This document shows positions 1 to 64,000 of a DNA stretch of 64,000 bases, piece after piece (the first letter of the stretch is position 1; the number at the start of each line of letters is the position of its first letter). The stretch comes from Rathayibacter iranicus NCPPB 2253 = VKM Ac-1602 (lineage in GTDB: Bacteria > Actinomycetota > Actinomycetes > Actinomycetales > Microbacteriaceae). The DNA lies in assembly GCF_003149025.1 (NCBI RefSeq), contig NZ_QGDV01000001.1, positions 434,001 to 498,000 on the forward strand, written 5' to 3'. The position numbers and the translations under genes were made by a program. Under the pieces are notes generated by a model. It was not told the origin of the DNA and did no database searches. It saw nothing but the letters and a program-made list of their open reading frames with translations.

Positions 1-1218
1 GGCCTCGGGATTGATCGGCTCGCCGACCGAGCCGAGCAGCCGCAGGCTCGAGAGGTCGAAGCGCTGCGGTATTTGTCTGCCCAGTTTCATACACGAGCGG
101 ATCGCTGTAGGCGCCGTGTAGAGAATCGTCACGCCGTGCTTCTCGATGATCTCCCACCAGCGGCCCGGGTGTGGGCTGTCGGGAGTGCCCTCGTACATCA
201 CCTGGGTGGCGCCGTTGGCGAGCGGGCCGTAGACGACGTAGCTGTGACCGGTGATCCAGCCCACGTCGGCCGTCGACCAGTAAACGTCCGTCGCGGGGCG
301 CAGATCGAACACCTCGCGGTGCGTGAAGGCCACCTGTGTGAGGTAGCCGCCGCTGGTGTGCAGGATGCCCTTTGGCTTACCCGTGGTGCCGCTGGTGTAG
401 AGGATGAACAGTGGCTGCTCGGCGGGGAATGGCTTCGCAACGTGGTCGGCGTCGACCGCGACGATCTCGTCGTGCCACCACAGGTCGCGGCCCTCGTGCC
501 ACTTCACCTCATTGCCACCGCGGCGCACCACGAGGACGTGCCGCACGCTGGACTCACCGCCGAGGGCGAGAGCCGCGTCGACGGCGGGCTTCAGCGGCGA
601 GACCGCGCCCTTGCGCCAGCCGCCGTCGGCGGTGATGACGAGCGCCGCCTCCGCATCGTCGATGCGCGCCCGCAAGCTCTCGGCGCTGAAGCCGCCGAAG
701 ACGACCGAGTGGACCGCTCCCAGGCGGGCGACGGCGAGCATGGCGACGACAGCCTCTGGGATCATCGGCAGGTAGATTGCGACCCGATCGCCAGCCCGAA
801 TACCGAGGCTGGTCAGGAGGTTTGCCGCACGTTTCACCTCGGCGGTGAGCTCGGCGTAGGTGATCGAGCGGGAGTCGCCGGGCTCGCCCTCCCAGTGGAT
901 CGCGATGCGGTCACCGTGGCCTGCGAGCACGTGCCGGTCGAGGCAGTTGTAGGAGACATTCAGCTCGCCGTCGTCGAACCACGTCGCGAATGGCGCCTCG
1001 CTCCAATCGAGGATCTTCGTGAACGGCCGGTGCCAGTGCAGAAGCTCTCGGCTACGAGCCGCCCAAAAGGCGAGGCGGTCGGCAGCGGCCTCGTTATAGA
1101 GCGCAGCGGTCGCCGCGGCGTCCCTCGCGACCTCGATGGGCGGTGGGAAGCGGCGAGTCTCGTGCAGCAGGTTGTCGATGGCCGAACCGGTGCCGGAGGC
1201 GTCGAGGGAAGTGGACAT
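1..1218 (-). CDS. acs: Acetyl-CoA synthetase, 5' part (gene runs off the window)
   Basis: Activates acetate with ATP and CoA to acetyl-CoA through acetyl-AMP, in the cytoplasm. The 406 codons in the window read without a stop from the ATG at 1216-1218. They carry the N-terminal Acs region (PFTKILDWSEAPFATWFDDG, NVSYNCLDRH), the adenylate-forming P-loop YTSGTTGKPKG near residue 265-280, and GSVGEPINPEA at the edge. That is about 60% of a usual 650-residue Acs; the C-terminal lid domain lies outside. It diverges from the tad operon, with a small RNA gene between. Identity is secure at family level. Substrate preference for acetate rather than propionate is inferred from the close match to Acs. 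Confidence 0.93.
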   Translation of the reverse strand, partial: MSTSLDASGTGSAIDNLLHETRRFPPPIEVARDAAATAALYNEAAADRLAFWAARSRELLHWHRPFTKILDWSEAPFATWFDDGELNVSYNCLDRHVLAGHGDRIAIHWEGEPGDSRSITYAELTAEVKRAANLLTSLGIRAGDRVAIYLPMIPEAVVAMLAVARLGAVHSVVFGGFSAESLRARIDDAEAALVITADGGWRKGAVSPLKPAVDAALALGGESSVRHVLVVRRGGNEVKWHEGRDLWWHDEIVAVDADHVAKPFPAEQPLFILYTSGTTGKPKGILHTSGGYLTQVAFTHREVFDLRPATDVYWSTADVGWITGHSYVVYGPLANGATQVMYEGTPDSPHPGRWWEIIEKHGVTILYTAPTAIRSCMKLGRQIPQRFDLSSLRLLGSVGEPINPEA

Positions 1219-1385
1219 CTGCGATTCGCTCCTTTGCGAGTGCGACGTTCGCCGACGCGCGCGGCCGGCTGGCACCACCGTATCGCTCAGCCCGGGCAGC
1301 GACGGTGCAGACCGGAGGGTGCAGGCGCGGAACCTGAGTGTCCGGACCGCTTCTGATAAGAGTCAGCCGAGAACGGAGCACGGAC

Positions 1386-1414
1386 TTGGCGATTCGCGAT
1401 CTTTCCCCTAGAGT
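1386..1414 (+). promoter_or_regulatory. Candidate sigma-70-type promoter of the 6C RNA
   Basis: TTGGCG at 1386-1391 and TAGAGT at 1409-1414 are separated by 17 bases. This would start transcription about 25 bases before the first C-loop hairpin. The call comes from the sequence only; no start site has been mapped. Confidence 0.45.
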
Positions 1415-1439
1415 TGCATACGGCCGAATGAACTTCGGC

Positions 1440-1515
1440 TCAGCGGCGCAAGTGATTCCCCCCAATCCAGCGCCGCCGAGGCGGCACCTGTTCCCCCCAA
1501 TGGGTGCCGCCCCCT
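1440..1515 (+). ncRNA. 6C-type small RNA (two hairpins with six-C loops)
   Basis: There are two adjacent hairpins, each with exactly six cytosines in the loop. The first is 1444-1475: stem CGGCGC/GCGCCG, inner GATT/AATC, C run 1458-1463. The second is 1480-1511: 9-bp stem GGCGGCACC/GGTGCCGCC, C run 1493-1498. This is the defining architecture of the actinobacterial 6C RNA family. In mycobacteria the homologue (B11) also sits beside the tad/ssd genes, so position supports the call. A candidate promoter lies just upstream and a strong hairpin at 1543-1583 may end the transcript. The exact 5' and 3' ends are not known. Confidence 0.85.
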
Positions 1516-1542
1516 TCTTCCCGCCGGACCGTGTTCGGCGGA

Positions 1543-1583
1543 ACGAACGCCCCCGCTCGAGCCTGGTTCGCGGGGGCGTTCGT
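1543..1583. terminator. Strong GC hairpin, possible end of the 6C transcript
   Basis: A perfect 14-bp stem pairs 1543-1556 with 1570-1583 around a 13-base loop. There is no clear U tract after it, as is common in actinobacterial terminators. It lies between the 6C RNA and tadA and could insulate the pilus operon. Confidence 0.5.
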
Positions 1584-1671
1584 CGTTCCTCCCCAGGCTT
1601 GTCCTGTCAGCGCTGTCCACAGATCCGCCTCCTCGCCACCGCCTTGGCCGTCGCAGTCTTAGCGTGCGGGG

Positions 1672-2688
1672 ATGAGCCCTGACTTCGTGCCCCTTGTTCC
1701 GCCCGAGCATCGCCGTGACCAGACGCCCGTGCGTCCGGCAGCGGCCGGCCTCGGCCTCCTCGCACCTCACGCGGCCGATCCCGCGGTGACGGACCTGTTC
1801 GTCAACGGGGACTCTGGTCTGTGGGTCGATCGAGGTGGCGGGGTGGAAAGGGTGCCGGAGTGGACGCTCGACGCCGCGGGCGTGCGTCGCCTCGCCGTCG
1901 CCCTCGTTGCGGCCGGCGGCAGGCACGTCGATGAGGCGAGCCCTTGCGTCGACGTGCGTCTGCGGCACGGCGTGCGAGTCCATGTGGTGCTGCCACCCGT
2001 CGCCACCGGCGGGGCCCTCATCTCGGTTCGGGTGCCGCGCGCAGACTCCTGGACGCTCGGCGAACTTCAGGTCGCGGGGATGCTCGATGCGCTCGGTGTG
2101 CAGCTACTGCGGAGGGCGGTGCGCGAGCGGTGGAACCTCCTGATCACCGGCGCCGGCGGATCGGGCAAGACCACGTTGCTCGGTGCGCTCCTCGGCGCCG
2201 CTCCGTCCTCCGAGCGGATTGTGACGATCGAGGACGTCGGAGAGCTGCGTCCCGCGCATCCACACGTCGTGTCGCTCGAATCGCGGCAGCCAAACCTCGA
2301 GGGCGCGGGAGCGGTCGGCCTCGATCGGCTGGTGCGGGAGGCGCTGCGGATGCGGCCGGACCGGCTCGTACTCGGCGAGTGCCGGGGCATCGAGCTGCGA
2401 GAGCTGCTCTCGGCGCTGAACACCGGGCACGACGGCGGTGCCGGGACACTGCACGCCAACTCACTCGAGGACGTTCCGGCGCGCCTCGAAGCACTCGGGG
2501 TACTCGCCGGGTGGGGACCGGAGGCGATCGCCCGGCAGACAGTGAGCGCGATTGATCTCGTCCTGCACCTGGAGCGACGCGGCGGCCGGCGCAGGCTTGC
2601 AGCATCGGGCATCTTCGCGCTCGATTCAGCCGGACGGCTTCGCGTCGAGGAGAGCGCGCTACCGCCGCGCTCGCGGTCGAAGCGGTGA
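1672..2688 (+). CDS. tadA: TadA/CpaF-type pilus assembly ATPase
   Basis: This is the secretion ATPase that powers assembly of a Flp/Tad-type pilus at the inner face of the membrane. The 338 residues include the Walker A motif GAGGSGKTT (about residue 160), the Asp box region TIEDVGELR, a Walker B-like RPDRLVLGECRG and the His-box segment GTLHANS. It is shorter than typical CpaF because the N-terminal extension is reduced. The ATG at 1672 is first in the operon. The next gene starts inside its stop codon (GTGA overlap), so the two are translationally coupled. No ssd/cpaE-like gene precedes it in the window. Confidence 0.9.
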   Translation: MSPDFVPLVPPEHRRDQTPVRPAAAGLGLLAPHAADPAVTDLFVNGDSGLWVDRGGGVERVPEWTLDAAGVRRLAVALVAAGGRHVDEASPCVDVRLRHGVRVHVVLPPVATGGALISVRVPRADSWTLGELQVAGMLDALGVQLLRRAVRERWNLLITGAGGSGKTTLLGALLGAAPSSERIVTIEDVGELRPAHPHVVSLESRQPNLEGAGAVGLDRLVREALRMRPDRLVLGECRGIELRELLSALNTGHDGGAGTLHANSLEDVPARLEALGVLAGWGPEAIARQTVSAIDLVLHLERRGGRRRLAASGIFALDSAGRLRVEESALPPRSRSKR

Positions 2689-3755
2689 GCGGCGGAGACG
2701 AGGTCGACGAGGTCGCCGCAGTCGTGCAGCGGCTCGCCGTGCTCCTCGCGGCGGGGGTCGCTCCGGGATCCGCGCTGGGTCATCTCGCGGCGGCGGGGGG
2801 CTCGGGGCGCGGGGCGGCCCGTCGGCGTCGCCTGTTGCGTGCCGTGGCGGAGGAGGCGGCTCGCGGTGGCGATGTGTCGGTGGCGCTGCTTCGGGGACGT
2901 CCGGCCTCACGACGGGCGCCCCGCGCGGCAGGCCGTCGTCTAGCGCGGGGGCTGGTGGCGCGGGGGCCTGGTCGAGGAAAGCCACCTGACGCTTCGATCG
3001 GTGGTACGACGAAACGCCGGAGCGGGCCGATCGATGCCGAGGAGGAGGCGGCGTGGGCGGCGCTCGCCGCATGCTGGCGAGTGGCGACCGACTCCGGTGC
3101 TCCGGTCGCGGCGGCTTTGAACGAGCTGGCGGAGTCGCTCCGTGAGCTGGCGCGGGCGCGGCGCGACATTGAAGTGGCGCTTGCCGGTCCGTCGGCGACC
3201 GGACGTGTGGTGAGCGTACTGCCGGTCGTCGCCCTCGGGCTGGGTGCTCTGCTCGGTTTCGACGTCCTTGGCGTGCTCGTCGGGACCATTCCGGGTCTCG
3301 TGTGCCTCGTCGGTGGTCTGGGGTTGATGGCGGCTGCTCATGGGTGGACTCGTCGGCTGGTTCGGGGCGCGTCGACGGGCGATGCCGCTCCCGGGCTCGC
3401 GCTTGATCTGCTGGCGGTGGCGCTGGCCGGAGGCGGCTCCATCGACTCCGCGCGACACCGAGTGCTCGAGGCGTTGACGGAATGTGGAATCGGCGCGGGC
3501 GAGCAGGCGCTCGCTGGTGGCGAGGCAGTGCTGGCGCTCTCGCTGGCGGCGGGTGTGCCCGCCGGGCGCCTGCTGCGCAATGAAGCGGCGTTGACCCGGG
3601 CGCGCGCTGCCTCGGTCGCGCGGGAGCGCGCGGCACGACTCGGGGTGACGCTGATGCTGCCCCTGGGGGTCTGCGTCCTTCCGGCATTCCTGCTGCTCGG
3701 GGTCGCTCCGATGGTGGTGTCGGTGCTCCTCTCGACCTTCTCGGTTGCGATGTGA
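2685..3755 (+). CDS. TadB/TadC-like type II secretion F-domain membrane protein (apparently fused)
   Basis: This is the membrane platform protein of the tad pilus machine. The 356 residues start at a GTG overlapping the tadA stop. The N-terminal third is an Ala/Arg-rich cytoplasmic region. Paired hydrophobic helices follow at about residues 165-220 (VSVLPVVALGLGALLGFDVL and the next segment). A second F-domain-like helical region then contains LALDLLAVALAGGGSIDSA, and a C-terminal hydrophobic hairpin ends in VVSVLLSTFSVAM. Many actinobacteria encode TadB and TadC as two genes. Here one reading frame seems to carry both parts, though the domain split is an inference. It would act with the neighbouring ATPase and pilins. 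Confidence 0.8.
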   Translation: MSGGDEVDEVAAVVQRLAVLLAAGVAPGSALGHLAAAGGSGRGAARRRRLLRAVAEEAARGGDVSVALLRGRPASRRAPRAAGRRLARGLVARGPGRGKPPDASIGGTTKRRSGPIDAEEEAAWAALAACWRVATDSGAPVAAALNELAESLRELARARRDIEVALAGPSATGRVVSVLPVVALGLGALLGFDVLGVLVGTIPGLVCLVGGLGLMAAAHGWTRRLVRGASTGDAAPGLALDLLAVALAGGGSIDSARHRVLEALTECGIGAGEQALAGGEAVLALSLAAGVPAGRLLRNEAALTRARAASVARERAARLGVTLMLPLGVCVLPAFLLLGVAPMVVSVLLSTFSVAM

Positions 3756-3888
3756 CGGGTCACGGTGGCTCCTCCACAGCGGCCGGATTCCCGAACTCTC
3801 CACCGATCGGCGGTCCGAGTCCCGCGGCCGTTGGCGGTCCACGATCCTCGGAACAGGGGCACGAGACAGGGCGGAATGGAGCAGAACG

Positions 3889-4158
3889 ATGAATGGCGAG
3901 AGTGTGATCCACGGCAGAGGGAGCAGAAAGAAGGAACGGTGGTCCGAGACTCCGCGGCTGGACGGCACGGGGAGCGGACCTCTGGGATCGTGCGTGAGCG
4001 TACTGGGGGACGAGGAAGGATCGGCGACCGCGGAGTACGCGATCGCGACGATGGCCGCCGTCGGCTTCGCGGGCCTGCTGGTGGTGATCCTCAAGGGCGA
4101 CGAGGTGCGGGGGATCCTGACCGATCTGGTCACCCGAGCGCTCACGGCAGCAGGATGA
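3889..4158 (+). CDS. DUF4244 / Flp-pilin-like protein
   Basis: A small pilin-like protein of the tad locus, probably the major Flp-type subunit. The 89 residues contain the processing-site-like segment EEGSATAEYAIATMAAVGFA followed by one hydrophobic helix, the hallmark of actinobacterial DUF4244. A GGAG at 3878-3881, 7 bases before the ATG at 3889, fixes the start. An in-frame upstream start at 3745 lacks such a site and would overlap the previous gene. The stop overlaps the start of the next gene (ATGA). The N-terminal 45 residues are charged and would be removed if a prepilin peptidase cleaves before the hydrophobic helix. Confidence 0.8.
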   Translation: MNGESVIHGRGSRKKERWSETPRLDGTGSGPLGSCVSVLGDEEGSATAEYAIATMAAVGFAGLLVVILKGDEVRGILTDLVTRALTAAG

Positions 4159-4508
4159 GAGCGGTCGCGATCCTCCGCAGACGACTCGTGCAGGAGGAGG
4201 GCTCGGCTACCGCCGAACTCGCGCTGGTGTTGCCGGCGGTTGTGGCGGTGCTGGCGTTGTGCCTGGGGTCGGTGGTCTCAGCGGCGCAGTACGTGCGGCT
4301 CATTGATGCGGCGGCTGACGGGGCGCGCTCGGCTGCGAGGGGCGATGACCCGCGGGCGCCGGTCGCCCGCGCACAACCCCATGCCGTGGTGTCGACGCAG
4401 GAGCAGGACGGGCTGGTCTGCGTCGACGTTGCAGCCACGCTGCAGCCGGTCCCGGCGCTGGTCCTGCCAGTTTCCATCCGCTCGTGCGCGCTGGGGAGTG
4501 GACGGTGA
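4155..4508 (+). CDS. TadE-like pseudopilin
   Basis: 117 residues. EEGSATAELALVLPAVVAVL at the N-terminus is the TadE-type motif: a short charged leader, then E plus a hydrophobic helix. The rest is a small extracytoplasmic domain with two Cys (residues about 94 and 112) that could form a disulphide. TadE-like proteins are minor pseudopilins of Flp pili. The ATG at 4155 overlaps the stop of the DUF4244 gene, and its own stop overlaps the next GTG, so four genes are coupled in a row. Confidence 0.82.
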   Translation: MRAVAILRRRLVQEEGSATAELALVLPAVVAVLALCLGSVVSAAQYVRLIDAAADGARSAARGDDPRAPVARAQPHAVVSTQEQDGLVCVDVAATLQPVPALVLPVSIRSCALGSGR

Positions 4509-4852
4509 CGACACCAATGTGCGGTGCCGCTCAGGAGGACGGATCCGCGTCGATCGTTGCGGTCGCCGTCGTCGTGGGCACGATCCTGGTGACGATCGCG
4601 GTGCTCGTTGGGTGTGGCGCTGTTGTGGGGCATCAGCGTGCGGTGGCAGCCGCGGACGCGTCGGCGCTCGCCGCCGCGGACGTCGGGTCCGGTCTGGTGC
4701 CGGGGGAGCCGTGCGCAGAGGCCGAGCGTGTCGCGGTGGCGGGCGGAGCCTCCCTCCTCACCTGCAGGTTCGAGAGCGGCGTCGCGACTGTGGAGGTTGC
4801 GGTGGGGCCGCTGCCGCTGACGGCGCATTCGAGGGCCGGACCGCCGCCCTGA
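4505..4852 (+). CDS. Rv3654c-like TadE/helicase-neighbourhood pilus protein
   Basis: 115 residues from a GTG that overlaps the previous stop. The segment QEDGSASIVAVAVVVGTILV is followed by a long hydrophobic helix and then by HQRAVAAADASALAAADVGS, the A-x-x-A-D-x-x-A-L-A-A-A-D signature of the Rv3654c-like family at the end of actinobacterial tad operons. Two Cys (GEPCAEAE and LLTCRFE) are typical. It is probably a membrane-anchored minor pilin-like component. Its exact role is not established. Confidence 0.78.
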   Translation: MTTPMCGAAQEDGSASIVAVAVVVGTILVTIAVLVGCGAVVGHQRAVAAADASALAAADVGSGLVPGEPCAEAERVAVAGGASLLTCRFESGVATVEVAVGPLPLTAHSRAGPPP

Positions 4853-4879
4853 TGGACGTTCGAGGACGTGGTCGTCGAC

Positions 4880-4915
4880 GCCGCTCCGTTCGCCCCGGTG
4901 GAAGAGGGGAGCGGC
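4880..4915. terminator. Hairpin between convergent tad operon and small minus-strand gene
   Basis: An 8-bp stem, GCCGCTCC (4880-4887) and GGAGCGGC (4908-4915), with a 20-base loop. Its position between two convergent genes suits a bidirectional terminator. The evidence is weak because there is no U tract. Confidence 0.3.
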
Positions 4916-4922
4916 GCGCCGA

Positions 4923-5162
4923 TCACACCGAGCTGAGGCGCTGGTAGCGGTACGCGGCAGCCGTCGGCAGGGAGCCCGCGCCCTCGTCGTGCTCGAATCC
5001 GCCCGAGAGGAGGTAGATGTAGTGAGAGCCCTCCCGGGCGCTCGCGATTTCGAGTCGAGCGGCCGGAGCGGAGTCGCTGCCGTACGAGCGGCGGAGGGTC
5101 TTGCCCTCCAGCGGACCGTCAAGGAGCTTGGCGGTGTAGGCGGAAGTGGTAGTGGTATGCAT
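4923..5162 (-). CDS. Small conserved protein of unknown function
   Basis: About 79 residues beginning MHTTTTSAYTAKLLDGPLEG. It contains YIYLLSGGFEHDEG and ends AYRYQRLSSV. The alternating polar/hydrophobic pattern suggests a small beta-rich domain. I do not recognise a function. In-frame ATG codons at 5183 and 5171 are also possible starts and none has a clear ribosome-binding site. I chose 5162 because homologous-looking sequence (TAKLxDGPLEGKTL) begins there. It is convergent with the tad operon and divergent from topA. Confidence 0.6.
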   Translation of the reverse strand: MHTTTTSAYTAKLLDGPLEGKTLRRSYGSDSAPAARLEIASAREGSHYIYLLSGGFEHDEGAGSLPTAAAYRYQRLSSV

Positions 5163-5449
5163 CGTTGCCATGCCGTTTATCATGCGCTGATCGGCGCCGC
5201 CCGTCACCCCGTGCTGCGCGGGCGGAGCCGATGGCGCAGAGGTGGCACCCGCCTGGCGTCGTGAGCCCCCCGAGGTAGAGGGAGGGGGCAGGACGTCCGG
5301 AGTCAGTGTGTATGGTGTGCCTGTCGGACGCTCCGCCAATGCGGACGCGTGTCCGTTCGTCGCACCACGTCCCCGCGCACCGCCTCCCCGCAGCAGGGGA
5401 TCATCGGACCACTGGTCGTCCAACCCGACAGCATCAATCGAGGAGAACT

Positions 5450-8290
5450 GTGTCCGGCACGAAGAAGCTGGTGATCGTCGAGTCACCGGCGAAAGCCAAG
5501 ACCATCGCCCAGTACCTGGGCGACGGCTACGAGGTGCTCGCTTCCGTCGGGCACATCCGCGACCTTATTGAGCCGAAGAACCTTCCTCCGGAGCTGAAAA
5601 AGGGCCCGCTGGGCAAGTTTTCCGTCGATGTCGACAACGGCTTCGAGCCGTACTACGTCGTCTCCGACCAAAAGAAGAAGACGGTCGCCGATCTCAAACG
5701 CGCCCTTAAGAACGCCGACGAACTTTATCTCGCCACTGATGAGGATCGCGAAGGCGAGGCCATCGCATGGCATCTCCTCGAAGAACTCAAGCCCAAGGTG
5801 CCCGTGCACCGAATGGTCTTTCACGAGATCACGAAGGACGCGATTCAGAAAGCCCGCGACAACACCCGCGACATCGATACGTCCCTCGTTGACGCGCAGG
5901 AGACCCGCCGCATCCTCGACCGGCTGTACGGATACGAGATCTCCCCCGTCCTGTGGCGCAAAGTCGGACCCGGGCTCTCCGCCGGACGCGTACAGTCCGC
6001 GGCCACCCGCCTCGTCGTCGACCGTGAGCGCGAGCGTCTCGCCTTTGTCTCGGCGACCTACTGGGACCTTGCAACCGTGCTCGCCCCCGAGTCCGATACG
6101 GCGGCGGCTTTTGACGCGCGCCTGGCGCGGCTCGACGGCAAGCGTGTCGGGAGTGGGCGCGACTTCGACGATCGCGGCCAGCTGAAGAGCGACGTGACTG
6201 TCCTCGACGAGGCGGGTGCCGGCGCGCTCGCGGTGGCGCTGCGTGATCCGGCCACCACCGTGCGGGTGTCAAACCTTGAGTCCAAGCCCTACTCGCGCCG
6301 CCCCGCAGCCCCGTTCACCACCTCGACGCTCCAGCAGGAGGCGGCGCGCAAGCTCCGCTTCTCGGCGCGCCAGACGATGAGCGTCGCGCAGTCGCTCTAC
6401 GAGAACGGCTTCATCACCTATATGAGGACCGATTCGCCCGGGCTCTCGCAGCAGGCTCTGAACGCGGCGCGGACGCAGGCGGCGTCGCTGTACGGGTCCG
6501 AGACCGTGCCCGACAAGCCGCGTCTCTACTCCGGCAAGAACAAGAACGCGCAAGAGGCGCATGAGGCGATCCGCCCCGCAGGCGAGACGTTCCGCACTCC
6601 CGATCAGCTTTCGGGCACTCTCCGTGGCAACGACCTGCGCCTGTACGAACTTATCTGGAAGCGCACGGTCGCCTCGCAAATGGCGGACGCGAAGGGGTCG
6701 ACGGCGACAGTGACGATCCTGGCCGAGCCGACAGGTGACATCGCTCAGACCGCCGAGTTCACTGCATCCGGAACCGTCATCACCTTCCGCGGATTCCTCC
6801 TCGCATACGAAGAGGGCCGCGACGAGGAGCGTCACGGCGCCCGCGACGACAAGGATGCCAAGTTGCCTCCGCTCGAGGTCGGCCAGAGCCTGGTCGTCTC
6901 GGAGGTCGAGGCCAAGGGCCACGAGACCTCACCGCCCCCGCGCTATACGGAGGCCAGCCTCGTCAAGTCGCTCGAAGAGCTGGGGATCGGGCGCCCCTCG
7001 ACCTACGCCTCGATCATCTCGACCATCGTCGATCGAGGCTACGTCACCCCTCGCGGCACGGCGCTCGTGCCCAACTGGATCGCTTTCTCGGTCGTGCGCC
7101 TGCTCGAGGATTTCTTCTCCGACCTGGTCGAATACGACTTCACGGCCGAGATGGAAGGTGATCTTGACCGGATCGCCGGCGGCGAGGAGGACCGCGTTAC
7201 GTGGCTTAACCGCTTTTACTTCGGCGGCGGCACCCACCCCGGGCTCCGCCACGTTGTCGACAACCTCGGCGAGATCGACGCGAAGAGCATCAACTCGCTT
7301 CGGATCACCGACGACATCACGTTGCGGATCGGCAAGTACGGGCCCTACCTCGAAGTCGCGCAGGAAGAGGGTCAGGAGGCGCCTCGCCGGGTGAACCTGC
7401 CGCTCGAACTCGCACCCGACGAACTCACCCCGGCCAAGGCGCAGGAACTTGTCGATGCGCCAGTGCAGACGGACCGCGTGCTTGGCAGCAACCCCGAGAC
7501 GGGCAAGACCGTGGTTGTCAAGGACGGCCGGTTCGGCCCGTACGTCACCGAGACCGATCCAGAACCCGAGCCGACCGCCGACCGGACCACCGGAGAGATT
7601 GTCGAGCCAGCGCCCGCGAAGCGCGGCACCAAGAAGCCGGCCGTCGTGAAGCCGCGTACGTCCTCCCTGTTCAAGTCGATGGACGTCGCGTCGATCGACT
7701 TGGCGACAGCGCTGCGTCTGCTCGACCTGCCACGCACGGTGGGTGCGGATCCCGAGAGCGGCGAGCCGATCACCGCGCAGAACGGGCGGTACGGTCCCTA
7801 CATCAAGAAGGGCACCGACAGTCGATCTCTGACGAGTGAGGACCAGATCTTCGAGGTCGATCTGCCAGCGGCGCTCGAGATCTTCGCGCAGCCCAAGTAC
7901 GGCGCCCGCCGTGCCTCGAGCGCTCTCAAGGAGTTCGACGCCGACCCCGTCAGTGGAAAGCCGATTCGTATCCGTGACGGCCGCTTCGGCGCTTACGTGA
8001 CTGACGGTGAAACCAACGTCACGATCTCGAAGGGTCTGACGATCGAGGAGATCGACTTTGAGCAGGCGGTCCAGATGCTCGCCGACAAGCGGGCCAAGGG
8101 TCCGGCCAAGAAGGCGCCGGCTAAGCGGGCACCGGCGAAGAAGCCGGCCGCGAAGACGACAGCGGCTGCCAAGACGACGGCCGCGAAGGCGACGACTGCC
8201 AAGGCGACCGCCGCGAAGAAGCCTGCTACAACGAGGACGGCCGCGAAGAAGCCTGCCGCTCCCAAGACGACGGGCGCGACGGAGTCGTGA
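5450..8290 (+). CDS. topA: DNA topoisomerase I
   Basis: Type IA topoisomerase that relaxes negative supercoils through a 5'-phosphotyrosine link. 946 residues start at the GTG preceded by AGGAG (5441-5445). Longer in-frame starts upstream have no such site. KKLVIVESPAKAKTIAQYLG opens the Toprim domain and DEDREGEAIAWH carries its acidic metal residues. The catalytic tyrosine is Y324 in GFITYMRTDS. Repeated C-terminal topoisomerase modules contain GPY/GRFG-type motifs (e.g. DGRFGPYVTE, NGRYGPYIK, DGRFGAYV). The protein ends in a long Lys/Ala-rich basic tail, usual in actinobacteria, in place of the zinc fingers of E. coli TopA. tmk starts inside its stop. Confidence 0.96.
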   Translation: MSGTKKLVIVESPAKAKTIAQYLGDGYEVLASVGHIRDLIEPKNLPPELKKGPLGKFSVDVDNGFEPYYVVSDQKKKTVADLKRALKNADELYLATDEDREGEAIAWHLLEELKPKVPVHRMVFHEITKDAIQKARDNTRDIDTSLVDAQETRRILDRLYGYEISPVLWRKVGPGLSAGRVQSAATRLVVDRERERLAFVSATYWDLATVLAPESDTAAAFDARLARLDGKRVGSGRDFDDRGQLKSDVTVLDEAGAGALAVALRDPATTVRVSNLESKPYSRRPAAPFTTSTLQQEAARKLRFSARQTMSVAQSLYENGFITYMRTDSPGLSQQALNAARTQAASLYGSETVPDKPRLYSGKNKNAQEAHEAIRPAGETFRTPDQLSGTLRGNDLRLYELIWKRTVASQMADAKGSTATVTILAEPTGDIAQTAEFTASGTVITFRGFLLAYEEGRDEERHGARDDKDAKLPPLEVGQSLVVSEVEAKGHETSPPPRYTEASLVKSLEELGIGRPSTYASIISTIVDRGYVTPRGTALVPNWIAFSVVRLLEDFFSDLVEYDFTAEMEGDLDRIAGGEEDRVTWLNRFYFGGGTHPGLRHVVDNLGEIDAKSINSLRITDDITLRIGKYGPYLEVAQEEGQEAPRRVNLPLELAPDELTPAKAQELVDAPVQTDRVLGSNPETGKTVVVKDGRFGPYVTETDPEPEPTADRTTGEIVEPAPAKRGTKKPAVVKPRTSSLFKSMDVASIDLATALRLLDLPRTVGADPESGEPITAQNGRYGPYIKKGTDSRSLTSEDQIFEVDLPAALEIFAQPKYGARRASSALKEFDADPVSGKPIRIRDGRFGAYVTDGETNVTISKGLTIEEIDFEQAVQMLADKRAKGPAKKAPAKRAPAKKPAAKTTAAAKTTAAKATTAKATAAKKPATTRTAAKKPAAPKTTGATES

Positions 8291-8928
8291 GCGGGCTGTT
8301 CGTCACCCTGGAGGGCGGAGACGGCGCGGGCAAGACCACCCAGGCCCGATTGCTCGAAGAATGGCTGGCGGCGCGCGGCGAGACAGTGGTGCGCACGCGG
8401 GAGCCCGGCGGAACCGACGTCGGCGTCCAGATCCGCGAAATCGTCCTGCACCATCGCGGCGAGATCGATCCGCGCGCCGAGGCGATGCTCTACGCCGCTG
8501 ACCGCGCCCAGCACATCGGTACGCTCGTCCGCCCGGCAATCGAGCGGGGTGAGGTGGTTGTGCAGGACCGGTACATCGACTCCTCCGTCGCCTACCAAGG
8601 CGCCGGACGCGTGCTCGATGCAGGCGAAGTTCGGGCGCTCTCGGAGTGGGCGACGCACGACCTGCGTCCCGATCTCACGGTGCTGCTCGATCTGGACCCC
8701 TCCCTCGCTCGCACGCGCCTCGATTCGGCCCGCACCCGCTTCGACCGGTTGGAGGCCGAGAAGGAGGAGTTCCACGAGCGCGTCCGACAGGCCTTCCTCG
8801 CCATCGCCGAGGCTGATCCCGAGCGGTTTCTCGTGGTCGATGCCGCACTCTCCGTCTCCGTGATCGCCGAGCAGGTGCGCGCCCGGGTCGTGGCGCTCCA
8901 GCGGCACACTGTCAGGGCCCGCCGTTAA
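8287..8928 (+). CDS. tmk: dTMP (thymidylate) kinase
   Basis: Phosphorylates dTMP to dTDP for DNA synthesis. 213 residues from a GTG overlapping the topA stop (GTGA). The P-loop is EGGDGAGKTTQ (about residues 9-19). TREPGGTDVG and QDRYIDSSVAYQGAGR are the dTMP-binding and DR(Y/F) motifs of bacterial Tmk. The lid region is TRFDRLEAEKEEFHERVR. The order topA-tmk-holB is standard for Microbacteriaceae. Confidence 0.95.
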   Translation: MSGLFVTLEGGDGAGKTTQARLLEEWLAARGETVVRTREPGGTDVGVQIREIVLHHRGEIDPRAEAMLYAADRAQHIGTLVRPAIERGEVVVQDRYIDSSVAYQGAGRVLDAGEVRALSEWATHDLRPDLTVLLDLDPSLARTRLDSARTRFDRLEAEKEEFHERVRQAFLAIAEADPERFLVVDAALSVSVIAEQVRARVVALQRHTVRARR

Positions 8929-8938
8929 CCTGGTGCGC

Positions 8939-10105
8939 ATGAACGTCTGGAGCCACCTCGTAGGACAAGAACACGCAATCGGAGCCCTGCAGGATGCCTC
9001 CATACCCCGGGATGACCGCGGACACGAGTCGACCTCGATGACGCACTCCTGGCTGATCACCGGTCCACCCGGATCCGGCCGCTCGAACCTCGCCTACGCC
9101 TTCGCCGCCGCACTGTTGTGTCGGCGTGGGGGCTGCGGCGAGTGTCCCGACTGCCGCCAAGTCGCGGCGCGCTCGCATCCCGATCTCTCCGTCCTGACGA
9201 CTGAACGCGTCATCATCTCGATTGAGGAGGTACGTCGGCTGGTCAGCAGCTCGCAATACTCCCCCTCGATCTCGCGCTACCGCGTCATGGTGATTGAGGA
9301 TGCCGACCGAATGAGCGAACGAACCTCCAACGTTCTGCTCAAGGCACTCGAAGAGCCGCCGGAGCGCACCGTGTGGATCCTTTGCGCACCCAGCGAAGCC
9401 GACCTCCTGCCCACGATCCGCTCCCGGACACGCTCGGTGCGCCTCCGGGTGCCAAGCGTTGACGACGTGGCTGGGCTGCTACAGCGTCGCGACGGCGTCG
9501 ACGCAGCGACCGCGGAACGGGCTGCTCGTCAGGCGCAAAGCCACATCGGAATGGCGCACAGGCTCGCGACCGATGCGAACGCCCGGGAGCGGCGCGAGGA
9601 GACGCTCCGGATCGCCCTGCGCCTGCGGGGGGTCTCGGACGCAGTCCTCGGAGCGGCCCGCATGATCGAGGTCGCGACCGAGGACGCGAAAGCGATCACC
9701 CTCGAGCGCGACGAGGTGGAGCGGCAGCAGGCTCTGCGCTCCCTCGGCGTCGAGCCCGGCGGGACGGTGCCTGCGCAGCTCCGCTCGCAACTGCGGGCGC
9801 TCGAAGAGGACCAGAAGCGGCGGGCGACTCGCAGCCTCCGCGACGGTCTCGACCGGATCCTCGTCGACCTGCTCTCCCTCTATCGCGATGTGGTCCGCCT
9901 CCAGCTGGGGGCGCCGGGGGGAGTGATCAACGAGGAGGTGCGGCCCGAGATGAGTGCCCTCGCCGACTCCACCTCGCCCGAGCGCACCCTGGACGTACTC
10001 GACGCCGTTGGCGCTGCACGTCAACGGATCGACGCCAACGTCTCCCCGGTGCTTGCCCTCGAGGCGATGCTGGTCGTCGCCGCTCGCCAGGCGGTGGCAG
10101 CATGA
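8939..10105 (+). CDS. holB: DNA polymerase III delta' subunit
   Basis: A clamp-loader subunit working with DnaX and HolA to load the beta clamp. 388 residues. WSHLVGQEHAIGAL opens the AAA+ fold. A P-loop-like GPPGSGRSNL has Arg where an active ATPase has Lys-Thr, as expected for non-hydrolysing delta'. The zinc module has four Cys in CRRGGCGECPDC. EDADRMSERTSNVLLKALEEPP is the Walker B/SRC-adjacent region. I prefer the ATG at 8939 (MNVWSHL), though a GTG two codons earlier is equally open. Its stop overlaps the next ATG. Confidence 0.92.
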   Translation: MNVWSHLVGQEHAIGALQDASIPRDDRGHESTSMTHSWLITGPPGSGRSNLAYAFAAALLCRRGGCGECPDCRQVAARSHPDLSVLTTERVIISIEEVRRLVSSSQYSPSISRYRVMVIEDADRMSERTSNVLLKALEEPPERTVWILCAPSEADLLPTIRSRTRSVRLRVPSVDDVAGLLQRRDGVDAATAERAARQAQSHIGMAHRLATDANARERREETLRIALRLRGVSDAVLGAARMIEVATEDAKAITLERDEVERQQALRSLGVEPGGTVPAQLRSQLRALEEDQKRRATRSLRDGLDRILVDLLSLYRDVVRLQLGAPGGVINEEVRPEMSALADSTSPERTLDVLDAVGAARQRIDANVSPVLALEAMLVVAARQAVAA

Positions 10106-11628
10106 CGCGCGCTCATCGCTCCTGGGCGCTCGCGGCCCTCGTCGTGGTCGTCTCGCTCCTGACGGCCTGCTTCACGACCGGTTCGACCGTTGCGACGACC
10201 TCGACGCCGGCGCCGCAGAGCGTTGACGCCGACCTTGCCCGCTACTACTCGCAGGTCCTCGTCTGGGACGACTGCGGCGGCGGAGCCTTCTGCGCCGATG
10301 CGACGGTCCCGCTCGATTGGGATAACCCGGCCGGTGACACCGCGTCGATCGCGCTTGTGCGCCGGCCAGCGACGGAGGGCCCCGCTCTCGGCTCCCTCCT
10401 GATGAACCCCGGCGGGCCGGGCGGCTCGGGCGTCGATTTCATCCGCAAGAGTGCCTCGTTGGCTGTCGACACCCGGCTCGCTGCCCGCTACGACGTGGTC
10501 GGCTTCGACCCCCGCGGCGTGGGTGCCTCGACTGCGGTCTCGTGCCTCGATGCTGCCGGCCTCGATTCCTACCTCTACGACATCACACCGGGCGAGCGAG
10601 GTAGCGACGAGTGGATCCAGGCCCAGCGGACCTCGGCTGCGGCCTTCGCCGCCGGGTGCGAGCAGCGCAGCGGTCCCCTTCTGCCCGAGGTGGGCACGCC
10701 CAACGCCGCCCGCGATCTGGACGTTCTGCGCGCGGCTCTCGGCGACGAGAGACTGAACTACTTCGGGTACTCCTATGGCACCTACCTCGGCGCCACCTAC
10801 GCCGGCCTGTTCCCGGAGCGTGTCGGACGACTCGTGCTCGATGGAGCGATCGACCCTGCGGCGACCTCGTTCGATGTCCTCCGCGAGCAAGCGAAAGGCT
10901 TCGAGAGAGCGCTGCGGGCCTACCTCGCTGACTGCCTCGGCTCCTCGGGCTGCCCCTTCACCGGCTCGGTCGACGAAGCGATGACGCAGCTACACTCGAT
11001 GCTCGCGCAGGTCGACGAGTCCCCGATTCGGGCGAACGACGGTCGGAAGCTCGGAGCGAACACGCTCTGGACGGCAATCATCTATCCGCTCTACGACGCG
11101 AACGGATGGCGCCCGCTGAGCGAGATGCTCTCGGATGTGCGCCGTGGCGGCGCCGAGATCGCGTTCCAGTATGCCGACGCCTACAACAGCCGCAGCGCCA
11201 AGGGGACCTACTCGGGCAACAGCACAGAGGCGTTCCTCGCCATCAACTGCATGGATTACTCGTTCAACGCCGACACCGCCTCAATGCGTGCCGACGCCGC
11301 CGCTCTCGAGGAGGCGGCGCCCACCGTCGGTCGGTACCTCGCGTACGGCGACATCGCCTGCGGCGAATGGCCGGTCGCTTCTCAGGGCTCGCGCGCGCCG
11401 ATCCGAGCGGAGGGCGCTGCACCGATTCTCGTCGTCGGCACGACGAAGGACCCCGCGACGCCCTACATCTGGGCGCAGGCGCTCGCGGGCCAACTCGCGG
11501 ACGGCCACCTCATCACCTACAACGGCCAGGGTCACACCGCCTACAACAAGTCGAACTCGTGCGTGAACGACGCGGTCGACGCGTACCTGATCGACGGCAC
11601 CGTCCCTGAGGAGGATCCGCAGTGCTGA
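10102..11628 (+). CDS. Secreted alpha/beta-hydrolase lipoprotein (SlpD/TAP-like peptidase family)
   Basis: 508 residues. A signal peptide ends in the lipobox LLTAC with lipidated Cys at about residue 23, so the protein should sit on the outer face of the membrane. The fold shows the oxyanion region MNPGGPGGSGVDF, YDVVGFDPRGVGAS and the nucleophile elbow GYSYGTYLG (catalytic Ser). The catalytic Asp is probably in VVGTTKDPATP and the catalytic His in YNGQGHTAY. This is the arrangement of Streptomyces tripeptidyl aminopeptidases and the S33 group with a C-terminal TAP-like domain. The likely role is trimming of extracellular peptides; the substrate is not known. It overlaps holB by 4 bases and the TetR gene by 7. 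Confidence 0.85.
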   Translation: MTRAHRSWALAALVVVVSLLTACFTTGSTVATTSTPAPQSVDADLARYYSQVLVWDDCGGGAFCADATVPLDWDNPAGDTASIALVRRPATEGPALGSLLMNPGGPGGSGVDFIRKSASLAVDTRLAARYDVVGFDPRGVGASTAVSCLDAAGLDSYLYDITPGERGSDEWIQAQRTSAAAFAAGCEQRSGPLLPEVGTPNAARDLDVLRAALGDERLNYFGYSYGTYLGATYAGLFPERVGRLVLDGAIDPAATSFDVLREQAKGFERALRAYLADCLGSSGCPFTGSVDEAMTQLHSMLAQVDESPIRANDGRKLGANTLWTAIIYPLYDANGWRPLSEMLSDVRRGGAEIAFQYADAYNSRSAKGTYSGNSTEAFLAINCMDYSFNADTASMRADAAALEEAAPTVGRYLAYGDIACGEWPVASQGSRAPIRAEGAAPILVVGTTKDPATPYIWAQALAGQLADGHLITYNGQGHTAYNKSNSCVNDAVDAYLIDGTVPEEDPQC

Positions 11629-12242
11629 CCGAACAGGAGCGACCTCGCGAGCTGCCCGGGCTCCGTGAGCGCAAGCGGCTCGCGACTCGGCGGGCGATCG
11701 AGATTGCCGTTCTCCACCTCGCCAGCGAGCGTGGGCCGGAGCGGGTGACGATCGAGGACGTGTCGAGGGCCGCGGATGTCTCGACCCGGACCTTCTTCAA
11801 CTACTTCGCCTCGAAGGAGGACGCTCTCGTCGGCACACTTCCGGTGATCTCCGACGAGACCGCCGCCGCATTCGTTCTTGGAGAGGGGCCGGTGCTCGAT
11901 GATCTGCAGCGCGTCTTCGTCGCGGTCATGGAGCAGCTTGAGGACGACCGCGAGTTGCACGTACTGCGGCGTGCTCTCTTCCGCGAGCAGCCCCACCTGG
12001 TGGGCCTCAAGATCGCGGGGATGCGCGAGTTCGAACTCGTCATTGAGGGATTGGTCGTCGAGCGCCTTCAGCGTGATGACGACGACGCCGAACGAGCGCG
12101 CAGCCACGCGAGGATGCTGACCCTTCTGGGTCTTGCAGCGATGCGGCATGCGTGGGCAGCCTGGGTCGACCATGACGGCCGGGAGTCTCTGTCTGGTCGG
12201 ATCTCCCGCTCCTTCGAGGAGTTGCGCGACGTCTTGGTCTGA
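11622..12242 (+). CDS. TetR-family transcriptional regulator
   Basis: 206 residues. The N-terminal helix-turn-helix runs RKRLATRRAIEIAVLHLASE, then VTIEDVSRAADVSTRTFFNYFASKEDALVG (residues about 35-65), a very clean TetR signature. The C-terminal ligand domain is unspecific. It starts within the end of the hydrolase gene, so the two are probably co-transcribed. It could control that hydrolase or its own operon, but no operator palindrome was identified. Confidence 0.88.
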   Translation: MLTEQERPRELPGLRERKRLATRRAIEIAVLHLASERGPERVTIEDVSRAADVSTRTFFNYFASKEDALVGTLPVISDETAAAFVLGEGPVLDDLQRVFVAVMEQLEDDRELHVLRRALFREQPHLVGLKIAGMREFELVIEGLVVERLQRDDDDAERARSHARMLTLLGLAAMRHAWAAWVDHDGRESLSGRISRSFEELRDVLV

Positions 12243-12327
12243 GGAACAGCCCGCGCTCGATTCACCCGGGGGCGTGCGGGCAGGCTATGCTCTGTAATCG
12301 TGTCCGAGGCTCCGGCCCCGTGTGCAC

Positions 12328-12400
12328 GCCGCCTTAGCTCAGTCGGCAGAGCGTCTCACTCGTAATGAGAAGGTCGTGGGTTCGATTCCCACAGGCGGCT
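12328..12400 (+). tRNA. tRNA-Thr (anticodon CGT)
   Basis: A full cloverleaf of 73 bases: acceptor GCCGCCT pairs with AGGCGGC, D arm GCTC/GAGC, anticodon arm TCTCA/TGAGA around CTCGTAA (anticodon CGT at positions 34-36, reading ACG), and T arm GTGGG/CCCAC with TTCGATT. The discriminator base is T, and no CCA is encoded. Confidence 0.97.
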
Positions 12401-12441
12401 CTCCTCCTCCTGCACCCTTAGGCCATGCCGATGCGATTACC

Positions 12442-13854
12442 ATGGCGCGGATGATCGAGTTCCCTCCCCGTCGCTGGACGCTCGCGATCGTAGCCGTGCT
12501 CGCGGTGGCTGGTGCGGGTGCGTTCGGAATGGGCACTGCTGTGGGCAGTCGCGTCGGGTCGGAGGCGCTGCCCGTTGCGTCGATCGCGACGCCCAGCGAG
12601 ACATGGACTCCGACGACTGTCGCGCGTCCGACCGCCGAGGCACAGGCCCGAAGTCTGCGGACCTGTTCCGTGGCAGATCTCGCTGCCGACCCGCGGCTGG
12701 GTTCGATGCAGGCCCGTGCAGTCGACGCGGCGTCCGGCGAGGTGCTGTTCGATCGTGGCGGCACGACAGCCTCCCGTGCTGCGTCGGCGCTCAAGATTCT
12801 GACCGCTGCGTCCGCACTCGAGGTGCTCGGGCCGGACACGCGCATCCCGACGACCGTGGTCCGCGGCAGTGAGCCGGGGTCGGTCGTCCTGGTCGGCGGC
12901 GGCGATCTCACGCTGACGCGGCTGCCGAGTGGAGAGGAATCGACCTACGCCGGAGCGGCGCACCTCGACGTTCTCGCGGCGCAGGTCGAGCGTGCGCGGG
13001 ACGCCGACCCCGCGACAGTCGGCACGCCGATCACCAGTCTCGTCCTCGACGCGTCGCTCTACTCGGGCGAGACGTGGCGGGCGAGCTGGAACCGCAAGGA
13101 GCAGGTCGACGGCTACATGCCCGAGATCACGGCGCTCCAGGTCGACGGCGACCGCGATGACCCGTCCGCCTCCACGTCCAAGCGCGGCACCGACCCGGTT
13201 GGGCGGGCGGGGGAGGCGTTCGCTGATGAACTGAGTGGGTCGCCGGCGATCTCGACCGGCACCGCGCCCGCGGGTGCTCAGGTGCTGGGCACTGTCGAAT
13301 CCGCACCGGTGAGCGCGCTCGTGCAGCAGATGCTGCTCGTCTCGGACAACGCGATTGCCGAGATGCTGGCGCGGCTCGTCGCGATCCGCACCGGGTCGGG
13401 CAGCGACTTCGGCGCCGAACAGGCGGGGATTGTGCAGGGTCTCGCCGGTGACGGAGTGGACACGGCGGGCATCACGATCGTGGACGGTTCGGGGCTGAGC
13501 GATGACAACGCCGTCGCTCCCGCCTCCTTCACCGAGCTGCTGCGCAAGGTGGCGGCGAGAGAGGGGAAGCTGGGCGTCCTTCTCGACGGTCTGCCCGTGT
13601 CGGGTCAGACGGGTTCGCTGGCCTATGCCGACCGCTTCACTGGTGATAATGCGGTCGCCGATGGAGCGGTACGCGCAAAGACGGGCTGGATCGACACCGG
13701 TTACACGCTGGCCGGAATCGTCACCGCGCAGGACGGCACCGTCCTCACTTTTGCGGTCTACGCTCTTGGCGATGTCGCCGACTCCGCCAAGATCGCGATC
13801 GACACCCTCGTCACCGGCTTCTACCGCTGCGGCGGCTCGCTCTCGGACTCCTGA
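12442..13854 (+). CDS. dacB: D-alanyl-D-alanine carboxypeptidase/endopeptidase (PBP4 type, S13)
   Basis: Trims peptidoglycan cross-links outside the membrane. About 470 residues. An N-terminal signal/anchor helix (WTLAIVAVLAVAGAGAFGMG) is followed by the three penicillin-binding motifs: SxxK as SALK (in RAASALKILTAAS), SxN as SDN (in LLVSDNAIAEML) and KTG (in VRAKTGWIDTG). The large insert typical of class C PBP4 proteins lies between the first two. The ATG at 12442 is chosen because longer in-frame starts fall inside the tRNA. A second ATG three codons later is possible. Confidence 0.9.
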   Translation: MARMIEFPPRRWTLAIVAVLAVAGAGAFGMGTAVGSRVGSEALPVASIATPSETWTPTTVARPTAEAQARSLRTCSVADLAADPRLGSMQARAVDAASGEVLFDRGGTTASRAASALKILTAASALEVLGPDTRIPTTVVRGSEPGSVVLVGGGDLTLTRLPSGEESTYAGAAHLDVLAAQVERARDADPATVGTPITSLVLDASLYSGETWRASWNRKEQVDGYMPEITALQVDGDRDDPSASTSKRGTDPVGRAGEAFADELSGSPAISTGTAPAGAQVLGTVESAPVSALVQQMLLVSDNAIAEMLARLVAIRTGSGSDFGAEQAGIVQGLAGDGVDTAGITIVDGSGLSDDNAVAPASFTELLRKVAAREGKLGVLLDGLPVSGQTGSLAYADRFTGDNAVADGAVRAKTGWIDTGYTLAGIVTAQDGTVLTFAVYALGDVADSAKIAIDTLVTGFYRCGGSLSDS

Positions 13855-13869
13855 TTCGGAAGGACCACT

Positions 13870-14445
13870 ATGACCACGGCACTCCTCATCGTCGATGTGC
13901 AAAACGACTTCACCGAGGGCGGTGCGCTCGGCGTGTCCGGTGGCGAGGCCGTCGCGGCGGGGGTCTCTGCGCACCTCGCCGCCCACCCCGAGCGATACGC
14001 GACGGTGCTCGCGTCGCGCGACTGGCATGACGGCTCCTCCGACAATGGCGGGCATTTCGCCGCAGAGCCCGACTTCGTCGACACCTGGCCGGTACATTGC
14101 ATAGCGGGGACGCCGGGAGCGGAGTACCACCCGGCGCTCGACCTCGATCGGATCGACGTGCACATCCGCAAAGGGCAGGGGCGGCCCTCGTATTCGGCGT
14201 TCGAAGGGACGACGACTGACGGTCAGGCCCTTGCGGACACCCTGGCGGGCCTCGGCGTGACCGTGCTTGACGTGGTCGGCCTCGCGACCGACCACTGCGT
14301 GCGCGCCTCGGCACTCGATGCGCGAAGGGCAGGGCTTGAGGTGCGTGTGCTCGAGGATCTCGTCGCCGGTGTCTCGGGTGAAAGGAGCGCCGAGGCGCTG
14401 CGCGAGCTTGCTACAGCAGGAGTCCGCATCGAGCAGTCCCGCTAA
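13870..14445 (+). CDS. pncA: Nicotinamidase (isochorismatase fold)
   Basis: Hydrolyses nicotinamide to nicotinate for NAD salvage. 191 residues. The catalytic triad motifs are visible: Asp in LLIVDVQNDF, Lys in IRKGQGRPSYSAF and the nucleophile Cys in VGLATDHCVRASALDA. The metal site is DWHDGSS...HF. The length is normal for PncA. A GAAGGA lies 9 bases upstream of the ATG. About 150 bases with no gene follow before the aldehyde dehydrogenase. Confidence 0.92.
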   Translation: MTTALLIVDVQNDFTEGGALGVSGGEAVAAGVSAHLAAHPERYATVLASRDWHDGSSDNGGHFAAEPDFVDTWPVHCIAGTPGAEYHPALDLDRIDVHIRKGQGRPSYSAFEGTTTDGQALADTLAGLGVTVLDVVGLATDHCVRASALDARRAGLEVRVLEDLVAGVSGERSAEALRELATAGVRIEQSR

Positions 14446-14592
14446 CCGGCCGTCTCGTTTCGGGCAAGCCGTCCGCCATGTCGTCCCTCCACAGGCACAG
14501 CGCGGGGGGCAGTACTGCAGGATCGGGTCTTCTCGGCTCCGTCGACGAACCGCTCAACCTAAGCTGGAGGAACGAAAAAAGCCCCTCACCGC

Positions 14593-16119
14593 GTGGCTGG
14601 CGCGGACCGATCCGAAGAATGGTTCCCTCCCGTGACCGATTCCGCCGCCGCCCGCTCCGCCGAGGCAGCTCTCCTCGCGCATACTCCCACACAGTTGCTG
14701 ATCGGCGGTGAGTGGGTCGATTCCTCGGGAGGTGGCACGATCGACGTGGAAGATCCCGCCACCGGCTCGGTCCTCACGACGATCGCGGACGCGACGCCGG
14801 AGGACGGCGTGCGGGCGCTCGACGCGGCGGTGGCGGCAGGACCGGCATGGGCAGCGACGGCGCCCCGAGTACGCGGCGAGATCCTGCGCCGTGCCTTTGA
14901 TCTTCTGTACGAGCGCAGGCACGACTTCGCCCTGCTGATGTCGCTCGAGATGGGCAAGCCGGTCGCGGAGGCGTTAGGCGAAGTCGCTTACGGCGGCGAG
15001 TTCCTCCGCTGGTTCGGTGAGGAGGCGGTACGCATTTCTGGCCGGTACAGTCTTTCGCCCGAGGGCGGCAGCCGGATGATCGTCTCGCAGCACCCGGTCG
15101 GTCCGTGCTACCTGATCACCCCGTGGAACTTCCCGCTCGCCATGGCGACCCGCAAGATCGCACCGGCGTTGGCCGCGGGCTGCACGATGGTGGTAAAGCC
15201 CGCCGAGCTGACTCCGCTGACCACGCTCGCGTTCGCCGGTCTGCTCGCCGAGGCGGGCCTGCCCGAGGGCGTCGTCAACGTGATCACGACCTCGTCGGCG
15301 GGAGCGGTCTCGGCGCCGATCCTGTCCGATCCGCGCCTGCGCAAGCTGTCGTTCACCGGCTCCACCCCGGTCGGGCGCACCTTGCTTCAGCAGGCCTCCG
15401 AGAACGTGCTCCGGACCTCGATGGAGCTGGGCGGAAACGCGCCGTTCGTCGTCTTCGACGATGCAGATCTCGACCGCGCAGTCGACGGCGCGATGCTCGC
15501 TAAGTTCCGCAACATCGGGCAGGCCTGCACGGCGGCCAACCGCTTTGTCGTGCACGAATCGGTCGCCGAGGAGTTTGCCACCCGGCTCACCGAGCGGGTG
15601 CTGGAGTTGCGGGTCGGCCGCGGGACCGACGATGGTGTGAGCATCGGTCCGCTGATCGACGAGCGGGCCGTCGCCAAGGTTGCCTCCCTCGTCGACGACG
15701 CCGTCTCGCGGGGAGCCCGGCTGCGAACGGGCGGGAAGCGCAGTGAAGGCCCCGGCCACTTCTACGCGCCGACCGTGCTCTCCGATGTCGACGGCGGCAG
15801 CAAGATCCTCCGCACGGAAATCTTCGGGCCGGTCGTCGCAATCGTGCCGTTCCACGACGAAGACGAGGCTGTCGCTCTCGCCAACGACACCGAATACGGC
15901 CTCGTCTCCTACGTCTTTACCCGTGATCTGGCCCGTGGGCAGCGGATGATCGATCGGCTGGCCACAGGGATGATGGGCTTGAACGTCGGGGTCGTCTCGA
16001 ACGCGGCGGCGCCGTTCGGCGGGGTGAAGCAGTCAGGACTGGGACGCGAGGGTGGGCTCGAGGGCATTCACGAGTACCTCAGCACCAAGTACACGCTCAC
16101 CCCTGATCCCTTCGCCTGA
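14593..16119 (+). CDS. gabD: NAD(P)-dependent succinate-semialdehyde dehydrogenase-type aldehyde dehydrogenase
   Basis: Oxidises an aldehyde, most likely succinate semialdehyde, to the acid. Up to 508 residues. Typical ALDH motifs are TPWNFPLAMATRKIAPALAAG, the catalytic Glu in MELGGNAPF, the nucleophile Cys in NIGQACTAANRF, and EIFGPVVAIVPF. The C-terminus FGGVKQSGLGREGG resembles GabD. The start may be the GTG at 14593 or the GTG at 14632; the first 13 codons are not conserved-looking. The substrate is assigned from overall resemblance, not from a decisive residue. Confidence 0.88.
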   Translation: MAGADRSEEWFPPVTDSAAARSAEAALLAHTPTQLLIGGEWVDSSGGGTIDVEDPATGSVLTTIADATPEDGVRALDAAVAAGPAWAATAPRVRGEILRRAFDLLYERRHDFALLMSLEMGKPVAEALGEVAYGGEFLRWFGEEAVRISGRYSLSPEGGSRMIVSQHPVGPCYLITPWNFPLAMATRKIAPALAAGCTMVVKPAELTPLTTLAFAGLLAEAGLPEGVVNVITTSSAGAVSAPILSDPRLRKLSFTGSTPVGRTLLQQASENVLRTSMELGGNAPFVVFDDADLDRAVDGAMLAKFRNIGQACTAANRFVVHESVAEEFATRLTERVLELRVGRGTDDGVSIGPLIDERAVAKVASLVDDAVSRGARLRTGGKRSEGPGHFYAPTVLSDVDGGSKILRTEIFGPVVAIVPFHDEDEAVALANDTEYGLVSYVFTRDLARGQRMIDRLATGMMGLNVGVVSNAAAPFGGVKQSGLGREGGLEGIHEYLSTKYTLTPDPFA

Positions 16120-16129
16120 ACCGGTGGAG

Positions 16130-16927
16130 ATGATCGAGGTCACCTCGCTCGCGGAGCCACGCCTGCGCGACTACGCGCACGCCACGGATGTCGCGCTGAA
16201 GAACGCCCGGGGTCCGCATGGCCTCTACATTGCCGAATCGGCTCGCGTGCTCGAGCGGGCCCTGGCCGCAGGCCACCAACCGCGGTCCGTGCTCGCGCTG
16301 GGTGGGTCCGCAGCCGAGGCGAAGCGACTGGTGGGAGACCGCGACGTGCCGATCTTCATCGGGCCCGGCGAATTGCTCGCGGAGCTCACCGGCTACACGT
16401 TGCACCGCGGGCTGATCGCCGCGATGGACCGCCCGGAGCTGGCCGACCCGGTGCGGCTGCTGGCGGGAGCGCGACGGGTGGTCGTGCTCGAGGACGTGGT
16501 CGACCCGACGAACGTGGGTGCGATTTTCCGTTCCGTCGGAGCGATCGGGGCGGATGCTGTGCTGGTGACTCCGCGCTGCTCTGACCCGTTCTACCGCCGC
16601 GCGATCCGGGTGAGCATGGGTACGGTGTTGCAGGTTCCGTGGACACGCGTGGGGGATTGGCCTGCGACGCAGCGCCTCCTGCACGGTGCGGGCTTCACCA
16701 TCGTGGCGATGGCGCTCACTCCGGAGGCGGTGCCGCTGCGCGATTTCGCGGCCACAGCTCCCGAGCGAGTTGCGCTGGTGCTCGGGACCGAGGGCGACGG
16801 CCTCTCGCCGGAGGCCCTCGCCGCGGCCGATATCGCTGTGCAGATCCCGATGCAGCACGGGATCGACTCGCTGAACGTTGCGGCCGCGAGCGCCGTCGCG
16901 ATGTGGGCGTTGGCCGATGTGACATGA
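16130..16927 (+). CDS. SpoU/TrmH-family RNA 2'-O-methyltransferase
   Basis: SAM-dependent 2'-O-methyltransferase acting on rRNA or tRNA. 265 residues from the ATG at 16130, which follows a GGTGGAG ribosome-binding site. The three SpoU motifs are present: VDPTNVGAIFRSVGAIG (motif 1), LVLGTEGDGLSPEALAAAD (motif 2) and IPMQHGIDSLNVAAASAVAM (motif 3, the trefoil-knot SAM loop). The N-terminus ESARVLERALAAGHQPRSVL is the substrate-binding SpoU_sub_bind domain. It lies 10 bases after the dehydrogenase gene, so it is likely in the same transcript. Confidence 0.88.
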   Translation: MIEVTSLAEPRLRDYAHATDVALKNARGPHGLYIAESARVLERALAAGHQPRSVLALGGSAAEAKRLVGDRDVPIFIGPGELLAELTGYTLHRGLIAAMDRPELADPVRLLAGARRVVVLEDVVDPTNVGAIFRSVGAIGADAVLVTPRCSDPFYRRAIRVSMGTVLQVPWTRVGDWPATQRLLHGAGFTIVAMALTPEAVPLRDFAATAPERVALVLGTEGDGLSPEALAAADIAVQIPMQHGIDSLNVAAASAVAMWALADVT

Positions 16928-17070
16928 GGCTTCGGTCGGTGGTTACTCGTGAGCATCCTTACCCCTCAAGGGTGCCACTCGGCAGGAGAGAGCGCCCGTC
17001 CTCCCGCGCTAACCATCGCTGCGCTACCGTGGGGCCACTCCCACCCGCGCAGTCGTGATCGAGGTAGCCC

Positions 17071-17502
17071 ATGCTCCAGCGTCCGAGGCTCCGCCCGGTT
17101 GTCGCTCTGCTAGTTGCTGTGGGTCTCGTGCTCGGCCTCTCAGGCTGCATGCCTCGCCCGGCCGACGTTCCGGGAGGCTCGGTGCAGGAGTCGACGTCGA
17201 GCGCGCCCGCCGTACCCGTCGATTCGGCTACCCCCACTGACCCCGGTACCCCCGACATCAACGGCCCGGACGGAGCACTTATCACCCGGCTCATCCAGGA
17301 CTGTCTTTCCCGGTACGGGCTGGATCAGCGGCCTCCGCCGGCCAACCCGCTGGCGCAGGAGCAGGACCAGGTCACGGCCCAGCGCTTGCGCGAGACGTAC
17401 GACGCGACGCTGACGAATTGCTCCGCCGAGGCGATGGCGATGGCGAAAAAAGCGCCCCAGGAGGGTGGCGACGCGTCATCCACCGAGACTCCGACGGGCT
17501 GA
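17071..17502 (+). CDS. Small secreted lipoprotein, function unknown
   Basis: 143 residues. A signal peptide (ALLVAVGLVLGLSGC) ends in a lipobox with lipidated Cys at about residue 26. A Pro/Thr/Ser-rich linker follows, then a charged helical region with two further Cys (IQDCLSRYGL and LTNCSAEAM) that could pair. No recognised domain. It is isolated between an RNA methyltransferase and a convergent ABC transporter. Confidence 0.7.
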   Translation: MLQRPRLRPVVALLVAVGLVLGLSGCMPRPADVPGGSVQESTSSAPAVPVDSATPTDPGTPDINGPDGALITRLIQDCLSRYGLDQRPPPANPLAQEQDQVTAQRLRETYDATLTNCSAEAMAMAKKAPQEGGDASSTETPTG

Positions 17503-17572
17503 CGCGGGCGTCGATAGGTCGTGTGCAGGGGCTCTGCGACCGGCATGGTCCGTGGTAAACGAGCAGGGGTGG

Positions 17573-19405
17573 TCAGACCAGCAGTTGGTGCTTGGCGAGA
17601 TCGCGGTAGAGGGGCGTTGACTCGACCAGCTCGGAGTGGGTACCGACTCCGACGACCTCGCCCTTGTGCAGCACGACGATCTGATCAGAGTCGACGACGG
17701 TCGACAGGCGGTGCGCGATGACCAGCAGCGTGCGGTTCTCGGCCACTGCGTCGATCGCGAGGCGCAGGCGCTGCTCGTTGAGGCCGTCCAGGCTCGAGGT
17801 CGACTCGTCCAAAAGGAGGACGGGCGGCGCGGCAAGGAGGGCGCGTCCAATGGCGAGCCGCTGACGCTCGCCTCCCGAGAGCATCACGCCGTTCTCGCCG
17901 ACCGGCGCGTGCAGGCCGAGCGGAGTGCGCTCGAGCACGTCCGTGAGGTTAACGGCTTCGAGGACGCGGAAGCAGTCGGCGTCGTCGGCGTCGGGCCGGC
18001 CGAGGACGAGATTCTCGCGGATCGTGCCGGCGAGCACCGGCGCGTCCTGCTCCACATAGCCGATCTGCGCTCGGAGCGCATCGCGGTCGATCGCCGTGAT
18101 GTCCACTCCGCCGAGGCGAACGACACCCGCTTCGGGGTCATAGAACCGCTCGATCAGCGCAAGGATCGTGCTCTTGCCGGCGCCGGAGGGCCCGACGAGC
18201 GCAGTCCGCTTGCCGCGCGGCACGGTAAACGAGACGCCGCGCAGAACGGTCCGGTCGCGCTCCGGTGAGGTGAGTCCGTCAGGAACCGGGCCTTCCGCGT
18301 ACGAAAACATCACGTCCTCGAACGAAATCGCCTTCTCCGCTACGCCGGCGCCCAGCCCGCCCGCCGAGCCGTCGCCGTCACCCTCGATCGGCAGGTCGAT
18401 GATCTCTTGGATACGGCCGAGGGCGCCAAGCGCGGAGTTGACGGAGGTGATTGCGCCGATGAAGTTACCGAGCGGCATCACCATCATGAAGAGAAAGAGA
18501 ATGAAGGAGACCAGCTGGGCGATGTCGATCGCTCCGGACGCAACCCGGTAGCCGCCGACTCCGAGGACCGCGAGGAATGCGACCTGCATGGCAATGCCCG
18601 CGACCGGAACCACCAGGGCGGAGACGTGTGCCACGCGCAGGCCGAGCCGGTATGCCTCTGTTGCGTGCCGGTCGACGACAGCGATCTCGCGGTCGGTGGC
18701 GCCCGCTGCCCGGATCGTACGGACGGCGCTGATTGCGCGCTCGACCGAGGCAGCCAGATCGCCGACCTTTTCCTGTGCCTGACGGCTGGCCGTGCGGATA
18801 CCGCGCCCGAGCGTCAGCGCGAGTCCGAGGGCCACCGCCACCACGACCACGATGATCAGCAGCAGCACCCAGTCGATGATCGCCATCGCGATGATCGCAC
18901 CGACGAAGACGAGCGAGCCCGCGATCGAGTCGACGAGCCCCTGGGTGAGGACCGCGCGCAGCAGCGTGGAGTCGGAGCCGACGCGGGAGACGAGATCGCC
19001 GGTGCGGCGCGCGTCGAACTCGCGGATCGGCAGTCGCAGGAGCCGGGCCACGAGGCGGCGCCGACTCGACAGGACGATGCCCTCCCCTGTGCGCTGGAGC
19101 AGGTAGTGCGCGAAGCCCGAGAGGAGACCGGAGGCAACGACGAGGCCCACGAGTGCCCAGACGAGGGGACCAAGGTCGAGTCCTTCTTGCACGCGAGTGA
19201 TGACCTGCCCGACGAGGAGCGGCTGCCCGAGGCTTGTCGCCGCCCCGAACAGGCTCAGCACGACGACGATCGAGAGAACGCCGCGGTGCTCGAGGAGATA
19301 GGGGACCAGCTGCGAGAAGGAGGCGCGGGGGCCGTCGTCCTTGCCCGGTCGTCGTCCGCTCCGCCTCGTGCCCGTGGTGCTCATCGCTCGTTCTTCCCCG
19401 CTCAT
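17573..19405 (-). CDS. ABC-type multidrug/lipid exporter (fused membrane and ATPase domains)
   Basis: 610 residues. The N-terminal half has six hydrophobic segments (starting VLSIVVVLSLFGAATSLGQPL) and EFDARRTGDLVSRVGSDSTLL, typical of MsbA/LmrA-like half transporters. The C-terminal ATPase has Walker A VGPSGAGKSTI, signature LSGGERQRLAIGRA, Walker B VLLLDESTSSLD and switch VIAHRLST. It probably dimerises and exports a hydrophobic compound; the substrate is unknown. The start may be the ATG at 19405 or the one at 19384. The 19405 ATG overlaps the end of a short upstream frame (see 19523-19603). Confidence 0.9.
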   Translation of the reverse strand: MSGEERAMSTTGTRRSGRRPGKDDGPRASFSQLVPYLLEHRGVLSIVVVLSLFGAATSLGQPLLVGQVITRVQEGLDLGPLVWALVGLVVASGLLSGFAHYLLQRTGEGIVLSSRRRLVARLLRLPIREFDARRTGDLVSRVGSDSTLLRAVLTQGLVDSIAGSLVFVGAIIAMAIIDWVLLLIIVVVVAVALGLALTLGRGIRTASRQAQEKVGDLAASVERAISAVRTIRAAGATDREIAVVDRHATEAYRLGLRVAHVSALVVPVAGIAMQVAFLAVLGVGGYRVASGAIDIAQLVSFILFLFMMVMPLGNFIGAITSVNSALGALGRIQEIIDLPIEGDGDGSAGGLGAGVAEKAISFEDVMFSYAEGPVPDGLTSPERDRTVLRGVSFTVPRGKRTALVGPSGAGKSTILALIERFYDPEAGVVRLGGVDITAIDRDALRAQIGYVEQDAPVLAGTIRENLVLGRPDADDADCFRVLEAVNLTDVLERTPLGLHAPVGENGVMLSGGERQRLAIGRALLAAPPVLLLDESTSSLDGLNEQRLRLAIDAVAENRTLLVIAHRLSTVVDSDQIVVLHKGEVVGVGTHSELVESTPLYRDLAKHQLLV

Positions 19406-19522
19406 GCTCGGCCGTACTTTTTGTGCACCGGCTGACCGCTGACGCCGAGAGCGATCAGCTGCCGCAACGCATTCGCGGTGCGCGCCCGCCTGACGGCGCC
19501 ACTCTCTGCTCGATCGAGTTCT

Positions 19523-19603
19523 CTACACGGTAGAGCGCCACGCCGTGATCTGATCGTCGGCTCCGGCGTCGTCCGCGAGCGCCGTGATCGTGCCGTCGTT
19601 CAT
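19523..19603 (-). CDS. Short peptide frame with an ideal ribosome-binding site, possibly a frameshifted gene
   Basis: A 26-codon frame starts MNDGTITALADDAGADDQIT from an ATG at 19603. An AGGAGG sits exactly 7 bases upstream (19611-19616), one of the best ribosome-binding sites in the window. It stops early. Shifting the frame by one base near 19528 continues as RELDRAESGAVRR, ARTANALRQLIALGVSG and QPVHKKYGRA, ending at 19402 with an ATGA overlap on the exporter start. This could be a leader peptide, or a decayed small gene once coupled to the exporter. The sequence alone cannot decide. Confidence 0.35.
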   Translation of the reverse strand: MNDGTITALADDAGADDQITAWRSTV

Positions 19604-19718
19604 TGTGCCCCCTCCTCGCTGCGAACAGGCCGGGGCGCGGACGCCTGTCGATCTTGGTCGACACGAGGGTGGCGCTTGCACCTGCGTCAACGGGTGGCGA
19701 CCTTGGCGGCGACGGCGT

Positions 19719-19803
19719 GTGCGATGTGCAGGGGATGCACATGTCCGCCTACGTAGCCAACGGCGGATCGACGGATTCCTCGCAGATCCCCTGCACATCG
19801 CAC
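19719..19803. repeat. 18-bp perfect inverted repeat in an intergenic spacer
   Basis: GTGCGATGTGCAGGGGAT at 19719-19736 is the exact reverse complement of 19786-19803. The right arm is the first unit of a tandem array that continues to 19884. It lies in the roughly 290-base gap downstream of an MHS transporter and upstream of an ABC exporter frame. Function unknown. Confidence 0.75.
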
Positions 19804-19884
19804 GTAGTCCTGCACATCGCACGTGTCCCTGCACATCGCACGTGTCCCTGCACATCGCACCTGGCCCTGCAGATCGCGCGCGAG
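19790..19884. repeat. Tandem array of about five 19-bp units
   Basis: Head-to-tail copies of CCTGCACATCGCACGTGTC start at 19790, 19809, 19828, 19847 and 19866. Copies 2 and 3 are identical, copy 1 differs at its last three bases, and copies 4 and 5 are increasingly diverged. There are no spacers, so this is not a CRISPR array. The array ends just before the stop codon of the MHS transporter (minus strand), so it would lie in that transcript's 3' end. Confidence 0.85.
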
Positions 19885-19893
19885 CAGGGCCTC

Positions 19894-21243
19894 CTACGAG
19901 ACGTTGTCGGTGTACGAGGCGTTCTTCGTCTCCGTCGAGAGCAGCAGTGCGATCAGCGTCAGTACCGCTGCGGCGCTGAGGTAGAGCCCGACCAGGACGG
20001 TACTGCCGCCGGCCGACCGCCAGAGCGCGACCGCGATGATCGGGGCGAGCGCGGCTCCGAGGATCGACGCCAGGTTGTAGGACATGGCCGACCCGGTGTA
20101 ACGGACGTTCGTCGGGAAGAGTTCGGGCAGGACCGCGCCCATCGGTCCGAAGGTCAGGCCCATCAGGGTGAAGCCGAGGATGAGGACCGCCATCACGCCG
20201 ACGAAACCACCGCTGAACAGGGGGACGAAGAGCAAGCCGAATACGAGGATTGCGGTGGTGACAACGAGCAGCGTGCGGCGGCGCCCGAACTTCTCCGCCA
20301 GGGGTCCGGATACGAGGGTGAAGATTCCGAAGAAGACGACGCCGATGATCAGCATGATGAGGAAGTTGTTGCGGCTGTAGCCCAGGCCCGGGGCGGGGCC
20401 GTCAGCCGGTGCGGTGCCGTAGGTCAGGGTGAACGTGGTCATCAGGTAGAAGAGCACGTAGGTCGCCAGCATGATGAAGGTGCCGAGGATCAGCGGTCGC
20501 CAACTGGTGACGAACACGCGGACCAGGGGCAGCTTAGCCACCTCGCCCTTCTCAACCACCTTCTGGAACGCGGGGGTTTCCACCAACTTCACGCGCACGT
20601 AGAGGCCGATGATGACGAGCACGGCGCTCGCGAGGAATGGCACCCGCCAACCCCATGCAGCGAAGGTTTCATCGTTCATCGTGCTCGACAGCGCCAGGAA
20701 CAGCAGATTGGCGACGATGAAGCCGATGGGTGCGCCGAGCTGCGGGAAGGTGCCGTAGATGGCGCGCTTGCCGGCCGGGGCGTTCTCTGTCGCGAGTAGC
20801 GCGGCTCCGGACCACTCACCGCCGAGCCCGAGGCCCTGGCAGAAGCGCATCACGACGAGCAGAAACGGAGCGAAGAATTCCCAGCCTGGGGTGAGGGCGG
20901 TCGGCAGGCAGCCGATCAACACCGTCGCGATGCCCATGGTGAGCAGGGAGGCGACCAGGGTGCCTTTGCGGCCGACGCGATCGCCGAAGTGGCCGAAGAT
21001 GATCGAGCCGATGGGGCGGGCGATAAAGGCCACTCCGAAAACGGCGAAGGAGGCCAGTTGCGCGATGCTCTGGTCCTCGTTCGCGAAGAAGAGCGCCGGG
21101 AAGACCAGGACGGCCGCGGTCGCATAAGCATAGAAGTCGTAGAACTCGATCGACGTGCCGATGAGGCTCGCGAAGATGACCCGGCCGCGCGAATTCTGCG
21201 GGGCAGCAGCGGGCGCGGCGGAGACGGAGGGGGAGGAAGACAT
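19894..21243 (-). CDS. MHS-type MFS transporter (metabolite:proton symporter)
   Basis: About 449 residues with 12 predicted membrane segments. FASLIGTSIEFYDFYAYATA and FGHFGDRVGRKGTLVASLL are hallmark motifs of the metabolite:H+ symporter family (KgtP/ShiA/ProP relatives). RFCQGLGLGGEWSGAALLATENAP is the conserved helix 4-5 loop. The substrate (a dicarboxylate, shikimate or osmolyte) cannot be told from sequence. I prefer the ATG at 21243 (MSSSPSVS) to a TTG eight codons earlier. Its 3' end runs into the tandem 19-bp array. Confidence 0.88.
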   Translation of the reverse strand: MSSSPSVSAAPAAAPQNSRGRVIFASLIGTSIEFYDFYAYATAAVLVFPALFFANEDQSIAQLASFAVFGVAFIARPIGSIIFGHFGDRVGRKGTLVASLLTMGIATVLIGCLPTALTPGWEFFAPFLLVVMRFCQGLGLGGEWSGAALLATENAPAGKRAIYGTFPQLGAPIGFIVANLLFLALSSTMNDETFAAWGWRVPFLASAVLVIIGLYVRVKLVETPAFQKVVEKGEVAKLPLVRVFVTSWRPLILGTFIMLATYVLFYLMTTFTLTYGTAPADGPAPGLGYSRNNFLIMLIIGVVFFGIFTLVSGPLAEKFGRRRTLLVVTTAILVFGLLFVPLFSGGFVGVMAVLILGFTLMGLTFGPMGAVLPELFPTNVRYTGSAMSYNLASILGAALAPIIAVALWRSAGGSTVLVGLYLSAAAVLTLIALLLSTETKNASYTDNVS

Positions 21244-21418
21244 GAGGGAGGGGCTCCGTGTCGACAACGGCTCCCCGGCGCTGGCGGGGCGGGCGTCGAT
21301 CAGGCGTCGCGGGCCGCTGGGGCGAGGGGGAGGAGAAGAGGGTCGCTTGTGACGACCCGCTCACTTTACCCTGTGTTCTCCCAGCTTCGCGTGCCATCCC
21401 GACCGGGGTGGTGCGCGC

Positions 21419-21892
21419 TCAGCCGCGCAGCGAACGCAGCAGAAGCGCGGTCGCGACTGCCGCCTCCGCTGCTTCGCGCCCCTTGTCTTCCTTCGAGCCG
21501 GGGAGTCCGGCACGGTCGAGGCCCTGCTGCTCAGTGTCGAGGGTGAGCACACCGAAGCCGACCGGCTTTCCGGTCTGAATCGACACGGTCGTGAGACCTG
21601 TCGTGGCGGCGTCCGAGACGTACTCGAAGTGCGGAGTGCCGCCGCGGACAATCACGCCGAGCGCGACGACCGCGTCGGTCCCCGCCTCCAGGGCCACCTT
21701 CGCCGCGACGGGCAGCTCGAACGACCCGGGCACGCGCACCAGTGACCAGGAGGCGCCGGTCTCGTCGAGCGCGCGGCTCGCACCCGCGATCAGGCCGTCG
21801 GTGATCTGCTCGTGCCAGGTGCCGGCGATGACGACGACCGTCAGTCCGGAGCCATCGAGGGGAGAGGTGGTGGGGGCGCCGCTACCGGCCAT
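21419..21892 (-). CDS. ribH: 6,7-dimethyl-8-ribityllumazine synthase
   Basis: Condenses the ribityl pyrimidine with dihydroxybutanone phosphate, the penultimate riboflavin step. 157 residues. Active-site motifs are [38 protein letters not shown] (catalytic His) and [11 protein letters not shown]. The C-terminal NKG-like part reads [14 protein letters not shown]. It is the last gene of the rib operon, 2 bases after ribBA. Confidence 0.95.
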
Positions 21893-21894
21893 TG

Positions 21895-23180
<1,286 letters not shown>

Positions 23181-23184
<4 letters not shown>

Positions 23185-23807
23185 GAGCGGGCCTCGGCGA
23201 CCCCGCGCAGCGCGAGCATCCGCTCGACGTGACGGGCCAGAATGTCGGTCTCGATGTTGACCTGCTCGCCGATCGCGCGGTGACCGAGTGTCGTCGCGGC
23301 GAGCGTCTCAGGGATGAGCGAGACCTCGAACCACGGCTCCCGTTCCATAGCGGGGCTGATCGCCGAGACTGTCAGCGAGACGCCATCGACGGCGATCGAG
23401 CCCTTGTCCACGACCAGTGCAGCGGCCGCGGCCGGCAGCGAGAAGCGCAGCACGCGCCACGCCTCGCCCGGGGTGAGTGCGAGCAGGCTCGCCGTGCCGT
23501 CGATGTGGCCCTGCACGATGTGCCCGCCGAGCCGGTCGCCGACCAGCGCCGCGCGCTCGAGGTTCACGCAGTCGCCGACCGCGACGCCATCCAGGGTCGA
23601 CATGCGCAGGGTCTGCGCCATGACGTCGGCGGTGAAGCCCTCGTTCGTGTGCTCGACAACGGTGAGGCAGACGCCCGAGACCGCGATCGAGTCGCCGTGG
23701 CGCACTCCCTCGACGGCCAGCGGGCCGCGGATCTCGAGCCGGATTGCGTCGGTGCCCGATTCGACCGCCGTGACGACGCCGATCTCTTCGATGATTCCGG
23801 TGAACAT
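23181..23807 (-). CDS. ribE: Riboflavin synthase alpha chain
   Basis: Dismutates two lumazines to riboflavin. 208 residues starting MFTGIIEEIGVV, the invariant N-terminus of the family. Two internally repeated lumazine-binding barrels follow, marked by SIAVSGVCLTVVEH and SIAVDGVSLTVSAI, with NLERAAL and NIETDIL at the equivalent ends. It overlaps ribD by one base at the 5' end and ribBA by four at the 3' end, so translation is coupled. Confidence 0.95.
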
Positions 23808-24877
23808 CAGTGGGTCTCCATGTGCAGGGCTTGGGGGAGGCGGGCCGGAATCTCGGCGCCGCCCGTGGCGCCGGGGCGCGCGGTCACGAGGATGTCGTCG
23901 CCGAGGAGCTCGACGGAACGGAGGGTCAGGCGCCGGGCGTCGCCGATACTCGCGACGCCCAGATCGCCAAGCGCAAGGCGGGGGCCGCCGAGCAGGGCGG
24001 GGGCGAGGAAGACGAGGTAGTCATCGACCAGTCCGGCGGCGACCAGGGCGGAGGCGAGAGTCTGCCCGCCCTCGACGTAGACGCTGCGGATCTCGGCGGA
24101 GTAGAGGCGGCGGAGGACGGCGGCTAAGTCGTGGGAGCGCTCGAGCATCGCAGCGCGCGGATGCGCGTGGAGACGGGCGCCGGGCGGAATGGGTCGGGAG
24201 CCGACGACGACGGGCACCGGTTGGTGGGCGAGCAGCTCGCCTCCGTCGCCCCGAGCGGTCAGGGCGGGGTCGTCGGCCAGCACCGTGCCGGTGCCGACCA
24301 GGATCGCGTCGTGCGCGGCGCGCTGCTCATGCACCCGCTGACGCGCGGCGCCGCCCGTGATCCAGCGACTGCTCCCGTCAGCGGCGGCGGTGCGGCCGTC
24401 GAGGGTGGACGCCCATTTGAGCGTGACGAAGGGGCGTCGACGGCGGTTGGCCGTGAGCCAGGCGCGCAGGAACTCTTCGGCCTCGTCCGCAAGGACTCCC
24501 TCAATGACCTCGACTCCGGCCGCGCGCAGGGTGCGCCCGCCTCCTCTCGAGTGCTCGCCGGGATCGGCGACGGCGTAGACGACGCGCGCGATTCCCGCGT
24601 CGATCAGGGCGCGGCTGCACGGGCCGGTCCGCCCGGTGTGGTCGCAGGGCTCGAGGGAGACGACGGCCGTGGCTCCGGAGGCGGCGCCCGGCGTGACATG
24701 GGTCAGCGCGTCGACCTCGGCGTGGGCGGTGCCGGCGCCATGGTGCCACCCCTCGCTCAGCAGCGTTCCGTCGGGCGCCAGGATCACGCAGCCCACCCGC
24801 GGGTTGGGGCCGCGCGCGGGCCCACGCTGGGCGAGTGCCAGCGCCCGGCGCATCGCGTGCTCGTAGTCGATCGTCAT
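23807..24877 (-). CDS. ribD: Bifunctional riboflavin deaminase/reductase
   Basis: Deaminates and reduces the pyrimidine intermediate. About 356 residues. The zinc deaminase domain has HAEVDAL and the PCDHTGRTGPC cysteines (in SLEPCDHTG). The reductase domain has RPFVTLKWASTLDGRTAAADGSSRWITG and YVEGGQTLASALVAAGLVDDYLVFLAPALLG. The ATG at 24877 (MTIDYEHAMRRALA) is chosen over an upstream TTG-type start because GGAAGACCGGGA precedes it. First gene of the operon, 92 bases below the FMN riboswitch. Confidence 0.94.
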   Translation of the reverse strand: MTIDYEHAMRRALALAQRGPARGPNPRVGCVILAPDGTLLSEGWHHGAGTAHAEVDALTHVTPGAASGATAVVSLEPCDHTGRTGPCSRALIDAGIARVVYAVADPGEHSRGGGRTLRAAGVEVIEGVLADEAEEFLRAWLTANRRRRPFVTLKWASTLDGRTAAADGSSRWITGGAARQRVHEQRAAHDAILVGTGTVLADDPALTARGDGGELLAHQPVPVVVGSRPIPPGARLHAHPRAAMLERSHDLAAVLRRLYSAEIRSVYVEGGQTLASALVAAGLVDDYLVFLAPALLGGPRLALGDLGVASIGDARRLTLRSVELLGDDILVTARPGATGGAEIPARLPQALHMETH

Positions 24878-24969
24878 TCCCGGTCTTCCGTTCGTCGCCG
24901 AACTCCGGGGTCTCGATCGGCGGTGCGCGGGCACCGTCGCTCAGCACCGCGCTAGCTTGCGCGACGCTC

Positions 24970-25097
24970 GTGCTGCCTCTCCTCCGGACTTTCACCGTCG
25001 GTCCTGGAGTTCCACCAGGTCAACCGCAGCCCCGTGTGGGGGTCGCGGCTCGCGGACTGTCACCGCCGGTTCGGAATTCTCACCGACCCCGGAGCAC
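24970..25097 (-). promoter_or_regulatory. FMN riboswitch (RFN element) controlling the rib operon
   Basis: Read on the minus strand, the conserved RFN blocks follow in order: CGGGGTCGGTGAGAATTCC, GAACCGGCGGTGACAGTCCG, CGAGCC, a variable hairpin ending in GTTGACCTGGTGGAACTCCAG, GACCGACGGTGAAAGTCCG and GGAGGAGAGGCAGCAC. P1 can form between GTGCTCC and GGCAGCAC. When FMN is bound it should reduce rib expression. In high-GC actinobacteria this often works by hiding the ribosome-binding site. The mechanism here is not resolved. Confidence 0.95.
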
Positions 25098-25182
25098 GTG
25101 CTTTTGAGTCAGCCTACCCACCTGTTGAGGGGGAGTACGGCTCCGGACGTCATACTCCCGGCGAGCGGTCGGCTTCGGCGGC

Positions 25183-25437
25183 TCATCGTGATCGCCGGTG
25201 TAGTTGAATGTGATGGTGGCGGAACGCCGCGACCCAATGCGTGAGCGTTTGTGGAACGAGTCCGCGTTCACGGGCAACGTCCGCGACGGTTCGCGAGTTA
25301 TCAATCACTTCACGCACGGCTTCCACGCGGAACTCCAGAGAATACTTCCCACGGGAGCTGGACATCCCGATAATCCTTTCGGTCAACGCAGTAATTCCAC
25401 CAATTCCGCGGTGGTCCAGAAAGAATGGGGCACCTCA
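25183..25437 (-). pseudogene. IS3-family transposase OrfA remnant with its inner IS end
   Basis: From an ATG at 25365 the frame reads MSSSRGKYSLEFRVEAVREV, IDNSRTVADVARERGLVPQT, LTHWVAAFR. This is the helix-turn-helix start of an IS3-type OrfA. It loses similarity after about 52 residues and stops at 25183; a full OrfA is about 90-100 residues. Upstream, on the minus strand, TGCCCCATTCTTTCTGGACC (about 25413-25432) looks like an IS3 terminal repeat. Only the island-facing end is preserved, and the rest is lost against the rib operon. It cannot be active. Confidence 0.7.
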
Positions 25438-26084
25438 CCTGATCTCCGCGGTTGGCCGCGGCACCCGCGAGTTCCTCTTGGCTTACGGGCCGGCGACTGT
25501 CTAGTCGGCCGGTTCCGGCTGCCGTTCGACACTCCGGAGTTGTATCGGATGATCCCTGAGACCATGTGGACGCCCACCGCCCACGGCGACGTCCGCGCGG
25601 CCGTGGATGTCGCCGGGTTGATCGGCATGATGCATCGGACGCCGCATGATCCTGCGCCTCTCCAACAAGGCCGCCTGGGCCGCAGCCCTCGCAGCGATCG
25701 GTCGGTTCCGCGCTCACGCGAGAGCACCAATTCGCGCCAAGAACCCTCATCCCCGCGCGCCACCCGCAAGACCACGGCCTGGAAATCCACTAACGCACCG
25801 ACACGCGACCCAACTGTCGTACCCAGCGGACAGAATCAGACCCAAACAAGCACACCGTCGCGCCCGAGACCCCCCACGAACTATCGAGGCTAGGACGTTT
25901 CGGAGACGGACCTTCCGACTCCAGATCGTGCCGCACGCAGAGAGATCTATGCGTTCGTATCGCACTTCGAGTACGACGTTTTGCGCCTGAGTTGCACAGC
26001 ACAGATCGAGATGAGAGCATCTGACTGCGCGATGAGATGTCCTCTGTTTCACGGGGACGCGCGCCGGAGTACCGGGGAGGGCAC
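25438..26084. other. Gene-poor stretch at the left edge of the island
   Basis: About 650 bases without a credible gene. Frames here have irregular composition, no ribosome-binding sites and no recognisable motif on either strand. It is probably decayed DNA between the IS3 remnant and the first island gene. Confidence 0.5.
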
Positions 26085-26342
26085 ATGAACGAAAAGATTC
26101 CGCACGGCGATACCGAGGCATACAAGGATGCGAGTAGCGGTTCGGACGTCGATCGCTCTCGCAAAGGGCGCGGCATCACGCTGGTCGCCCTGGCGGTTTC
26201 AGCAGTTGGCCTCGCAGTAGTGCGCGGAGGGACGGCCGAGACCTGGTTCGATTATTGCACCACAATCATCCTCGGAATCTTAGCGCTTGTCTTGCTCATT
26301 ACGGGTGTCCGCGCGCTCCGTATGCGACAACGTTCGAGATAG
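26085..26342 (+). CDS. Small two-helix membrane protein of unknown function
   Basis: 85 residues from an ATG preceded by GGGGAGGG. The first 38 residues are polar and charged. Two hydrophobic segments follow, GITLVALAVSAVGLAVV and CTTIILGILALVLLITGV, with a short loop and a basic C-terminus (RALRMRQRSR). No family recognised. It sits 200 bases before the RiPP operon, has similar lower-GC composition, and runs in the same direction. Small two-helix proteins beside peptide-antibiotic clusters are sometimes self-protection proteins; that role is only a guess here. Confidence 0.55.
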   Translation: MNEKIPHGDTEAYKDASSGSDVDRSRKGRGITLVALAVSAVGLAVVRGGTAETWFDYCTTIILGILALVLLITGVRALRMRQRSR

Positions 26343-26413
26343 TGAGTACGAGGCCCGCTTCTTTCATCGAAGGCCGAAAATCGGGGTCTAATCACTAAAT
26401 CTGCTTAGCTCAG

Positions 26414-26443
26414 TTGTGGACGATTCTTACATGGCTATATATT
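26414..26443 (+). promoter_or_regulatory. Candidate promoter of the RiPP operon
   Basis: TTGTGG at 26414-26419 is followed, after 16 bases, by TATATA (26436-26441), or after 18 bases by TATATT. It lies in an AT-rich 196-base gap with no gene, about 100 bases before the first biosynthetic gene. It is the best promoter-like match there. Confidence 0.45.
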
Positions 26444-26538
26444 AAGCGTAACGAATTTCGTCTTTACTACCTTCAAACACGCCCACTTCTATCGCGTGTG
26501 CTTCATCATGCCCTCCGCTTACTCAAAGGAATTTAGGA

Positions 26539-27606
26539 ATGGCTTCGGAACTTGGCTCAAGTCTGCGCATCGACGATGAAGCAGTTGTCGGGAGATACGT
26601 TGAGGCGTGGATCACGGGACGTGTGCTTGTGCCCGGACAAGCGATCGGCTTCGCAGAGGATCAGGATAGCGCCGCAATGGCAGTCGAGACCCTCGTGGAA
26701 GACGACGTTTTGTTTGTGCCAACAGGTGTTAATGTTGCTGACTTTGCCGGAGCGACTATTGAGTACGACGGTAGGTTCGGTGCGGCTGGTGACGAACTAA
26801 CAGTCTGCGGTCATACGGTTGAGCTTCAGGACTACCTGGCTTCTGGTTTCATAGATATTATTGGACCGACGTGCGCACGGATTCAGGACCTTCGCGAGTG
26901 GGACGCATTCCTCGCGGATGCTGACGAAGCATATTCAGGCGGACCGTTCCCTCGTCAATTCTTAGAAGATGGACTCCTCCTCGCCGGGTCGTTCGCTTTC
27001 TTTGCGGAATCAAGCAACAGTCAAGCATTCCGGCCGTACTTTTCGGCGGATGGGACAATATTTGGAGGGCCTCAGGGCGAAAGTTTGGACGCTGTCGCCT
27101 TACAAGCTCACCGAAATAATCTGTCTGGACCGGTGGCTGAGTTCGAGGGATCCATACCGCGTCCGAACCTCATCAACGATTGTAGCACAAGGCCGTGGCT
27201 TGGCCGGTATCTTCGTATATTCGATCTTTTGAAGCGAACCCATCGCGACACGGATGCCCGAATCGTTGGCTTCGGTCACTCAATTCTCGACGACGGAAAT
27301 GACGCCGCAACCCCTTCCTATCATGCACCGTACCTATCGTTTATCGGAGAAGACCTCGTTCTAGAAGATCTTGCGACAGGACGGCGGTTCAAAGTCCCGG
27401 TCCGAACTGCGGCTGCGATTGAAGCCCTCATGACTTCGTCCAAGCCGACACGCTCGGCGGAGCGCCTCGCCGAATGCCTCGCCATCGAAAAAGATCGCGC
27501 GTGGTCAATACTCGACGAGGTTGCTAGCCGGTTCGGGTTCAAATCTCCAGCCTCGCTCCAGGCCCATTGGGCGGTCTCCACCTCTGCGACTGGGCTTGCG
27601 CAATGA
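26539..27606 (+). CDS. mpaB: Daptide-type RiPP recognition protein (RRE-like C-terminus)
   Basis: Likely binds the leader of the three precursors and presents them to the modifying enzymes. 355 residues with no enzyme motif in the first 260. Residues about 263-335 (APYLSFIGEDLVLEDLATG, then RRFKVPVRTAAAIEAL and SAERLAECLAIEKDRAWSIL) look like a small three-strand sheet plus winged helix. This is the fold of RiPP recognition elements (PqqD-like). It is first in the operon, with AAAGGA 8 bases before the ATG, and its stop overlaps the aminotransferase start. The assignment to the MpaB family rests mainly on gene order and size; the RRE reading is an inference from the pattern. Confidence 0.7.
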   Translation: MASELGSSLRIDDEAVVGRYVEAWITGRVLVPGQAIGFAEDQDSAAMAVETLVEDDVLFVPTGVNVADFAGATIEYDGRFGAAGDELTVCGHTVELQDYLASGFIDIIGPTCARIQDLREWDAFLADADEAYSGGPFPRQFLEDGLLLAGSFAFFAESSNSQAFRPYFSADGTIFGGPQGESLDAVALQAHRNNLSGPVAEFEGSIPRPNLINDCSTRPWLGRYLRIFDLLKRTHRDTDARIVGFGHSILDDGNDAATPSYHAPYLSFIGEDLVLEDLATGRRFKVPVRTAAAIEALMTSSKPTRSAERLAECLAIEKDRAWSILDEVASRFGFKSPASLQAHWAVSTSATGLAQ

Positions 27607-28889
27607 CGCAGCACGCCTACATGCGAACGGGCGGAGCGTGGACTTCGCTAGTGCCGGCGTCCCGCTCGACCAGCGTGCTCGACTCTCAGATGGCGGTAGG
27701 TGCACACGGCGTCCACGTAGAAATGGCCGATGGGCGGAAGCTTCTGTGCGCGACGAGTGGACTCTGGAACGTGCCACTTGGGTATGGGAACTCGGCCATT
27801 GCCGACGCAATCACGGAATCGCTTCACCGTGCCTCCTACCTCACGCTATTCAGGTCAATGCACTCCTACGCCGCGGACGCAGCTACTGCTCTACTGGATT
27901 TCGTCGGCGACGGATTCGATCGTGTCATCTTCTCAACTTCAGGCGGCTCTGCTAACGATGCCGTGATGAAGCTGGCTCGCCACTTCTGGGTTCTCCGTTC
28001 GGATGCACAACGTCGGATCGTGGTCGGTCTCCTGGGGAGCTACCACGGAACAACCTACGGGAGCCATGCGCTCAGCGGCGATGACCTGCACCAGACGACG
28101 TACGGGGTGGATCGCCGCTCGATCCGACACGTACCCTACGACGACGACGGTGAGAAACTGGCCGCGTTGATGGCTCGCGAAGGTCATCGTGTCGCCGCGA
28201 TCGTGCTGGAACCGGTTCTTGGCTCGGGCGCCGTGGAACTACCGGCCGCCTTTCTATCTGAGGTGTTACGGCTTAAGGAGCGTTACGGTTTCCTTCTAGT
28301 AGCTGACGAAGTTGCCACAGGCTTTTACCGGGCTGGTCAGAAATTCGCCTCGCAGGATTGGGCGATATCACCGGACATTCTTATTCTCTCGAAGGCGCTG
28401 ACGAATGGGACCTGTGCCGCATCGGCGGTATTGATTGCGCCTTCCGTCAGCGCCGAATTTGGGGAGCAGGGCGCGACGTTTGTTCATGGCGAAACGCAGG
28501 CCGGTTCTCCGGCGAGTTGCGCCGCGATCGTTGCAACGCTCGCGGAGATGTCCCGACTCGACATCGCCGGAAAGTCAGCACATCTTGCTATCAAGCTCAA
28601 CGGCGTCGTCGAACGGCTCGCGGCATTTTCGTTTGTCGACCGAGTCACCGGCCGCGGATGCATGCGAGGGATCTACCTCAAGTCGAAAAGGGGTCACCTT
28701 TTGTCGCCCACACAGGTGGCGTCTATCGTCGACTCTGTCCGGGAAGCCGGAGTGATAGTCCAGCCAGGTCCATCCTGCATTCAGCTTCTCCCACCCTTGG
28801 TCCTCGAGCGTAATCATCTGGAAGAACTTGAGATAGCACTTCGTGAGGGGCTTCGGCGCATTGATCGGAGGGTCGATTTCGATGGTTGA
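27603..28889 (+). CDS. mpaD: Daptide-type class III PLP aminotransferase
   Basis: Predicted to transaminate the C-terminal ketone left after Thr oxidation and decarboxylation, giving a peptide ending in an amine. 428 residues of fold-type I class III. Visible are STSGGSANDAVMKLARHFW (cofactor phosphate region), GLLGSYHGTTYGS, LVADEVATGF (Asp235 to the pyridine N), the Schiff-base Lys264 in LSKALTNG, and THGxT-like FVHGETQAG. The ATG at 27603 overlaps the mpaB stop (ATGA). Its stop lies inside the next gene. Resemblance to ornithine/diaminopropionate-type enzymes is generic; the peptide substrate is inferred from the cluster. Confidence 0.85.
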   Translation: MTQHAYMRTGGAWTSLVPASRSTSVLDSQMAVGAHGVHVEMADGRKLLCATSGLWNVPLGYGNSAIADAITESLHRASYLTLFRSMHSYAADAATALLDFVGDGFDRVIFSTSGGSANDAVMKLARHFWVLRSDAQRRIVVGLLGSYHGTTYGSHALSGDDLHQTTYGVDRRSIRHVPYDDDGEKLAALMAREGHRVAAIVLEPVLGSGAVELPAAFLSEVLRLKERYGFLLVADEVATGFYRAGQKFASQDWAISPDILILSKALTNGTCAASAVLIAPSVSAEFGEQGATFVHGETQAGSPASCAAIVATLAEMSRLDIAGKSAHLAIKLNGVVERLAAFSFVDRVTGRGCMRGIYLKSKRGHLLSPTQVASIVDSVREAGVIVQPGPSCIQLLPPLVLERNHLEELEIALREGLRRIDRRVDFDG

Positions 28890-30033
28890 TATGTCCTGGT
28901 CGCCGACGCGACTGTATGTCGGCCACGGAGTTGCAGACTCGGTTATCAGTTCGCTGGTTCGAGGTCGGGTGACACTTATCGTCACGGACGCCTTCAATGC
29001 ATTTCGGACGGCGACGCTCCAGGCCCATCTTCAGAGCGGGATGGTAGTCATCGATGGTCCAACTCTCGGCTCGATCGAGCGCATATATCATGAGATAGGC
29101 ATGCGGTCACCGGGAGCGATTGTCGCAGTCGGCGGCGGCACCGTGATGGACTCGGCAAAGCTGGCTTTCGCCGTGGCGGCTAGCGGTCGCTCATTTACCC
29201 AGTTCAGACGTGTCTTGCAATGCGGTGGCGAGCACGCTACGCGGCGCGACCTACGCCGTTCGGGAGGCATTGTTGTTGCCGTTCCGACGACGGTCGGTAC
29301 TGCGTCAGAGGTGAGTCCCATCGCGTGTGTGACGACTGCCGACGGACACCGCCTTGTCTCGGGAGACGATCTCCGCCCAGATTTCGCAGTAATCGACTCC
29401 ACCCACTTTGACTCGTTATCAGGCCGAAAAGTCCGCGACGGCGCCTACGAGATATTATTGCGGATAGCAGCTGTTGCAATATCCACGACTGCGAGTCCTC
29501 TGACCCGTCGTCGTGCCGTCGATTTGGGTGAGCGAATTGTACGAGCATGCATACAACTCGCGGAGGAGGAGGCTCCCGATGCCCGCACCGATATTGCCCT
29601 AATAGGCGCCGAATCGAAGACATCCTTCACGGGATTCTCTAGCGATCCGCACGCAATTTACCACTGGTATTTTGCAAACGAGCTCGCCCACGCCGGTGCC
29701 CTGTCGAAGGTGGAAGCGACCTCAGCCCTGGCTCCGACAATCTGGCGACTGCTGGAGCAAGGCCACCTCCGACTTGGTGACCAGGACGCCTTGCGCGCCT
29801 TCTGGTCCACAATGAGGCGCATGCTCCCACTCGAGTCGTCCCGGGCTAGCGAGTGGATTTCGGCATTCGCGCAGTACTTGTCGATTGTGCCGCCGAAAAT
29901 TACTGCAAAGTTGGCGAGCCGGGCGGCCGACAGCTGTATCCGAGCCTGGGGCGGCTCAAATATGGCCCTTGCCGACTGGGATGCGGTAAGTATTCGCGCG
30001 CTGTACGAGGAAACTCTAGTCTCAAATTCTTAA
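28882..30033 (+). CDS. mpaC: Daptide-type dehydrogenase (iron-ADH / DHQ-synthase fold)
   Basis: Predicted to oxidise the beta-hydroxyl of the precursor's C-terminal Thr, leading to loss of CO2 and a methyl ketone. 383 residues. Nucleotide-binding motifs are IVAVGGGTVMDSAKLAF (residues 80-96) and VPTTVGTASEVSPIA. Candidate metal residues are D186 (RDGAYE), H257 and H261 (HAIYH) and H270. The position where iron ADHs carry a second His after the Asp is E190 here. A GGAGG 10 bases before the ATG at 28882 sets the start, an 8-base overlap with mpaD. About 70 bases follow before the first precursor gene. Confidence 0.78.
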   Translation: MVDMSWSPTRLYVGHGVADSVISSLVRGRVTLIVTDAFNAFRTATLQAHLQSGMVVIDGPTLGSIERIYHEIGMRSPGAIVAVGGGTVMDSAKLAFAVAASGRSFTQFRRVLQCGGEHATRRDLRRSGGIVVAVPTTVGTASEVSPIACVTTADGHRLVSGDDLRPDFAVIDSTHFDSLSGRKVRDGAYEILLRIAAVAISTTASPLTRRRAVDLGERIVRACIQLAEEEAPDARTDIALIGAESKTSFTGFSSDPHAIYHWYFANELAHAGALSKVEATSALAPTIWRLLEQGHLRLGDQDALRAFWSTMRRMLPLESSRASEWISAFAQYLSIVPPKITAKLASRAADSCIRAWGGSNMALADWDAVSIRALYEETLVSNS

Positions 30034-30106
30034 GAATGTTTGATACTTCTGATTTGTGCCGACATTCGTTGGCGCTGAGCTTTAGACGATATAAAGGAGG
30101 TGAATT

Positions 30107-30250
30107 ATGAAATCAGTTACTGCTTCGGAAATTTTGAAGGACTCGTTCGTCGAGCTCGAGGTGATGGACGCTCCATCCGACGATAGTTGGTGGCAGGGCT
30201 TGCTCGGAGGCATCGGTGTCATCGGGACTGTCGCAATTATCGCGACCTAA
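30107..30250 (+). CDS. mpaA1: Daptide-type precursor peptide 1
   Basis: 47 residues. The leader MKSVTASEILKDSFVELEVM ends in the motif MDAP (residues 20-23). The candidate core starts SDDSWWQGLLGG and ends IGTVAIIAT. It is hydrophobic, Gly-rich and without Cys, with the C-terminal Ala-Thr expected for conversion of Thr to a dimethylated diamine. AAAGGAGG at 30093-30100 lies 6 bases before the ATG, a consensus ribosome-binding site shared by all three precursor genes. Leader cleavage near MDAP is inferred from the shared motif. Confidence 0.85.
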   Translation: MKSVTASEILKDSFVELEVMDAPSDDSWWQGLLGGIGVIGTVAIIAT

Positions 30251-30295
30251 GCCGTTTTGCTACCACGAAAACTAATATCGAAAAGGAGGTGAAAT

Positions 30296-30427
30296 TTGAC
30301 AATTCAAATGGAAAATCTTGGATTTGAGGCTCTCGAGTCGATGGATGCGCCGGACGACGGATTCGACTGGTTCCACGGATTTAGTGTCGGAGTCGGCCTC
30401 GGCCTCATCGCGCTCAGTGCCACCTGA
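30296..30427 (+). CDS. mpaA2: Daptide-type precursor peptide 2 (TTG start)
   Basis: 43 residues, MTIQMENLGFEALESMDAP then a core starting DDGFDWFHGF and ending GLGLIALSAT. It shares the LExMDAP leader motif and C-terminal Ala-Thr with its neighbours and also lacks Cys. The start is the TTG at 30296, because AGGAGG (30284-30289) is 6 bases away, the same spacing as in the other two. The internal ATG at 30308 is 18 bases off. The core is the most aromatic and acidic at its N-terminus of the three. Confidence 0.84.
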   Translation: MTIQMENLGFEALESMDAPDDGFDWFHGFSVGVGLGLIALSAT

Positions 30428-30472
30428 GTCGAGTTCATCGACTCATCTATACCATAGTAAGGAGGTAGACCA

Positions 30473-30598
30473 ATGAACAAAACCGAGATGCTTAGATTCG
30501 ATGAGCTTGAGGTCATGGACGCGCCACTTGAGTGGTGGCAAACCGCCGGGTATGTCATCACGGCCGTGGGCGGTCTCGCCGCTATCGCGGCGACGTGA
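30473..30598 (+). CDS. mpaA3: Daptide-type precursor peptide 3
   Basis: 41 residues, MNKTEMLRFDELEVMDAP followed by a core starting LEWWQTAGYV and ending GLAAIAAT. The leader shares ELEVMDAP with precursor 1, and the core shares the tryptophan pair and the C-terminal Ala-Ala-Thr ending. An AAGGAGG ends 6 bases before the ATG. The core is short (23 residues after the motif) and would form a single hydrophobic helix. A strong hairpin follows the gene. Confidence 0.85.
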   Translation: MNKTEMLRFDELEVMDAPLEWWQTAGYVITAVGGLAAIAAT

Positions 30599-30621
30599 TC
30601 GTCTGATTACGATCTAACCAA

Positions 30622-30658
30622 CGGTGCGGACGGTCTGCCTCAGCGACCGTCCGCACCG
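30622..30658 (+). terminator. 14-bp hairpin after the precursor genes (attenuator or stabiliser)
   Basis: CGGTGCGGACGGTC (30622-30635) and its exact complement (30645-30658) enclose a 9-base loop. No U tract follows. It lies between the precursors and the methyltransferase. Partial termination or 3'-end protection here would give more precursor than enzyme mRNA, a common layout in RiPP clusters. Confidence 0.6.
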
Positions 30659-30697
30659 GCAAAATAACGCACCACGGTTAAAAGGAAGCTGAAACAA

Positions 30698-31480
30698 TTG
30701 TTGACTGTTGCGTCGGAAAACCTACTGTCAGCGTGGGCGGTAGCTGCCGATGTTGAAGAACTATACGGGCCGGCTGGATCACGATTCTACGACTCGACAA
30801 CTCGTGGCGATCGGTCCGAGGTGCGCGAGATTATCAGGTTCGTTCGTAGATACCACGGCGACGTTCTCGACCTTGCGGCGGGCTCTGGACGTCTGACACT
30901 TCCGCTTCTGGCTATGCAGCGCACAGTGACGGCCCTCGACTCATCGCCCGAGATGCTGGAGATCTTAAGGCGCCGAGCACGATCTCAGTCCGAGCGTGGG
31001 CTCATACTCTCGAAGCAAGACATGACCACCTTCACGCTCCCCGGCTCATTCGCCGTAATTGTGCTCGGTGCGACTTCGGTCACTCTTCTCGACAGATTAG
31101 ACCGTGCAAAGCTGTTTGCTCGTGTCCGCGCCCATATGGAACCAGGCGGACGCTTCCTGCTATCGACCACCGACACGGAAGGTGCCGAGATGGCGAGTGC
31201 TTTCGAAGGAACCTTGCATACCGCTAGGGGAGTGCCCATGCCGTATTACTTCTCGCAAGAGGTTGATCGTAGTGCTGGGCGGAGGCTTGTCAACTTTCTT
31301 GTGCCGCCAACCCGTGGCTCTATTGACCAGGCGAAGGTATTCACGAGCATCGTCAACCTGCTCTCGAGCGCACAGCTGGCATCCGAACTTCAGCGCGCCG
31401 GTTTCGACGTTCGCTCTTCTACGATCGTGAAAGCGAACGGCGCCGGCAGCCGCGGACTAGTCCTTTTGGAATGCTCTTGA
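30698..31480 (+). CDS. mpaM: Daptide-type SAM-dependent N-methyltransferase
   Basis: Predicted to dimethylate the new C-terminal amine of the peptides. 260 residues of class I methyltransferase. The SAM motif is VLDLAAGSGRLTLPLLAM (residues 56-73), followed by TALDSSPEMLEILRRRA (acidic loop), SKQDMTTFTLPGSFAVIVLG and HMEPGGRFLLS. The start is a TTG at 30698, 9 bases after AAAGGAAG; a second TTG follows directly. It overlaps the YcaO gene by 10 bases. The peptide substrate is inferred from the cluster type. Confidence 0.83.
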   Translation: MLTVASENLLSAWAVAADVEELYGPAGSRFYDSTTRGDRSEVREIIRFVRRYHGDVLDLAAGSGRLTLPLLAMQRTVTALDSSPEMLEILRRRARSQSERGLILSKQDMTTFTLPGSFAVIVLGATSVTLLDRLDRAKLFARVRAHMEPGGRFLLSTTDTEGAEMASAFEGTLHTARGVPMPYYFSQEVDRSAGRRLVNFLVPPTRGSIDQAKVFTSIVNLLSSAQLASELQRAGFDVRSSTIVKANGAGSRGLVLLECS

Positions 31481-32724
31481 TCGCCGCGATGACGACGCTT
31501 GGGCCAAGTGCTGGGCTCGCCGAACGGTATTCATTACTTGCCCCGCGAGACGATTTCCCCCTGTGGCAGATGATGGTCAGTCTCGCTCCTACCCGCGAAA
31601 GCGAGCCTGTCGATGATTCGGAGAGTCTGCCTCTGGTGGGTGCAACAGATGTGTCCCGTCGCCGCGCGATCCTCCGCGCGACCGGTGAGGCTGTCGAGCG
31701 CTGGGCTCTACGTCCCAGCCCTTGGTCGGGCCCGACCTTCGAACGTGGCCGTAGAGTGGAATGGGCACAGTTCGGGCTGGCAAACCACGACCTTGGGCGG
31801 AAGATTCTTGTCGGCAAAAACATCTCGACATCGGAACCAATTACCATTCCAATCGAGCTGGTGGAGTACGATCAGGCGAACACTGGATTGGCTCGTGCCG
31901 CGCAGGGCAATTTTGAGCCCACTCCCTCCGGTGCGGCGGCGGGAGAGACACTCGACCAGGCAGTAGTTTCAGGCGTTCTTGAGCTTCTTGAACGGGACGC
32001 ATTCATGGTCGCGTGGGCGAGGCAACTCAGGATCGAACGAATCGATGCACACACTGTCGGCAGCGTTGGAGGAGCCAACCCAATCAAACTCGTTGACCTC
32101 GCGCGCCGTATGGGACTTGAGCTAGTGGTAGGCAACCTCGGCTGCGATGTTGATGGAGTAAAGGCAATTATTGCGATCTGTCTTGATCGATCGGCCCAAC
32201 TTGGCGCCGTCGGTTCAAAAGCTTCGACGTCAGTTGCTAATGCGGTGGAGGGTGCAATCCAAGAATCGCTTCAAGCCCTTCATCTTGGCCGGGTAATTCG
32301 GCGAGCGGTTGAAGGAGGTCAACGAACTACCAGCGGGTTGCCGAGGACAGAAATGGATAGGGCGCGGTACTGGTCCGGGACCGACGCTTACGCTGTTCTC
32401 GATAGATGGACACAGTCGTTTGTTAATCCGAGTTCGATTGGTGGACCCGCAAGTCGACCAACCCCGACCCCTCTTGAGTCGACGATCCGCTGCGGATTTG
32501 AGCCGATTGTTCTCGATTTGTCTGCGCGTCTACCGGCTCGAGTACGAGAGATCGGGTGGCACGCGGTGAAAGTGCTCTGCCCTGGGCTCCAGCCGCTGAG
32601 GCTTGACGAGACCCTCTCGTTCAGTTGGCTTCCATCGCGTCTCCTCTCGGCTGAGCGCCGAACCGGCTATGCAAGCCCTCTCGCCGAAGGTGAGGTCTTC
32701 GATGTCCCGCATCCGCTTGTTTGA
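31471..32724 (+). CDS. YcaO-family cyclodehydratase-like enzyme
   Basis: YcaO proteins use ATP to activate a peptide backbone amide, giving azolines, thioamides or amidines. 417 residues carry the ATP/Mg site: RAILRATGEAVERWAL (residues 65-80, GEAVER), PSGAAAGETLDQAVVSGVLE with LLERDAFMVAW (152-182), and VEGAIQESLQ (259-268). The C-terminus is FDVPHPLV, not the PxPxP tail of classical azoline-forming YcaOs. No TfuA, ThiF-like E1 or flavin dehydrogenase partner is present. To my knowledge YcaO is not one of the core daptide enzymes, so it points to an extra modification. It overlaps genes on both sides, so it belongs to the operon. Confidence 0.85.
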   Translation: MLLIAAMTTLGPSAGLAERYSLLAPRDDFPLWQMMVSLAPTRESEPVDDSESLPLVGATDVSRRRAILRATGEAVERWALRPSPWSGPTFERGRRVEWAQFGLANHDLGRKILVGKNISTSEPITIPIELVEYDQANTGLARAAQGNFEPTPSGAAAGETLDQAVVSGVLELLERDAFMVAWARQLRIERIDAHTVGSVGGANPIKLVDLARRMGLELVVGNLGCDVDGVKAIIAICLDRSAQLGAVGSKASTSVANAVEGAIQESLQALHLGRVIRRAVEGGQRTTSGLPRTEMDRARYWSGTDAYAVLDRWTQSFVNPSSIGGPASRPTPTPLESTIRCGFEPIVLDLSARLPARVREIGWHAVKVLCPGLQPLRLDETLSFSWLPSRLLSAERRTGYASPLAEGEVFDVPHPLV

Positions 32725-34399
32725 CCGAGTTCGTGGTATGCACACGAGGGCCCGGCACGAGGCACTCCCACATCGCACTTCTGACCTCAATTTCCAGCGT
32801 CCGCAGCTCCGTGCCGGGGTGCGTATTGTGGATCAGAGGAGGACGTCGCCGGGCACGTGGCTCGTCCTGTCGCATGACGTCCCCGTAGCACGAATATCGA
32901 GTGGCACTGCAATGATTCTCGGGCAACTCGATGGGAGTTCCACTCTAGAGCAACTGACGGCATCGAACGCAGGTGCGTTCACGCTGGGCGAAATTGAGAC
33001 GTTGATCGAGAAACTGCAACGCACTGGCCTCATTGTCGGAAGTGTGGACCCAGTGGTTGCGCGTAGTCGAGTCGTCTCCTATATTCCGCCGATGACGTTG
33101 CAGATCGCGACCCGTAACGCCGCAGCTTTCTTTGCTTACGCCGCGCGTGTTACGAAAGCGCTTCACTCACGTTCTTTCCTCGTCGGCGTCGCCCTGATCG
33201 TCGTCGCAGCCTTCGGAAGCGCCATTTTTGAATGGCGCAGCTACGTCTCAATTGGCTCGGTTCCATTGAAGCCAATTACTCTGGTCGCCGTCCTCGTAGC
33301 GCTCTCGATCGCGACGTTCTTCCACGAACTTGCACATGGGTTGACACTTCAGAAGTTGGGCGGGGTTCCCCGTCGCGCGGGCTTCATGCTCTTCTATCTC
33401 GCTCCAGCTTTCTTCGTTGATGTGACTGATGGTTGGCGTCTCCCGCGGCGGTGGCACAGGGCCGCAGTTGCCTTCGCCGGCCCCGCCTTCCACCTAGTAG
33501 CAGCGAGCGCTGCGGCAGTGATTGCCGTGATCTTGCCAGGCGGTGCCGCTCGCGACGCGCTTCACATGTTTTCGTTCGCTGCTTTCTGGATCTTCGCGTT
33601 TAATCTCGTGCCGTTTGTTCGTTTCGATGGTTATCTTATCCTGATAGCGCTTTTGGACTACCCGAATCTACGCGCCGCGGCGATTGCTGAACTTAAGCGC
33701 GTGCTTTTTGCCGAAAGAAGACAACGCGACACGGCTTCGCCGGCGTGGGGACTGGCGGCGTTCGGTCTTGGATCGATTGCCTTCCCTGTATACCTCGTAC
33801 TCGTTTCGATTTCTCGCCTGCAGTCGGGCCTTGCTGGAGCTGGGGCCGCGGGAGCATTTGTGCTGCTGGGCGTTGAGACCTTCTTGGCGTATCTAATTGT
33901 GCGCGTTGTGATTCGACTCGTCCAATTCAAGCAATACAGCATTTGGCGACTGTTTGGCGGTACTTTCGTTGCGGTCGCAGCATTAGGCAGCGCTCTCGTC
34001 ATGATTCAAGTACCCATCGAACATCGCGCAGCGTGGGTTTCGGACGAGCGTGGAATCGCAATGCTGGCTCAGTCCGATTCAGATTTGATATCGTTGACTC
34101 AAGGTGAAAAGGTATCGCTAATATCTCAGGGCATTTTTTCCCAGTCAGAAGTCGGGACAGCGAGAGTATCCGGTGAAACTCCGGAAAAGGCTGACATCCC
34201 GGTTGAGAGTCTTGTGCCTATTTCGCTCCACGGCTTTACAACGAGCGGCTACCGAGTCGTCCTATCGGATGCCTCTACGGTCTCGACTGGGAAAAGTGGT
34301 ACGGCGATTATCTGGTCCGGAGAATCAGAAGCTCTAATGCAAGTGTTATTGAATCAATATGTAAGAAGCCCCGTGGAGGAGATAGCGAATTTATTTTGA
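32702..34399 (+). CDS. mpaP: Intramembrane M50-family metalloprotease with PqqD-like N-terminus
   Basis: Likely cleaves the leader from the modified peptides in or near the membrane. 565 residues. Residues about 36-115 (PQLRAGVRIVDQRR to LIEKLQRTGLIVG) look like a PqqD-like winged-helix recognition domain. After a first membrane helix, FFHELAHGL gives the zinc motif HELAH (208-212). NLVPFVRFDG (301-310) gives the third ligand Asp309. There are several more helices and a C-terminal extracytoplasmic-looking beta domain. The ATG at 32702 follows AAGGTGAGG and overlaps the YcaO gene by 23 bases. Daptide clusters encode such a protease. Confidence 0.8.
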   Translation: MSRIRLFDRVRGMHTRARHEALPHRTSDLNFQRPQLRAGVRIVDQRRTSPGTWLVLSHDVPVARISSGTAMILGQLDGSSTLEQLTASNAGAFTLGEIETLIEKLQRTGLIVGSVDPVVARSRVVSYIPPMTLQIATRNAAAFFAYAARVTKALHSRSFLVGVALIVVAAFGSAIFEWRSYVSIGSVPLKPITLVAVLVALSIATFFHELAHGLTLQKLGGVPRRAGFMLFYLAPAFFVDVTDGWRLPRRWHRAAVAFAGPAFHLVAASAAAVIAVILPGGAARDALHMFSFAAFWIFAFNLVPFVRFDGYLILIALLDYPNLRAAAIAELKRVLFAERRQRDTASPAWGLAAFGLGSIAFPVYLVLVSISRLQSGLAGAGAAGAFVLLGVETFLAYLIVRVVIRLVQFKQYSIWRLFGGTFVAVAALGSALVMIQVPIEHRAAWVSDERGIAMLAQSDSDLISLTQGEKVSLISQGIFSQSEVGTARVSGETPEKADIPVESLVPISLHGFTTSGYRVVLSDASTVSTGKSGTAIIWSGESEALMQVLLNQYVRSPVEEIANLF

Positions 34400-34425
34400 C
34401 TTGCCGGTCAACTTAAAAATATGAC
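34396..34425 (+). promoter_or_regulatory. Candidate internal promoter for the export genes
   Basis: TTGACT (34396-34401, overlapping the protease stop codon) and TATGAC (34420-34425) are 18 bases apart in the only sizeable gap of the second half of the cluster. A small hairpin GACCAT/ATGGTC follows. This would let export or immunity genes be expressed separately. Confidence 0.4.
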
Positions 34426-34472
34426 GACCATGGACTTATGGTCGGAGGATAGCATTAGGAGAAAAAATACGT

Positions 34473-35192
34473 ATGGATTTTGCAATCGAGTTTGATGAAT
34501 ACACGAAACAATACGGCTCGTCTGTTGTCGTAGATGGCTTGTCCTTTCAAGTCAACCGAGGAAGTGTCGTCGGTCTTCTTGGACCGAATGGCGCTGGAAA
34601 GAGCACGGCTATGCGCGGTCTTGTCGGTCTTTCTCATCCAACTTCCGGTGCCGCTCGCATTTTTGGTGAAGAATTCGCAAGGCTGTCCGAGCCAGCGTCG
34701 GTCGTTGGCGTGCATATGGATGGGTTTGGCTTTGAGACGGGGATCAGCGCGCGACGGCATCTTGAGATTTGTCGACTTGCGGCGGGGGTGTCGAAAGCTC
34801 GGGTCGGTGCGGTACTCGAGGAGGTAGGCCTTCGGGAACATGCGCGTAAGCGCGTGAAGCAGTATTCGACGGGCATGGTGCAACGCCTCGGCCTGGCCGT
34901 TGCTCTCCTCGCGGAGCCGAAGATCCTGATTCTTGATGAGCCCGCCAACGGTCTGGATCCCGAAGGTATTCGTTGGCTCCGCAAATTTATACGAAGTTAT
35001 GCAGAGCGAGGTGGGACGGTGCTCGTGTCGAGTCACCAACTTAGAGAACTTGAGCAGATCGTTGACGAGGTGGTCGTTATGAACAAACGTCTCCTTTACT
35101 CCGGTGCACTCGCAAATCTTCTAGGTAAAAAGGATGCGTCTTTGGAGGATAGATACTTTGACCTTGTTGACTCTTCGATAGCGGGGTCTTGA
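34473..35192 (+). CDS. ABC transporter ATPase (peptide export or self-protection)
   Basis: 239 residues. Walker A is GPNGAGKSTAMRGL, the signature is YSTGMVQRLGLAVALL, Walker B is ILILDEPANGLDP, and the switch region is VLVSSHQLRELEQ. It resembles CcmA/BcrA-type ATPases (VDGLSFQVNRGSVVGLLGPN) used by antibiotic-resistance and bacteriocin-immunity transporters. AGGAG lies 11 bases before the ATG. With the next two genes it forms a three-component ABC system, as in other daptide loci. Confidence 0.88.
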   Translation: MDFAIEFDEYTKQYGSSVVVDGLSFQVNRGSVVGLLGPNGAGKSTAMRGLVGLSHPTSGAARIFGEEFARLSEPASVVGVHMDGFGFETGISARRHLEICRLAAGVSKARVGAVLEEVGLREHARKRVKQYSTGMVQRLGLAVALLAEPKILILDEPANGLDPEGIRWLRKFIRSYAERGGTVLVSSHQLRELEQIVDEVVVMNKRLLYSGALANLLGKKDASLEDRYFDLVDSSIAGS

Positions 35193-35197
35193 TTCAG

Positions 35198-35923
35198 ATG
35201 GTAAGCGCAATTCGTTCTGAATGTTTGCGATCAATCAGCGGGCTCGCGTTTCTCGCTGTCCTCGCCTTCGCAGTCATGGTTCCTGCTTTACTGCTGAACT
35301 CCCTCGTCGGCTCGAACCTACTTGTGTCGCTGCCTTCACCCGACGCTTCAGCGCGAGTTTTCAGTGTTATGGCCTCGATGTTCGTTGTGTCGATGTTTGT
35401 CGGCAGCTACAGTATCACCAGAGAATATTTCTATGAGTCACTCGATCGATCAAGAGTGCTTCTCACCCTTAAGAAACTCTTTTGGGCTAAGGTGATTGCG
35501 TCCGTGCTAACCTCTATCGCCCTGACTGCCGTGTTTGGAACGGCATGGATAGCCGTTTCTGTGTGGATCATGAACAGTCAGGGATTAACTTTTACGTTCT
35601 CGTTTGTGGTCGTTAAGATATTTGTTGGTTCCCTTGCGGTAAGCGCAATCGGCGCGGTGATTGGACACGGCGTAGGGTGGGCCGTCCGCAACTACTATGT
35701 CGCATGTGCACTGGTCATGGCGGTTCCACTGGCTGCAGAATTGCCCCTGCTGGTTAACGCTCCGGGTGTGGAAAGATTCCTTCCGTCCGGTGCCGCCGCG
35801 GGCGTTGCCAATGTGATTGGACTTGACGTGCTACCCGCTCTCGCGGCTCTCGCAGTGTCTGTTAGTTGGGCTGCGGGTGCGACTGCGGTAGGGCTGACCC
35901 TCGCGTCGAGGAGGCAAGTATGA
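35198..35923 (+). CDS. ABC transporter permease 1 of the peptide cluster
   Basis: About 241 residues with six hydrophobic segments, for example SGLAFLAVLAFAVMVPALLL, MASMFVVSMFVGSYSI and VVVKIFVGSLAVSAIGAVIG. SYSITREYFYESLDRSRVLL is typical of ABC-2-type permeases paired with BcrA-like ATPases. The start is the ATG at 35198, or a TTG at 35189 that overlaps the ATPase stop; neither has a strong ribosome-binding site. It ends in an ATGA overlap with the second permease. Confidence 0.78.
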   Translation: MVSAIRSECLRSISGLAFLAVLAFAVMVPALLLNSLVGSNLLVSLPSPDASARVFSVMASMFVVSMFVGSYSITREYFYESLDRSRVLLTLKKLFWAKVIASVLTSIALTAVFGTAWIAVSVWIMNSQGLTFTFSFVVVKIFVGSLAVSAIGAVIGHGVGWAVRNYYVACALVMAVPLAAELPLLVNAPGVERFLPSGAAAGVANVIGLDVLPALAALAVSVSWAAGATAVGLTLASRRQV

Positions 35924-36633
35924 TCGTGCGACAGTTGCGGACCGAACTTGTTCGGACCATTGTCGATCGCGCAGTTCGAGGCTCTGTAGTCTTCGCTACC
36001 TTGCTGGGGATAAGCGTCGTGTTTGTTATTCCGGATGGTCTGTCTCAAGCTCCAAGAGAGGTTACGGAGGCGCTGTTCGCTGGCCTCCGAACAACAGTAG
36101 TGTCGAATGGAGTGCTTCTTTCCGCCGTCTACGGATCCTTCCGACTCACATCCGAACTCAGCAGCGGAGTCGTGTCGCGACAACTGATGTACTCGCGAAG
36201 GATCACCCTCTACCTCTGTAGAGGGTCTTTCGCCCTTATCGGTGGCGCCGCAATCGGGGCTGCAGGCTGCGCGGCAGGTCAGGCAACTTTCTGGTTGGCA
36301 GCGCGGCGCTGGGAGGTAGACCTTGGGCTCGTGTGGGCTGCTGCCGTGTTGGGAGTTGTCTCGGCAGCGTGGGGCTTCGGCCTCGGCGCCGCAATCGGCA
36401 ATCACTTTGCAGCACTCTTTATTGTCCCTCTCTCGTTGGCCGCAGCGATTCCGATCGCCTCCATTAACCAGGACCTCGCCCGAGTTACGCCATTCGGATG
36501 TCAGCTAGCGTTGATTGACACAGATTCTGGCCTGTGGCTTGACCCGTCGAACGGAGTTTGGCTCGCGGTTGCTTGGGGCATTATGGCAGTGGTTGTGGGA
36601 GGGGTAGTGTTTCGGTTGCGGGATGTGCGATAG
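35920..36633 (+). CDS. ABC transporter permease 2 of the peptide cluster
   Basis: 237 residues. GAGGAGG precedes the ATG at 35920, which overlaps the stop of permease 1. Six hydrophobic segments include SVVFATLLGISVVFVIP, FALIGGAAIGAAGCAAGQAT and WLAVAWGIMAVVVGGVVF. SGVVSRQLMYSRRITLYLCR matches the cytoplasmic motif of the first permease, so the two look like distant paralogues forming a heterodimer. It is the last gene of the cluster. About 150 bases without a gene follow to the right IS3 remnant. Confidence 0.78.
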   Translation: MIVRQLRTELVRTIVDRAVRGSVVFATLLGISVVFVIPDGLSQAPREVTEALFAGLRTTVVSNGVLLSAVYGSFRLTSELSSGVVSRQLMYSRRITLYLCRGSFALIGGAAIGAAGCAAGQATFWLAARRWEVDLGLVWAAAVLGVVSAAWGFGLGAAIGNHFAALFIVPLSLAAAIPIASINQDLARVTPFGCQLALIDTDSGLWLDPSNGVWLAVAWGIMAVVVGGVVFRLRDVR

Positions 36634-36778
36634 GTGAAGCGCGAACCGCCGCGACCGGTTGTACTTTGACTGAGATCCCACTTCAAAATCGACGTGGGAG
36701 ATTTGGAACAGGAGTTTTAGGCGTGACGGCTATTTATGCCCATGACAACCGTCGTTGCCCCTGATCCCACTACGGCGA

Positions 36779-36920
36779 ACTCTCCAACGTTCTCTGGATC
36801 GCTTGAATAGTTATCTATCTGCGACGTTCGAGTCTCACCGCTCCTGTTCGGCTTCATTCGGGGTTCGATAGCCTAGCCGCGAATAAAGCCGTTATTGACT
36901 GTAGCGCGGCTCGTTATTTC
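36779..36920 (-). pseudogene. IS3-family transposase OrfB C-terminal remnant with its inner IS end
   Basis: On the minus strand a frame reads RYSQ, a stop, then RLYSRLGYRTPNEAEQER and a stop at about 36840. This is the C-terminal signature of IS3-family OrfB (xRxHSxLGYRTPxEx). Below it, on the plus strand, CTCCAACGTTCTCTGGATC (36782-36800) resembles an IS3 terminal repeat and partly matches the repeat beside the left remnant. Only the island-facing end is kept. It marks the right border of the low-GC island. Confidence 0.65.
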
Positions 36921-36979
36921 GCGCGACCTCCCGGAGTAAACCGGCGGCGCCGATCATCGGTCCCGACGAGCAGGCATGC

Positions 36980-37261
36980 TCACGCCTCCAGCGCGTGCCG
37001 CACCGCATCGTTGACGATGTGCGTGACGTGCGTGTCCGCGACGGAGTAGTGCGCCTCGCGTCCCACGCGCTCCACTGCGACCAGCCCGGCGGTGCGGAGC
37101 ATCCGTAGGTGCTGCGAGACCAGAGGCTGTGAGAGCCCGGTCACCTCGGCCAGCCGGCCGACGGTCGAGGTCTCCTCCGCGAGGGCTCGCAGCAGGCGCA
37201 GCCGGGACGAGGAGGACAGAACCTTGAAGAGCTCTGCAGCGGGTTCGAGGTCCTCGGTCAT
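36980..37261 (-). CDS. ArsR/SmtB-family transcriptional regulator
   Basis: 93 residues. Winged helix: AAELFKVLSSSSRLRLLRAL, then TVGRLAEVTGLSQPLVSQHLRMLRTAGLVAVERVGREAHY. DTHVTHIVNDAVRHALEA at the C-terminus supplies the Asp/His spacing (D-x-H ... H-x10-H region) of alpha5-type zinc sensors such as SmtB or Zur-like ArsR proteins, so zinc is the likely ligand. An alternative start at 37285 would add MHLCLHEQ. It diverges from the DUF3097 gene; the 70-base gap presumably holds its operator. Confidence 0.83.
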   Translation of the reverse strand: MTEDLEPAAELFKVLSSSSRLRLLRALAEETSTVGRLAEVTGLSQPLVSQHLRMLRTAGLVAVERVGREAHYSVADTHVTHIVNDAVRHALEA

Positions 37262-37334
37262 CTGCTCATGTAAGCAGAGGTGCATGTACCGTGTCCGCGC
37301 ACAGGGCGGCGTGCCTCCGGCTACCCTCGGTGCG

Positions 37335-38183
37335 ATGGACGAGGACAGGTACGGGCAGGACGTGCTCGCGGGGGACTGGCGGGCGCGGGGCAGGGTCGAG
37401 GTGGCGGTCGTCGAGGCGGAGCGCGACCTGGTGGTCGAGGAGGTCGCGTCCGGCTTCGTCGGCGCCGTACTGGGCGTGGAGCTGCGGATGGTCCGCCTGG
37501 AGGACCGGTTCGGCAAGGTCCGGGTGTTCCCGCTCGGCCCCGGCTTCCTTGTGGACGGGAAGCCCGTGTCGCTCAAGGCGCCCGGGCTCAAGCGCGATGC
37601 CAACCTCGGCCGCGCCCGCTCCGCCTCCGGCTCCTTCCACGTCGCAGAAGCGAAGGCGCGGGTCGCGCTGCCCAGCCGCATCTACGTCGAGGGCCGCCAT
37701 GACGCCGAGCTGGTCGAGAAAGTCTGGGGTCACGACCTGCGGATCGAGGGGGTCGTCGTCGAGTACATCGAGGGCGTCGACAACCTCGACGAGCTTGTGC
37801 GTGAGTTCCGGCCCGACCGGGGGCGGCGCATCGGCGTGCTCGTCGATCACCTCGTGCGCGGGTCGAAGGAGTCGCGTATCGCCGAGAAGGTCGCGGCCGG
37901 CCCGCACGGCGCTCACGTCCTCATCGTGGGCCACCCCTACATCGACGTGTGGCAGGCCGTGAAGCCCGCTCGGCTCGGCCTTCCGCGCTGGCCCGAGATC
38001 CCGCGCGGCATCGAGTGGAAGCACGGGATCTGCGCGGCGCTTGGCTGGCCGCACGAGGAGCAGGCGGATATCGCTCGCGCATGGCAGCGCATCCTCGGGC
38101 AAGTGCGCACGTTTCAGGACCTGGAGCCGGCGCTGCTCGGCCGGGTGGAGCAGCTGATCGACTTCGTGACGGAGCCGGCATGA
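37335..38183 (+). CDS. DUF3097-family protein
   Basis: 282 residues starting MDEDRYGQDVLAGDW. A hydrolase/Toprim-like stretch IYVEGRHDAELVEKVWGHDL and IGVLVDHLVRGSKESRIAEK (acidic residues in the Toprim pattern) ends in HGICAALGWPHEEQADIARA. The family is confined mostly to actinobacteria and its function is not established. The Toprim resemblance suggests a nucleotidyl-transfer or nuclease-like role. Its stop overlaps the start of the next gene. Confidence 0.75.
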   Translation: MDEDRYGQDVLAGDWRARGRVEVAVVEAERDLVVEEVASGFVGAVLGVELRMVRLEDRFGKVRVFPLGPGFLVDGKPVSLKAPGLKRDANLGRARSASGSFHVAEAKARVALPSRIYVEGRHDAELVEKVWGHDLRIEGVVVEYIEGVDNLDELVREFRPDRGRRIGVLVDHLVRGSKESRIAEKVAAGPHGAHVLIVGHPYIDVWQAVKPARLGLPRWPEIPRGIEWKHGICAALGWPHEEQADIARAWQRILGQVRTFQDLEPALLGRVEQLIDFVTEPA

Positions 38184-38545
38184 CGAGCCGTGCGTGGCTC
38201 GGACTCGGCGTGGACACCGCTCTCGTGCTGGTGTTCGTGGTGATCGGGCGGCGCAGCCACGAGGAGGGGTCGGAGCTGCTGGGTCTGGCCACGACGCTCT
38301 GGCCCTTCCTCATAGCGCTGCTGGTTGGCTGGGCGGTCTCGCGGTCCTGGCGTGCGCCGGACCGGATCCTCCCCACCGGCCTCGTGGTGTGGGCGGTGAC
38401 CGTGGTGGGTGGGATGCTGCTGCGCCTCGCCTCCGGGCAGGGCGTGCAGTGGAGCTTCGTGATCGTGACCGCGGTGGTGCTGGCCGTGTTCCTCCTGGGC
38501 CGTCGCGCGCTCACCCGGCTGAAGGAGCGCCGGAGCCGCAGCTAG
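38180..38545 (+). CDS. DUF3054-family membrane protein
   Basis: 121 residues with four hydrophobic helices: TALVLVFVVIGRRSHEEG, TLWPFLIALLVGWAVS, GLVVWAVTVVGGMLLR and FVIVTAVVLAVFLLG. GRRSHEEG and the RRALTRLKERR tail are characteristic of the actinobacterial DUF3054 family. The function is unknown. It overlaps the DUF3097 gene by 4 bases. Confidence 0.78.
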   Translation: MTSRAWLGLGVDTALVLVFVVIGRRSHEEGSELLGLATTLWPFLIALLVGWAVSRSWRAPDRILPTGLVVWAVTVVGGMLLRLASGQGVQWSFVIVTAVVLAVFLLGRRALTRLKERRSRS

Positions 38546-38614
38546 CGCCGCTCCGCCGTGCCGTCCCGCGCCCGTATCACGCCCTCCGGCCGGTCGACCT
38601 GGCAGCATGTGCGC

Positions 38615-38926
38615 ATGCCCCGTCAACGGCCGGTCGAGGGCGCGGTTATCGTGCGCGACCTGGGCCTCTACGCCGACGTGCAGGCCGACCGCGCGCATCA
38701 CGGCGGCCTCGATAAGGCGCTCTACGCCTACTCCGCCCAGGATGCGCGGTGGTGGGAGGAGCGCCTCGGCCGCCCCCTGCCCGCCGGTCGCTTCGGCGAG
38801 AACCTGCGGATGGAGGGGCTCGACGTGAGCGGTGCCGTGATCGGCGAGCGCTGGCGGATCGACGCCGCTGTCGAGGTGCTGAGTCGGCCTGAGCACGGGG
38901 TGCCGGTCGAGCGGGCGCTGGCCTGA
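38615..38926 (+). pseudogene. Decayed MOSC-domain (molybdenum cofactor sulfurase C-terminal) gene
   Basis: About 103 codons keep the MOSC core: VQADRAHHGGLDKALYAYSA, WWEERLGRPLPAGRFGENLR and IGERWRIDAAVEVL. A normal protein has about 200 residues. Both the N-terminal half and the C-terminal Cys-containing segment (usually PRxPCxK, here RPEHGVPVERA) are missing. It is probably a fragment. Neighbouring coding sequence shows no such damage. Confidence 0.6.
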
Positions 38927-39192
38927 CGACGACGGGGCGGGGAGCGCCCCCCGAAAGAGGCAGTGCAAGGAGCCGCGCGGGGTGAATCTCGAGCTGCGAG
39001 CCACCCTCTGAGCCGATACTCACGCGACGACCACGTTTTCCTCGGAGCGCAGACTTCACCTTTTCTCGTCACTCTCCGTGACAGAAGCCGGGGCGAGCGC
39101 CTGCGAAGAACCGGGCCGAGTCGGTTCCCTCTCGTCTGAATGCGGTTCATCGAGCACCGTTCCGGCTAAGGGGAACGAGTCGAAGGGCAGTC

Positions 39193-39999
39193 ATGCTACT
39201 CATCCGGTCACGGCGCCGCATCGTGACGATTCTCGCCGGTATCTGCGGCCTCGCTGTACTGGCAACCTTGTCTCCGACTGTCCCCTCGGCGACTGCCCAA
39301 TCCCTTCGCGACCAAATTCCCATTGTCGCCGGAACCGCGCTCCAACTGCCCGGGTCTCGGTGGTGCACCGCGGGAGCTGTGCTCGAGGCCAGGACCTGGA
39401 TGTCGAGAGCAACTCCGGTCGGACGCGCGACCCGCTATGTCGTCCTGGCCAGGCACTGCGGGGGCATCGGAAGTGCCATTACGGTCGGCGGTCAGGTTGT
39501 CGGCTCGGTGACCTGGGCATCGTCCACCTACGACCTCGCGATAGCGACGATCCCGGCGTCCCAGATACAACGACCGGTCTGTAGCGGAGCATCCCAACTG
39601 CACCATTGCACCATTCCCGCCGCCACTCCCCGCGCAGTCGGCAGGATAGTCCTGCACCGCGGGCCGCTTCCGGCCGCCGTTCCAGTTCTCGGTTTTGGCG
39701 TCCCGGCCGCCGGCGAGTTCTTTTGCACCAGCGGCGCCGTGAGTTTTGTCCTCTGCGGATTTGCCTCCGTTCCCATTCCGCCGATGTGGTGGCCAGTTGG
39801 CGCGGTAGCGGCCGGCACCTACGATGGCCTCATGCCCGTTCCCGGCGACTCTGGCGGTCCCGTCGTGAGCTATGGTGGCAGGCTCTACGGCATCATCATC
39901 TCGGGAGCAATCAACGAGTACAGGGGCACCCTGGCGTATCTGCCACTCCCGCTCATCCTTCAGGAACTCGGCTATATCTACGGTCTCGCGCCGGCCTAG
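39193..39999 (+). CDS. Secreted trypsin-fold serine protease, copy 1 (Pat-1/Chp-like)
   Basis: 268 residues. A signal peptide (TILAGICGLAVLATLSPTV) ends near SATAQ. The mature start SLRDQIPIVAGTAL is shared by all copies. The triad is His88 (VLARHC), Asp114 (STYDLAI) and Ser220 (PGDSGGP). Six Cys suit disulphides (WCTAG/RHC, PVCSG/HHC, FFCTSG/VLC). The fold matches chymotrypsin-family exported proteases such as Pat-1 and Chp of plant-associated Clavibacter; a role in plant interaction is inferred. AAGGG precedes the ATG. It is first of the array and separated by a broken copy. Confidence 0.88.
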   Translation: MLLIRSRRRIVTILAGICGLAVLATLSPTVPSATAQSLRDQIPIVAGTALQLPGSRWCTAGAVLEARTWMSRATPVGRATRYVVLARHCGGIGSAITVGGQVVGSVTWASSTYDLAIATIPASQIQRPVCSGASQLHHCTIPAATPRAVGRIVLHRGPLPAAVPVLGFGVPAAGEFFCTSGAVSFVLCGFASVPIPPMWWPVGAVAAGTYDGLMPVPGDSGGPVVSYGGRLYGIIISGAINEYRGTLAYLPLPLILQELGYIYGLAPA

Positions 40000-40193
40000 C
40001 GGCGACGCTGATGGCAGATGCTGGCGCTGCTACGAGAATAGCGACCCGGTCACTGAATCGACATTCGTGCTTCCAGCAGGCGGCCTCATTGCTACCGTGT
40101 TACGGCGACTCATTCTCGCGGGAGAATCGTGCGGACCCGACGACGAGTTGCTCCAGCGACGCGACGCCGTCGCTCCCGACCACAAAGAGCCCC

Positions 40194-40590
40194 ATGCGCA
40201 TTGCCTTGCTCACGCGAGGCAGAGCGGCATTGAATTATGACCTCGCACTAGCGACGATCCCGCCGTCAACGGTGCAGCGACCCCTCTGCTCCGGAGCGTC
40301 GCAATTGCACCACTGCACCATTCCGGCTGCCACTCCGAGAGCCGTCGGCAGGGTCGTCCTCCATGACGGATCGACGCAACGTGACGTCGCGATCCCCGGT
40401 ACCGGAGTCCCGGCCGTCGGTGAACGCTTCTGCACCAGCGGCGCGGTGAGCTTAGTGAACTGCGGCTTTGGATCTGTCGACGTTCGGATCTGTCGACGTT
40501 CCTCGTAGAGGCGGGGGGTCCCGGTGCAGCAGCCGCCCGTACCTTCAACGGCCGTAATGTCGTCTTAGCCGACAAAAGAGTTCGGTGGCC
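40194..40590 (+). pseudogene. Broken trypsin-fold protease, copy 2
   Basis: Similarity begins abruptly at NYDLALATIPPSTVQRPLCS and continues through GASQLHHCTIPAATPRAVGR to RFCTSGAVSLVNCGFGSVDV. The signal peptide and catalytic His part are absent. A 16-bp tandem duplication (40470-40485 and 40486-40501, GGATCTGTCGACGTTC twice) shifts the frame to a stop at 40508. Traces of the next segment (TFNGRNVVLAD) remain until about 40575, but the GDSGGP nucleophile region is gone. It cannot be an active protease. Confidence 0.8.
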
Positions 40591-40813
40591 GTTCGGAAAT
40601 CGGACTGCACCACGTCGCGATCTCTCCGCTGTGCCAATACTCATGCAATGGGCATATCTTCTTCACTGACGGGTTCGATACTCGCTGTGTACCGTCCGTA
40701 ATGTACACCGAACTCATCCCTGCGGAAGAGCGGGACCTGCCGGGTTCACCCTTTTTCTGTCACCGAGAGCTGCGAGGACTGATAACGGACGAGCGATGAG
40801 CAGAAAGGCCTCC

Positions 40814-41614
40814 ATGATCATCTCCCGTTCACTGCGACGCGCACTCCTCGCCGGCTTCTGCGGCACCGCACTACTGATGTCGTTCTGTCCTGCGGCCCCC
40901 GCGGCGAATGCCCAATCCATTCGCGACCAGATTCCCATCGTGGCGGGCACAGCCCTCAGGGTGTACGGCTCTCACCGGTGCACCGCGGGCGTCGTGCTTA
41001 GATCGAGAAGCTGGGTTTCGCTCGCAACACCCATCGGACGAGCGACCCGCTATGTGGTCCTCGCCAAGCACTGCGCCGACTACGCCGATCCCATTTCCGT
41101 CGACGGCCAGGTCGTCGGGCGGGTGAGTTGGCGGTCGCCGACTTACGATATCGAGTTAGCGACGATACCCCCGTCCGTCGCGCAGCGGCCAGTGTGCAGC
41201 GGAGCATCCCAACTGCACCACTGCACCATTCCGCCCGCCACTCCGCGAGCAGTCGGCAGGATCATCCTCAACAGCAACCCGCCTGAGAACGCTGTTCCGA
41301 TCGTCGGCTTCGGGGTCCCTGACGTCGGCGAACGCTTCTGCACTAGCGGCTCCATAAGCTATATCAACTGCGTATTCGAGATCACCGACACTCCGCCCGG
41401 CCAATCTCAATCGGGTCAGGATTTCGCCCGCACGATGAACGGCGTGACCCTCCAGCCCGGAGATTCAGGAGGACCCGTGGCGGGCGTCAACGGCAGGCTT
41501 TACGGAATTATTTCCAAGCGGGGGAGGGACAACTACAGGGACACCATCGGCTATGTGCCGATGTTTGTCGTCATGCAAGACCTCGGGTATGTCTACGAAC
41601 TCGCCCCAGCGTAG
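40814..41614 (+). CDS. Secreted trypsin-fold serine protease, copy 3
   Basis: 266 residues from the ATG at 40814 (MIISRSLRRALLAGFCG), with GAAAGG just upstream; an ATG at 40796 is also possible. The signal peptide ends near PAANAQ. The triad is His86 (LAKHC), Asp112 (PTYDIEL) and Ser218 (PGDSGGP). The insert TDTPPGQSQSGQDFARTMNG before the nucleophile loop is longer than in its relatives. The C-terminus YVYELAPA is the shared ending. Same family and likely exported role as copy 1; substrate unknown. Confidence 0.87.
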   Translation: MIISRSLRRALLAGFCGTALLMSFCPAAPAANAQSIRDQIPIVAGTALRVYGSHRCTAGVVLRSRSWVSLATPIGRATRYVVLAKHCADYADPISVDGQVVGRVSWRSPTYDIELATIPPSVAQRPVCSGASQLHHCTIPPATPRAVGRIILNSNPPENAVPIVGFGVPDVGERFCTSGSISYINCVFEITDTPPGQSQSGQDFARTMNGVTLQPGDSGGPVAGVNGRLYGIISKRGRDNYRDTIGYVPMFVVMQDLGYVYELAPA

Positions 41615-41646
41615 TCGGCCTGTCTGGCACCACTGAGCACTGAAAG

Positions 41647-42459
41647 GTGTGCGCGATCATCACCGCTACAGTCCGTCGTCCCGTCACTCTCTGTGCCGGG
41701 ATCTGCGGCTTCGCCCTTCTCGCGATACTCTACCCGGGTCCTCCTGCGGCCACTGCGCAGTCCCTCCGCGACCAGATCCCGGTCGTCGCCGGTACCGCCC
41801 TTGGGCTGCAAGGTGCTCATCGGTGCACCGCGGGCCCCGTGCTCCGATCCAGAAGCTGGATCTCGAGAAGCACGCCGATCCGACGAGCGACTCGCTATGT
41901 CGTCCTCGCAAAGCACTGCGCCAACCTGGGCGATGAACTCACCGTCGATGGCACCGTCGTCGGCACCGTGAGTTGGGTCTCGCCGAATTACGACCTCGAG
42001 CTCGTAAAGATTCCCCCGTCCGTCGTGCAGCGACCGGTGTGCAGCGGAGCATCCCAACTGCATCACTGCACCGTTCCCGATGCCACTCCGAGAGCAGTCG
42101 GCAGAATCATCCTCAATAACGGACTGAGCCAGGAGGCTGTTCCTGTCCGTGGCTTCGGAATCCCGACCACCGGCGAACGCTTTTGCACCAGCGGATCCGT
42201 GACCTTCGTCAACTGCGCCTTCGGGTCCATCAATGTCCCTGCCATCGGGTTCGCTCCCGGTGACGCGGCCGCCCTCACATATAACGGCAACAACATCACC
42301 TCGGGAGACTCGGGAGGCCCCGTGGCAAGTATCACTGGCCGACTGTACGGCATCATCCTCCGCTGGGGACTCCGCACATACACGGGCATCATGGGCTATC
42401 TGCCGATGCCGACCATCCTTCAGGACCTCGGCTACAGCTACGACCTCGCGCCAGCGTGA
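41647..42459 (+). CDS. Secreted trypsin-fold serine protease, copy 4
   Basis: 270 residues with signal peptide LCAGICGFALLAILYPGPPA, then ATAQSLRDQIPVVAGTAL. The triad is His90 (LAKHC), Asp116 (PNYDLEL) and Ser222 (SGDSGGP). It is very similar to copy 5, including GFAPGDAAAL and NITSGDSGGP. The only in-frame start is the GTG at 41647, directly abutting GAAAG with no spacer, so translation may be weak. It sits 32 bases after copy 3. Confidence 0.85.
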   Translation: MCAIITATVRRPVTLCAGICGFALLAILYPGPPAATAQSLRDQIPVVAGTALGLQGAHRCTAGPVLRSRSWISRSTPIRRATRYVVLAKHCANLGDELTVDGTVVGTVSWVSPNYDLELVKIPPSVVQRPVCSGASQLHHCTVPDATPRAVGRIILNNGLSQEAVPVRGFGIPTTGERFCTSGSVTFVNCAFGSINVPAIGFAPGDAAALTYNGNNITSGDSGGPVASITGRLYGIILRWGLRTYTGIMGYLPMPTILQDLGYSYDLAPA

Positions 42460-42524
42460 CGACAGCGCGGATTCCTTTCCCTCTCACGCCCAGGCTTCTC
42501 TTCTCACGCACAAGAAGGACCCGC

Positions 42525-43328
42525 ATGACAGTCACCTCTTCCGTGCTCCGCACCATCTCTCTCTGCGCCGGGATCTGCGGCTTCGCGATACTGGCAACAC
42601 TCTGTTCGGGTCCTCCTGCGGCCACTGCCCAATCGCTTCGCGATCAGATCCCCATCGTGGCGGGCACCTCTCTCGGAATGCAGGGAGCACCCCGGTGCAC
42701 CGCGGGCGCCGTCCTGAAGTCCAGAAGCTGGATTGCACGAGCGACACCGATCGGTCGAGCGACTCGCTATGTGGTCCTCGCAAAGCACTGCGCTAACCAG
42801 GGCGACGAGATCACCGTGGACGGCGCCGTCGTTGGCACGGTGAGCTGGGTCTCGCCGAACTACGACCTAGCGATAGCGAAGATTCCCCCATCGACGGTGC
42901 AGAGGCCGATGTGCAGCGGGGCATCCCAACTGCACCACTGCACGATCACCGACGCCGCGCCGCGAGCGGTCGGCAGGATCATCCTGAACGACTCGGCGCA
43001 GGGGGCCATTCCCATCTCCGGAATAGGAATCCCGGCCGCCGGAGAACGTTTCTGCACGAGCGGCGCTGTCACCTTCGTCAACTGCGCGTTCGAATCCATC
43101 GACGTTCCCGTTACCGGGTTCGCTCCGGGTGAAGTGGCGGCACGCACCGTGACCGGCAACAACATCACAGCCGGAGATTCGGGAGGCCCCGTGGCAGGCC
43201 TGAACGGCAGGCTCTACGGGATCATCCTCCTCTGGGGAATCAATGAATACACGGGAATCATGGGCTATCTGGCGATGCCGACCATCCTGCAAGACCTCGG
43301 CTACAGCTACGAACTCGCACCGGCTTAG
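42525..43328 (+). CDS. Secreted trypsin-fold serine protease, copy 5
   Basis: 267 residues from the ATG at 42525, preceded by AAGGA. In-frame earlier starts overlap copy 4 and precede the natural signal peptide (ISLCAGICGFAILATLCSGP). The triad is His88, Asp114 (PNYDLAI) and Ser219 (AGDSGGP). Cys positions are as in copy 1. Copies 4 and 5 look like the most recent duplication of the array. Exported; substrate unknown. Confidence 0.88.
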   Translation: MTVTSSVLRTISLCAGICGFAILATLCSGPPAATAQSLRDQIPIVAGTSLGMQGAPRCTAGAVLKSRSWIARATPIGRATRYVVLAKHCANQGDEITVDGAVVGTVSWVSPNYDLAIAKIPPSTVQRPMCSGASQLHHCTITDAAPRAVGRIILNDSAQGAIPISGIGIPAAGERFCTSGAVTFVNCAFESIDVPVTGFAPGEVAARTVTGNNITAGDSGGPVAGLNGRLYGIILLWGINEYTGIMGYLAMPTILQDLGYSYELAPA

Positions 43329-43373
43329 CGACAGTGCCGATCCCCTGTCACATCGAGCACGAAAAGAACCCAC

Positions 43374-44243
43374 ATGACACTTACCTCCTCCGCGCGCCGC
43401 ACAATCGCTCTTCTCCTCGGCATCTGCGGACTCGCGACCCTCATCACCCTCACTCCGGCGGTCCCTGCGGCGACCGCGCAGTCCCTTCGCGACCAGATTC
43501 CCATCGTGGCGGGCACCGCCCTCGAAGTGCAGGGCGGTCGGCTCTGCACCGCGGGGGCCGTGCTCCGATCCAGAAATTGGTTCTCGCGAGCCTCGCCCAT
43601 CGGAAGCGCGACCCGCTATCTCGCGATCCCGGAGCACTGCGCCGATCAGGGCAACACCATCAAGGTCGGTGGTGAGGTCGTCGGCACGGTGACCTGGGTC
43701 TCCTCGCACTACGACCTCGCGATAGTGATGATCCCGCCGTCCAGGGTGCAGCGGCCGATCTGCAGCGGAGCATCCCAGCTGCACCACTGCACTATCCCGC
43801 CCACGACCCCGAAAGCAGTCGGCAGGATCGTCCTCAACCGCGGCTCGACCCAACAGGCCGTTCCGGTCCCTGGTGCCGGAATTGCCGCCGTCGGCGAACA
43901 CTTCTGCACCAGCGGCGCCGTCAGCTTCGTCAACTGCGCATTCGAAGTCGCCGATACGGCGACCGCCGGGCTGCCTCCGGGTGAACTCGCCGCCCGCACC
44001 ACCAACGGAATCGCCCTCCAACCCGGGGACTCGGGCGGACCTGTGGCGAATGTCAGCGGCAGACTCTACGGCATCATCATCTCTCAGGGAGAAGACGATT
44101 ACAGGGACATCATCGGATATCTGCCAATGGACACCATCTTCCGCGATCTTGGCTATGACTATGCGCTCGCTCCGAGCGTAGTAGAAGCGCCGGGTGCGTC
44201 CGGCGCGGATCGCGGTGCGCCCGGTTGCGGGCTGGGAAGATAG
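43374..44243 (+). CDS. Secreted trypsin-fold serine protease, copy 6, with altered C-terminus
   Basis: 289 residues. The triad is His88 (IPEHC), Asp114 (SHYDLAI) and Ser220 (PGDSGGP). The usual ending LAPA-stop is replaced by LAPSVVEAPGASGADRG and a further eight or so residues. Removing one base near 44175 would restore APA-stop, so a single-base insertion has extended the protein by about 20 residues up to 4 bases from the helicase start. The catalytic domain is intact, so it may still be active. Confidence 0.85.
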   Translation: MTLTSSARRTIALLLGICGLATLITLTPAVPAATAQSLRDQIPIVAGTALEVQGGRLCTAGAVLRSRNWFSRASPIGSATRYLAIPEHCADQGNTIKVGGEVVGTVTWVSSHYDLAIVMIPPSRVQRPICSGASQLHHCTIPPTTPKAVGRIVLNRGSTQQAVPVPGAGIAAVGEHFCTSGAVSFVNCAFEVADTATAGLPPGELAARTTNGIALQPGDSGGPVANVSGRLYGIIISQGEDDYRDIIGYLPMDTIFRDLGYDYALAPSVVEAPGASGADRGAPGCGLGR

Positions 44244-44247
44244 GCGG

Positions 44248-46776
44248 ATGACCTCGACGCTGCTCGACCGGATGCCGACGCCCGACGCGGACGGGCGAGT
44301 CGACGACGACGCGGTGTACGTGGCCTTCACGGAATGGGCCGTGTCGCGGGGGCTGCCGCTTTACCCGGCGCAGGACGAGTCGATGCTCGAGATCGCGTCC
44401 GGCTCGAATCTGATCCTCTCGACCCCCACCGGCACTGGGAAGTCGCTGGTCGCAATCGGCGCGCACGCCGCGGCCCTCGCCTCCGGACGCCGTAGCTTCT
44501 ACACCGCGCCGATCAAGGCGCTCGTCTCCGAGAAGTTCTTCGCGCTGGTCGAGGTCTTCGGCGCCGCCAACGTGGGCATGGTCACGGGCGACTCCTCGGT
44601 GAACGCCGACGCCCCGATCATCTGCTGCACGGCCGAGATCCTCGCCAACCTCGCGCTTCGGCATGGCGCGGACACCCCGGTCGACCAGGTCGTGATGGAT
44701 GAGTTCCACTTCTACGCGGATCCGGCGCGCGGCTGGGCCTGGCAGGTGCCGCTGCTCACCCTCCCGCACGTGCAGTTCGTGCTGATGTCCGCGACCCTGG
44801 GCGATGTGACGGCGCTCGCCGCCGACCTCAGCCGCCGCACCGGACGCGAGACCGCCCGAGTCACCGGCGTCGAGCGCCCGGTGCCGCTGCACTACTTCTA
44901 CGAGATCGCGCCGATCCACGACTCCATCGAGGAGCTGCTCGCGACGAACCAGTCGCCGGTCTACGTCGTGCACTTCTCGCAGGCCGCAGCCCTCGAGCGC
45001 GCGCAGGCGTTGACCAGCGCGAACATCGCCACCCGCGAGCACCGCGACCGCATCGCCGAGGTGATCGGCGGCTTCCGCTTCACCACTGCGTTCGGCAAGA
45101 CCCTCTCGCGCCTGCTCCGGCTCGGCATCGGCGTGCACCACGCGGGCATGCTGCCCAAGTACCGCCGACTGGTCGAACAGCTTGCCCAGCAGGGGATGCT
45201 GCGGGTGATCTGCGGGACCGACACGCTCGGCGTCGGCATCAACGTCCCCATCCGCACGGTGCTGCTGACCGCACTGACCAAGTACGACGGCACCCGAATG
45301 CGGCAGCTCTCCGCCCGCGAGTTCCACCAAATCGCCGGCCGCGCCGGCCGCGCGGGCTACGACACAGCGGGCACGGTGGTGGTGCAAGCGCCCGAGCACG
45401 AGTCCGAGAACCGGAAGGCGCTCGACAAGATGGGCGACGACCCGAAGAAGCGGAGGAAGTGGGTCGCCAAGCGCGCGCCGCAGGGCTTCGTCAGCTGGGG
45501 CGAGCCGAGTTTCCGCAAGCTCGTCGATGCCGAGCCCGAGACGCTGACCTCGCACATGACCATCACCTCGGCGATGCTGCTGAACGTGATCGCGCGGGGC
45601 GGCGACGCCTACGCGAATGTGTACGCGCTGATCTTCGACAACCACGAGCCGTGGAAACGCCAGCTGCAGCTCGCCCGCCGCGCGCTGGGCATCTACCGCA
45701 CGCTGCGGGAGGCGGGCGTCATCGAGCAGAGCGTCGGTGCGGACGGCGTGATGCGTATCCGCCTGACCGTCGACTTGCAGCCGAACTTCGCGCTCAACCA
45801 GCCGCTCTCGCCGTTCGCGCTCGCCGTGTTCGACGTGCTCGATCCCGAGTCGCCGAGCTTCGCGCTCGACGTGATCTCGGTGCTGGAGGCGACGTTGGAT
45901 GACCCGCGCCCGATCCTTGGCGCCCAGCAGTTCCAGGCTCGCGGCGAGGCGGTCGCGGCGATGAAGGCGGAGGGGATCGAGTACGAGGAACGGATGGAGC
46001 TGCTCGAGTCGGTCACGCACCCGAAGCCGCTCGAGGAGCTGCTCGAGGCGACCTTCGCTACTTACACGGCCGCGCAGCCGTGGGTGAAGGACTTCGAACT
46101 CTCGCCCAAGTCGGTCGTGCGCGACATGTATGAGCGGGCCATGTCGTTCGGCGAGTACACCGCCTTCTACAAACTCTCGCGTTCGGAGGGACTGGTGCTG
46201 CGCTACCTGTCCGATGCGTTCCGCGCCGCCCGGCAGACCATCCCCGACGAACTCAAGAACGAGGAACTGCACGACCTGATCGAGTGGCTGGGCGAGCTGG
46301 TGCGCCAGGTCGACTCCTCGCTGGTGGACGAGTGGGAGGAGCTGGTCAACCCGGCGCTGCACGCGGCGGACCAGTCGATCGTGCCGCCGGCTCCGCGCCG
46401 CCTGACAGCAAATCACCGCGCCTTCCGGGTGCTGGTGCGCAACGAAATGTTCCGCCGGGTGACGCTCGCGGCCCGTGATGACCACGAGGCGCTAGGCGAA
46501 CTCGATGCGGCCTTCGACGCCGACGCGTGGGGAGCGGTGCTTGACGATTATTACGACGAGCACGACCGCATCGGCACCGGACCCGATGCGCGCGGCCCGG
46601 CGATGCTGCTCGTCACGGAGGAGCCGACGCAGTGGCGGGTTCGGCAGATCCTCGACGACCCGGCGGGGGACCACGACTGGGGGATCTCCGCCGTTGTCGA
46701 CCTGGCGGAGTCGGATGAGCAGGGCGCCGCTGTCGTCCGCGTCACCGCGGTGGGACGGCTCGACGGCGCGAGTTGA
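44248..46776 (+). CDS. Ski2-like DEAD/DEAH-box RNA helicase (DUF3516 family)
   Basis: 842 residues from the ATG at 44248 (MTSTLLDRMPTP). Helicase motifs are STPTGTGKSLVA (I), PIKALVSEKF (Ia), VMDEFHFYAD (II, DEFH), LMSATLG (III), GVHHAGMLPKYR (IV-V region), GTDTLGVGINVP (V) and QIAGRAGRAGYD (VI). The DUF3516 C-terminal half (residues about 400-840) is typical of actinobacterial HelY/Ski2-like enzymes. It probably remodels RNA in the cytoplasm; the exact substrates are not known. The protease array upstream likely does not share its transcript. Confidence 0.9.
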   Translation: MTSTLLDRMPTPDADGRVDDDAVYVAFTEWAVSRGLPLYPAQDESMLEIASGSNLILSTPTGTGKSLVAIGAHAAALASGRRSFYTAPIKALVSEKFFALVEVFGAANVGMVTGDSSVNADAPIICCTAEILANLALRHGADTPVDQVVMDEFHFYADPARGWAWQVPLLTLPHVQFVLMSATLGDVTALAADLSRRTGRETARVTGVERPVPLHYFYEIAPIHDSIEELLATNQSPVYVVHFSQAAALERAQALTSANIATREHRDRIAEVIGGFRFTTAFGKTLSRLLRLGIGVHHAGMLPKYRRLVEQLAQQGMLRVICGTDTLGVGINVPIRTVLLTALTKYDGTRMRQLSAREFHQIAGRAGRAGYDTAGTVVVQAPEHESENRKALDKMGDDPKKRRKWVAKRAPQGFVSWGEPSFRKLVDAEPETLTSHMTITSAMLLNVIARGGDAYANVYALIFDNHEPWKRQLQLARRALGIYRTLREAGVIEQSVGADGVMRIRLTVDLQPNFALNQPLSPFALAVFDVLDPESPSFALDVISVLEATLDDPRPILGAQQFQARGEAVAAMKAEGIEYEERMELLESVTHPKPLEELLEATFATYTAAQPWVKDFELSPKSVVRDMYERAMSFGEYTAFYKLSRSEGLVLRYLSDAFRAARQTIPDELKNEELHDLIEWLGELVRQVDSSLVDEWEELVNPALHAADQSIVPPAPRRLTANHRAFRVLVRNEMFRRVTLAARDDHEALGELDAAFDADAWGAVLDDYYDEHDRIGTGPDARGPAMLLVTEEPTQWRVRQILDDPAGDHDWGISAVVDLAESDEQGAAVVRVTAVGRLDGAS

Positions 46777-47151
46777 TTAGCGGCCGCGCTGCTCTCGGCG
46801 GCGCATCTCGGCGGCGATGTCCGCCTCCGTGATTTCCTTGCGGGTCGGACCCCAGATCGACGCGGCCTGGCTGACTACGCCGATCCCGATACCGACGATC
46901 GGCCAGATCGGCCAGAAGTAGCCGTCGGCACCGGTGGCGACCCAGACCGTGGTGGTGATCGCGGAGACACTCGCCCAGCCGCCCACCGACCCCAGAAAGG
47001 TGCGGCGCCGCTTGACCTCGCGGACGGCCAGCGCCCGCTCGGCGTCCTCGACACGGTCCCGGTCGACTCCGCCAGCGCCGGCGGTCGAAGCGACCTCGGC
47101 CGACCGATCACGCCGGGCCGCCGGGTCCGGTGTTCCCCACTCGTTTGTCAT
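46777..47151 (-). CDS. Small 2TM-domain membrane protein
   Basis: 124 residues. A charged N-terminus with RVEDAERALAVREVKRRRTF leads into two hydrophobic segments, FLGSVGGWASVSAITTTVWV and YFWPIWPIVGIGIGVVSQAA, then a basic tail (EMRRREQRGR). It matches the 2TM-domain family common in actinobacteria, function unknown. It is convergent with the helicase, with no gap. Confidence 0.7.
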   Translation of the reverse strand: MTNEWGTPDPAARRDRSAEVASTAGAGGVDRDRVEDAERALAVREVKRRRTFLGSVGGWASVSAITTTVWVATGADGYFWPIWPIVGIGIGVVSQAASIWGPTRKEITEADIAAEMRRREQRGR

Positions 47152-47313
47152 GCGGCCAGCCTACGCACGGGGTGTCGGTCCTCTGCACGGCGGGTGCCCG
47201 GCCTGTGGACCGGACATTTCCCGAACGTCCACTCCACCACCGACATCGGAGTGCCGTCCGCACCACGGCCCTCCTTGCGGCCGTCAGCCGGGTCGATCCG
47301 CCACACTCGTCGG

Positions 47314-47757
47314 ATGATCTCCTCCGAGCTGGCCCGAGCGCTGCGCACCGCGGGCGTGCGCTGGACCCCTGTCACAGGCGACCGCTTCCGGATCGAGCGC
47401 GAGGGGTTCGACGGCGACATCTTCACCGTGAGTGAGATGACCATCGAGGCGCACGAGTACCCGACCGGGACCGTGCTCGGCTTCAACGGCACGACCGAGT
47501 GGGCGCTCGACTCCGTGTCTCTCGAAGACTCACTCTGGCTGCCGCGGGAGGACCAGCTGCGCGAACTCCTCCGTGGGACGTTTCGCTCGCTCCGCCGGGT
47601 CGCCGGTCCGTCGATACGGTACATCGTCACGAGTGAGTTCGGCGGCACGGCGCAGGAGTACGAGGATGGCACCGCCGAGAACGCTTACGCTCAGGCGCTC
47701 CTTGCGTTGCTCATCGCGATCGCGGTCGATCTCGACGACATGGACGAGCCCATCTGA
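47314..47757 (+). CDS. Conserved actinobacterial protein, function unknown
   Basis: 147 residues from the ATG at 47314 (MISSELARALRTAGVRWTPV). VTGDRFRIEREGFDGDIFTV, SEMTIEAHEYPTGTVLGFNG and LLIAIAVDLDDMDEPI are recognisable blocks of a short actinobacterial family sometimes labelled as pilus-related without clear basis. No catalytic motif. It is convergent with ku, 10 bases apart. Confidence 0.65.
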   Translation: MISSELARALRTAGVRWTPVTGDRFRIEREGFDGDIFTVSEMTIEAHEYPTGTVLGFNGTTEWALDSVSLEDSLWLPREDQLRELLRGTFRSLRRVAGPSIRYIVTSEFGGTAQEYEDGTAENAYAQALLALLIAIAVDLDDMDEPI

Positions 47758-47767
47758 GCCCAGCTGG

Positions 47768-48730
47768 TCAGGAGGCGGCCTTCTCGGCGGCGGTGGTCTT
47801 CTTCGCGGGCCTCTTCTTCGCAGGCTCCCCAGAACCGGCCTTCGGCGCAGCCTCCGACCCGTCTGCGTCCGACCCATCCACCTTCGCCGCCGCGGACGTC
47901 GCCGGCGCCTTCTTCGCGGCTCTTTCCGCCGCGCCGCTCTTCGCGCCGCGGCTGCGCTCGACCGAACGCTTGAGGGCCTCCATCAGATCGAGAACCTCGC
48001 CGCCGCTCGCCTCCTCTGGCGCTTCGCCGAACGTCGCGGCCGTGTCGAGCGCGTCGCCCTGCTCGATCTTGGCGTCGATGAGGGTGCGCAACTCCTCCTG
48101 GTAGGCGTCGTGGAACTGTGCCGCGTCGAAGTCCTCGGAATAGGAGTCGACGAGGCGCGCTGACATCTCGAGTTCGCGCGCGGCGAGACGGGTGGTGCCC
48201 TCCAGGGAGGGGAACTCGACCTCGCGGACCTCGTCTGCCCAGAGCAGGGTTTGCACCATGAGCAGCTTGCCGCGCACCCGTAACGCGGCGAGCCGCGTCT
48301 TTTGCCGGAGCGCGAATTCGACGATCGCGGTCCGGTCGGTCTGCTCCAGCGTCCGCCGCAGCAGAACGTAGGCCTTGGCGGAGGAGGAGTCGGGCTCGAG
48401 GATGTAGGCGCGGTCGAACATGATCGGGTCGACCTGCTCGCTCGGCACGAACTGCACGACGTCGATCTCGCGGTCGCGTTCCTCCGGCAGCGCCTTCAAC
48501 TCGTCTTTCGACAGCACGACCGTGCGCTCGCCGTCGTCGTAAGCCTTGTCGATGTGGTCGAAGGTGACGACTTCGCCGCAGATCTCGCACTTTCGTTGGT
48601 ACCGGATCCGCCCGCCGTCCTCATCGTGCACCTGGTGCAGCGGGATGTCGTGGTCCTCGGTCGCGCTGTAGATCTTGACCGGCACGTTGACCAGACCGAA
48701 GGTGATCGCGCCTTTCCAGATGGCTCGCAT
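47768..48730 (-). CDS. ku: Non-homologous end-joining protein Ku
   Basis: DNA-end-binding protein that recruits LigD in bacterial NHEJ. 320 residues starting MRAIWKGAITFGLVNVPVKI. Core motifs include IPLHQVHDEDGGRIRYQRKC, CEICGEVVTFDHIDKAYDDG and YVLLRRTLEQTDRTAIVEFA. It ends in a long Lys/Ala-rich basic tail, as in many actinobacterial Ku proteins that use it for extra DNA contacts. Longer upstream frames have no matching sequence. No ligD is in the window. Confidence 0.94.
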   Translation of the reverse strand: MRAIWKGAITFGLVNVPVKIYSATEDHDIPLHQVHDEDGGRIRYQRKCEICGEVVTFDHIDKAYDDGERTVVLSKDELKALPEERDREIDVVQFVPSEQVDPIMFDRAYILEPDSSSAKAYVLLRRTLEQTDRTAIVEFALRQKTRLAALRVRGKLLMVQTLLWADEVREVEFPSLEGTTRLAARELEMSARLVDSYSEDFDAAQFHDAYQEELRTLIDAKIEQGDALDTAATFGEAPEEASGGEVLDLMEALKRSVERSRGAKSGAAERAAKKAPATSAAAKVDGSDADGSEAAPKAGSGEPAKKRPAKKTTAAEKAAS

Positions 48731-48779
48731 GGCCCCAGTGAACACCGTGTCTCCGGCCGCCGATAGCCCTGGCACCCCC

Positions 48780-48810
48780 GCGGGGAAACCCCGGTTCGGG
48801 GTTCCCCCGC
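48780..48810. terminator. Strong hairpin terminator after the M28 peptidase gene
   Basis: Two 14-base arms (48780-48793 and 48797-48810) pair with one mismatch around a 3-base loop. It lies between the 3' end of the peptidase gene and the 5' end of ku on the same strand, so it likely ends the peptidase transcript. Confidence 0.55.
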
Positions 48811-48848
48811 GCGGGAGGAGGGAGACAACGGCTCGCGGGTGGAGGCGG

Positions 48849-50597
48849 CTAGCTCCGCTCGGCGCGCCGGCGGCGCAGCGTCGCGAGCAGCAGCCCGCCG
48901 AGCCCACCGGCGATCAGCAGGCCACCGATGCCGAGCGGGAGGCCGATGTCAGCGCCTGTCGAGGCGAGCGGCGGGCGGGTTCCCCCGCCAGGGCGCGGGG
49001 CGACCGTGGACGGGGTGCCGCTCGGCACGGGGGCGGTCGTCGGCGCGGCGGTCGGCGTGCTCGTCGGCTCCGTGGTCGGAGCGATGGTCGGCTCCACCGG
49101 GGGAGCGGCGGTGGGAGTGACGGTCGGCGTCGGGCTGGGCTCCGGCACGCTCGGGTTCTTCTCGGCGTCGATCGCGGAGGTGTCCTCGGCGAACGAGGCC
49201 GTGACGAATGCGATGGCCTTCGACGTGATGCCCAGCGCCTCCTGATTGATGTTGTCGATGTTGTCCGCGGCGGAGTGGTAGTTCGGGTCGTGAGTGATGC
49301 CGGCGGTGCCGCCGAACAGCGCAGCCTCCTCCTCCGTCTTGACGTCGTCGGCGCCGGTGAAGACGCCCGAGGACGGGATACCCACCGAGATGAAGCCGTC
49401 ATAGTCGCTGCGGCCGTCGAAGGCGGTGTCGATCCAGGGCTGGTCGATCGAATCGAAATAATCGGTGAACGCCTGCTCGGTCGCGATCGAGCCGGCGGGC
49501 ACCTCGACGGGAGCCTCGTAGGTCGACTCGTTTGCGTCATAGACCGAGATCACATAGTTCGGCGAGGCGACCATGTCGAAGTTCATGTAGGTCGAGATCT
49601 TCGCGGCGTCCTCCTCCGTGAGCGAATCGACGTAGGTGTAGGAGCCGACAAGGCCCACCTCCTCCGCGCCCCACCAGGCGAAGCGCACCGCGTTAGTGGT
49701 CCCACCCGCCTCGGCGAGCTGCACGGCGGTTTCGAGAAGAGTCGCGGATCCGGAGCCGTTGTCGTTGATGCCAGGACCGGCGGGCACGCTATCGAGGTGC
49801 GCGCCGAGCATGACCACGTTGTCGTGGTCACCGCCGGGGGTTTCGGTGACGATGTTGAAGGTCTCGACCTCGGTGGTCGTCTGATCGACCACCAGAGTCG
49901 CCTCGGCCGGGAGCGCGGCGAGCAGCGCCTGGCCTTCGGCCTGGGTGAGCCCCACACCGGGAATTGCGGCCTCGTCCTGACCGCCGTACGTGCCGTTCAG
50001 CGCGTCGCTCGGGGCGTTGTCGTAGATGAGGATCGCCGAGGCACCTGCGGCACCGGCAGCGATCGACTTCTCGAGGAAGCTGCACGTGCCGCGGCTGACG
50101 AGCGCGACCTTGCCGGTGGCGTCGAGGCCTGTCCAGGCGTCGGTGGTGCAGCCGAGCGGATCGACGGGGGCGATCAGCTCGCCGGTCACACCGCCCTCGG
50201 GCGTCGAGGGGGTGAACTCCATCGGGGTGCCGACGGCTCCTGTGCTGGTTGTCAGCGAGAAGGCGTCGATGGCCTGGGTCGCTGTCGTGAAGTCCTGGCG
50301 TTCGGTGGTGTAGCCGGCAGCCGCGAGGACCGACTCGATGTACTCCCCGCTGAGTTCGTAACCCGGGGTGCCGATCGCGCGGGTGCCGCCGTTGGCGTCC
50401 GCGATGGCCTGAAGCGCCTCGAGGTGGGTCATGATGCCATCGACCGTGACGCTGTCGGCGAAGGTGACCGGCTCTACGGCGCTCGCCGTCGGGGCGAAGG
50501 CGAAGCCGGCGACGAGGGCACCAGCTCCAATCATCGCGCTCGATCCGATCAGTGAGCTGCGTCGTCGACCGCTCGGGGTGTGCGTGGTTCGCGCCAC
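48849..50597 (-). CDS. Secreted, wall-anchored M28 aminopeptidase with PA domain
   Basis: 582 residues. The signal peptide ends near PTASA. A PA domain (about residues 130-240, IAPVDPLGCTTDAW, SRGTCSFLEKSIAAGAAGAS) lies ahead of the M28 core. Zinc ligands and catalytic residues are visible in VMLGAHLDSVPAGPGINDNG, WWGAEEVGLVGS, MNFDMVASPNY and DPNYHSAADNID. A Pro/Thr-rich spacer follows, then the LASTG motif, a hydrophobic helix and RRRRAERS, a class E-type sortase signal. It resembles Streptomyces aminopeptidase S. No sortase gene is in the window. Confidence 0.9.
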   Translation of the reverse strand: MARTTHTPSGRRRSSLIGSSAMIGAGALVAGFAFAPTASAVEPVTFADSVTVDGIMTHLEALQAIADANGGTRAIGTPGYELSGEYIESVLAAAGYTTERQDFTTATQAIDAFSLTTSTGAVGTPMEFTPSTPEGGVTGELIAPVDPLGCTTDAWTGLDATGKVALVSRGTCSFLEKSIAAGAAGASAILIYDNAPSDALNGTYGGQDEAAIPGVGLTQAEGQALLAALPAEATLVVDQTTTEVETFNIVTETPGGDHDNVVMLGAHLDSVPAGPGINDNGSGSATLLETAVQLAEAGGTTNAVRFAWWGAEEVGLVGSYTYVDSLTEEDAAKISTYMNFDMVASPNYVISVYDANESTYEAPVEVPAGSIATEQAFTDYFDSIDQPWIDTAFDGRSDYDGFISVGIPSSGVFTGADDVKTEEEAALFGGTAGITHDPNYHSAADNIDNINQEALGITSKAIAFVTASFAEDTSAIDAEKNPSVPEPSPTPTVTPTAAPPVEPTIAPTTEPTSTPTAAPTTAPVPSGTPSTVAPRPGGGTRPPLASTGADIGLPLGIGGLLIAGGLGGLLLATLRRRRAERS

Positions 50598-50799
50598 TGG
50601 GGCTCCCTTGTCTCAAGAACAGGCCGCCGCATCGGCGACCTCGCCGCGTCACTCCTGAATCTGGGAGACATCCGCGCCACTTGAGAGGCTATTCACAGGA
50701 AGCCGTGCCTCCCATCCCCCTCCCGCGACATTTCACACGCCGGAAACACCCGCCCTTTCCCACCTTTGACTCCTCCCTCGCGCAGGGGGCGGCGGCCGT

Positions 50800-51618
50800 C
50801 TAGTCCAGGCGGGGGTCGCGGCCGGTGCGTTCGCCGGTAGCGAGTGTGGCGATACGGGCCAGGTCCTCGGGGTCGAGCGCGAAGCCGAACACGTCGAGGT
50901 TCTCGCGGATCCGCGCCGGAGTCACCGATTTGGGGATGACGACGACGCCCAGTTGAACGTGCCAGCGCAGCACGACTTGCGCGGGGGAGACGCCGTGTTT
51001 TCGCGCGATGGCCGCCAACGTCGGCTCCTCTAGCAGGCGCCCGCGGGCGAGTGGCGACCACGCCTCGGTGACGATGCCGTGCTTAGCGTCGAACGCGCGC
51101 ACCTCCTCCTGGGGCAGCCGCGGGTGCAGCTCGACCTGGTTGATCGCAGGCACGACCCCGGTCTCGCCGAGCAGGCGCTGCACGTGCTCGGGAGCGAAGT
51201 TGGAGACGCCGATCGAACGGGCCCGTCCCTCCCGCTGCACGCGTTCGAGCGCGCGGTAAGTGTCGACGTAGCGGTCTCGGGAGGGAATCGGCCAGTGCAC
51301 GAGGTAGAGGTCGACGTAGTCGGTGCCGAGGAGTTCGAGGCTTCGGTCGAAGGCGGCGAGGGTCTCGTCGAAGCCGTGATCCTCGTTCCAGACCTTCGTC
51401 GTCACGAAGACGTGCTCCCTGGGCAGACCGCTCGCACGGATGCCGGCGCCGACACCGCGCTCGTTGCCATAGAGGGTCGCCGTGTCGATGTGGCGGTAGC
51501 CGGCTTCAAGGGCGACGGCGACCGCGCGGGCCGCCTCCTCGTCACCGATCTTGTAGACGCCGAGCCCGAGCTGCGGAATCGCACGGCCGTCGTTCAGGGG
51601 AAAGAGGGGGACGCTCAT
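50800..51618 (-). CDS. Aldo/keto reductase
   Basis: NADPH-dependent reductase of the AKR5-type group. 272 residues from the ATG at 51618 (MSVPLFPLNDGRAIPQLGLG). The tetrad is Asp in GYRHIDTATLYGNE, Tyr in the same block, Lys in VTTKVWNEDHG and His in LYLVHWPIP. The cofactor loop IPKSVTPARIRENLDVF is present. It resembles 2,5-diketo-gluconate/methylglyoxal reductases; the true substrate is unknown. 200 bases without a gene separate it from the M28 gene. Confidence 0.9.
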   Translation of the reverse strand: MSVPLFPLNDGRAIPQLGLGVYKIGDEEAARAVAVALEAGYRHIDTATLYGNERGVGAGIRASGLPREHVFVTTKVWNEDHGFDETLAAFDRSLELLGTDYVDLYLVHWPIPSRDRYVDTYRALERVQREGRARSIGVSNFAPEHVQRLLGETGVVPAINQVELHPRLPQEEVRAFDAKHGIVTEAWSPLARGRLLEEPTLAAIARKHGVSPAQVVLRWHVQLGVVVIPKSVTPARIRENLDVFGFALDPEDLARIATLATGERTGRDPRLD

Positions 51619-51656
51619 GTCTCCATGCTGGCACGGGCGCTGCGACGTTCCATCGC

Positions 51657-52202
51657 TCACACGTTCCAGTCGAGTTCGCCCTCCTGGCCGACGTGCACTC
51701 CGTCCTCGATCAGCGCCGCGAGACCGGCCACGCCGAAGAGGAGGCGGCGCTCGGCACGCGCCACGTCACTCCGATCCTCGATGGCGCGCACAGCGAAGTG
51801 AACGTCGTGCCCGGCCTGCATCCCCTCGACGCTCAAGCGGCCACGCAAGGCACGCGCGGGCCGACGTCCGACGCCGAGACCCGACCAGAGCGTGCCTGTC
51901 TCGAGGACGACCGCCGTCTCGGCGCTGACCACGCCCCGGTGTTGACGGCGGGCAGTGAGTTGCCAGCCGAAGCCGAGATGGTGCAGGCGGGTCGAGTGCG
52001 GGCCGCGCCAGGCGTGGGAGGCGTCCTCGCGGCGGAAGTAGACGGGGCTGGGCCGGAACGAGCCCTGCCAGAGCGCGGCGGTGAGTTCGGCGCACCACTC
52101 CGGCGTCTCGGGATCGGACCACGGGTCGAGGATGTCGGAGCGGGCAGCGATGCGCCGGTGCTCGTGCACCAGTGCCTCTGCATCCTCCCGCAGCCCCATC
52201 AC
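51657..52202 (-). CDS. Conserved hypothetical protein
   Basis: 181 residues starting with two Met codons (52202 or 52199). ALVHEHRRIAARSDILDPWS and TPEWCAELTAALWQGSFRPS, with later HHLGFGWQLTARRQHRGV, suggest a small soluble globular protein. No family or motif recognised. It lies 38 bases before the aldo/keto reductase and may share its transcript. Codon use matches the surrounding core genes. Confidence 0.6.
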   Translation of the reverse strand: MMGLREDAEALVHEHRRIAARSDILDPWSDPETPEWCAELTAALWQGSFRPSPVYFRREDASHAWRGPHSTRLHHLGFGWQLTARRQHRGVVSAETAVVLETGTLWSGLGVGRRPARALRGRLSVEGMQAGHDVHFAVRAIEDRSDVARAERRLLFGVAGLAALIEDGVHVGQEGELDWNV

Positions 52203-52267
52203 AGACCTCTCCCTCTCGTGGCACCCAACCTAGGGGGCCGTGTTGCGCTCGACAACACGGTGTCGCC

Positions 52268-53473
52268 TCAGGTGGGCAGCGTGACGGGTTCCGTGTCCGC
52301 AAGGGGGCTCGCGTCGCGGCCGCGAAGGTCCGGGTGGTACCTCCGGCCGAGCGCGGGAACGAGGAAGCCGACGAGCGCGAAGACGGCTGCGACGACGATC
52401 GCGGCGGTCGGTCCGGCGCGGTCGATTTGCGCGCCCGCGATGGCGGAGCCGAGCGCGGCGCCGATGAGCTGTCCGGTGCCGACCCAGCCGTACGCCTCCG
52501 CAGTCTCCGAGAAGCGCACGCTCGAGGCCGTCATCGCGAAGAGCGCGGCGAGAGCCGGAGCGATGCCGATGCCGGCCAGGAAGAGAGTGACGCAGAGCCA
52601 CCAGAAATCGGTCGAGACGACGGCGAGGCTCATCCCCACGGTCACCACCAGCATCCGCCGCGCCGTCGCCCACCGGCTGATGGGGACGTGGCCAAGAGTG
52701 AGGCCGCCGGCCAGCGAACCCACCGCTAAGACGGCTAACACGATGCCCGACTCGGTCCCGCCCTCGCCGAAGACCGCGACGACGCCCGCCTCCAGCGCGG
52801 AGCACGCGCCGACCAGGAGAAAGCCGACCACGGTCGCCAGCAGGACGGGCGGCTTGGTCAGCACGACGCCGAGGCGGCGCTTCGAACGAGGGATTCGCAC
52901 GCGGCCGACCTCGGGCGAGGCGATGAACCACACTCCGCCGCCGATCAGGAACGCTGCGGCGGTGAGGATGCCCGCGACTGTCGACACCTGGATCGACACG
53001 AAGGTCGTCAACACCGGGCCAAGCACCCAGATGATTTCCTGGGCGGAGGCATCGAGCGAGAAGAGCGGGGTCAGCTGCGAGCTGGTCACCATCTTCGGGT
53101 AGATAGTGCGGACCGCAGGCTGCACCGGAGGCATACTGAGGCCGGCGACGAAGCCGATCACCACGAACTGCCACACTTCGAGCGGAAGGAGCGCCATCGC
53201 GATGATCGCGCTCGCGCAGACGATGAGGGTGAGCGTGAGCACGCGGCGCATCCCGAGCCGACCCATCAGGCGGCTCGTCAGCGGACCGGCGATGGCCTGC
53301 CCGATCGACATCGAGCCCAGCACCAGGCCTGCCGCCGCGTAGGACTCGTGTACCCGCTCGACATGCAGCAGAAATGCCAGCGAGAGCATCCCAAAGGGAA
53401 AGCGCGCGGTGAGCTGCGCCGCAATGATTCGCCCCACCCCGGGGGTCTTCAACAGATCGGTATAGCTGCCCAC
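52268..53473 (-). CDS. MFS transporter (drug-efflux-like)
   Basis: 401 residues with about 12 membrane helices. GLVLGSMSIGQAIAGPLTSR and LMGRLGMRRVLTLTLIV carry the MFS loop 2-3 motif. GSLAGGLTLGHVPISRWATA is the equivalent loop of the second half. GWVGTGQLIGAALGSAIAGA is typical of the proton-driven efflux branch. The substrate is unknown. Alone between a hypothetical gene and hrpA. Confidence 0.85.
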   Translation of the reverse strand: MGSYTDLLKTPGVGRIIAAQLTARFPFGMLSLAFLLHVERVHESYAAAGLVLGSMSIGQAIAGPLTSRLMGRLGMRRVLTLTLIVCASAIIAMALLPLEVWQFVVIGFVAGLSMPPVQPAVRTIYPKMVTSSQLTPLFSLDASAQEIIWVLGPVLTTFVSIQVSTVAGILTAAAFLIGGGVWFIASPEVGRVRIPRSKRRLGVVLTKPPVLLATVVGFLLVGACSALEAGVVAVFGEGGTESGIVLAVLAVGSLAGGLTLGHVPISRWATARRMLVVTVGMSLAVVSTDFWWLCVTLFLAGIGIAPALAALFAMTASSVRFSETAEAYGWVGTGQLIGAALGSAIAGAQIDRAGPTAAIVVAAVFALVGFLVPALGRRYHPDLRGRDASPLADTEPVTLPT

Positions 53474-53565
53474 CGGACGACCCTAGCGCCCAGCGGGGGA
53501 ACCTCGGACCGTCGAGGGAACCCCCTGTCGGAGGCTCCCTCGAAGGTCCCCGGCCCAAGGGGGCG

Positions 53566-56500
53566 TCAGCCCGTGAGCACCTTGCGGATGCGGGGGAGGG
53601 AAACGCTCTCAGCGGTACCGAGGGCCTGGGCGAAGAAGCTCACCCGCAGCTCCTCGATCATCCAGCGGGCGCGAGCCAGGTGCTCCGGAGCGTGCGCGGG
53701 CAGCGGCAGCTCGCCTCCGGCCGAGCGATAGAGATCCTGGGCGGCCTGCACCTCGTTCAGCCAGACCCGGTCGCGGCCCACGTTCTCGGCAATCTTGCCA
53801 AAGCGCTCCGTCATTGCCGCAAGATAGCGCGGCAGGTGCCGCAGCCGCTCCACTCCCGTGGCCGAGACGAAACCCGGGTAAAGGAGGCCCGAGAGTTGCT
53901 CCCGCGCGTCGGTCAGCGCCGGCAGCAGCGCCATGCTCGTCGAGGTTTTGAGCGCCTTCTCGACTCCGCGGGCCGTGGTCAGGATCGTCGTGACCGTCTT
54001 CACCGTCTCGAACATCGTGTCCATCACGCTCGCCGAGACGCGGTCGCGCACGGCGTCGAACTCGGCGCGGAGGAACAGCATCCCGTCGGGTTTCATCCGC
54101 CAGAGCACCGCGTCGACGCAGGCAAGCAGGCAGTCCGTGAACAGTGCGGTCGTGTTCTGGTACGGGCTCTGCGCAAGCACGAGCTTCTCGTTCGAAGTGA
54201 GGTGCTGCTGCACGTAGGCCACCGGGCTCGGGGTTGCCAGGAGGAGTAGACGCCGCACGCCCTGCGGGTGCTCGCGGGCCTGGTCTTCGGGTGTGGCAAG
54301 CAGACGGATCGACACTGAGTCGCCGTCGTCGATCAGCGCGGGGTAGGCGCGGATCGTGTTACCGCCCTGCCGCGTGTCGGTGACGCGGGGGAGCTCGGGC
54401 ATGTCCCAGGTCTTCATACCTCGGCGTTCGAGCGCGTCCGGAACGCGAGCCTCGACCACCCGCGCGACCTCGTCGCGGACCCGACCTCGCAACCTCTCGG
54501 CCAGCGGAGCGAGTTCTTTGCCGGCCGCGATCGTGCGCCCACGCTCGTCGGCGACGGCGAAGGTGACGCGTAAGTGCGAGGGGATCCGCTCGAGGTCGAA
54601 GTCCTCGGGCTGCAGGACCACCCCCGCTTCGCGGCGGATCGCTCCGGCCAAGGTCGCGGCAAACGATTCGGTCGGCGGGTTCGGCACGTCCTGTGGCAGG
54701 GACGCAGTGAGCTTCCGTGCCCAGTCATTCGCGGGCACCACGTTCCGGCGCAGATGCTTGGGCAGCGCCTTGATCATCGCGGTCACCAGCTCGGCGCGCA
54801 GACCCGGCACCAGCCAGTCGAAGCCGAGAGGAGTGACGCGGGGCAGCAGCGCGAGCGGCACATGCACCGTCACTCCGTCCTCCTCCGTGCCCGGCTCGAA
54901 CCGGTACGAGAGGCGCAAGCGTTGGTCGGCCTGGCGCCACTGCGTGGGGAAGGCGGTCTCGTCAATCTGCTCCGCGTCTTCGGGGAGGAGCGTCTCCTGC
55001 GTCATCGTCAGCAGGTCCGGCTCGTCGTGCTGGGCCGTGCGCCACCAGGAGTCGAAGGAGCGCACCGAGGTGATGTCGCGGGGGAGGCGTCGGTCGTAGA
55101 AGTCGAAGACCGCCTCGTCGTCGACGAGCAGATCACGGCGACGCGTCCGCTCCTCCAGCCGCTCGAGCTCGGCCCGCAGAGCGCGATTCTTGCGGTCGAA
55201 CGCGTGCCGCGACTCCCACTCGCCCTCGACGAGCGCGTGCCGGATGAACAGCTCGCGCGCGGAGGAGGCGTCGATCCGCGAGAACTGGACGCGGCGACGC
55301 GCGATGATCGGAACTCCGTAGAGCGTGACCTTTTCATAGGCGACGGCCGCGCCCTGCGACTTTTCCCAGTGTGGCTCGCTGAACTGCCGCTTGACCAGGT
55401 CGCCCGCGATCGCCTCAGCCCAGGCCGGGTCGATCGCCGCGTTCGAGCGGGCGAAGAGGCGGCTCGTCTCGACCAACTCCGCACTCATCACCGCATCGGG
55501 CAGCTTCTTGGCGAGTGCGCTGCCCGGGAAGATCGAGAATTTGGCGTTGCGGGCGCCGATGTACTGCACGTTCTGGCGCTCGCGGTTCTTCGCCGCGCGC
55601 TGAGCCTGCTGCGAGGTGGTGTCTTTGATGCCGAGGTGCGAGAGCAGGCCGGCCAGGAGACTCCGGTGGATGCCGTCGGGGTCGATCTTTGGCTCGCCGA
55701 GTTCGAGCTTCAGCGGCCGGGCCAGCTGGCGGAGCTGGCCGAAGACGTCCTGCCACTCCCGCACGCGCAGGTAGTTGAGGAACTCGCCCTTGCAGAGCCG
55801 GCGGAACGCGCTGGAGGAGAGTTCCTCCTGCTTCTCCTCCAGGTAATTCCACAGGTTGAGCAGGGTGAGAAAGTCGCTGGTCGGATCGACGAAGCGCGCA
55901 TGCTGCTGGTCGGCCTGCGCGCGTCGCTCGAGCGGGCGCTCGCGGACGTCCTGGATCGTGAGTCCCGCGACGATCGCCATCACCTCGCGGCTCACCCCGT
56001 GCCGACGCGACTCGATCACCATCCGCCCGAACCGCGGATCAATGGGCAGCCGCGCGAGATCCCGCCCGATCCGGGTGAGCTGCGGCGCCGTCTCCTTTTG
56101 CGAGATGCCAGTCGTGCTCGCGTGCTGCGGCGTGTTGCGGACCGAAGAGGCACCTCGCAGGGGGGAGGCGGGGGTCTGGAGGGCGCCGAGTTCGGTGAGG
56201 AGGTCGAGGCCGTCCTTGATGCCGCGGGAGTCGGGAGGCGTGAGGAAGGGGAAGGACGCGATGTCGCCGAGGCCGAGCGAGATCATCTGCAGGATGACCG
56301 CGGCCAGGCCCGTGCGGAGAATTTCGGGGTCGGTGTACTCAGGCCGGCGGAGGTAGTCCTCCTCGGAGTAGAGGCGGATCGCGATGCCCGCGCTGGTGCG
56401 GCCCGAGCGGCCGGAGCGCTGATGCGCCGAGGCTTGCGAAACGGCCTCGATCGGGAGGCGCTGCACCTTCGAGCGCGCGCTGTAGCGCGAGATGCGGGCG

Positions 56501-57465
56501 GTGCCGCCGTCGATCACATAGCGGATTCCGGGAACGGTGAGGCTCGTCTCCGCGACATTGGTCGCCAGCACGACACGGCGCCGGATGCCGGGAGTGCGCG
56601 AGCGCTCGAAGACGCGGTGCTGGTCGGCGGCGGAGAGGCGCCCGTAGAGAGGGAGCACCTCGGTGCCGGGCAGGTTCCGCCCGCGAATGGCGTCCTCGGC
56701 ATCACGGATCTCGTTCTCGCCCGAAAGGAAGACGAGGACGTCCCCCGGATCCTCGCGTGCCAGCTCGGCCAGAGCGTCGATGATGCCGGTCATCAGATCG
56801 CGGCTGCCGCTGGTCGCATCCGGGACGTCGGTGTCGTCGTCCTCCTCCGGCTCCTCGGCGACCAGCGGGCGATAGCGGATCTCGACCGGGTAGGTGCGGC
56901 CGGAGACTTCGATGATCGGCGCCGGGGCCCCGGAGGCGTCCGAGAAGTGCGCGGCGAAGCTCTGCGGATCGATCGTCGCCGACGTGATGATCACCTTGAG
57001 GTCGGGACGCTGCGGCAGGAGGCGGTGCAGGTAGCCGAGCAGGAAGTCGATGTTGAGGCTGCGCTCGTGCGCCTCGTCGATGATGATCGTGTCGTACCGG
57101 CTGAGCATCCGGTCATGGTTCATCTCGTTGAGCAAGATGCCGTCGGTCATCAGCTTGATCCGCGTCGAGGCGGATGCCTTATCGGTGAACCGGACCTGGT
57201 ATCCGACGATCCCGCCGACCTCATCGTCGAGTTCCTCCGCGATGCGCTCGGCGATCGTGCGGGCCGCGATGCGCCGGGGCTGCGTGTGCGCGATGCTCTC
57301 GCGCCCCAGCTCCAGGCAAATTTTTGGCAGCTGCGTCGTCTTCCCCGACCCTGTCGCCCCCGCGACGATGACCACCTGGTTGTCGCGGATCGCCGCCGCA
57401 ATGTCTTCACGCCGCGCCGACACGGGCAGTTCGGCCGGATACCGAACCCTGAACACATCCACCAT
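53566..57465 (-). CDS. hrpA: ATP-dependent RNA helicase HrpA
   Basis: DEAH-box helicase of 1299 residues, the usual HrpA size. Motifs are VVIVAGATGSGKTTQLPK (I), HTQPRRIAARTIAERIA (Ia), IIDEAHERSLN (II, DEAH), VIITSATIDPQSF (III), VVLATNVAETSLTVPGIRYV (V) and QRSGRSGRTSAGIAIRL (VI). The HA2/OB region and a long C-terminal DUF3418 domain follow. It rescues stalled translation in E. coli; the same role here is inferred. The ATG at 57465 begins MVDVFRVRYPAELPVSARRE. Confidence 0.94.
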   Translation of the reverse strand: MVDVFRVRYPAELPVSARREDIAAAIRDNQVVIVAGATGSGKTTQLPKICLELGRESIAHTQPRRIAARTIAERIAEELDDEVGGIVGYQVRFTDKASASTRIKLMTDGILLNEMNHDRMLSRYDTIIIDEAHERSLNIDFLLGYLHRLLPQRPDLKVIITSATIDPQSFAAHFSDASGAPAPIIEVSGRTYPVEIRYRPLVAEEPEEDDDTDVPDATSGSRDLMTGIIDALAELAREDPGDVLVFLSGENEIRDAEDAIRGRNLPGTEVLPLYGRLSAADQHRVFERSRTPGIRRRVVLATNVAETSLTVPGIRYVIDGGTARISRYSARSKVQRLPIEAVSQASAHQRSGRSGRTSAGIAIRLYSEEDYLRRPEYTDPEILRTGLAAVILQMISLGLGDIASFPFLTPPDSRGIKDGLDLLTELGALQTPASPLRGASSVRNTPQHASTTGISQKETAPQLTRIGRDLARLPIDPRFGRMVIESRRHGVSREVMAIVAGLTIQDVRERPLERRAQADQQHARFVDPTSDFLTLLNLWNYLEEKQEELSSSAFRRLCKGEFLNYLRVREWQDVFGQLRQLARPLKLELGEPKIDPDGIHRSLLAGLLSHLGIKDTTSQQAQRAAKNRERQNVQYIGARNAKFSIFPGSALAKKLPDAVMSAELVETSRLFARSNAAIDPAWAEAIAGDLVKRQFSEPHWEKSQGAAVAYEKVTLYGVPIIARRRVQFSRIDASSARELFIRHALVEGEWESRHAFDRKNRALRAELERLEERTRRRDLLVDDEAVFDFYDRRLPRDITSVRSFDSWWRTAQHDEPDLLTMTQETLLPEDAEQIDETAFPTQWRQADQRLRLSYRFEPGTEEDGVTVHVPLALLPRVTPLGFDWLVPGLRAELVTAMIKALPKHLRRNVVPANDWARKLTASLPQDVPNPPTESFAATLAGAIRREAGVVLQPEDFDLERIPSHLRVTFAVADERGRTIAAGKELAPLAERLRGRVRDEVARVVEARVPDALERRGMKTWDMPELPRVTDTRQGGNTIRAYPALIDDGDSVSIRLLATPEDQAREHPQGVRRLLLLATPSPVAYVQQHLTSNEKLVLAQSPYQNTTALFTDCLLACVDAVLWRMKPDGMLFLRAEFDAVRDRVSASVMDTMFETVKTVTTILTTARGVEKALKTSTSMALLPALTDAREQLSGLLYPGFVSATGVERLRHLPRYLAAMTERFGKIAENVGRDRVWLNEVQAAQDLYRSAGGELPLPAHAPEHLARARWMIEELRVSFFAQALGTAESVSLPRIRKVLTG

Positions 57466-57502
57466 CAGCCCCCCACCCTACGCCCGCATGCGACAATGCC
57501 CT

Positions 57503-57587
57503 ATCTCGCGAAATGTCGCGAGATCCCCTGTCCCGGACGAGATCGGGCGCCCCGGCGCCGTATGTCGACCGCGACGCCCGATCTCGT
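57503..57587. repeat. Two inverted repeats between hrpA and a small membrane gene
   Basis: ATCTCGCGA (57503-57511) pairs with TCGCGAGAT (57516-57524) around AATG. ACGAGATCGGGCG (57537-57549) pairs with CGCCCGATCTCGT (57575-57587) around 25 bases. Both are perfect. They occupy the divergent promoter gap and could be operators or hairpins. Confidence 0.6.
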
Positions 57588-57599
57588 GGGAGCACCTCG

Positions 57600-57842
57600 A
57601 TGAATGCACAGTCCCTGCTGGTCGTGCTGAACATCGTGCTGCTGCTATTCGCGATTCAGGGCGTGCTCGCGAATCCGCGGCTGTCGAAGGTCGCGAAAGT
57701 GGCGTGGGTGGCGTTCATCGTGATCGCCCCGTTCTTCGGCAGCATCGCCTACCTCGTACTGGGGCGGCGAGGGCGCGGAGGCGGCGCGGGCACCGTCGTT
57801 CGCGGCACGGAGCGGCCAAGCGGCTGGTTCTTCGAGCGCTGA
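57600..57842 (+). CDS. Small membrane protein with PLD-nuclease N-terminal-like (PLDc_N) helices
   Basis: 80 residues from the ATG at 57600, which follows GGGAG. Two hydrophobic helices (LLVVLNIVLLLFAIQGVL and VAWVAFIVIAPFFGSIAYLV) contain the PLDc_N pattern ending FGSIAYLVLGRRGRG. The C-terminus is short, charged and aromatic (GWFFER). Such proteins occur widely in Gram-positives as short membrane peptides of unknown function. Confidence 0.75.
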   Translation: MNAQSLLVVLNIVLLLFAIQGVLANPRLSKVAKVAWVAFIVIAPFFGSIAYLVLGRRGRGGGAGTVVRGTERPSGWFFER

Positions 57843-57893
57843 GCGTCCGGCAACCCCCTGATGCGCAGTCAGCCCGCGCCTAGCCTGGGGCGC

Positions 57894-59747
57894 ATGGCCG
57901 AACGACTGCGCTCCAGTGTCAGCCCCTACCTCCGCTCGCACGCGGATAATCCGGTCGACTGGTTTCCGTGGGGCGAGGAGGCGTTCGCCGAAGCCAAGCG
58001 CCGCGATGTCCCCCTGCTGATCTCCATCGGTTACGCCACGTGCCACTGGTGCCACGTCATGGCGCGGGAATCGTTCTCGGATCCGATGCTCGCGGCGCAG
58101 CTCAACGAGGGCTTCGTCGCCGTGAAGGTCGACCGGGAGGAGCATCCCGATGTCGACACCGCCTATCTGAGGGCCGCGAGCGCCTTCACCCGTCAGCTCG
58201 GCTGGCCGCTGACCGCGTTCGCCACTCCCGCCGGCGAGACCTTCTTTGCCGGCACCTACTTCCCGCCCCGCGCCGTCGGTGGCGTGCCCGCGTTCGCCGA
58301 CGTGCTCACCGCAGTCTCCGAAGCGTGGCGGCTACGCCGCGACGAGGTGCAGGCAACGGCAGGCTCCCTCGCGGCGGCGCTGCGCGAGGCGACCGCCTCC
58401 TTGCCCGCCGCCTCGACACTTCCGGACGACGCCGCGCTCGAGAGCGCAGTCGCCGCTCTGGCCGCCGAGGAGGACCGCGTGTACGGCGGGTTCGGCGGCG
58501 CGCCGAAGTTCCCGGTCGCGCCGGTGCTCGGGTTCCTTGCTACCCGGGCTAGCGGAGCCGCGCTCGCCGAGCGGACTCTCCTTGCCCTCGCCGCGTCCCC
58601 GCTGCGCGATCATGACGGCGGTTTCTTCCGCTACGCGACGCAGGCCGACTGGAGCGAACCGCACTACGAGCGGATGCTGTACGACAACGCGCAATTGCTC
58701 GACGTCGCCGCTCTGCTGCTCGGTCGCGCGGGCACTCGCAGCGACGAAGTCGCGGGTATCGCGGAGGGGATCGCCTCCTTCCTCGTGACCACACTGCAGC
58801 GGCCGAGTGGTGGCTTCGCGAGCGCCCAGGACTCGGAGAGCATCATCGACGGGCAGCGCTCGGAGGGCGGCTACTACCTCGCGGCCGACCGCTCCCGCCT
58901 TGTGCCGCCATCGCTCGATGAGAAGGTCGTCACGGGGTGGAACGGGCTCGCCATCCGGGCACTTGCCCGCGCAGGCAGGGCGCTCGGGCGCGCGGAGTGG
59001 ATCGAGGCGGCCCGGCGTGCGGCGGACTTCCTGCTCAGGCGGCACGTCGTCGATGGACGAGTGAGCGTTCGCGCCTCCCTCGGCGACGCGGTGTCGGCGG
59101 CGCGACCGGTGCTGGAGGACCTCGGGATGCTCGCCGGCGGCCTCCTCCAGCTCGCGCTCGCCGAGGGCCGGCCGCGCTACGCCGTTGTGGCACGGTCGCT
59201 CCTTGATGGTGCCGTTGATGCTGCGTCCGGGCCGCTGCCGTTCGCCCTCCCGGGCGGAGGCGACCCGGCGCTGACAGCTCGCGGCCTGCTGCTCGCAGCT
59301 GATCCTTCTGAGGGCGCGTACCCCTCCGGCCTCGCGGCGACGGCCGAGGCGGCGCACGAGCTGTACCTCTTAACGGGCCAGCGGCGTTACCGCGTGGCGG
59401 CGGAGGCGGTCGTCACCGTGGTCGCACCGGGCTCGCTCGCGCAGCCGATGGGGTTCGGCGCCGTGCTCGCGCTCGCGTCGCGCCTCGCCCGTCCGGTCCG
59501 CCAGCTTGTGCTCGTCGCTCCTTGCGCCGCCGGGCTCGCCGATCTGCTTCGTGGGGCGCAGGAGACGGAACTCGGTGTACTGGCGGGGGTTTCGGATGAG
59601 GGCGCTCGGGAGTGGGCAGAGGCGGGCTTTGAACTCTTCGAGGGACGAGTCTCGCGGGACGCCCTGCCGACCGCGTACTCCTGCGAGTCCTTCGTCTGCG
59701 CTCTGCCCAGCACGCGGCTTCCGGAGGAGATCGTCACGCGGCCGTGA
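57894..59747 (+). CDS. Thioredoxin-domain / DUF255 (YyaL, SPATA20-like) protein
   Basis: 617 residues starting [20 protein letters not shown]. The N-terminal thioredoxin-like domain has the CHWCHVM motif in [18 protein letters not shown]. Further blocks are [93 protein letters not shown] and [14 protein letters not shown], all family hallmarks (alpha/alpha toroid second half). The biochemical role is not established. The stop overlaps the sulfurtransferase 3' end. Confidence 0.9.
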
Positions 59748-60651
59748 CTACGAGCGGCGCGTCGGGGTCGGCCGCCCACTCATTGAGCGAGCCGTCATAG
59801 ACGACCGCCGTCTCGACGCCCAGGACCGCGAGCGCGAGCGCGTCCGCGGTGGCCGCGATACCGCCTCCGCAGTAGAGGACGATGCGCTCGGACTCCAGGC
59901 TCGCGCCGAACAGCGCGCGCAGTCGCTCGGGCGGCAGCAGAGTGTTGGCTGTGCGGTCGACTAAACGGCCGGCCGGAACGCTGCGCGAGCCGGGGAGGTG
60001 CCCGCGACGAAGCCTCCGCCCCTCCTCGCCGGTGAATTCTTTTGGCGGGACGGCGCAGACGAGGGCGCCGGCCGCCTCGCCGCGGAGCACGCTCTCGACG
60101 CCGGCCTTGTCGATCCAGAGTGGCCGCTCCACGCGGACCGTGATCCCCTTGCTCGGGGCGGGCTCGACGTGTCCGGTCTCGATCGGTCGCTTCTCGCGCC
60201 GCCACGCCGACAGGCCGCCGTCCAGCACGGCGACCGCGTCGTGCCCCGCGGAGCGCAGCAGCCACCACAGGCGCGAGGCCCACTGACCCACCGCCGAGTC
60301 GTAGACCACGACCACAGAGTCATCATCGATGCCGAGGGCGGCGGTCGCGGCAGCGAAGCGCCCGGGGTCGAGGCGGGAGAAGGGGAACGGCGCCTCGGGG
60401 TCGGAGAGCTGCTGGAGGAGATCACCGAAGACCGCACCGGGCACGTGGCCTTCGACGAGGTGTTGCTCGTCGCCGCTGAGATAGCCGGGAAGGCCATCGT
60501 GGCCGGGCACGAGGAGAACGCTGGCGTCGACGACGACGAGGTTGTCGCGGCCGAGGTGATCGGCTAGCCACTGCGTCGAGACGATCGGCCGGGCGAGGTA
60601 AGGGGTCGAAGTGTTGCTCACCTGCTCCACGCTAGGCGCCACCGCCGACAT
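59734..60651 (-). CDS. Thiosulfate / 3-mercaptopyruvate sulfurtransferase (two rhodanese domains)
   Basis: 305 residues in two rhodanese modules. The N-terminal inactive one has [12 protein letters not shown] and [12 protein letters not shown]. The C-terminal one has [17 protein letters not shown] and the active-site loop [20 protein letters not shown], with the persulfide Cys. The loop CGGGIAA is between the thiosulfate and mercaptopyruvate types, so the donor is uncertain. It faces the DUF255 gene tail to tail with a 14-base overlap. Confidence 0.88.
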
Positions 60652-60892
60652 CCGCCCGCATACCCGTCACGGGGCTTCATGCGGGCCGCCCGCGGTCGGC
60701 TGCGCGGCCGTATGCCGCGACGTGCGCGTTCCGCTCTCACCGTGGCGTCGAAGGGGACACGGTGGAGTGTCTGCGAGCGGATGCCGTGGGCCGGGCGACT
60801 TGCCGCGAGCAGAGGCTCCTCCACAGGGACCGGTTTTCCCCAGATCCGTCCGGGCCCGTCCGGAGGACGAGCCGATCACCCAGGATCGACGC

Positions 60893-61849
60893 ATGACGCA
60901 ACTCCCCCTCTTCTTCGTCCGCGACTTGCGCCGACGCGGCACCCCCTCCGCTCTCGCACGCGATCTCGAAACGCTGTGGCGCGGGGTGCGCACGCCGGCG
61001 GCTGCGTGGCGGGCGGCGGATGAGGCGACACGTCAGCACGCCCGCGTCCGTGCGGCGGTCGGACTGCGCCGCGAGGGCGTCCTTGTCGGGGAGTCCGCCG
61101 CTCTCCTGCACGGTATTCCTCTGATTGATGGGCTCGATCCTCGCGTTCACGTTCTGGCGAGGGCCGGTGTCGGGAGCCGGACGCGCGGCTCGATACGGGA
61201 GCGGAGCTTCGCGGTGCCGCCAGACGTGGTGGAGATCGGAGGGATCCCCGTCTCGTCCATCGCCGATACGGTCGTCGACCTCGCCCGTCACTCGACGCTG
61301 CGCCGAGCCGTCGTCGCCGTCGATCACGTTCTGCACGCCGAGGCGGTCGCCGGTCGCGATCCGGAGCGGCTGCGCGAAACCCTGCGCGTGCGTGTGGATC
61401 GATTAGGCAGCGGACGCGGGGTGCGGATGGCCGCCGAGGCCGTCTCGTTCGCGGATGCGCGTGCGGGCTCGCCGCTTGAGTCGGTCAGCAGAGTCGAGAT
61501 CGCCGTCGCGGGCTTCCCCGCGCCGCGCCTCCGGCACGTCTGGCACCTGCCCGATGGCGCCACAGTGGTGACCGTTTTCGACTGGCCGGCGTGTGGCCTC
61601 GTCGGTGACATCGACGGGCGCGAGATGTACGGGGTCTTAGCGGCCGAGCAGGCCGACGGCTTCGTCGGCGCCGCATTCCGCGAGAAGCGGCGCGAGAACG
61701 CGCTGCGGCTCCTCGGTCTCCGTGTGATCCGCTGGGAGTGGCGAGAGGCGATCGCGGCCGATCCGTTGATCGCCCTGCTCCGAACGGCCGGCCTTCTGCA
61801 GCGCCAGCGGACGCGTCACGTGGTTCGCGCTACACGGCACTCAAAATGA
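60893..61849 (+). CDS. AbiEi-like antitoxin-fold / DUF559-like conserved protein
   Basis: 318 residues from the ATG at 60893 (MTQLPLFFVRDLRRRGTPSA). The N-terminal part (DLRRRGTPSALARDLETLWR, AAVGLRREGVLVGESAALLH) has the winged-helix plus AbiEi pattern, including SSIADTVVDLARHSTLRRAV. The C-terminus (DIDGREMYG to RENALRLLGLRVIRWEWRE) looks like a Vsr/DUF559 nuclease-like fold with weak catalytic residues. These proteins are common in actinobacteria, usually without a toxin partner, and none is adjacent here. Role unknown. Confidence 0.65.
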   Translation: MTQLPLFFVRDLRRRGTPSALARDLETLWRGVRTPAAAWRAADEATRQHARVRAAVGLRREGVLVGESAALLHGIPLIDGLDPRVHVLARAGVGSRTRGSIRERSFAVPPDVVEIGGIPVSSIADTVVDLARHSTLRRAVVAVDHVLHAEAVAGRDPERLRETLRVRVDRLGSGRGVRMAAEAVSFADARAGSPLESVSRVEIAVAGFPAPRLRHVWHLPDGATVVTVFDWPACGLVGDIDGREMYGVLAAEQADGFVGAAFREKRRENALRLLGLRVIRWEWREAIAADPLIALLRTAGLLQRQRTRHVVRATRHSK

Positions 61850-61955
61850 AGCAGTCCCGGGCCGAGCCCCGCCGGTTTCTGCCGTGTCGGCAGCTGCGAG
61901 ACCCCAGGTTGTCATCGGCCTACCCGGAGTCGGCACCTCGGTGTACGGAGCGGCT

Positions 61956-63335
61956 TCAGCACTCGATGACGTTGACCGCCAGCCCGCCCTCGCTCGTCTC
62001 CTTGTACTTCGAGGACATATCGATTCCGGTCTGGCGCATCGTCTCGATCACTGCGTCGAGCGAGACGCGGTGGGTACCGTCGCCGTGCAGCGCCAGCCGT
62101 GCTGCACTCACCGCAGTCGACGATGCGATGGCGTTGCGTTCGATACACGGGATCTGCACGAGCCCGCCCACCGGGTCGCAGGTCAGGCCAAGGTGGTGTT
62201 CCATCGCGATCTCGGCCGCATTTTCGACCTGCTGCGGAGTTCCGCCGAGCACTGCGCACAGAGCCCCGGCGGCCATCGCGCAGGCAGAGCCGACCTCGCC
62301 TTGGCATCCCGCCTCCGCTCCCGAGATCGAGGCGTTCGTCTTGCAGAGCGAGCCGATCGCCGCCGCTGTCAGGAGGAACCGCCTCACGCCCGCCCGGTCG
62401 GCCCCCGGGACGAAGCGGAGGTAGTAGTGCGCCACCGCCGGAATGATGCCCGCCGCCCCGTTCGTCGGCGCGGTGACGACGCGCCCACCTGCGGCGTTCT
62501 CCTCGTTGACCGCGAGGGCGAACGCGTGCAGCCACTCCACCGAGGTCGCCCGGGCACGGTCAAGTGGGTCCTCCTCGAAGGCTTCGAGCCGCTTCCGCAG
62601 CACGGAGGCGCGGCGGCGGACGCCGAGCCCGCCGGGAAGTATGCCTTCGGTCGCCAGCCCGTGCTCGACGCAGGTTGCCATCGCGTCCCAGACTGCGTCC
62701 AGGCGCTCGATGACGTTGACTCCGGGGTGCAGGGCCCACTCGTTCGCGAGGGCGATCTCGGAGATTCCCGTGCCCGTCCGGTCGCAGATCGCGAGCAGGT
62801 CGAGGCCCGAGTCGAACGGGAAGGGGTGCGCGGCGAGAGCCGCCAGCTCGGCGCGCTCTCCCGCCCGGCGGATGAACCCGCCGCCGATCGAGTAGTAGGT
62901 CTCCTCCCACACGGGCAGCGGTGCGTCGCCAAGCCACACGCTGAAGGTCAGGGCGTTCGGATGCTCGGGCAGCCGGGTCCGCGGCTCGAAGGCGATATCG
63001 TCGCGCGTCATCGGGAGGCGCTTCTCGCCGGCCAGCATGATCGAGCCCGCATCCTCGAGACGATGCCATGCTCCGCGAACCTCTTCTGGATCGCACGTCT
63101 CGGGATCGAGGCCCGAGAGCCCGGCGACGACGGCGTCGGGAGTACCGTGGCCGATCCCGGTCGACCCAAGCGAGCCGTAGAGAGTGCAGCCCACCCGGCT
63201 GACCTGGTGCAGGATCCCCGCGTCTCGGATCCGCTCCGCGAGCGCGAGGGCGGCGCGCATCGGGCCGACGGTGTGCGAACTGGACGGCCCAATCCCGACG
63301 CTGAACAGGTCGAAGACGGAGACGTAGGCGCTCAT
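61956..63335 (-). CDS. sdaA: L-serine ammonia-lyase (iron-sulfur, single chain)
   Basis: Deaminates L-serine to pyruvate. 459 residues. The N-terminal beta part starts MSAYVSVFDLFSVGIGPSSS HTVGPM. The C-terminal alpha part has the cysteines of the 4Fe-4S cluster in SLCKTNASISGAEAGCQGEV, SACAMAAG, LTCDPVGG and IPCIERN. It ends SKYKETSEGGLAVNVIEC, whose terminal Cys is the known cluster tail ligand. The length is that of the fused bacterial enzyme. An isolated gene at the window's end. Confidence 0.94.
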   Translation of the reverse strand: MSAYVSVFDLFSVGIGPSSSHTVGPMRAALALAERIRDAGILHQVSRVGCTLYGSLGSTGIGHGTPDAVVAGLSGLDPETCDPEEVRGAWHRLEDAGSIMLAGEKRLPMTRDDIAFEPRTRLPEHPNALTFSVWLGDAPLPVWEETYYSIGGGFIRRAGERAELAALAAHPFPFDSGLDLLAICDRTGTGISEIALANEWALHPGVNVIERLDAVWDAMATCVEHGLATEGILPGGLGVRRRASVLRKRLEAFEEDPLDRARATSVEWLHAFALAVNEENAAGGRVVTAPTNGAAGIIPAVAHYYLRFVPGADRAGVRRFLLTAAAIGSLCKTNASISGAEAGCQGEVGSACAMAAGALCAVLGGTPQQVENAAEIAMEHHLGLTCDPVGGLVQIPCIERNAIASSTAVSAARLALHGDGTHRVSLDAVIETMRQTGIDMSSKYKETSEGGLAVNVIEC

Positions 63336-64000
63336 CCACTGAGACTACGCCGGGCTACACGGGACGGTTGGAGCGATATCGCGGTGGGTACCCAGTCGGG
63401 CACCCACCCCGGGGCGGTGGTCAGGACGTTTCCCCGAGGCTCACCACTCGTCGTGCGCGTGGTCGGAGTGTCCCGCGTCGCCGGGGCCGAGCGCGAGCAT
63501 CGTGCCCAGCGCATCGCACGCGCTCCGCATGACCGCGCCGGAATAGTGGCCGGAGCCAACGTCGTGTCCACATGGCGGTTACGAGATGTGGAAGCGTCTC
63601 GGTCCCGCAAGAGAGGCTGGCGCCGACCGGCAGGAGGACACTCGGCGGCGTCGAGACGCGCCCGGGTCACTCATGACGCGCGCGGGCTGCTATTTTCGCC
63701 GGGACGCACCGCCGGAGTGGGCCTCAGGTGCCGGGAGGGAGCAGACCGTGAACGCCGCTTTGCCGACGATCCTCCTTTCCGCACACTGGCTTCTGACAAG
63801 ACCCGAGCGCTCGACACGTCCGCTGGCAGCGCTTCAGCCGCGTGTCCGGCAGCCGTGGACCTGCGCCGAGGGCTCCCGGAGGACACCGCCTATTCCCGCC
63901 CGTACTCGTCCAAAAGGGCAGTGACGCGTGCCCGACCTGCGGCAGCGCGCCGCAGCGGACACGTCTCCCTTCACCACAGCGAGCGCCGAAACCTCCGCGG
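63336..64000. other. No convincing gene in the last 665 bases
   Basis: Several open frames exist, but none has a ribosome-binding site, a family motif or usual codon pattern. One short minus-strand stretch at about 63440-63575 reads protein-like (GHDVGSGHYSGAVMRSACDA, ending HAHDEW). It has a stop just upstream and only an internal start, so it may be a decayed gene end. Confidence 0.5.

Follow-up and report, generated by a model that had tools for sequence, protein, structure and literature searches.

Of the closest described relatives of the locus analyzed here, the mpa cluster of Microbacterium paraoxydans was picked by its authors for encoding only the primary modifying enzymes; its leader is cleaved after a conserved Pro, and its products, daptides 1-3, were reported in 2023 to jointly lyse bovine red cells (PMC10036551). 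The same report describes daptide clusters with a YcaO as a major subgroup, and in 2025 daptide YcaOs were reported to join the C-terminal diamine to the preceding carbonyl to form an imidazoline (PMC12338566; journal version PMC12670281). In that account the substrate is the monomethylated C-terminal diamine and the product is 3,4-dimethylimidazoline, established in vitro with NMR and also in vivo; every chemical step is described as demonstrated for the Thermobifida fusca and Streptomyces azureus homologues, and a PxPxP tail is reported for both YcaOs, TfDapY and SaDapY (PMC12338566).

The window, which is the whole stretch of 64,000 nucleotides of Rathayibacter iranicus DNA that was analyzed, contains a complete daptide cluster at 26539-36633, encoding DapB, DapD, DapC, three precursors, DapM, a YcaO, DapP, and an ABC exporter (Table 1). 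It shares the core enzymes and the number of precursors with mpa, although mpa as described has no YcaO and its product ends in a dimethyl-diamine (PMC10036551). Like the T. fusca cluster tfDap, it codes for DapBCDMP, several Thr-ending precursors, a YcaO of the same clade, and an ABC exporter, but tfDap also encodes LanKC and the luciferase-like LanJ (PMC12338566), has five precursors rather than three, and has a YcaO ending in PHPLP rather than PHPLV; TfDapA1 ends in Leu-Thr, and SaDapA1 also has Leu before Thr, whereas the window precursors end in Ala-Thr. The S. azureus cluster saDap (azuritides), compared by its published description, likewise has DapBCDMP, a YcaO, and an exporter and lacks LanKC, but has four precursors and a YcaO said to end in PxPxP (PMC12338566). 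The order B-D-C-A-M-Y-P also occurs in YcaO daptide clusters at 13 Arthrobacter, Paenarthrobacter, and Sinomonas loci (L069-L075, L078-L081, L083, and L094), in most of which one precursor has an Ala-Thr end, although their YcaOs end in PHPLI with ~30% identity to the window YcaO, and their core types are different.

By homology to these systems, we consider it very likely that the locus directs daptide biosynthesis and that its YcaO is of the DapY type and forms a C-terminal imidazoline, with the peptide tail probably closed into a ring by this extra enzyme. The initial annotation had taken the combination of daptide and YcaO to be undescribed, unless daptides with YcaO-made groups had already been published; YcaO-bearing daptide clusters were reported in 2023 (PMC10036551) and the YcaO-made imidazoline in 2025 (PMC12338566), and we therefore reject the claim of novelty. 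The locus is one more instance of an already known system, and a novel reaction class is not shown.

Table 1. Genes of the daptide cluster and their predicted functions
Feature	Coordinates	Strand	Evidence
DapB (MpaB), RRE accessory protein presenting precursor to dehydrogenase	26539..27606	+	NF041823 daptide_RRE 170.3 bits, cut-off 150
DapD, class III PLP aminotransferase	27603..28889	+	NF041821 daptide_amino 547.7 bits, cut-off 450; PF00202
DapC, iron-ADH-fold dehydrogenase, predicted oxidative decarboxylase of C-terminal Thr	28843..30033, start uncertain	+	PF00465 76.8 bits
Precursor A1, 47 aa	30107..30250	+	Predicted core SDDSWWQGLLGGIGVIGTVAIIAT; leader ELEVMDAP; GGAGG site upstream
Precursor A2, 43 aa	30296..30427	+	Predicted core DDGFDWFHGFSVGVGLGLIALSAT; leader ALESMDAP; TTG start, alternative ATG 30308
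Precursor A3, 41 aa	30473..30598	+	Predicted core LEWWQTAGYVITAVGGLAAIAAT; leader ELEVMDAP; GGAGG site upstream
DapM, SAM-dependent N-methyltransferase	30698..31480, start uncertain	+	NF041820 daptide_MTase 236.1 bits, cut-off 175
DapY, YcaO, 417 aa, C-terminus PHPLV	31471..32724	+	PF02624 105 bits, cut-off 25.7
DapP, intramembrane metalloprotease (leader peptidase)	32702..34399	+	NF041824 daptide_HExxH 306.0 bits, cut-off 300
ABC exporter ATPase	34473..35192	+	PF00005 97 bits
ABC permease-like membrane protein	35189..35923	+	Kept beside ATPase in L049 (76%), L050-L054
Second ABC permease-like membrane protein	35920..36633	+	Counterparts in L049, L050, L051, L053, among six other daptide stretches (L049-L054)

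Of the five daptide enzymes other than the YcaO, four (DapB, DapD, DapM, and DapP) pass the curated NCBIfam cut-offs, which confirms the initial assignment of the cluster to the daptides; DapC has the expected fold, and its best NCBIfam match is NF041822 daptide_DH at 218.8 bits, under the cut-off of 300. DapB has no Pfam match, DapP scores 26.1 bits against PF02163, slightly below the Pfam cut-off of 27.2, and neither permease-like protein matches a family in Pfam or NCBIfam. The first gene had been left unnamed; it codes for DapB, the RRE protein required for the first step.

A frame check showed all of the cluster genes to be open, with zero internal stops. The DapD frame is open from TTG 27567, with a likely start at ATG 27603 overlapping the DapB stop, and that of the second permease from TTG 35866, with a likely ATG at 35920; the DapP frame is open from TTG 32603, and its probable start, ATG 32702, falls 23 bases ahead of the end of the YcaO gene, which at its other end overlaps the DapM gene by 10 bases (the DapM stop ends at 31480). 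Four daptide equivalog models in one compact run, the open frames, and repetition of the gene order B-D-C-A-M-Y-P-T in two genomes of the same genus together place the cluster beyond chance. The YcaO overlaps both neighbors and occupies the same position in both congeners, in agreement with its initial annotation as part of the cluster; that it is an unrelated neighboring gene was rejected by locus comparisons, both among the sampled-family stretches and among the loci found with the YcaO profile. In one same-genus relative, the YcaO is intact and DapM is interrupted by a stop codon, so that its products would be expected to be methylimidazolines (-63 Da) lacking the added methyl.

The three Cys-free precursors with an MDAP motif and an Ala-Thr end are all present as initially described, each with a GGAGG ribosome-binding site directly upstream, and the EL/ALE..MDAP leaders and terminal Thr are those of daptide precursors. 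The same three core types, with nearly identical cores, are found in the YcaO-bearing Rathayibacter clusters (window, L049, and L051) and in L050, which has no YcaO; the A2 core differs by one residue from the L049 and L051 cores, and the third precursor of L051 was recognized by eye.

A tree built from 69 YcaOs groups the window YcaO with TfDapY in one 43-row clade of daptide-cluster YcaOs (support 100/99); L068, L113, L118, and L010 (odd length) and L104 (a duplicate) had been dropped beforehand. All 43 clade rows adjoin daptide genes, 42 with an aminotransferase in the fetched stretch and L058 with an annotated mpaP; among the 26 non-clade rows, those with enough flank to be checked for daptide genes (L055, L056, L090, L091, L092, L093, and both L139 rows) have no aminotransferase nearby. 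We assign the window YcaO to DapY by its grouping with the characterized TfDapY and its location inside a daptide cluster, although it lies outside the LanKC-associated subclade that contains TfDapY, and identity between the two is a modest 33% over 445 alignment columns. It lacks the last Pro of PxPxP, and among the 43 members of the clade whose C-terminus is closed the same holds for 27, itself included; the tail is thus not general across the clade. We did not use its absence to exclude DapY identity because the published account gives it as a feature of two enzymes and not as a group definition.

TfDapY was located through a 47/47 match to TfDapA1 on the same contig (family of genome G505), which carries five precursors, as published; the TfDapA1 search in the family of genome G453 gave 0/35. 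With SaDapA1, 392 Streptomyces-type genomes yielded only one weak match (45% identity), in a cluster (L138) with no YcaO within 20 kb, and since SaDapY was not found in the genomes searched, the tree holds one of the two reference enzymes. Scanning the genome contigs with the single window YcaO recovered no relatives, but alignment A1 as query did recover YcaOs, and 31 of the 35 loci matched by the YcaO profile in named genomes are daptide clusters. Against the PDB, phmmer with the single window YcaO gave zero matches, and profile A2 of YcaOs matched 6 YcaO-type entries. The columns invariant in 19 daptide YcaOs, which include ExxERD and the E/Q pair, align by profile to MJ1094 and TruD (PDB), and the window YcaO keeps both motifs.

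Could this YcaO instead make azolines from Ser/Thr within the cores, as thiopeptide-type YcaOs do? We think this very unlikely, although its best NCBIfam match is the TOMM_cyclo_SagD cyclodehydratase model, and daptide YcaOs beyond the main group are described as of the azoline-forming, thiopeptide-associated type (PMC12338566). That match, at 98.3 bits, is below the cut-off of 219.25, and the E1-like or leader-binding partner of SagD-type azoline YcaOs is lacking as well: the window YcaO is without the fused leader-binding E1-like domain carried by both other YcaOs of the same genome, and NCBIfam found no TIGR03882 domain in it or in the eight other proteins scanned. In the tree, the azoline-like group, with mostly PHPFP ends, stands apart from the daptide clade; the precursors lack Cys, and their Ser/Thr residues are sparse and do not keep fixed positions from one to another of the three core types. 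On the NCBIfam score, the tree position, and the missing fused domain, we rejected assignment to a thiopeptide or SagD type. The initial argument against ordinary thioamide or thiazole chemistry, from the lack of TfuA, of Cys, and of an E1 partner, holds. YcaOs using exogenous nucleophiles exist (cited in PMC12338566), and an internal amidine or thioamide could be made in this way, but we regard it as highly improbable, as neither a TfuA-like nor another partner was found among the cluster genes (Pfam, NCBIfam), the window YcaO belongs to the daptide clade, and the nucleophile of the characterized enzyme is the diamine from DapB/C/D (PMC12338566).

It seems just as improbable that the YcaO is inactive or barely expressed, leaving plain dimethyl-diamine daptides as the products. 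One of the four S. azureus precursors is left uncyclized (PMC12338566), and the YcaO is dispensable, since of seven daptide clusters from the family sampled, four lack one within 20 kb; the seven come from the only 7 genomes above the daptide_amino cut-off, used because the model without it matches 397 of 398 genomes and all 14 controls. Against this stand the intact, overlapping frame, the retained invariant catalytic columns, the conserved position in two congeners, and a comparison with the L049 YcaO (dN 0.24, dS 1.51, the latter near saturation) indicating purifying selection. A different ring is somewhat easier to envisage, if still unlikely: clade YcaOs ending in PHPL[IV] or PHPFV, in clusters without LanKC, may have a different active-site tail and form a C-terminal group other than dimethylimidazoline, such as a methylimidazoline or an aromatized imidazole-like ring, the Rathayibacter trio being the simplest case.

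For the dimethylimidazoline that we favor, we infer by homology that the window enzymes act like their T. fusca and S. azureus homologues. The DapB RRE would bind the leader motif and hand the C-terminal Thr to DapC, which would oxidize and decarboxylate it to an aminoketone; DapD would transaminate this to a 1,2-diamine, to which DapM would add one N-methyl. The YcaO would then use ATP to activate the carbonyl of the residue preceding the diamine, which is Ala in each precursor; attack by the N-methylamine would give the 3,4-dimethylimidazoline, whereas a second methyl added by DapM before cyclization would give an open dimethyl-diamine end. Cleavage by DapP behind the MDAP motif would remove the leader, and three short, hydrophobic, helical peptides would be exported by the ABC proteins.

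The predicted products are most likely helical peptides, one from each of the three precursors, that end in dimethylimidazoline (-49 Da), possibly alongside the dimethyl-diamine form (-17 Da); the exact end product and mixture are inferred by the same homology. Calculated monoisotopic masses for the dimethylimidazoline and dimethyl-diamine forms, respectively, are 2379.295 and 2411.321 for A1, 2431.232 and 2463.259 for A2, and 2312.268 and 2344.294 for A3. Relative to the unmodified core, a shift of -49 Da is expected, or -63 Da without the methyl, and not the extra -18, -17, or +16 Da first proposed. An imidazoline is a cyclic amidine, so that, of the oxazoline, amidine, and thioamide initially offered, amidine fits and an ordinary thioamide is unlikely. 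The initial annotation had also pictured a basic C-terminus plus a separate backbone change; this does not agree with the published case, in which the YcaO consumes the terminal amine and both features merge into one ring (PMC12338566).

The cluster adds a Rathayibacter example to the imidazoline-type daptides and, as the three core types are shared by the YcaO-bearing Rathayibacter clusters and the YcaO-less L050, the cap would already have been swapped naturally on one peptide set. With near-identical cores available with a YcaO (window, L049, and L051) and without (L050), matched peptides could be compared to learn how the ring affects membrane activity.

The window's daptide cluster, in a genome of 3.38 Mb and 49 contigs, is real, intact and well formed. 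All of its frames are open with zero internal stops, DapB, DapD, DapM and DapP pass the cut-offs of the curated NCBIfam daptide models, and the top NCBIfam match of DapC is daptide_DH (218.8 bits, against a cut-off of 300). Cys is absent from precursors A1-A3, all of which contain MDAP and have Ala-Thr as their last two residues, and the YcaO gene overlaps that of DapM by 10 bases and the likely DapP start by 23; the initial annotation of a daptide cluster with a YcaO gene overlapping both neighbours is thus confirmed.

Positions of the clusters and segments discussed
Feature	Location	Coordinates	Strand
DapB, DapD, DapC, A1-A3, DapM, YcaO, DapP, ABC ATPase, two permease-like membrane proteins (in order)	window	26539-36633	all +
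GC-poor island	window	26001-36633	
DNA similarity to L049	window	about 26596-36545	
Split DapM	L049 (G221, same genus)	6923-7747	
YcaO-less daptide cluster (three core types)	L050 (G328, same family)	11706-12169	
Thiopeptide-like cluster	L056 (window genome, contig C5)	about 4255-10467	
Third YcaO of window genome	L055 (contig C17)	6659-9295	
Daptide cluster with YcaO	L059 (Actinomyces oris plasmid NZ_CP116225.1)	4587-8735	

The same annotation knew of no description of a product with both a basic C-terminus and a backbone change, a novelty claim that two papers refute: YcaO-bearing daptide clusters were named as a major subgroup already in 2023 (PMC10036551), and the YcaO, DapY, is reported in vitro and in vivo to form a 3,4-dimethylimidazoline, [M-49], by ring closure between the monomethylated diamine and the carbonyl before it (PMC12338566; journal version PMC12670281, ACS Cent Sci 2025). 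The latter also reports, likewise in vitro and in vivo, decarboxylation of the C-terminal Thr to aminoacetone by DapB/DapC, transamination by DapD with Lys as amino donor, and methylation by DapM; without DapM the product is 4-methylimidazoline, [M-63], and one of the four Streptomyces azureus precursors ends as the dimethyl-diamine instead. Because this chemistry is reported for DapB/C/D/M/Y, the published steps are very probably the best reading here, by homology: DapB/DapC would decarboxylate the C-terminal Thr of the window precursors to aminoacetone, DapD would transaminate it to the diamine, DapM would methylate, and the YcaO would join the monomethylated diamine to the neighbouring carbonyl in a 3,4-dimethylimidazoline ring. 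The open-access literature searched held no paper joining 'daptide' or 'YcaO' with 'Rathayibacter'; papers of this kind may therefore not yet describe the window cluster.

A 47-residue TfDapA1 query (Table 1 of PMC12338566) is identical at 47/47 residues in genome G505, whose 'T. fusca' label rests on this match; four further related precursors adjoin, in agreement with the tfDap precursor number given in that paper. We took the YcaO adjoining these precursors, next to LanKC, as TfDapY, to which the window YcaO is identical at 146 of 445 aligned positions (33%). A maximum-likelihood tree built from 69 YcaOs (four removed for length and one duplicate beforehand) places both in one 43-row clade with support 100/99. 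Long branches that the tree program flags for some rows (e.g. L059 and L088) leave the branching order within and at the base of the clade unsure; the Rathayibacter trio itself has support 100/99. Forty-one rows were labelled daptide before tree building, and longer stretches (L140, L141) place the other two, L102 and L103, in daptide clusters too. The aminotransferase is present in the examined stretch for 42 rows; the 43rd, L058, runs into the end of its record but carries an annotated mpaP. The window genome's two other YcaOs are among the 26 rows outside the clade. One, a cyclodehydratase with a leader-binding domain, lies in L056 with a thiopep_ocin domain and two adjoining frames matching thiopeptide pyridine synthase, one strongly but below the family cut-off and one weakly. 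The other (L055, 878 aa) has TOMM leader-binding and SagD-type domains above cut-offs (263 and 125 bits), in a region shared with an FMN-dependent monooxygenase and an ABC ATPase.

A PxPxP tail is described for TfDapY and SaDapY (PMC12338566). Among 44 daptide YcaOs (the 43 tree rows and L068), the C-terminus is closed in 43; 16 tails end in Pro (15 PHPLP, 1 AHPLP), all at loci with LanKC, and 27 do not (17 PHPLI, 3 PHPLV, 3 PHPFV, 2 PQPLV, 1 PHPIL, 1 YQPLI), LanKC occurring among these at L088 only. The LanKC cases lie mostly on one tree branch, and the link is not strict, since saDap lacks LanKC yet is reported to have PxPxP. At 20 of 29 examined loci outside the clade the tail is PHPFP. The YcaO on the plasmid of an oral Actinomyces oris isolate (L059) is short, at 336 aa, with tail PHPIL, and a two-component regulator adjoins its cluster; Streptomyces plasmids likewise bear daptide YcaO clusters (L057, L058).

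In a YcaO profile scan of named genomes, 31 of 35 loci are daptide clusters and the remainder (L090-L093) are weaker matches. The order B-D-C-A-M-Y-P is common to thirteen Micrococcaceae loci. The daptide aminotransferase exceeds its cut-off in 7 of 398 sampled genomes of the family; three of their clusters contain this YcaO (window, G221, G045), and tblastn of 20-kb stretches found no YcaO in the other four (L050, L052, L053, L054). A close YcaO (E <= 2.9e-112) occurs in 4 of 15 genus genomes, these three and G1236 (for G1236, by gene match alone).

Cluster GC is 53-60%, versus mostly 67-72% in the rest of the window, and DNA similarity to L049 is confined to the cluster, being absent from the compared flanks, which on the window side span 24 kb and 27 kb; neither L049 nor L051 (G045) shares these flanks, and the L051 copy has a GC of 71-75%. 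These features fit movement of the whole cluster, and suggest horizontal transfer between genomes. Against L049, the YcaO (dN 0.24, dS 1.51, 414 codons) resembles DapP (0.28, 1.32) and DapD (0.15, 1.52); with dS near saturation and a simple Nei-Gojobori count, we say only that it is clearly constrained.

In L049, an in-frame stop splits DapM into 173 and 100 codons, next to an intact YcaO. The stop may be a sequence error; if it is real, G221 should make unmethylated ends and could be a producer that naturally lacks the methyl group. Three core types are maintained across species: a single residue separates the window's A2 core from those of L049/L051, A3 of L051 matches that of the window at 21/23 residues, and all three types recur in L050, the cluster that has no YcaO. 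Since the same core types occur with and without YcaO, the enzyme appears, from these sequences, to alter how a constant group of peptides is capped, one set thus occurring both with the predicted ring (window) and without it (L050).
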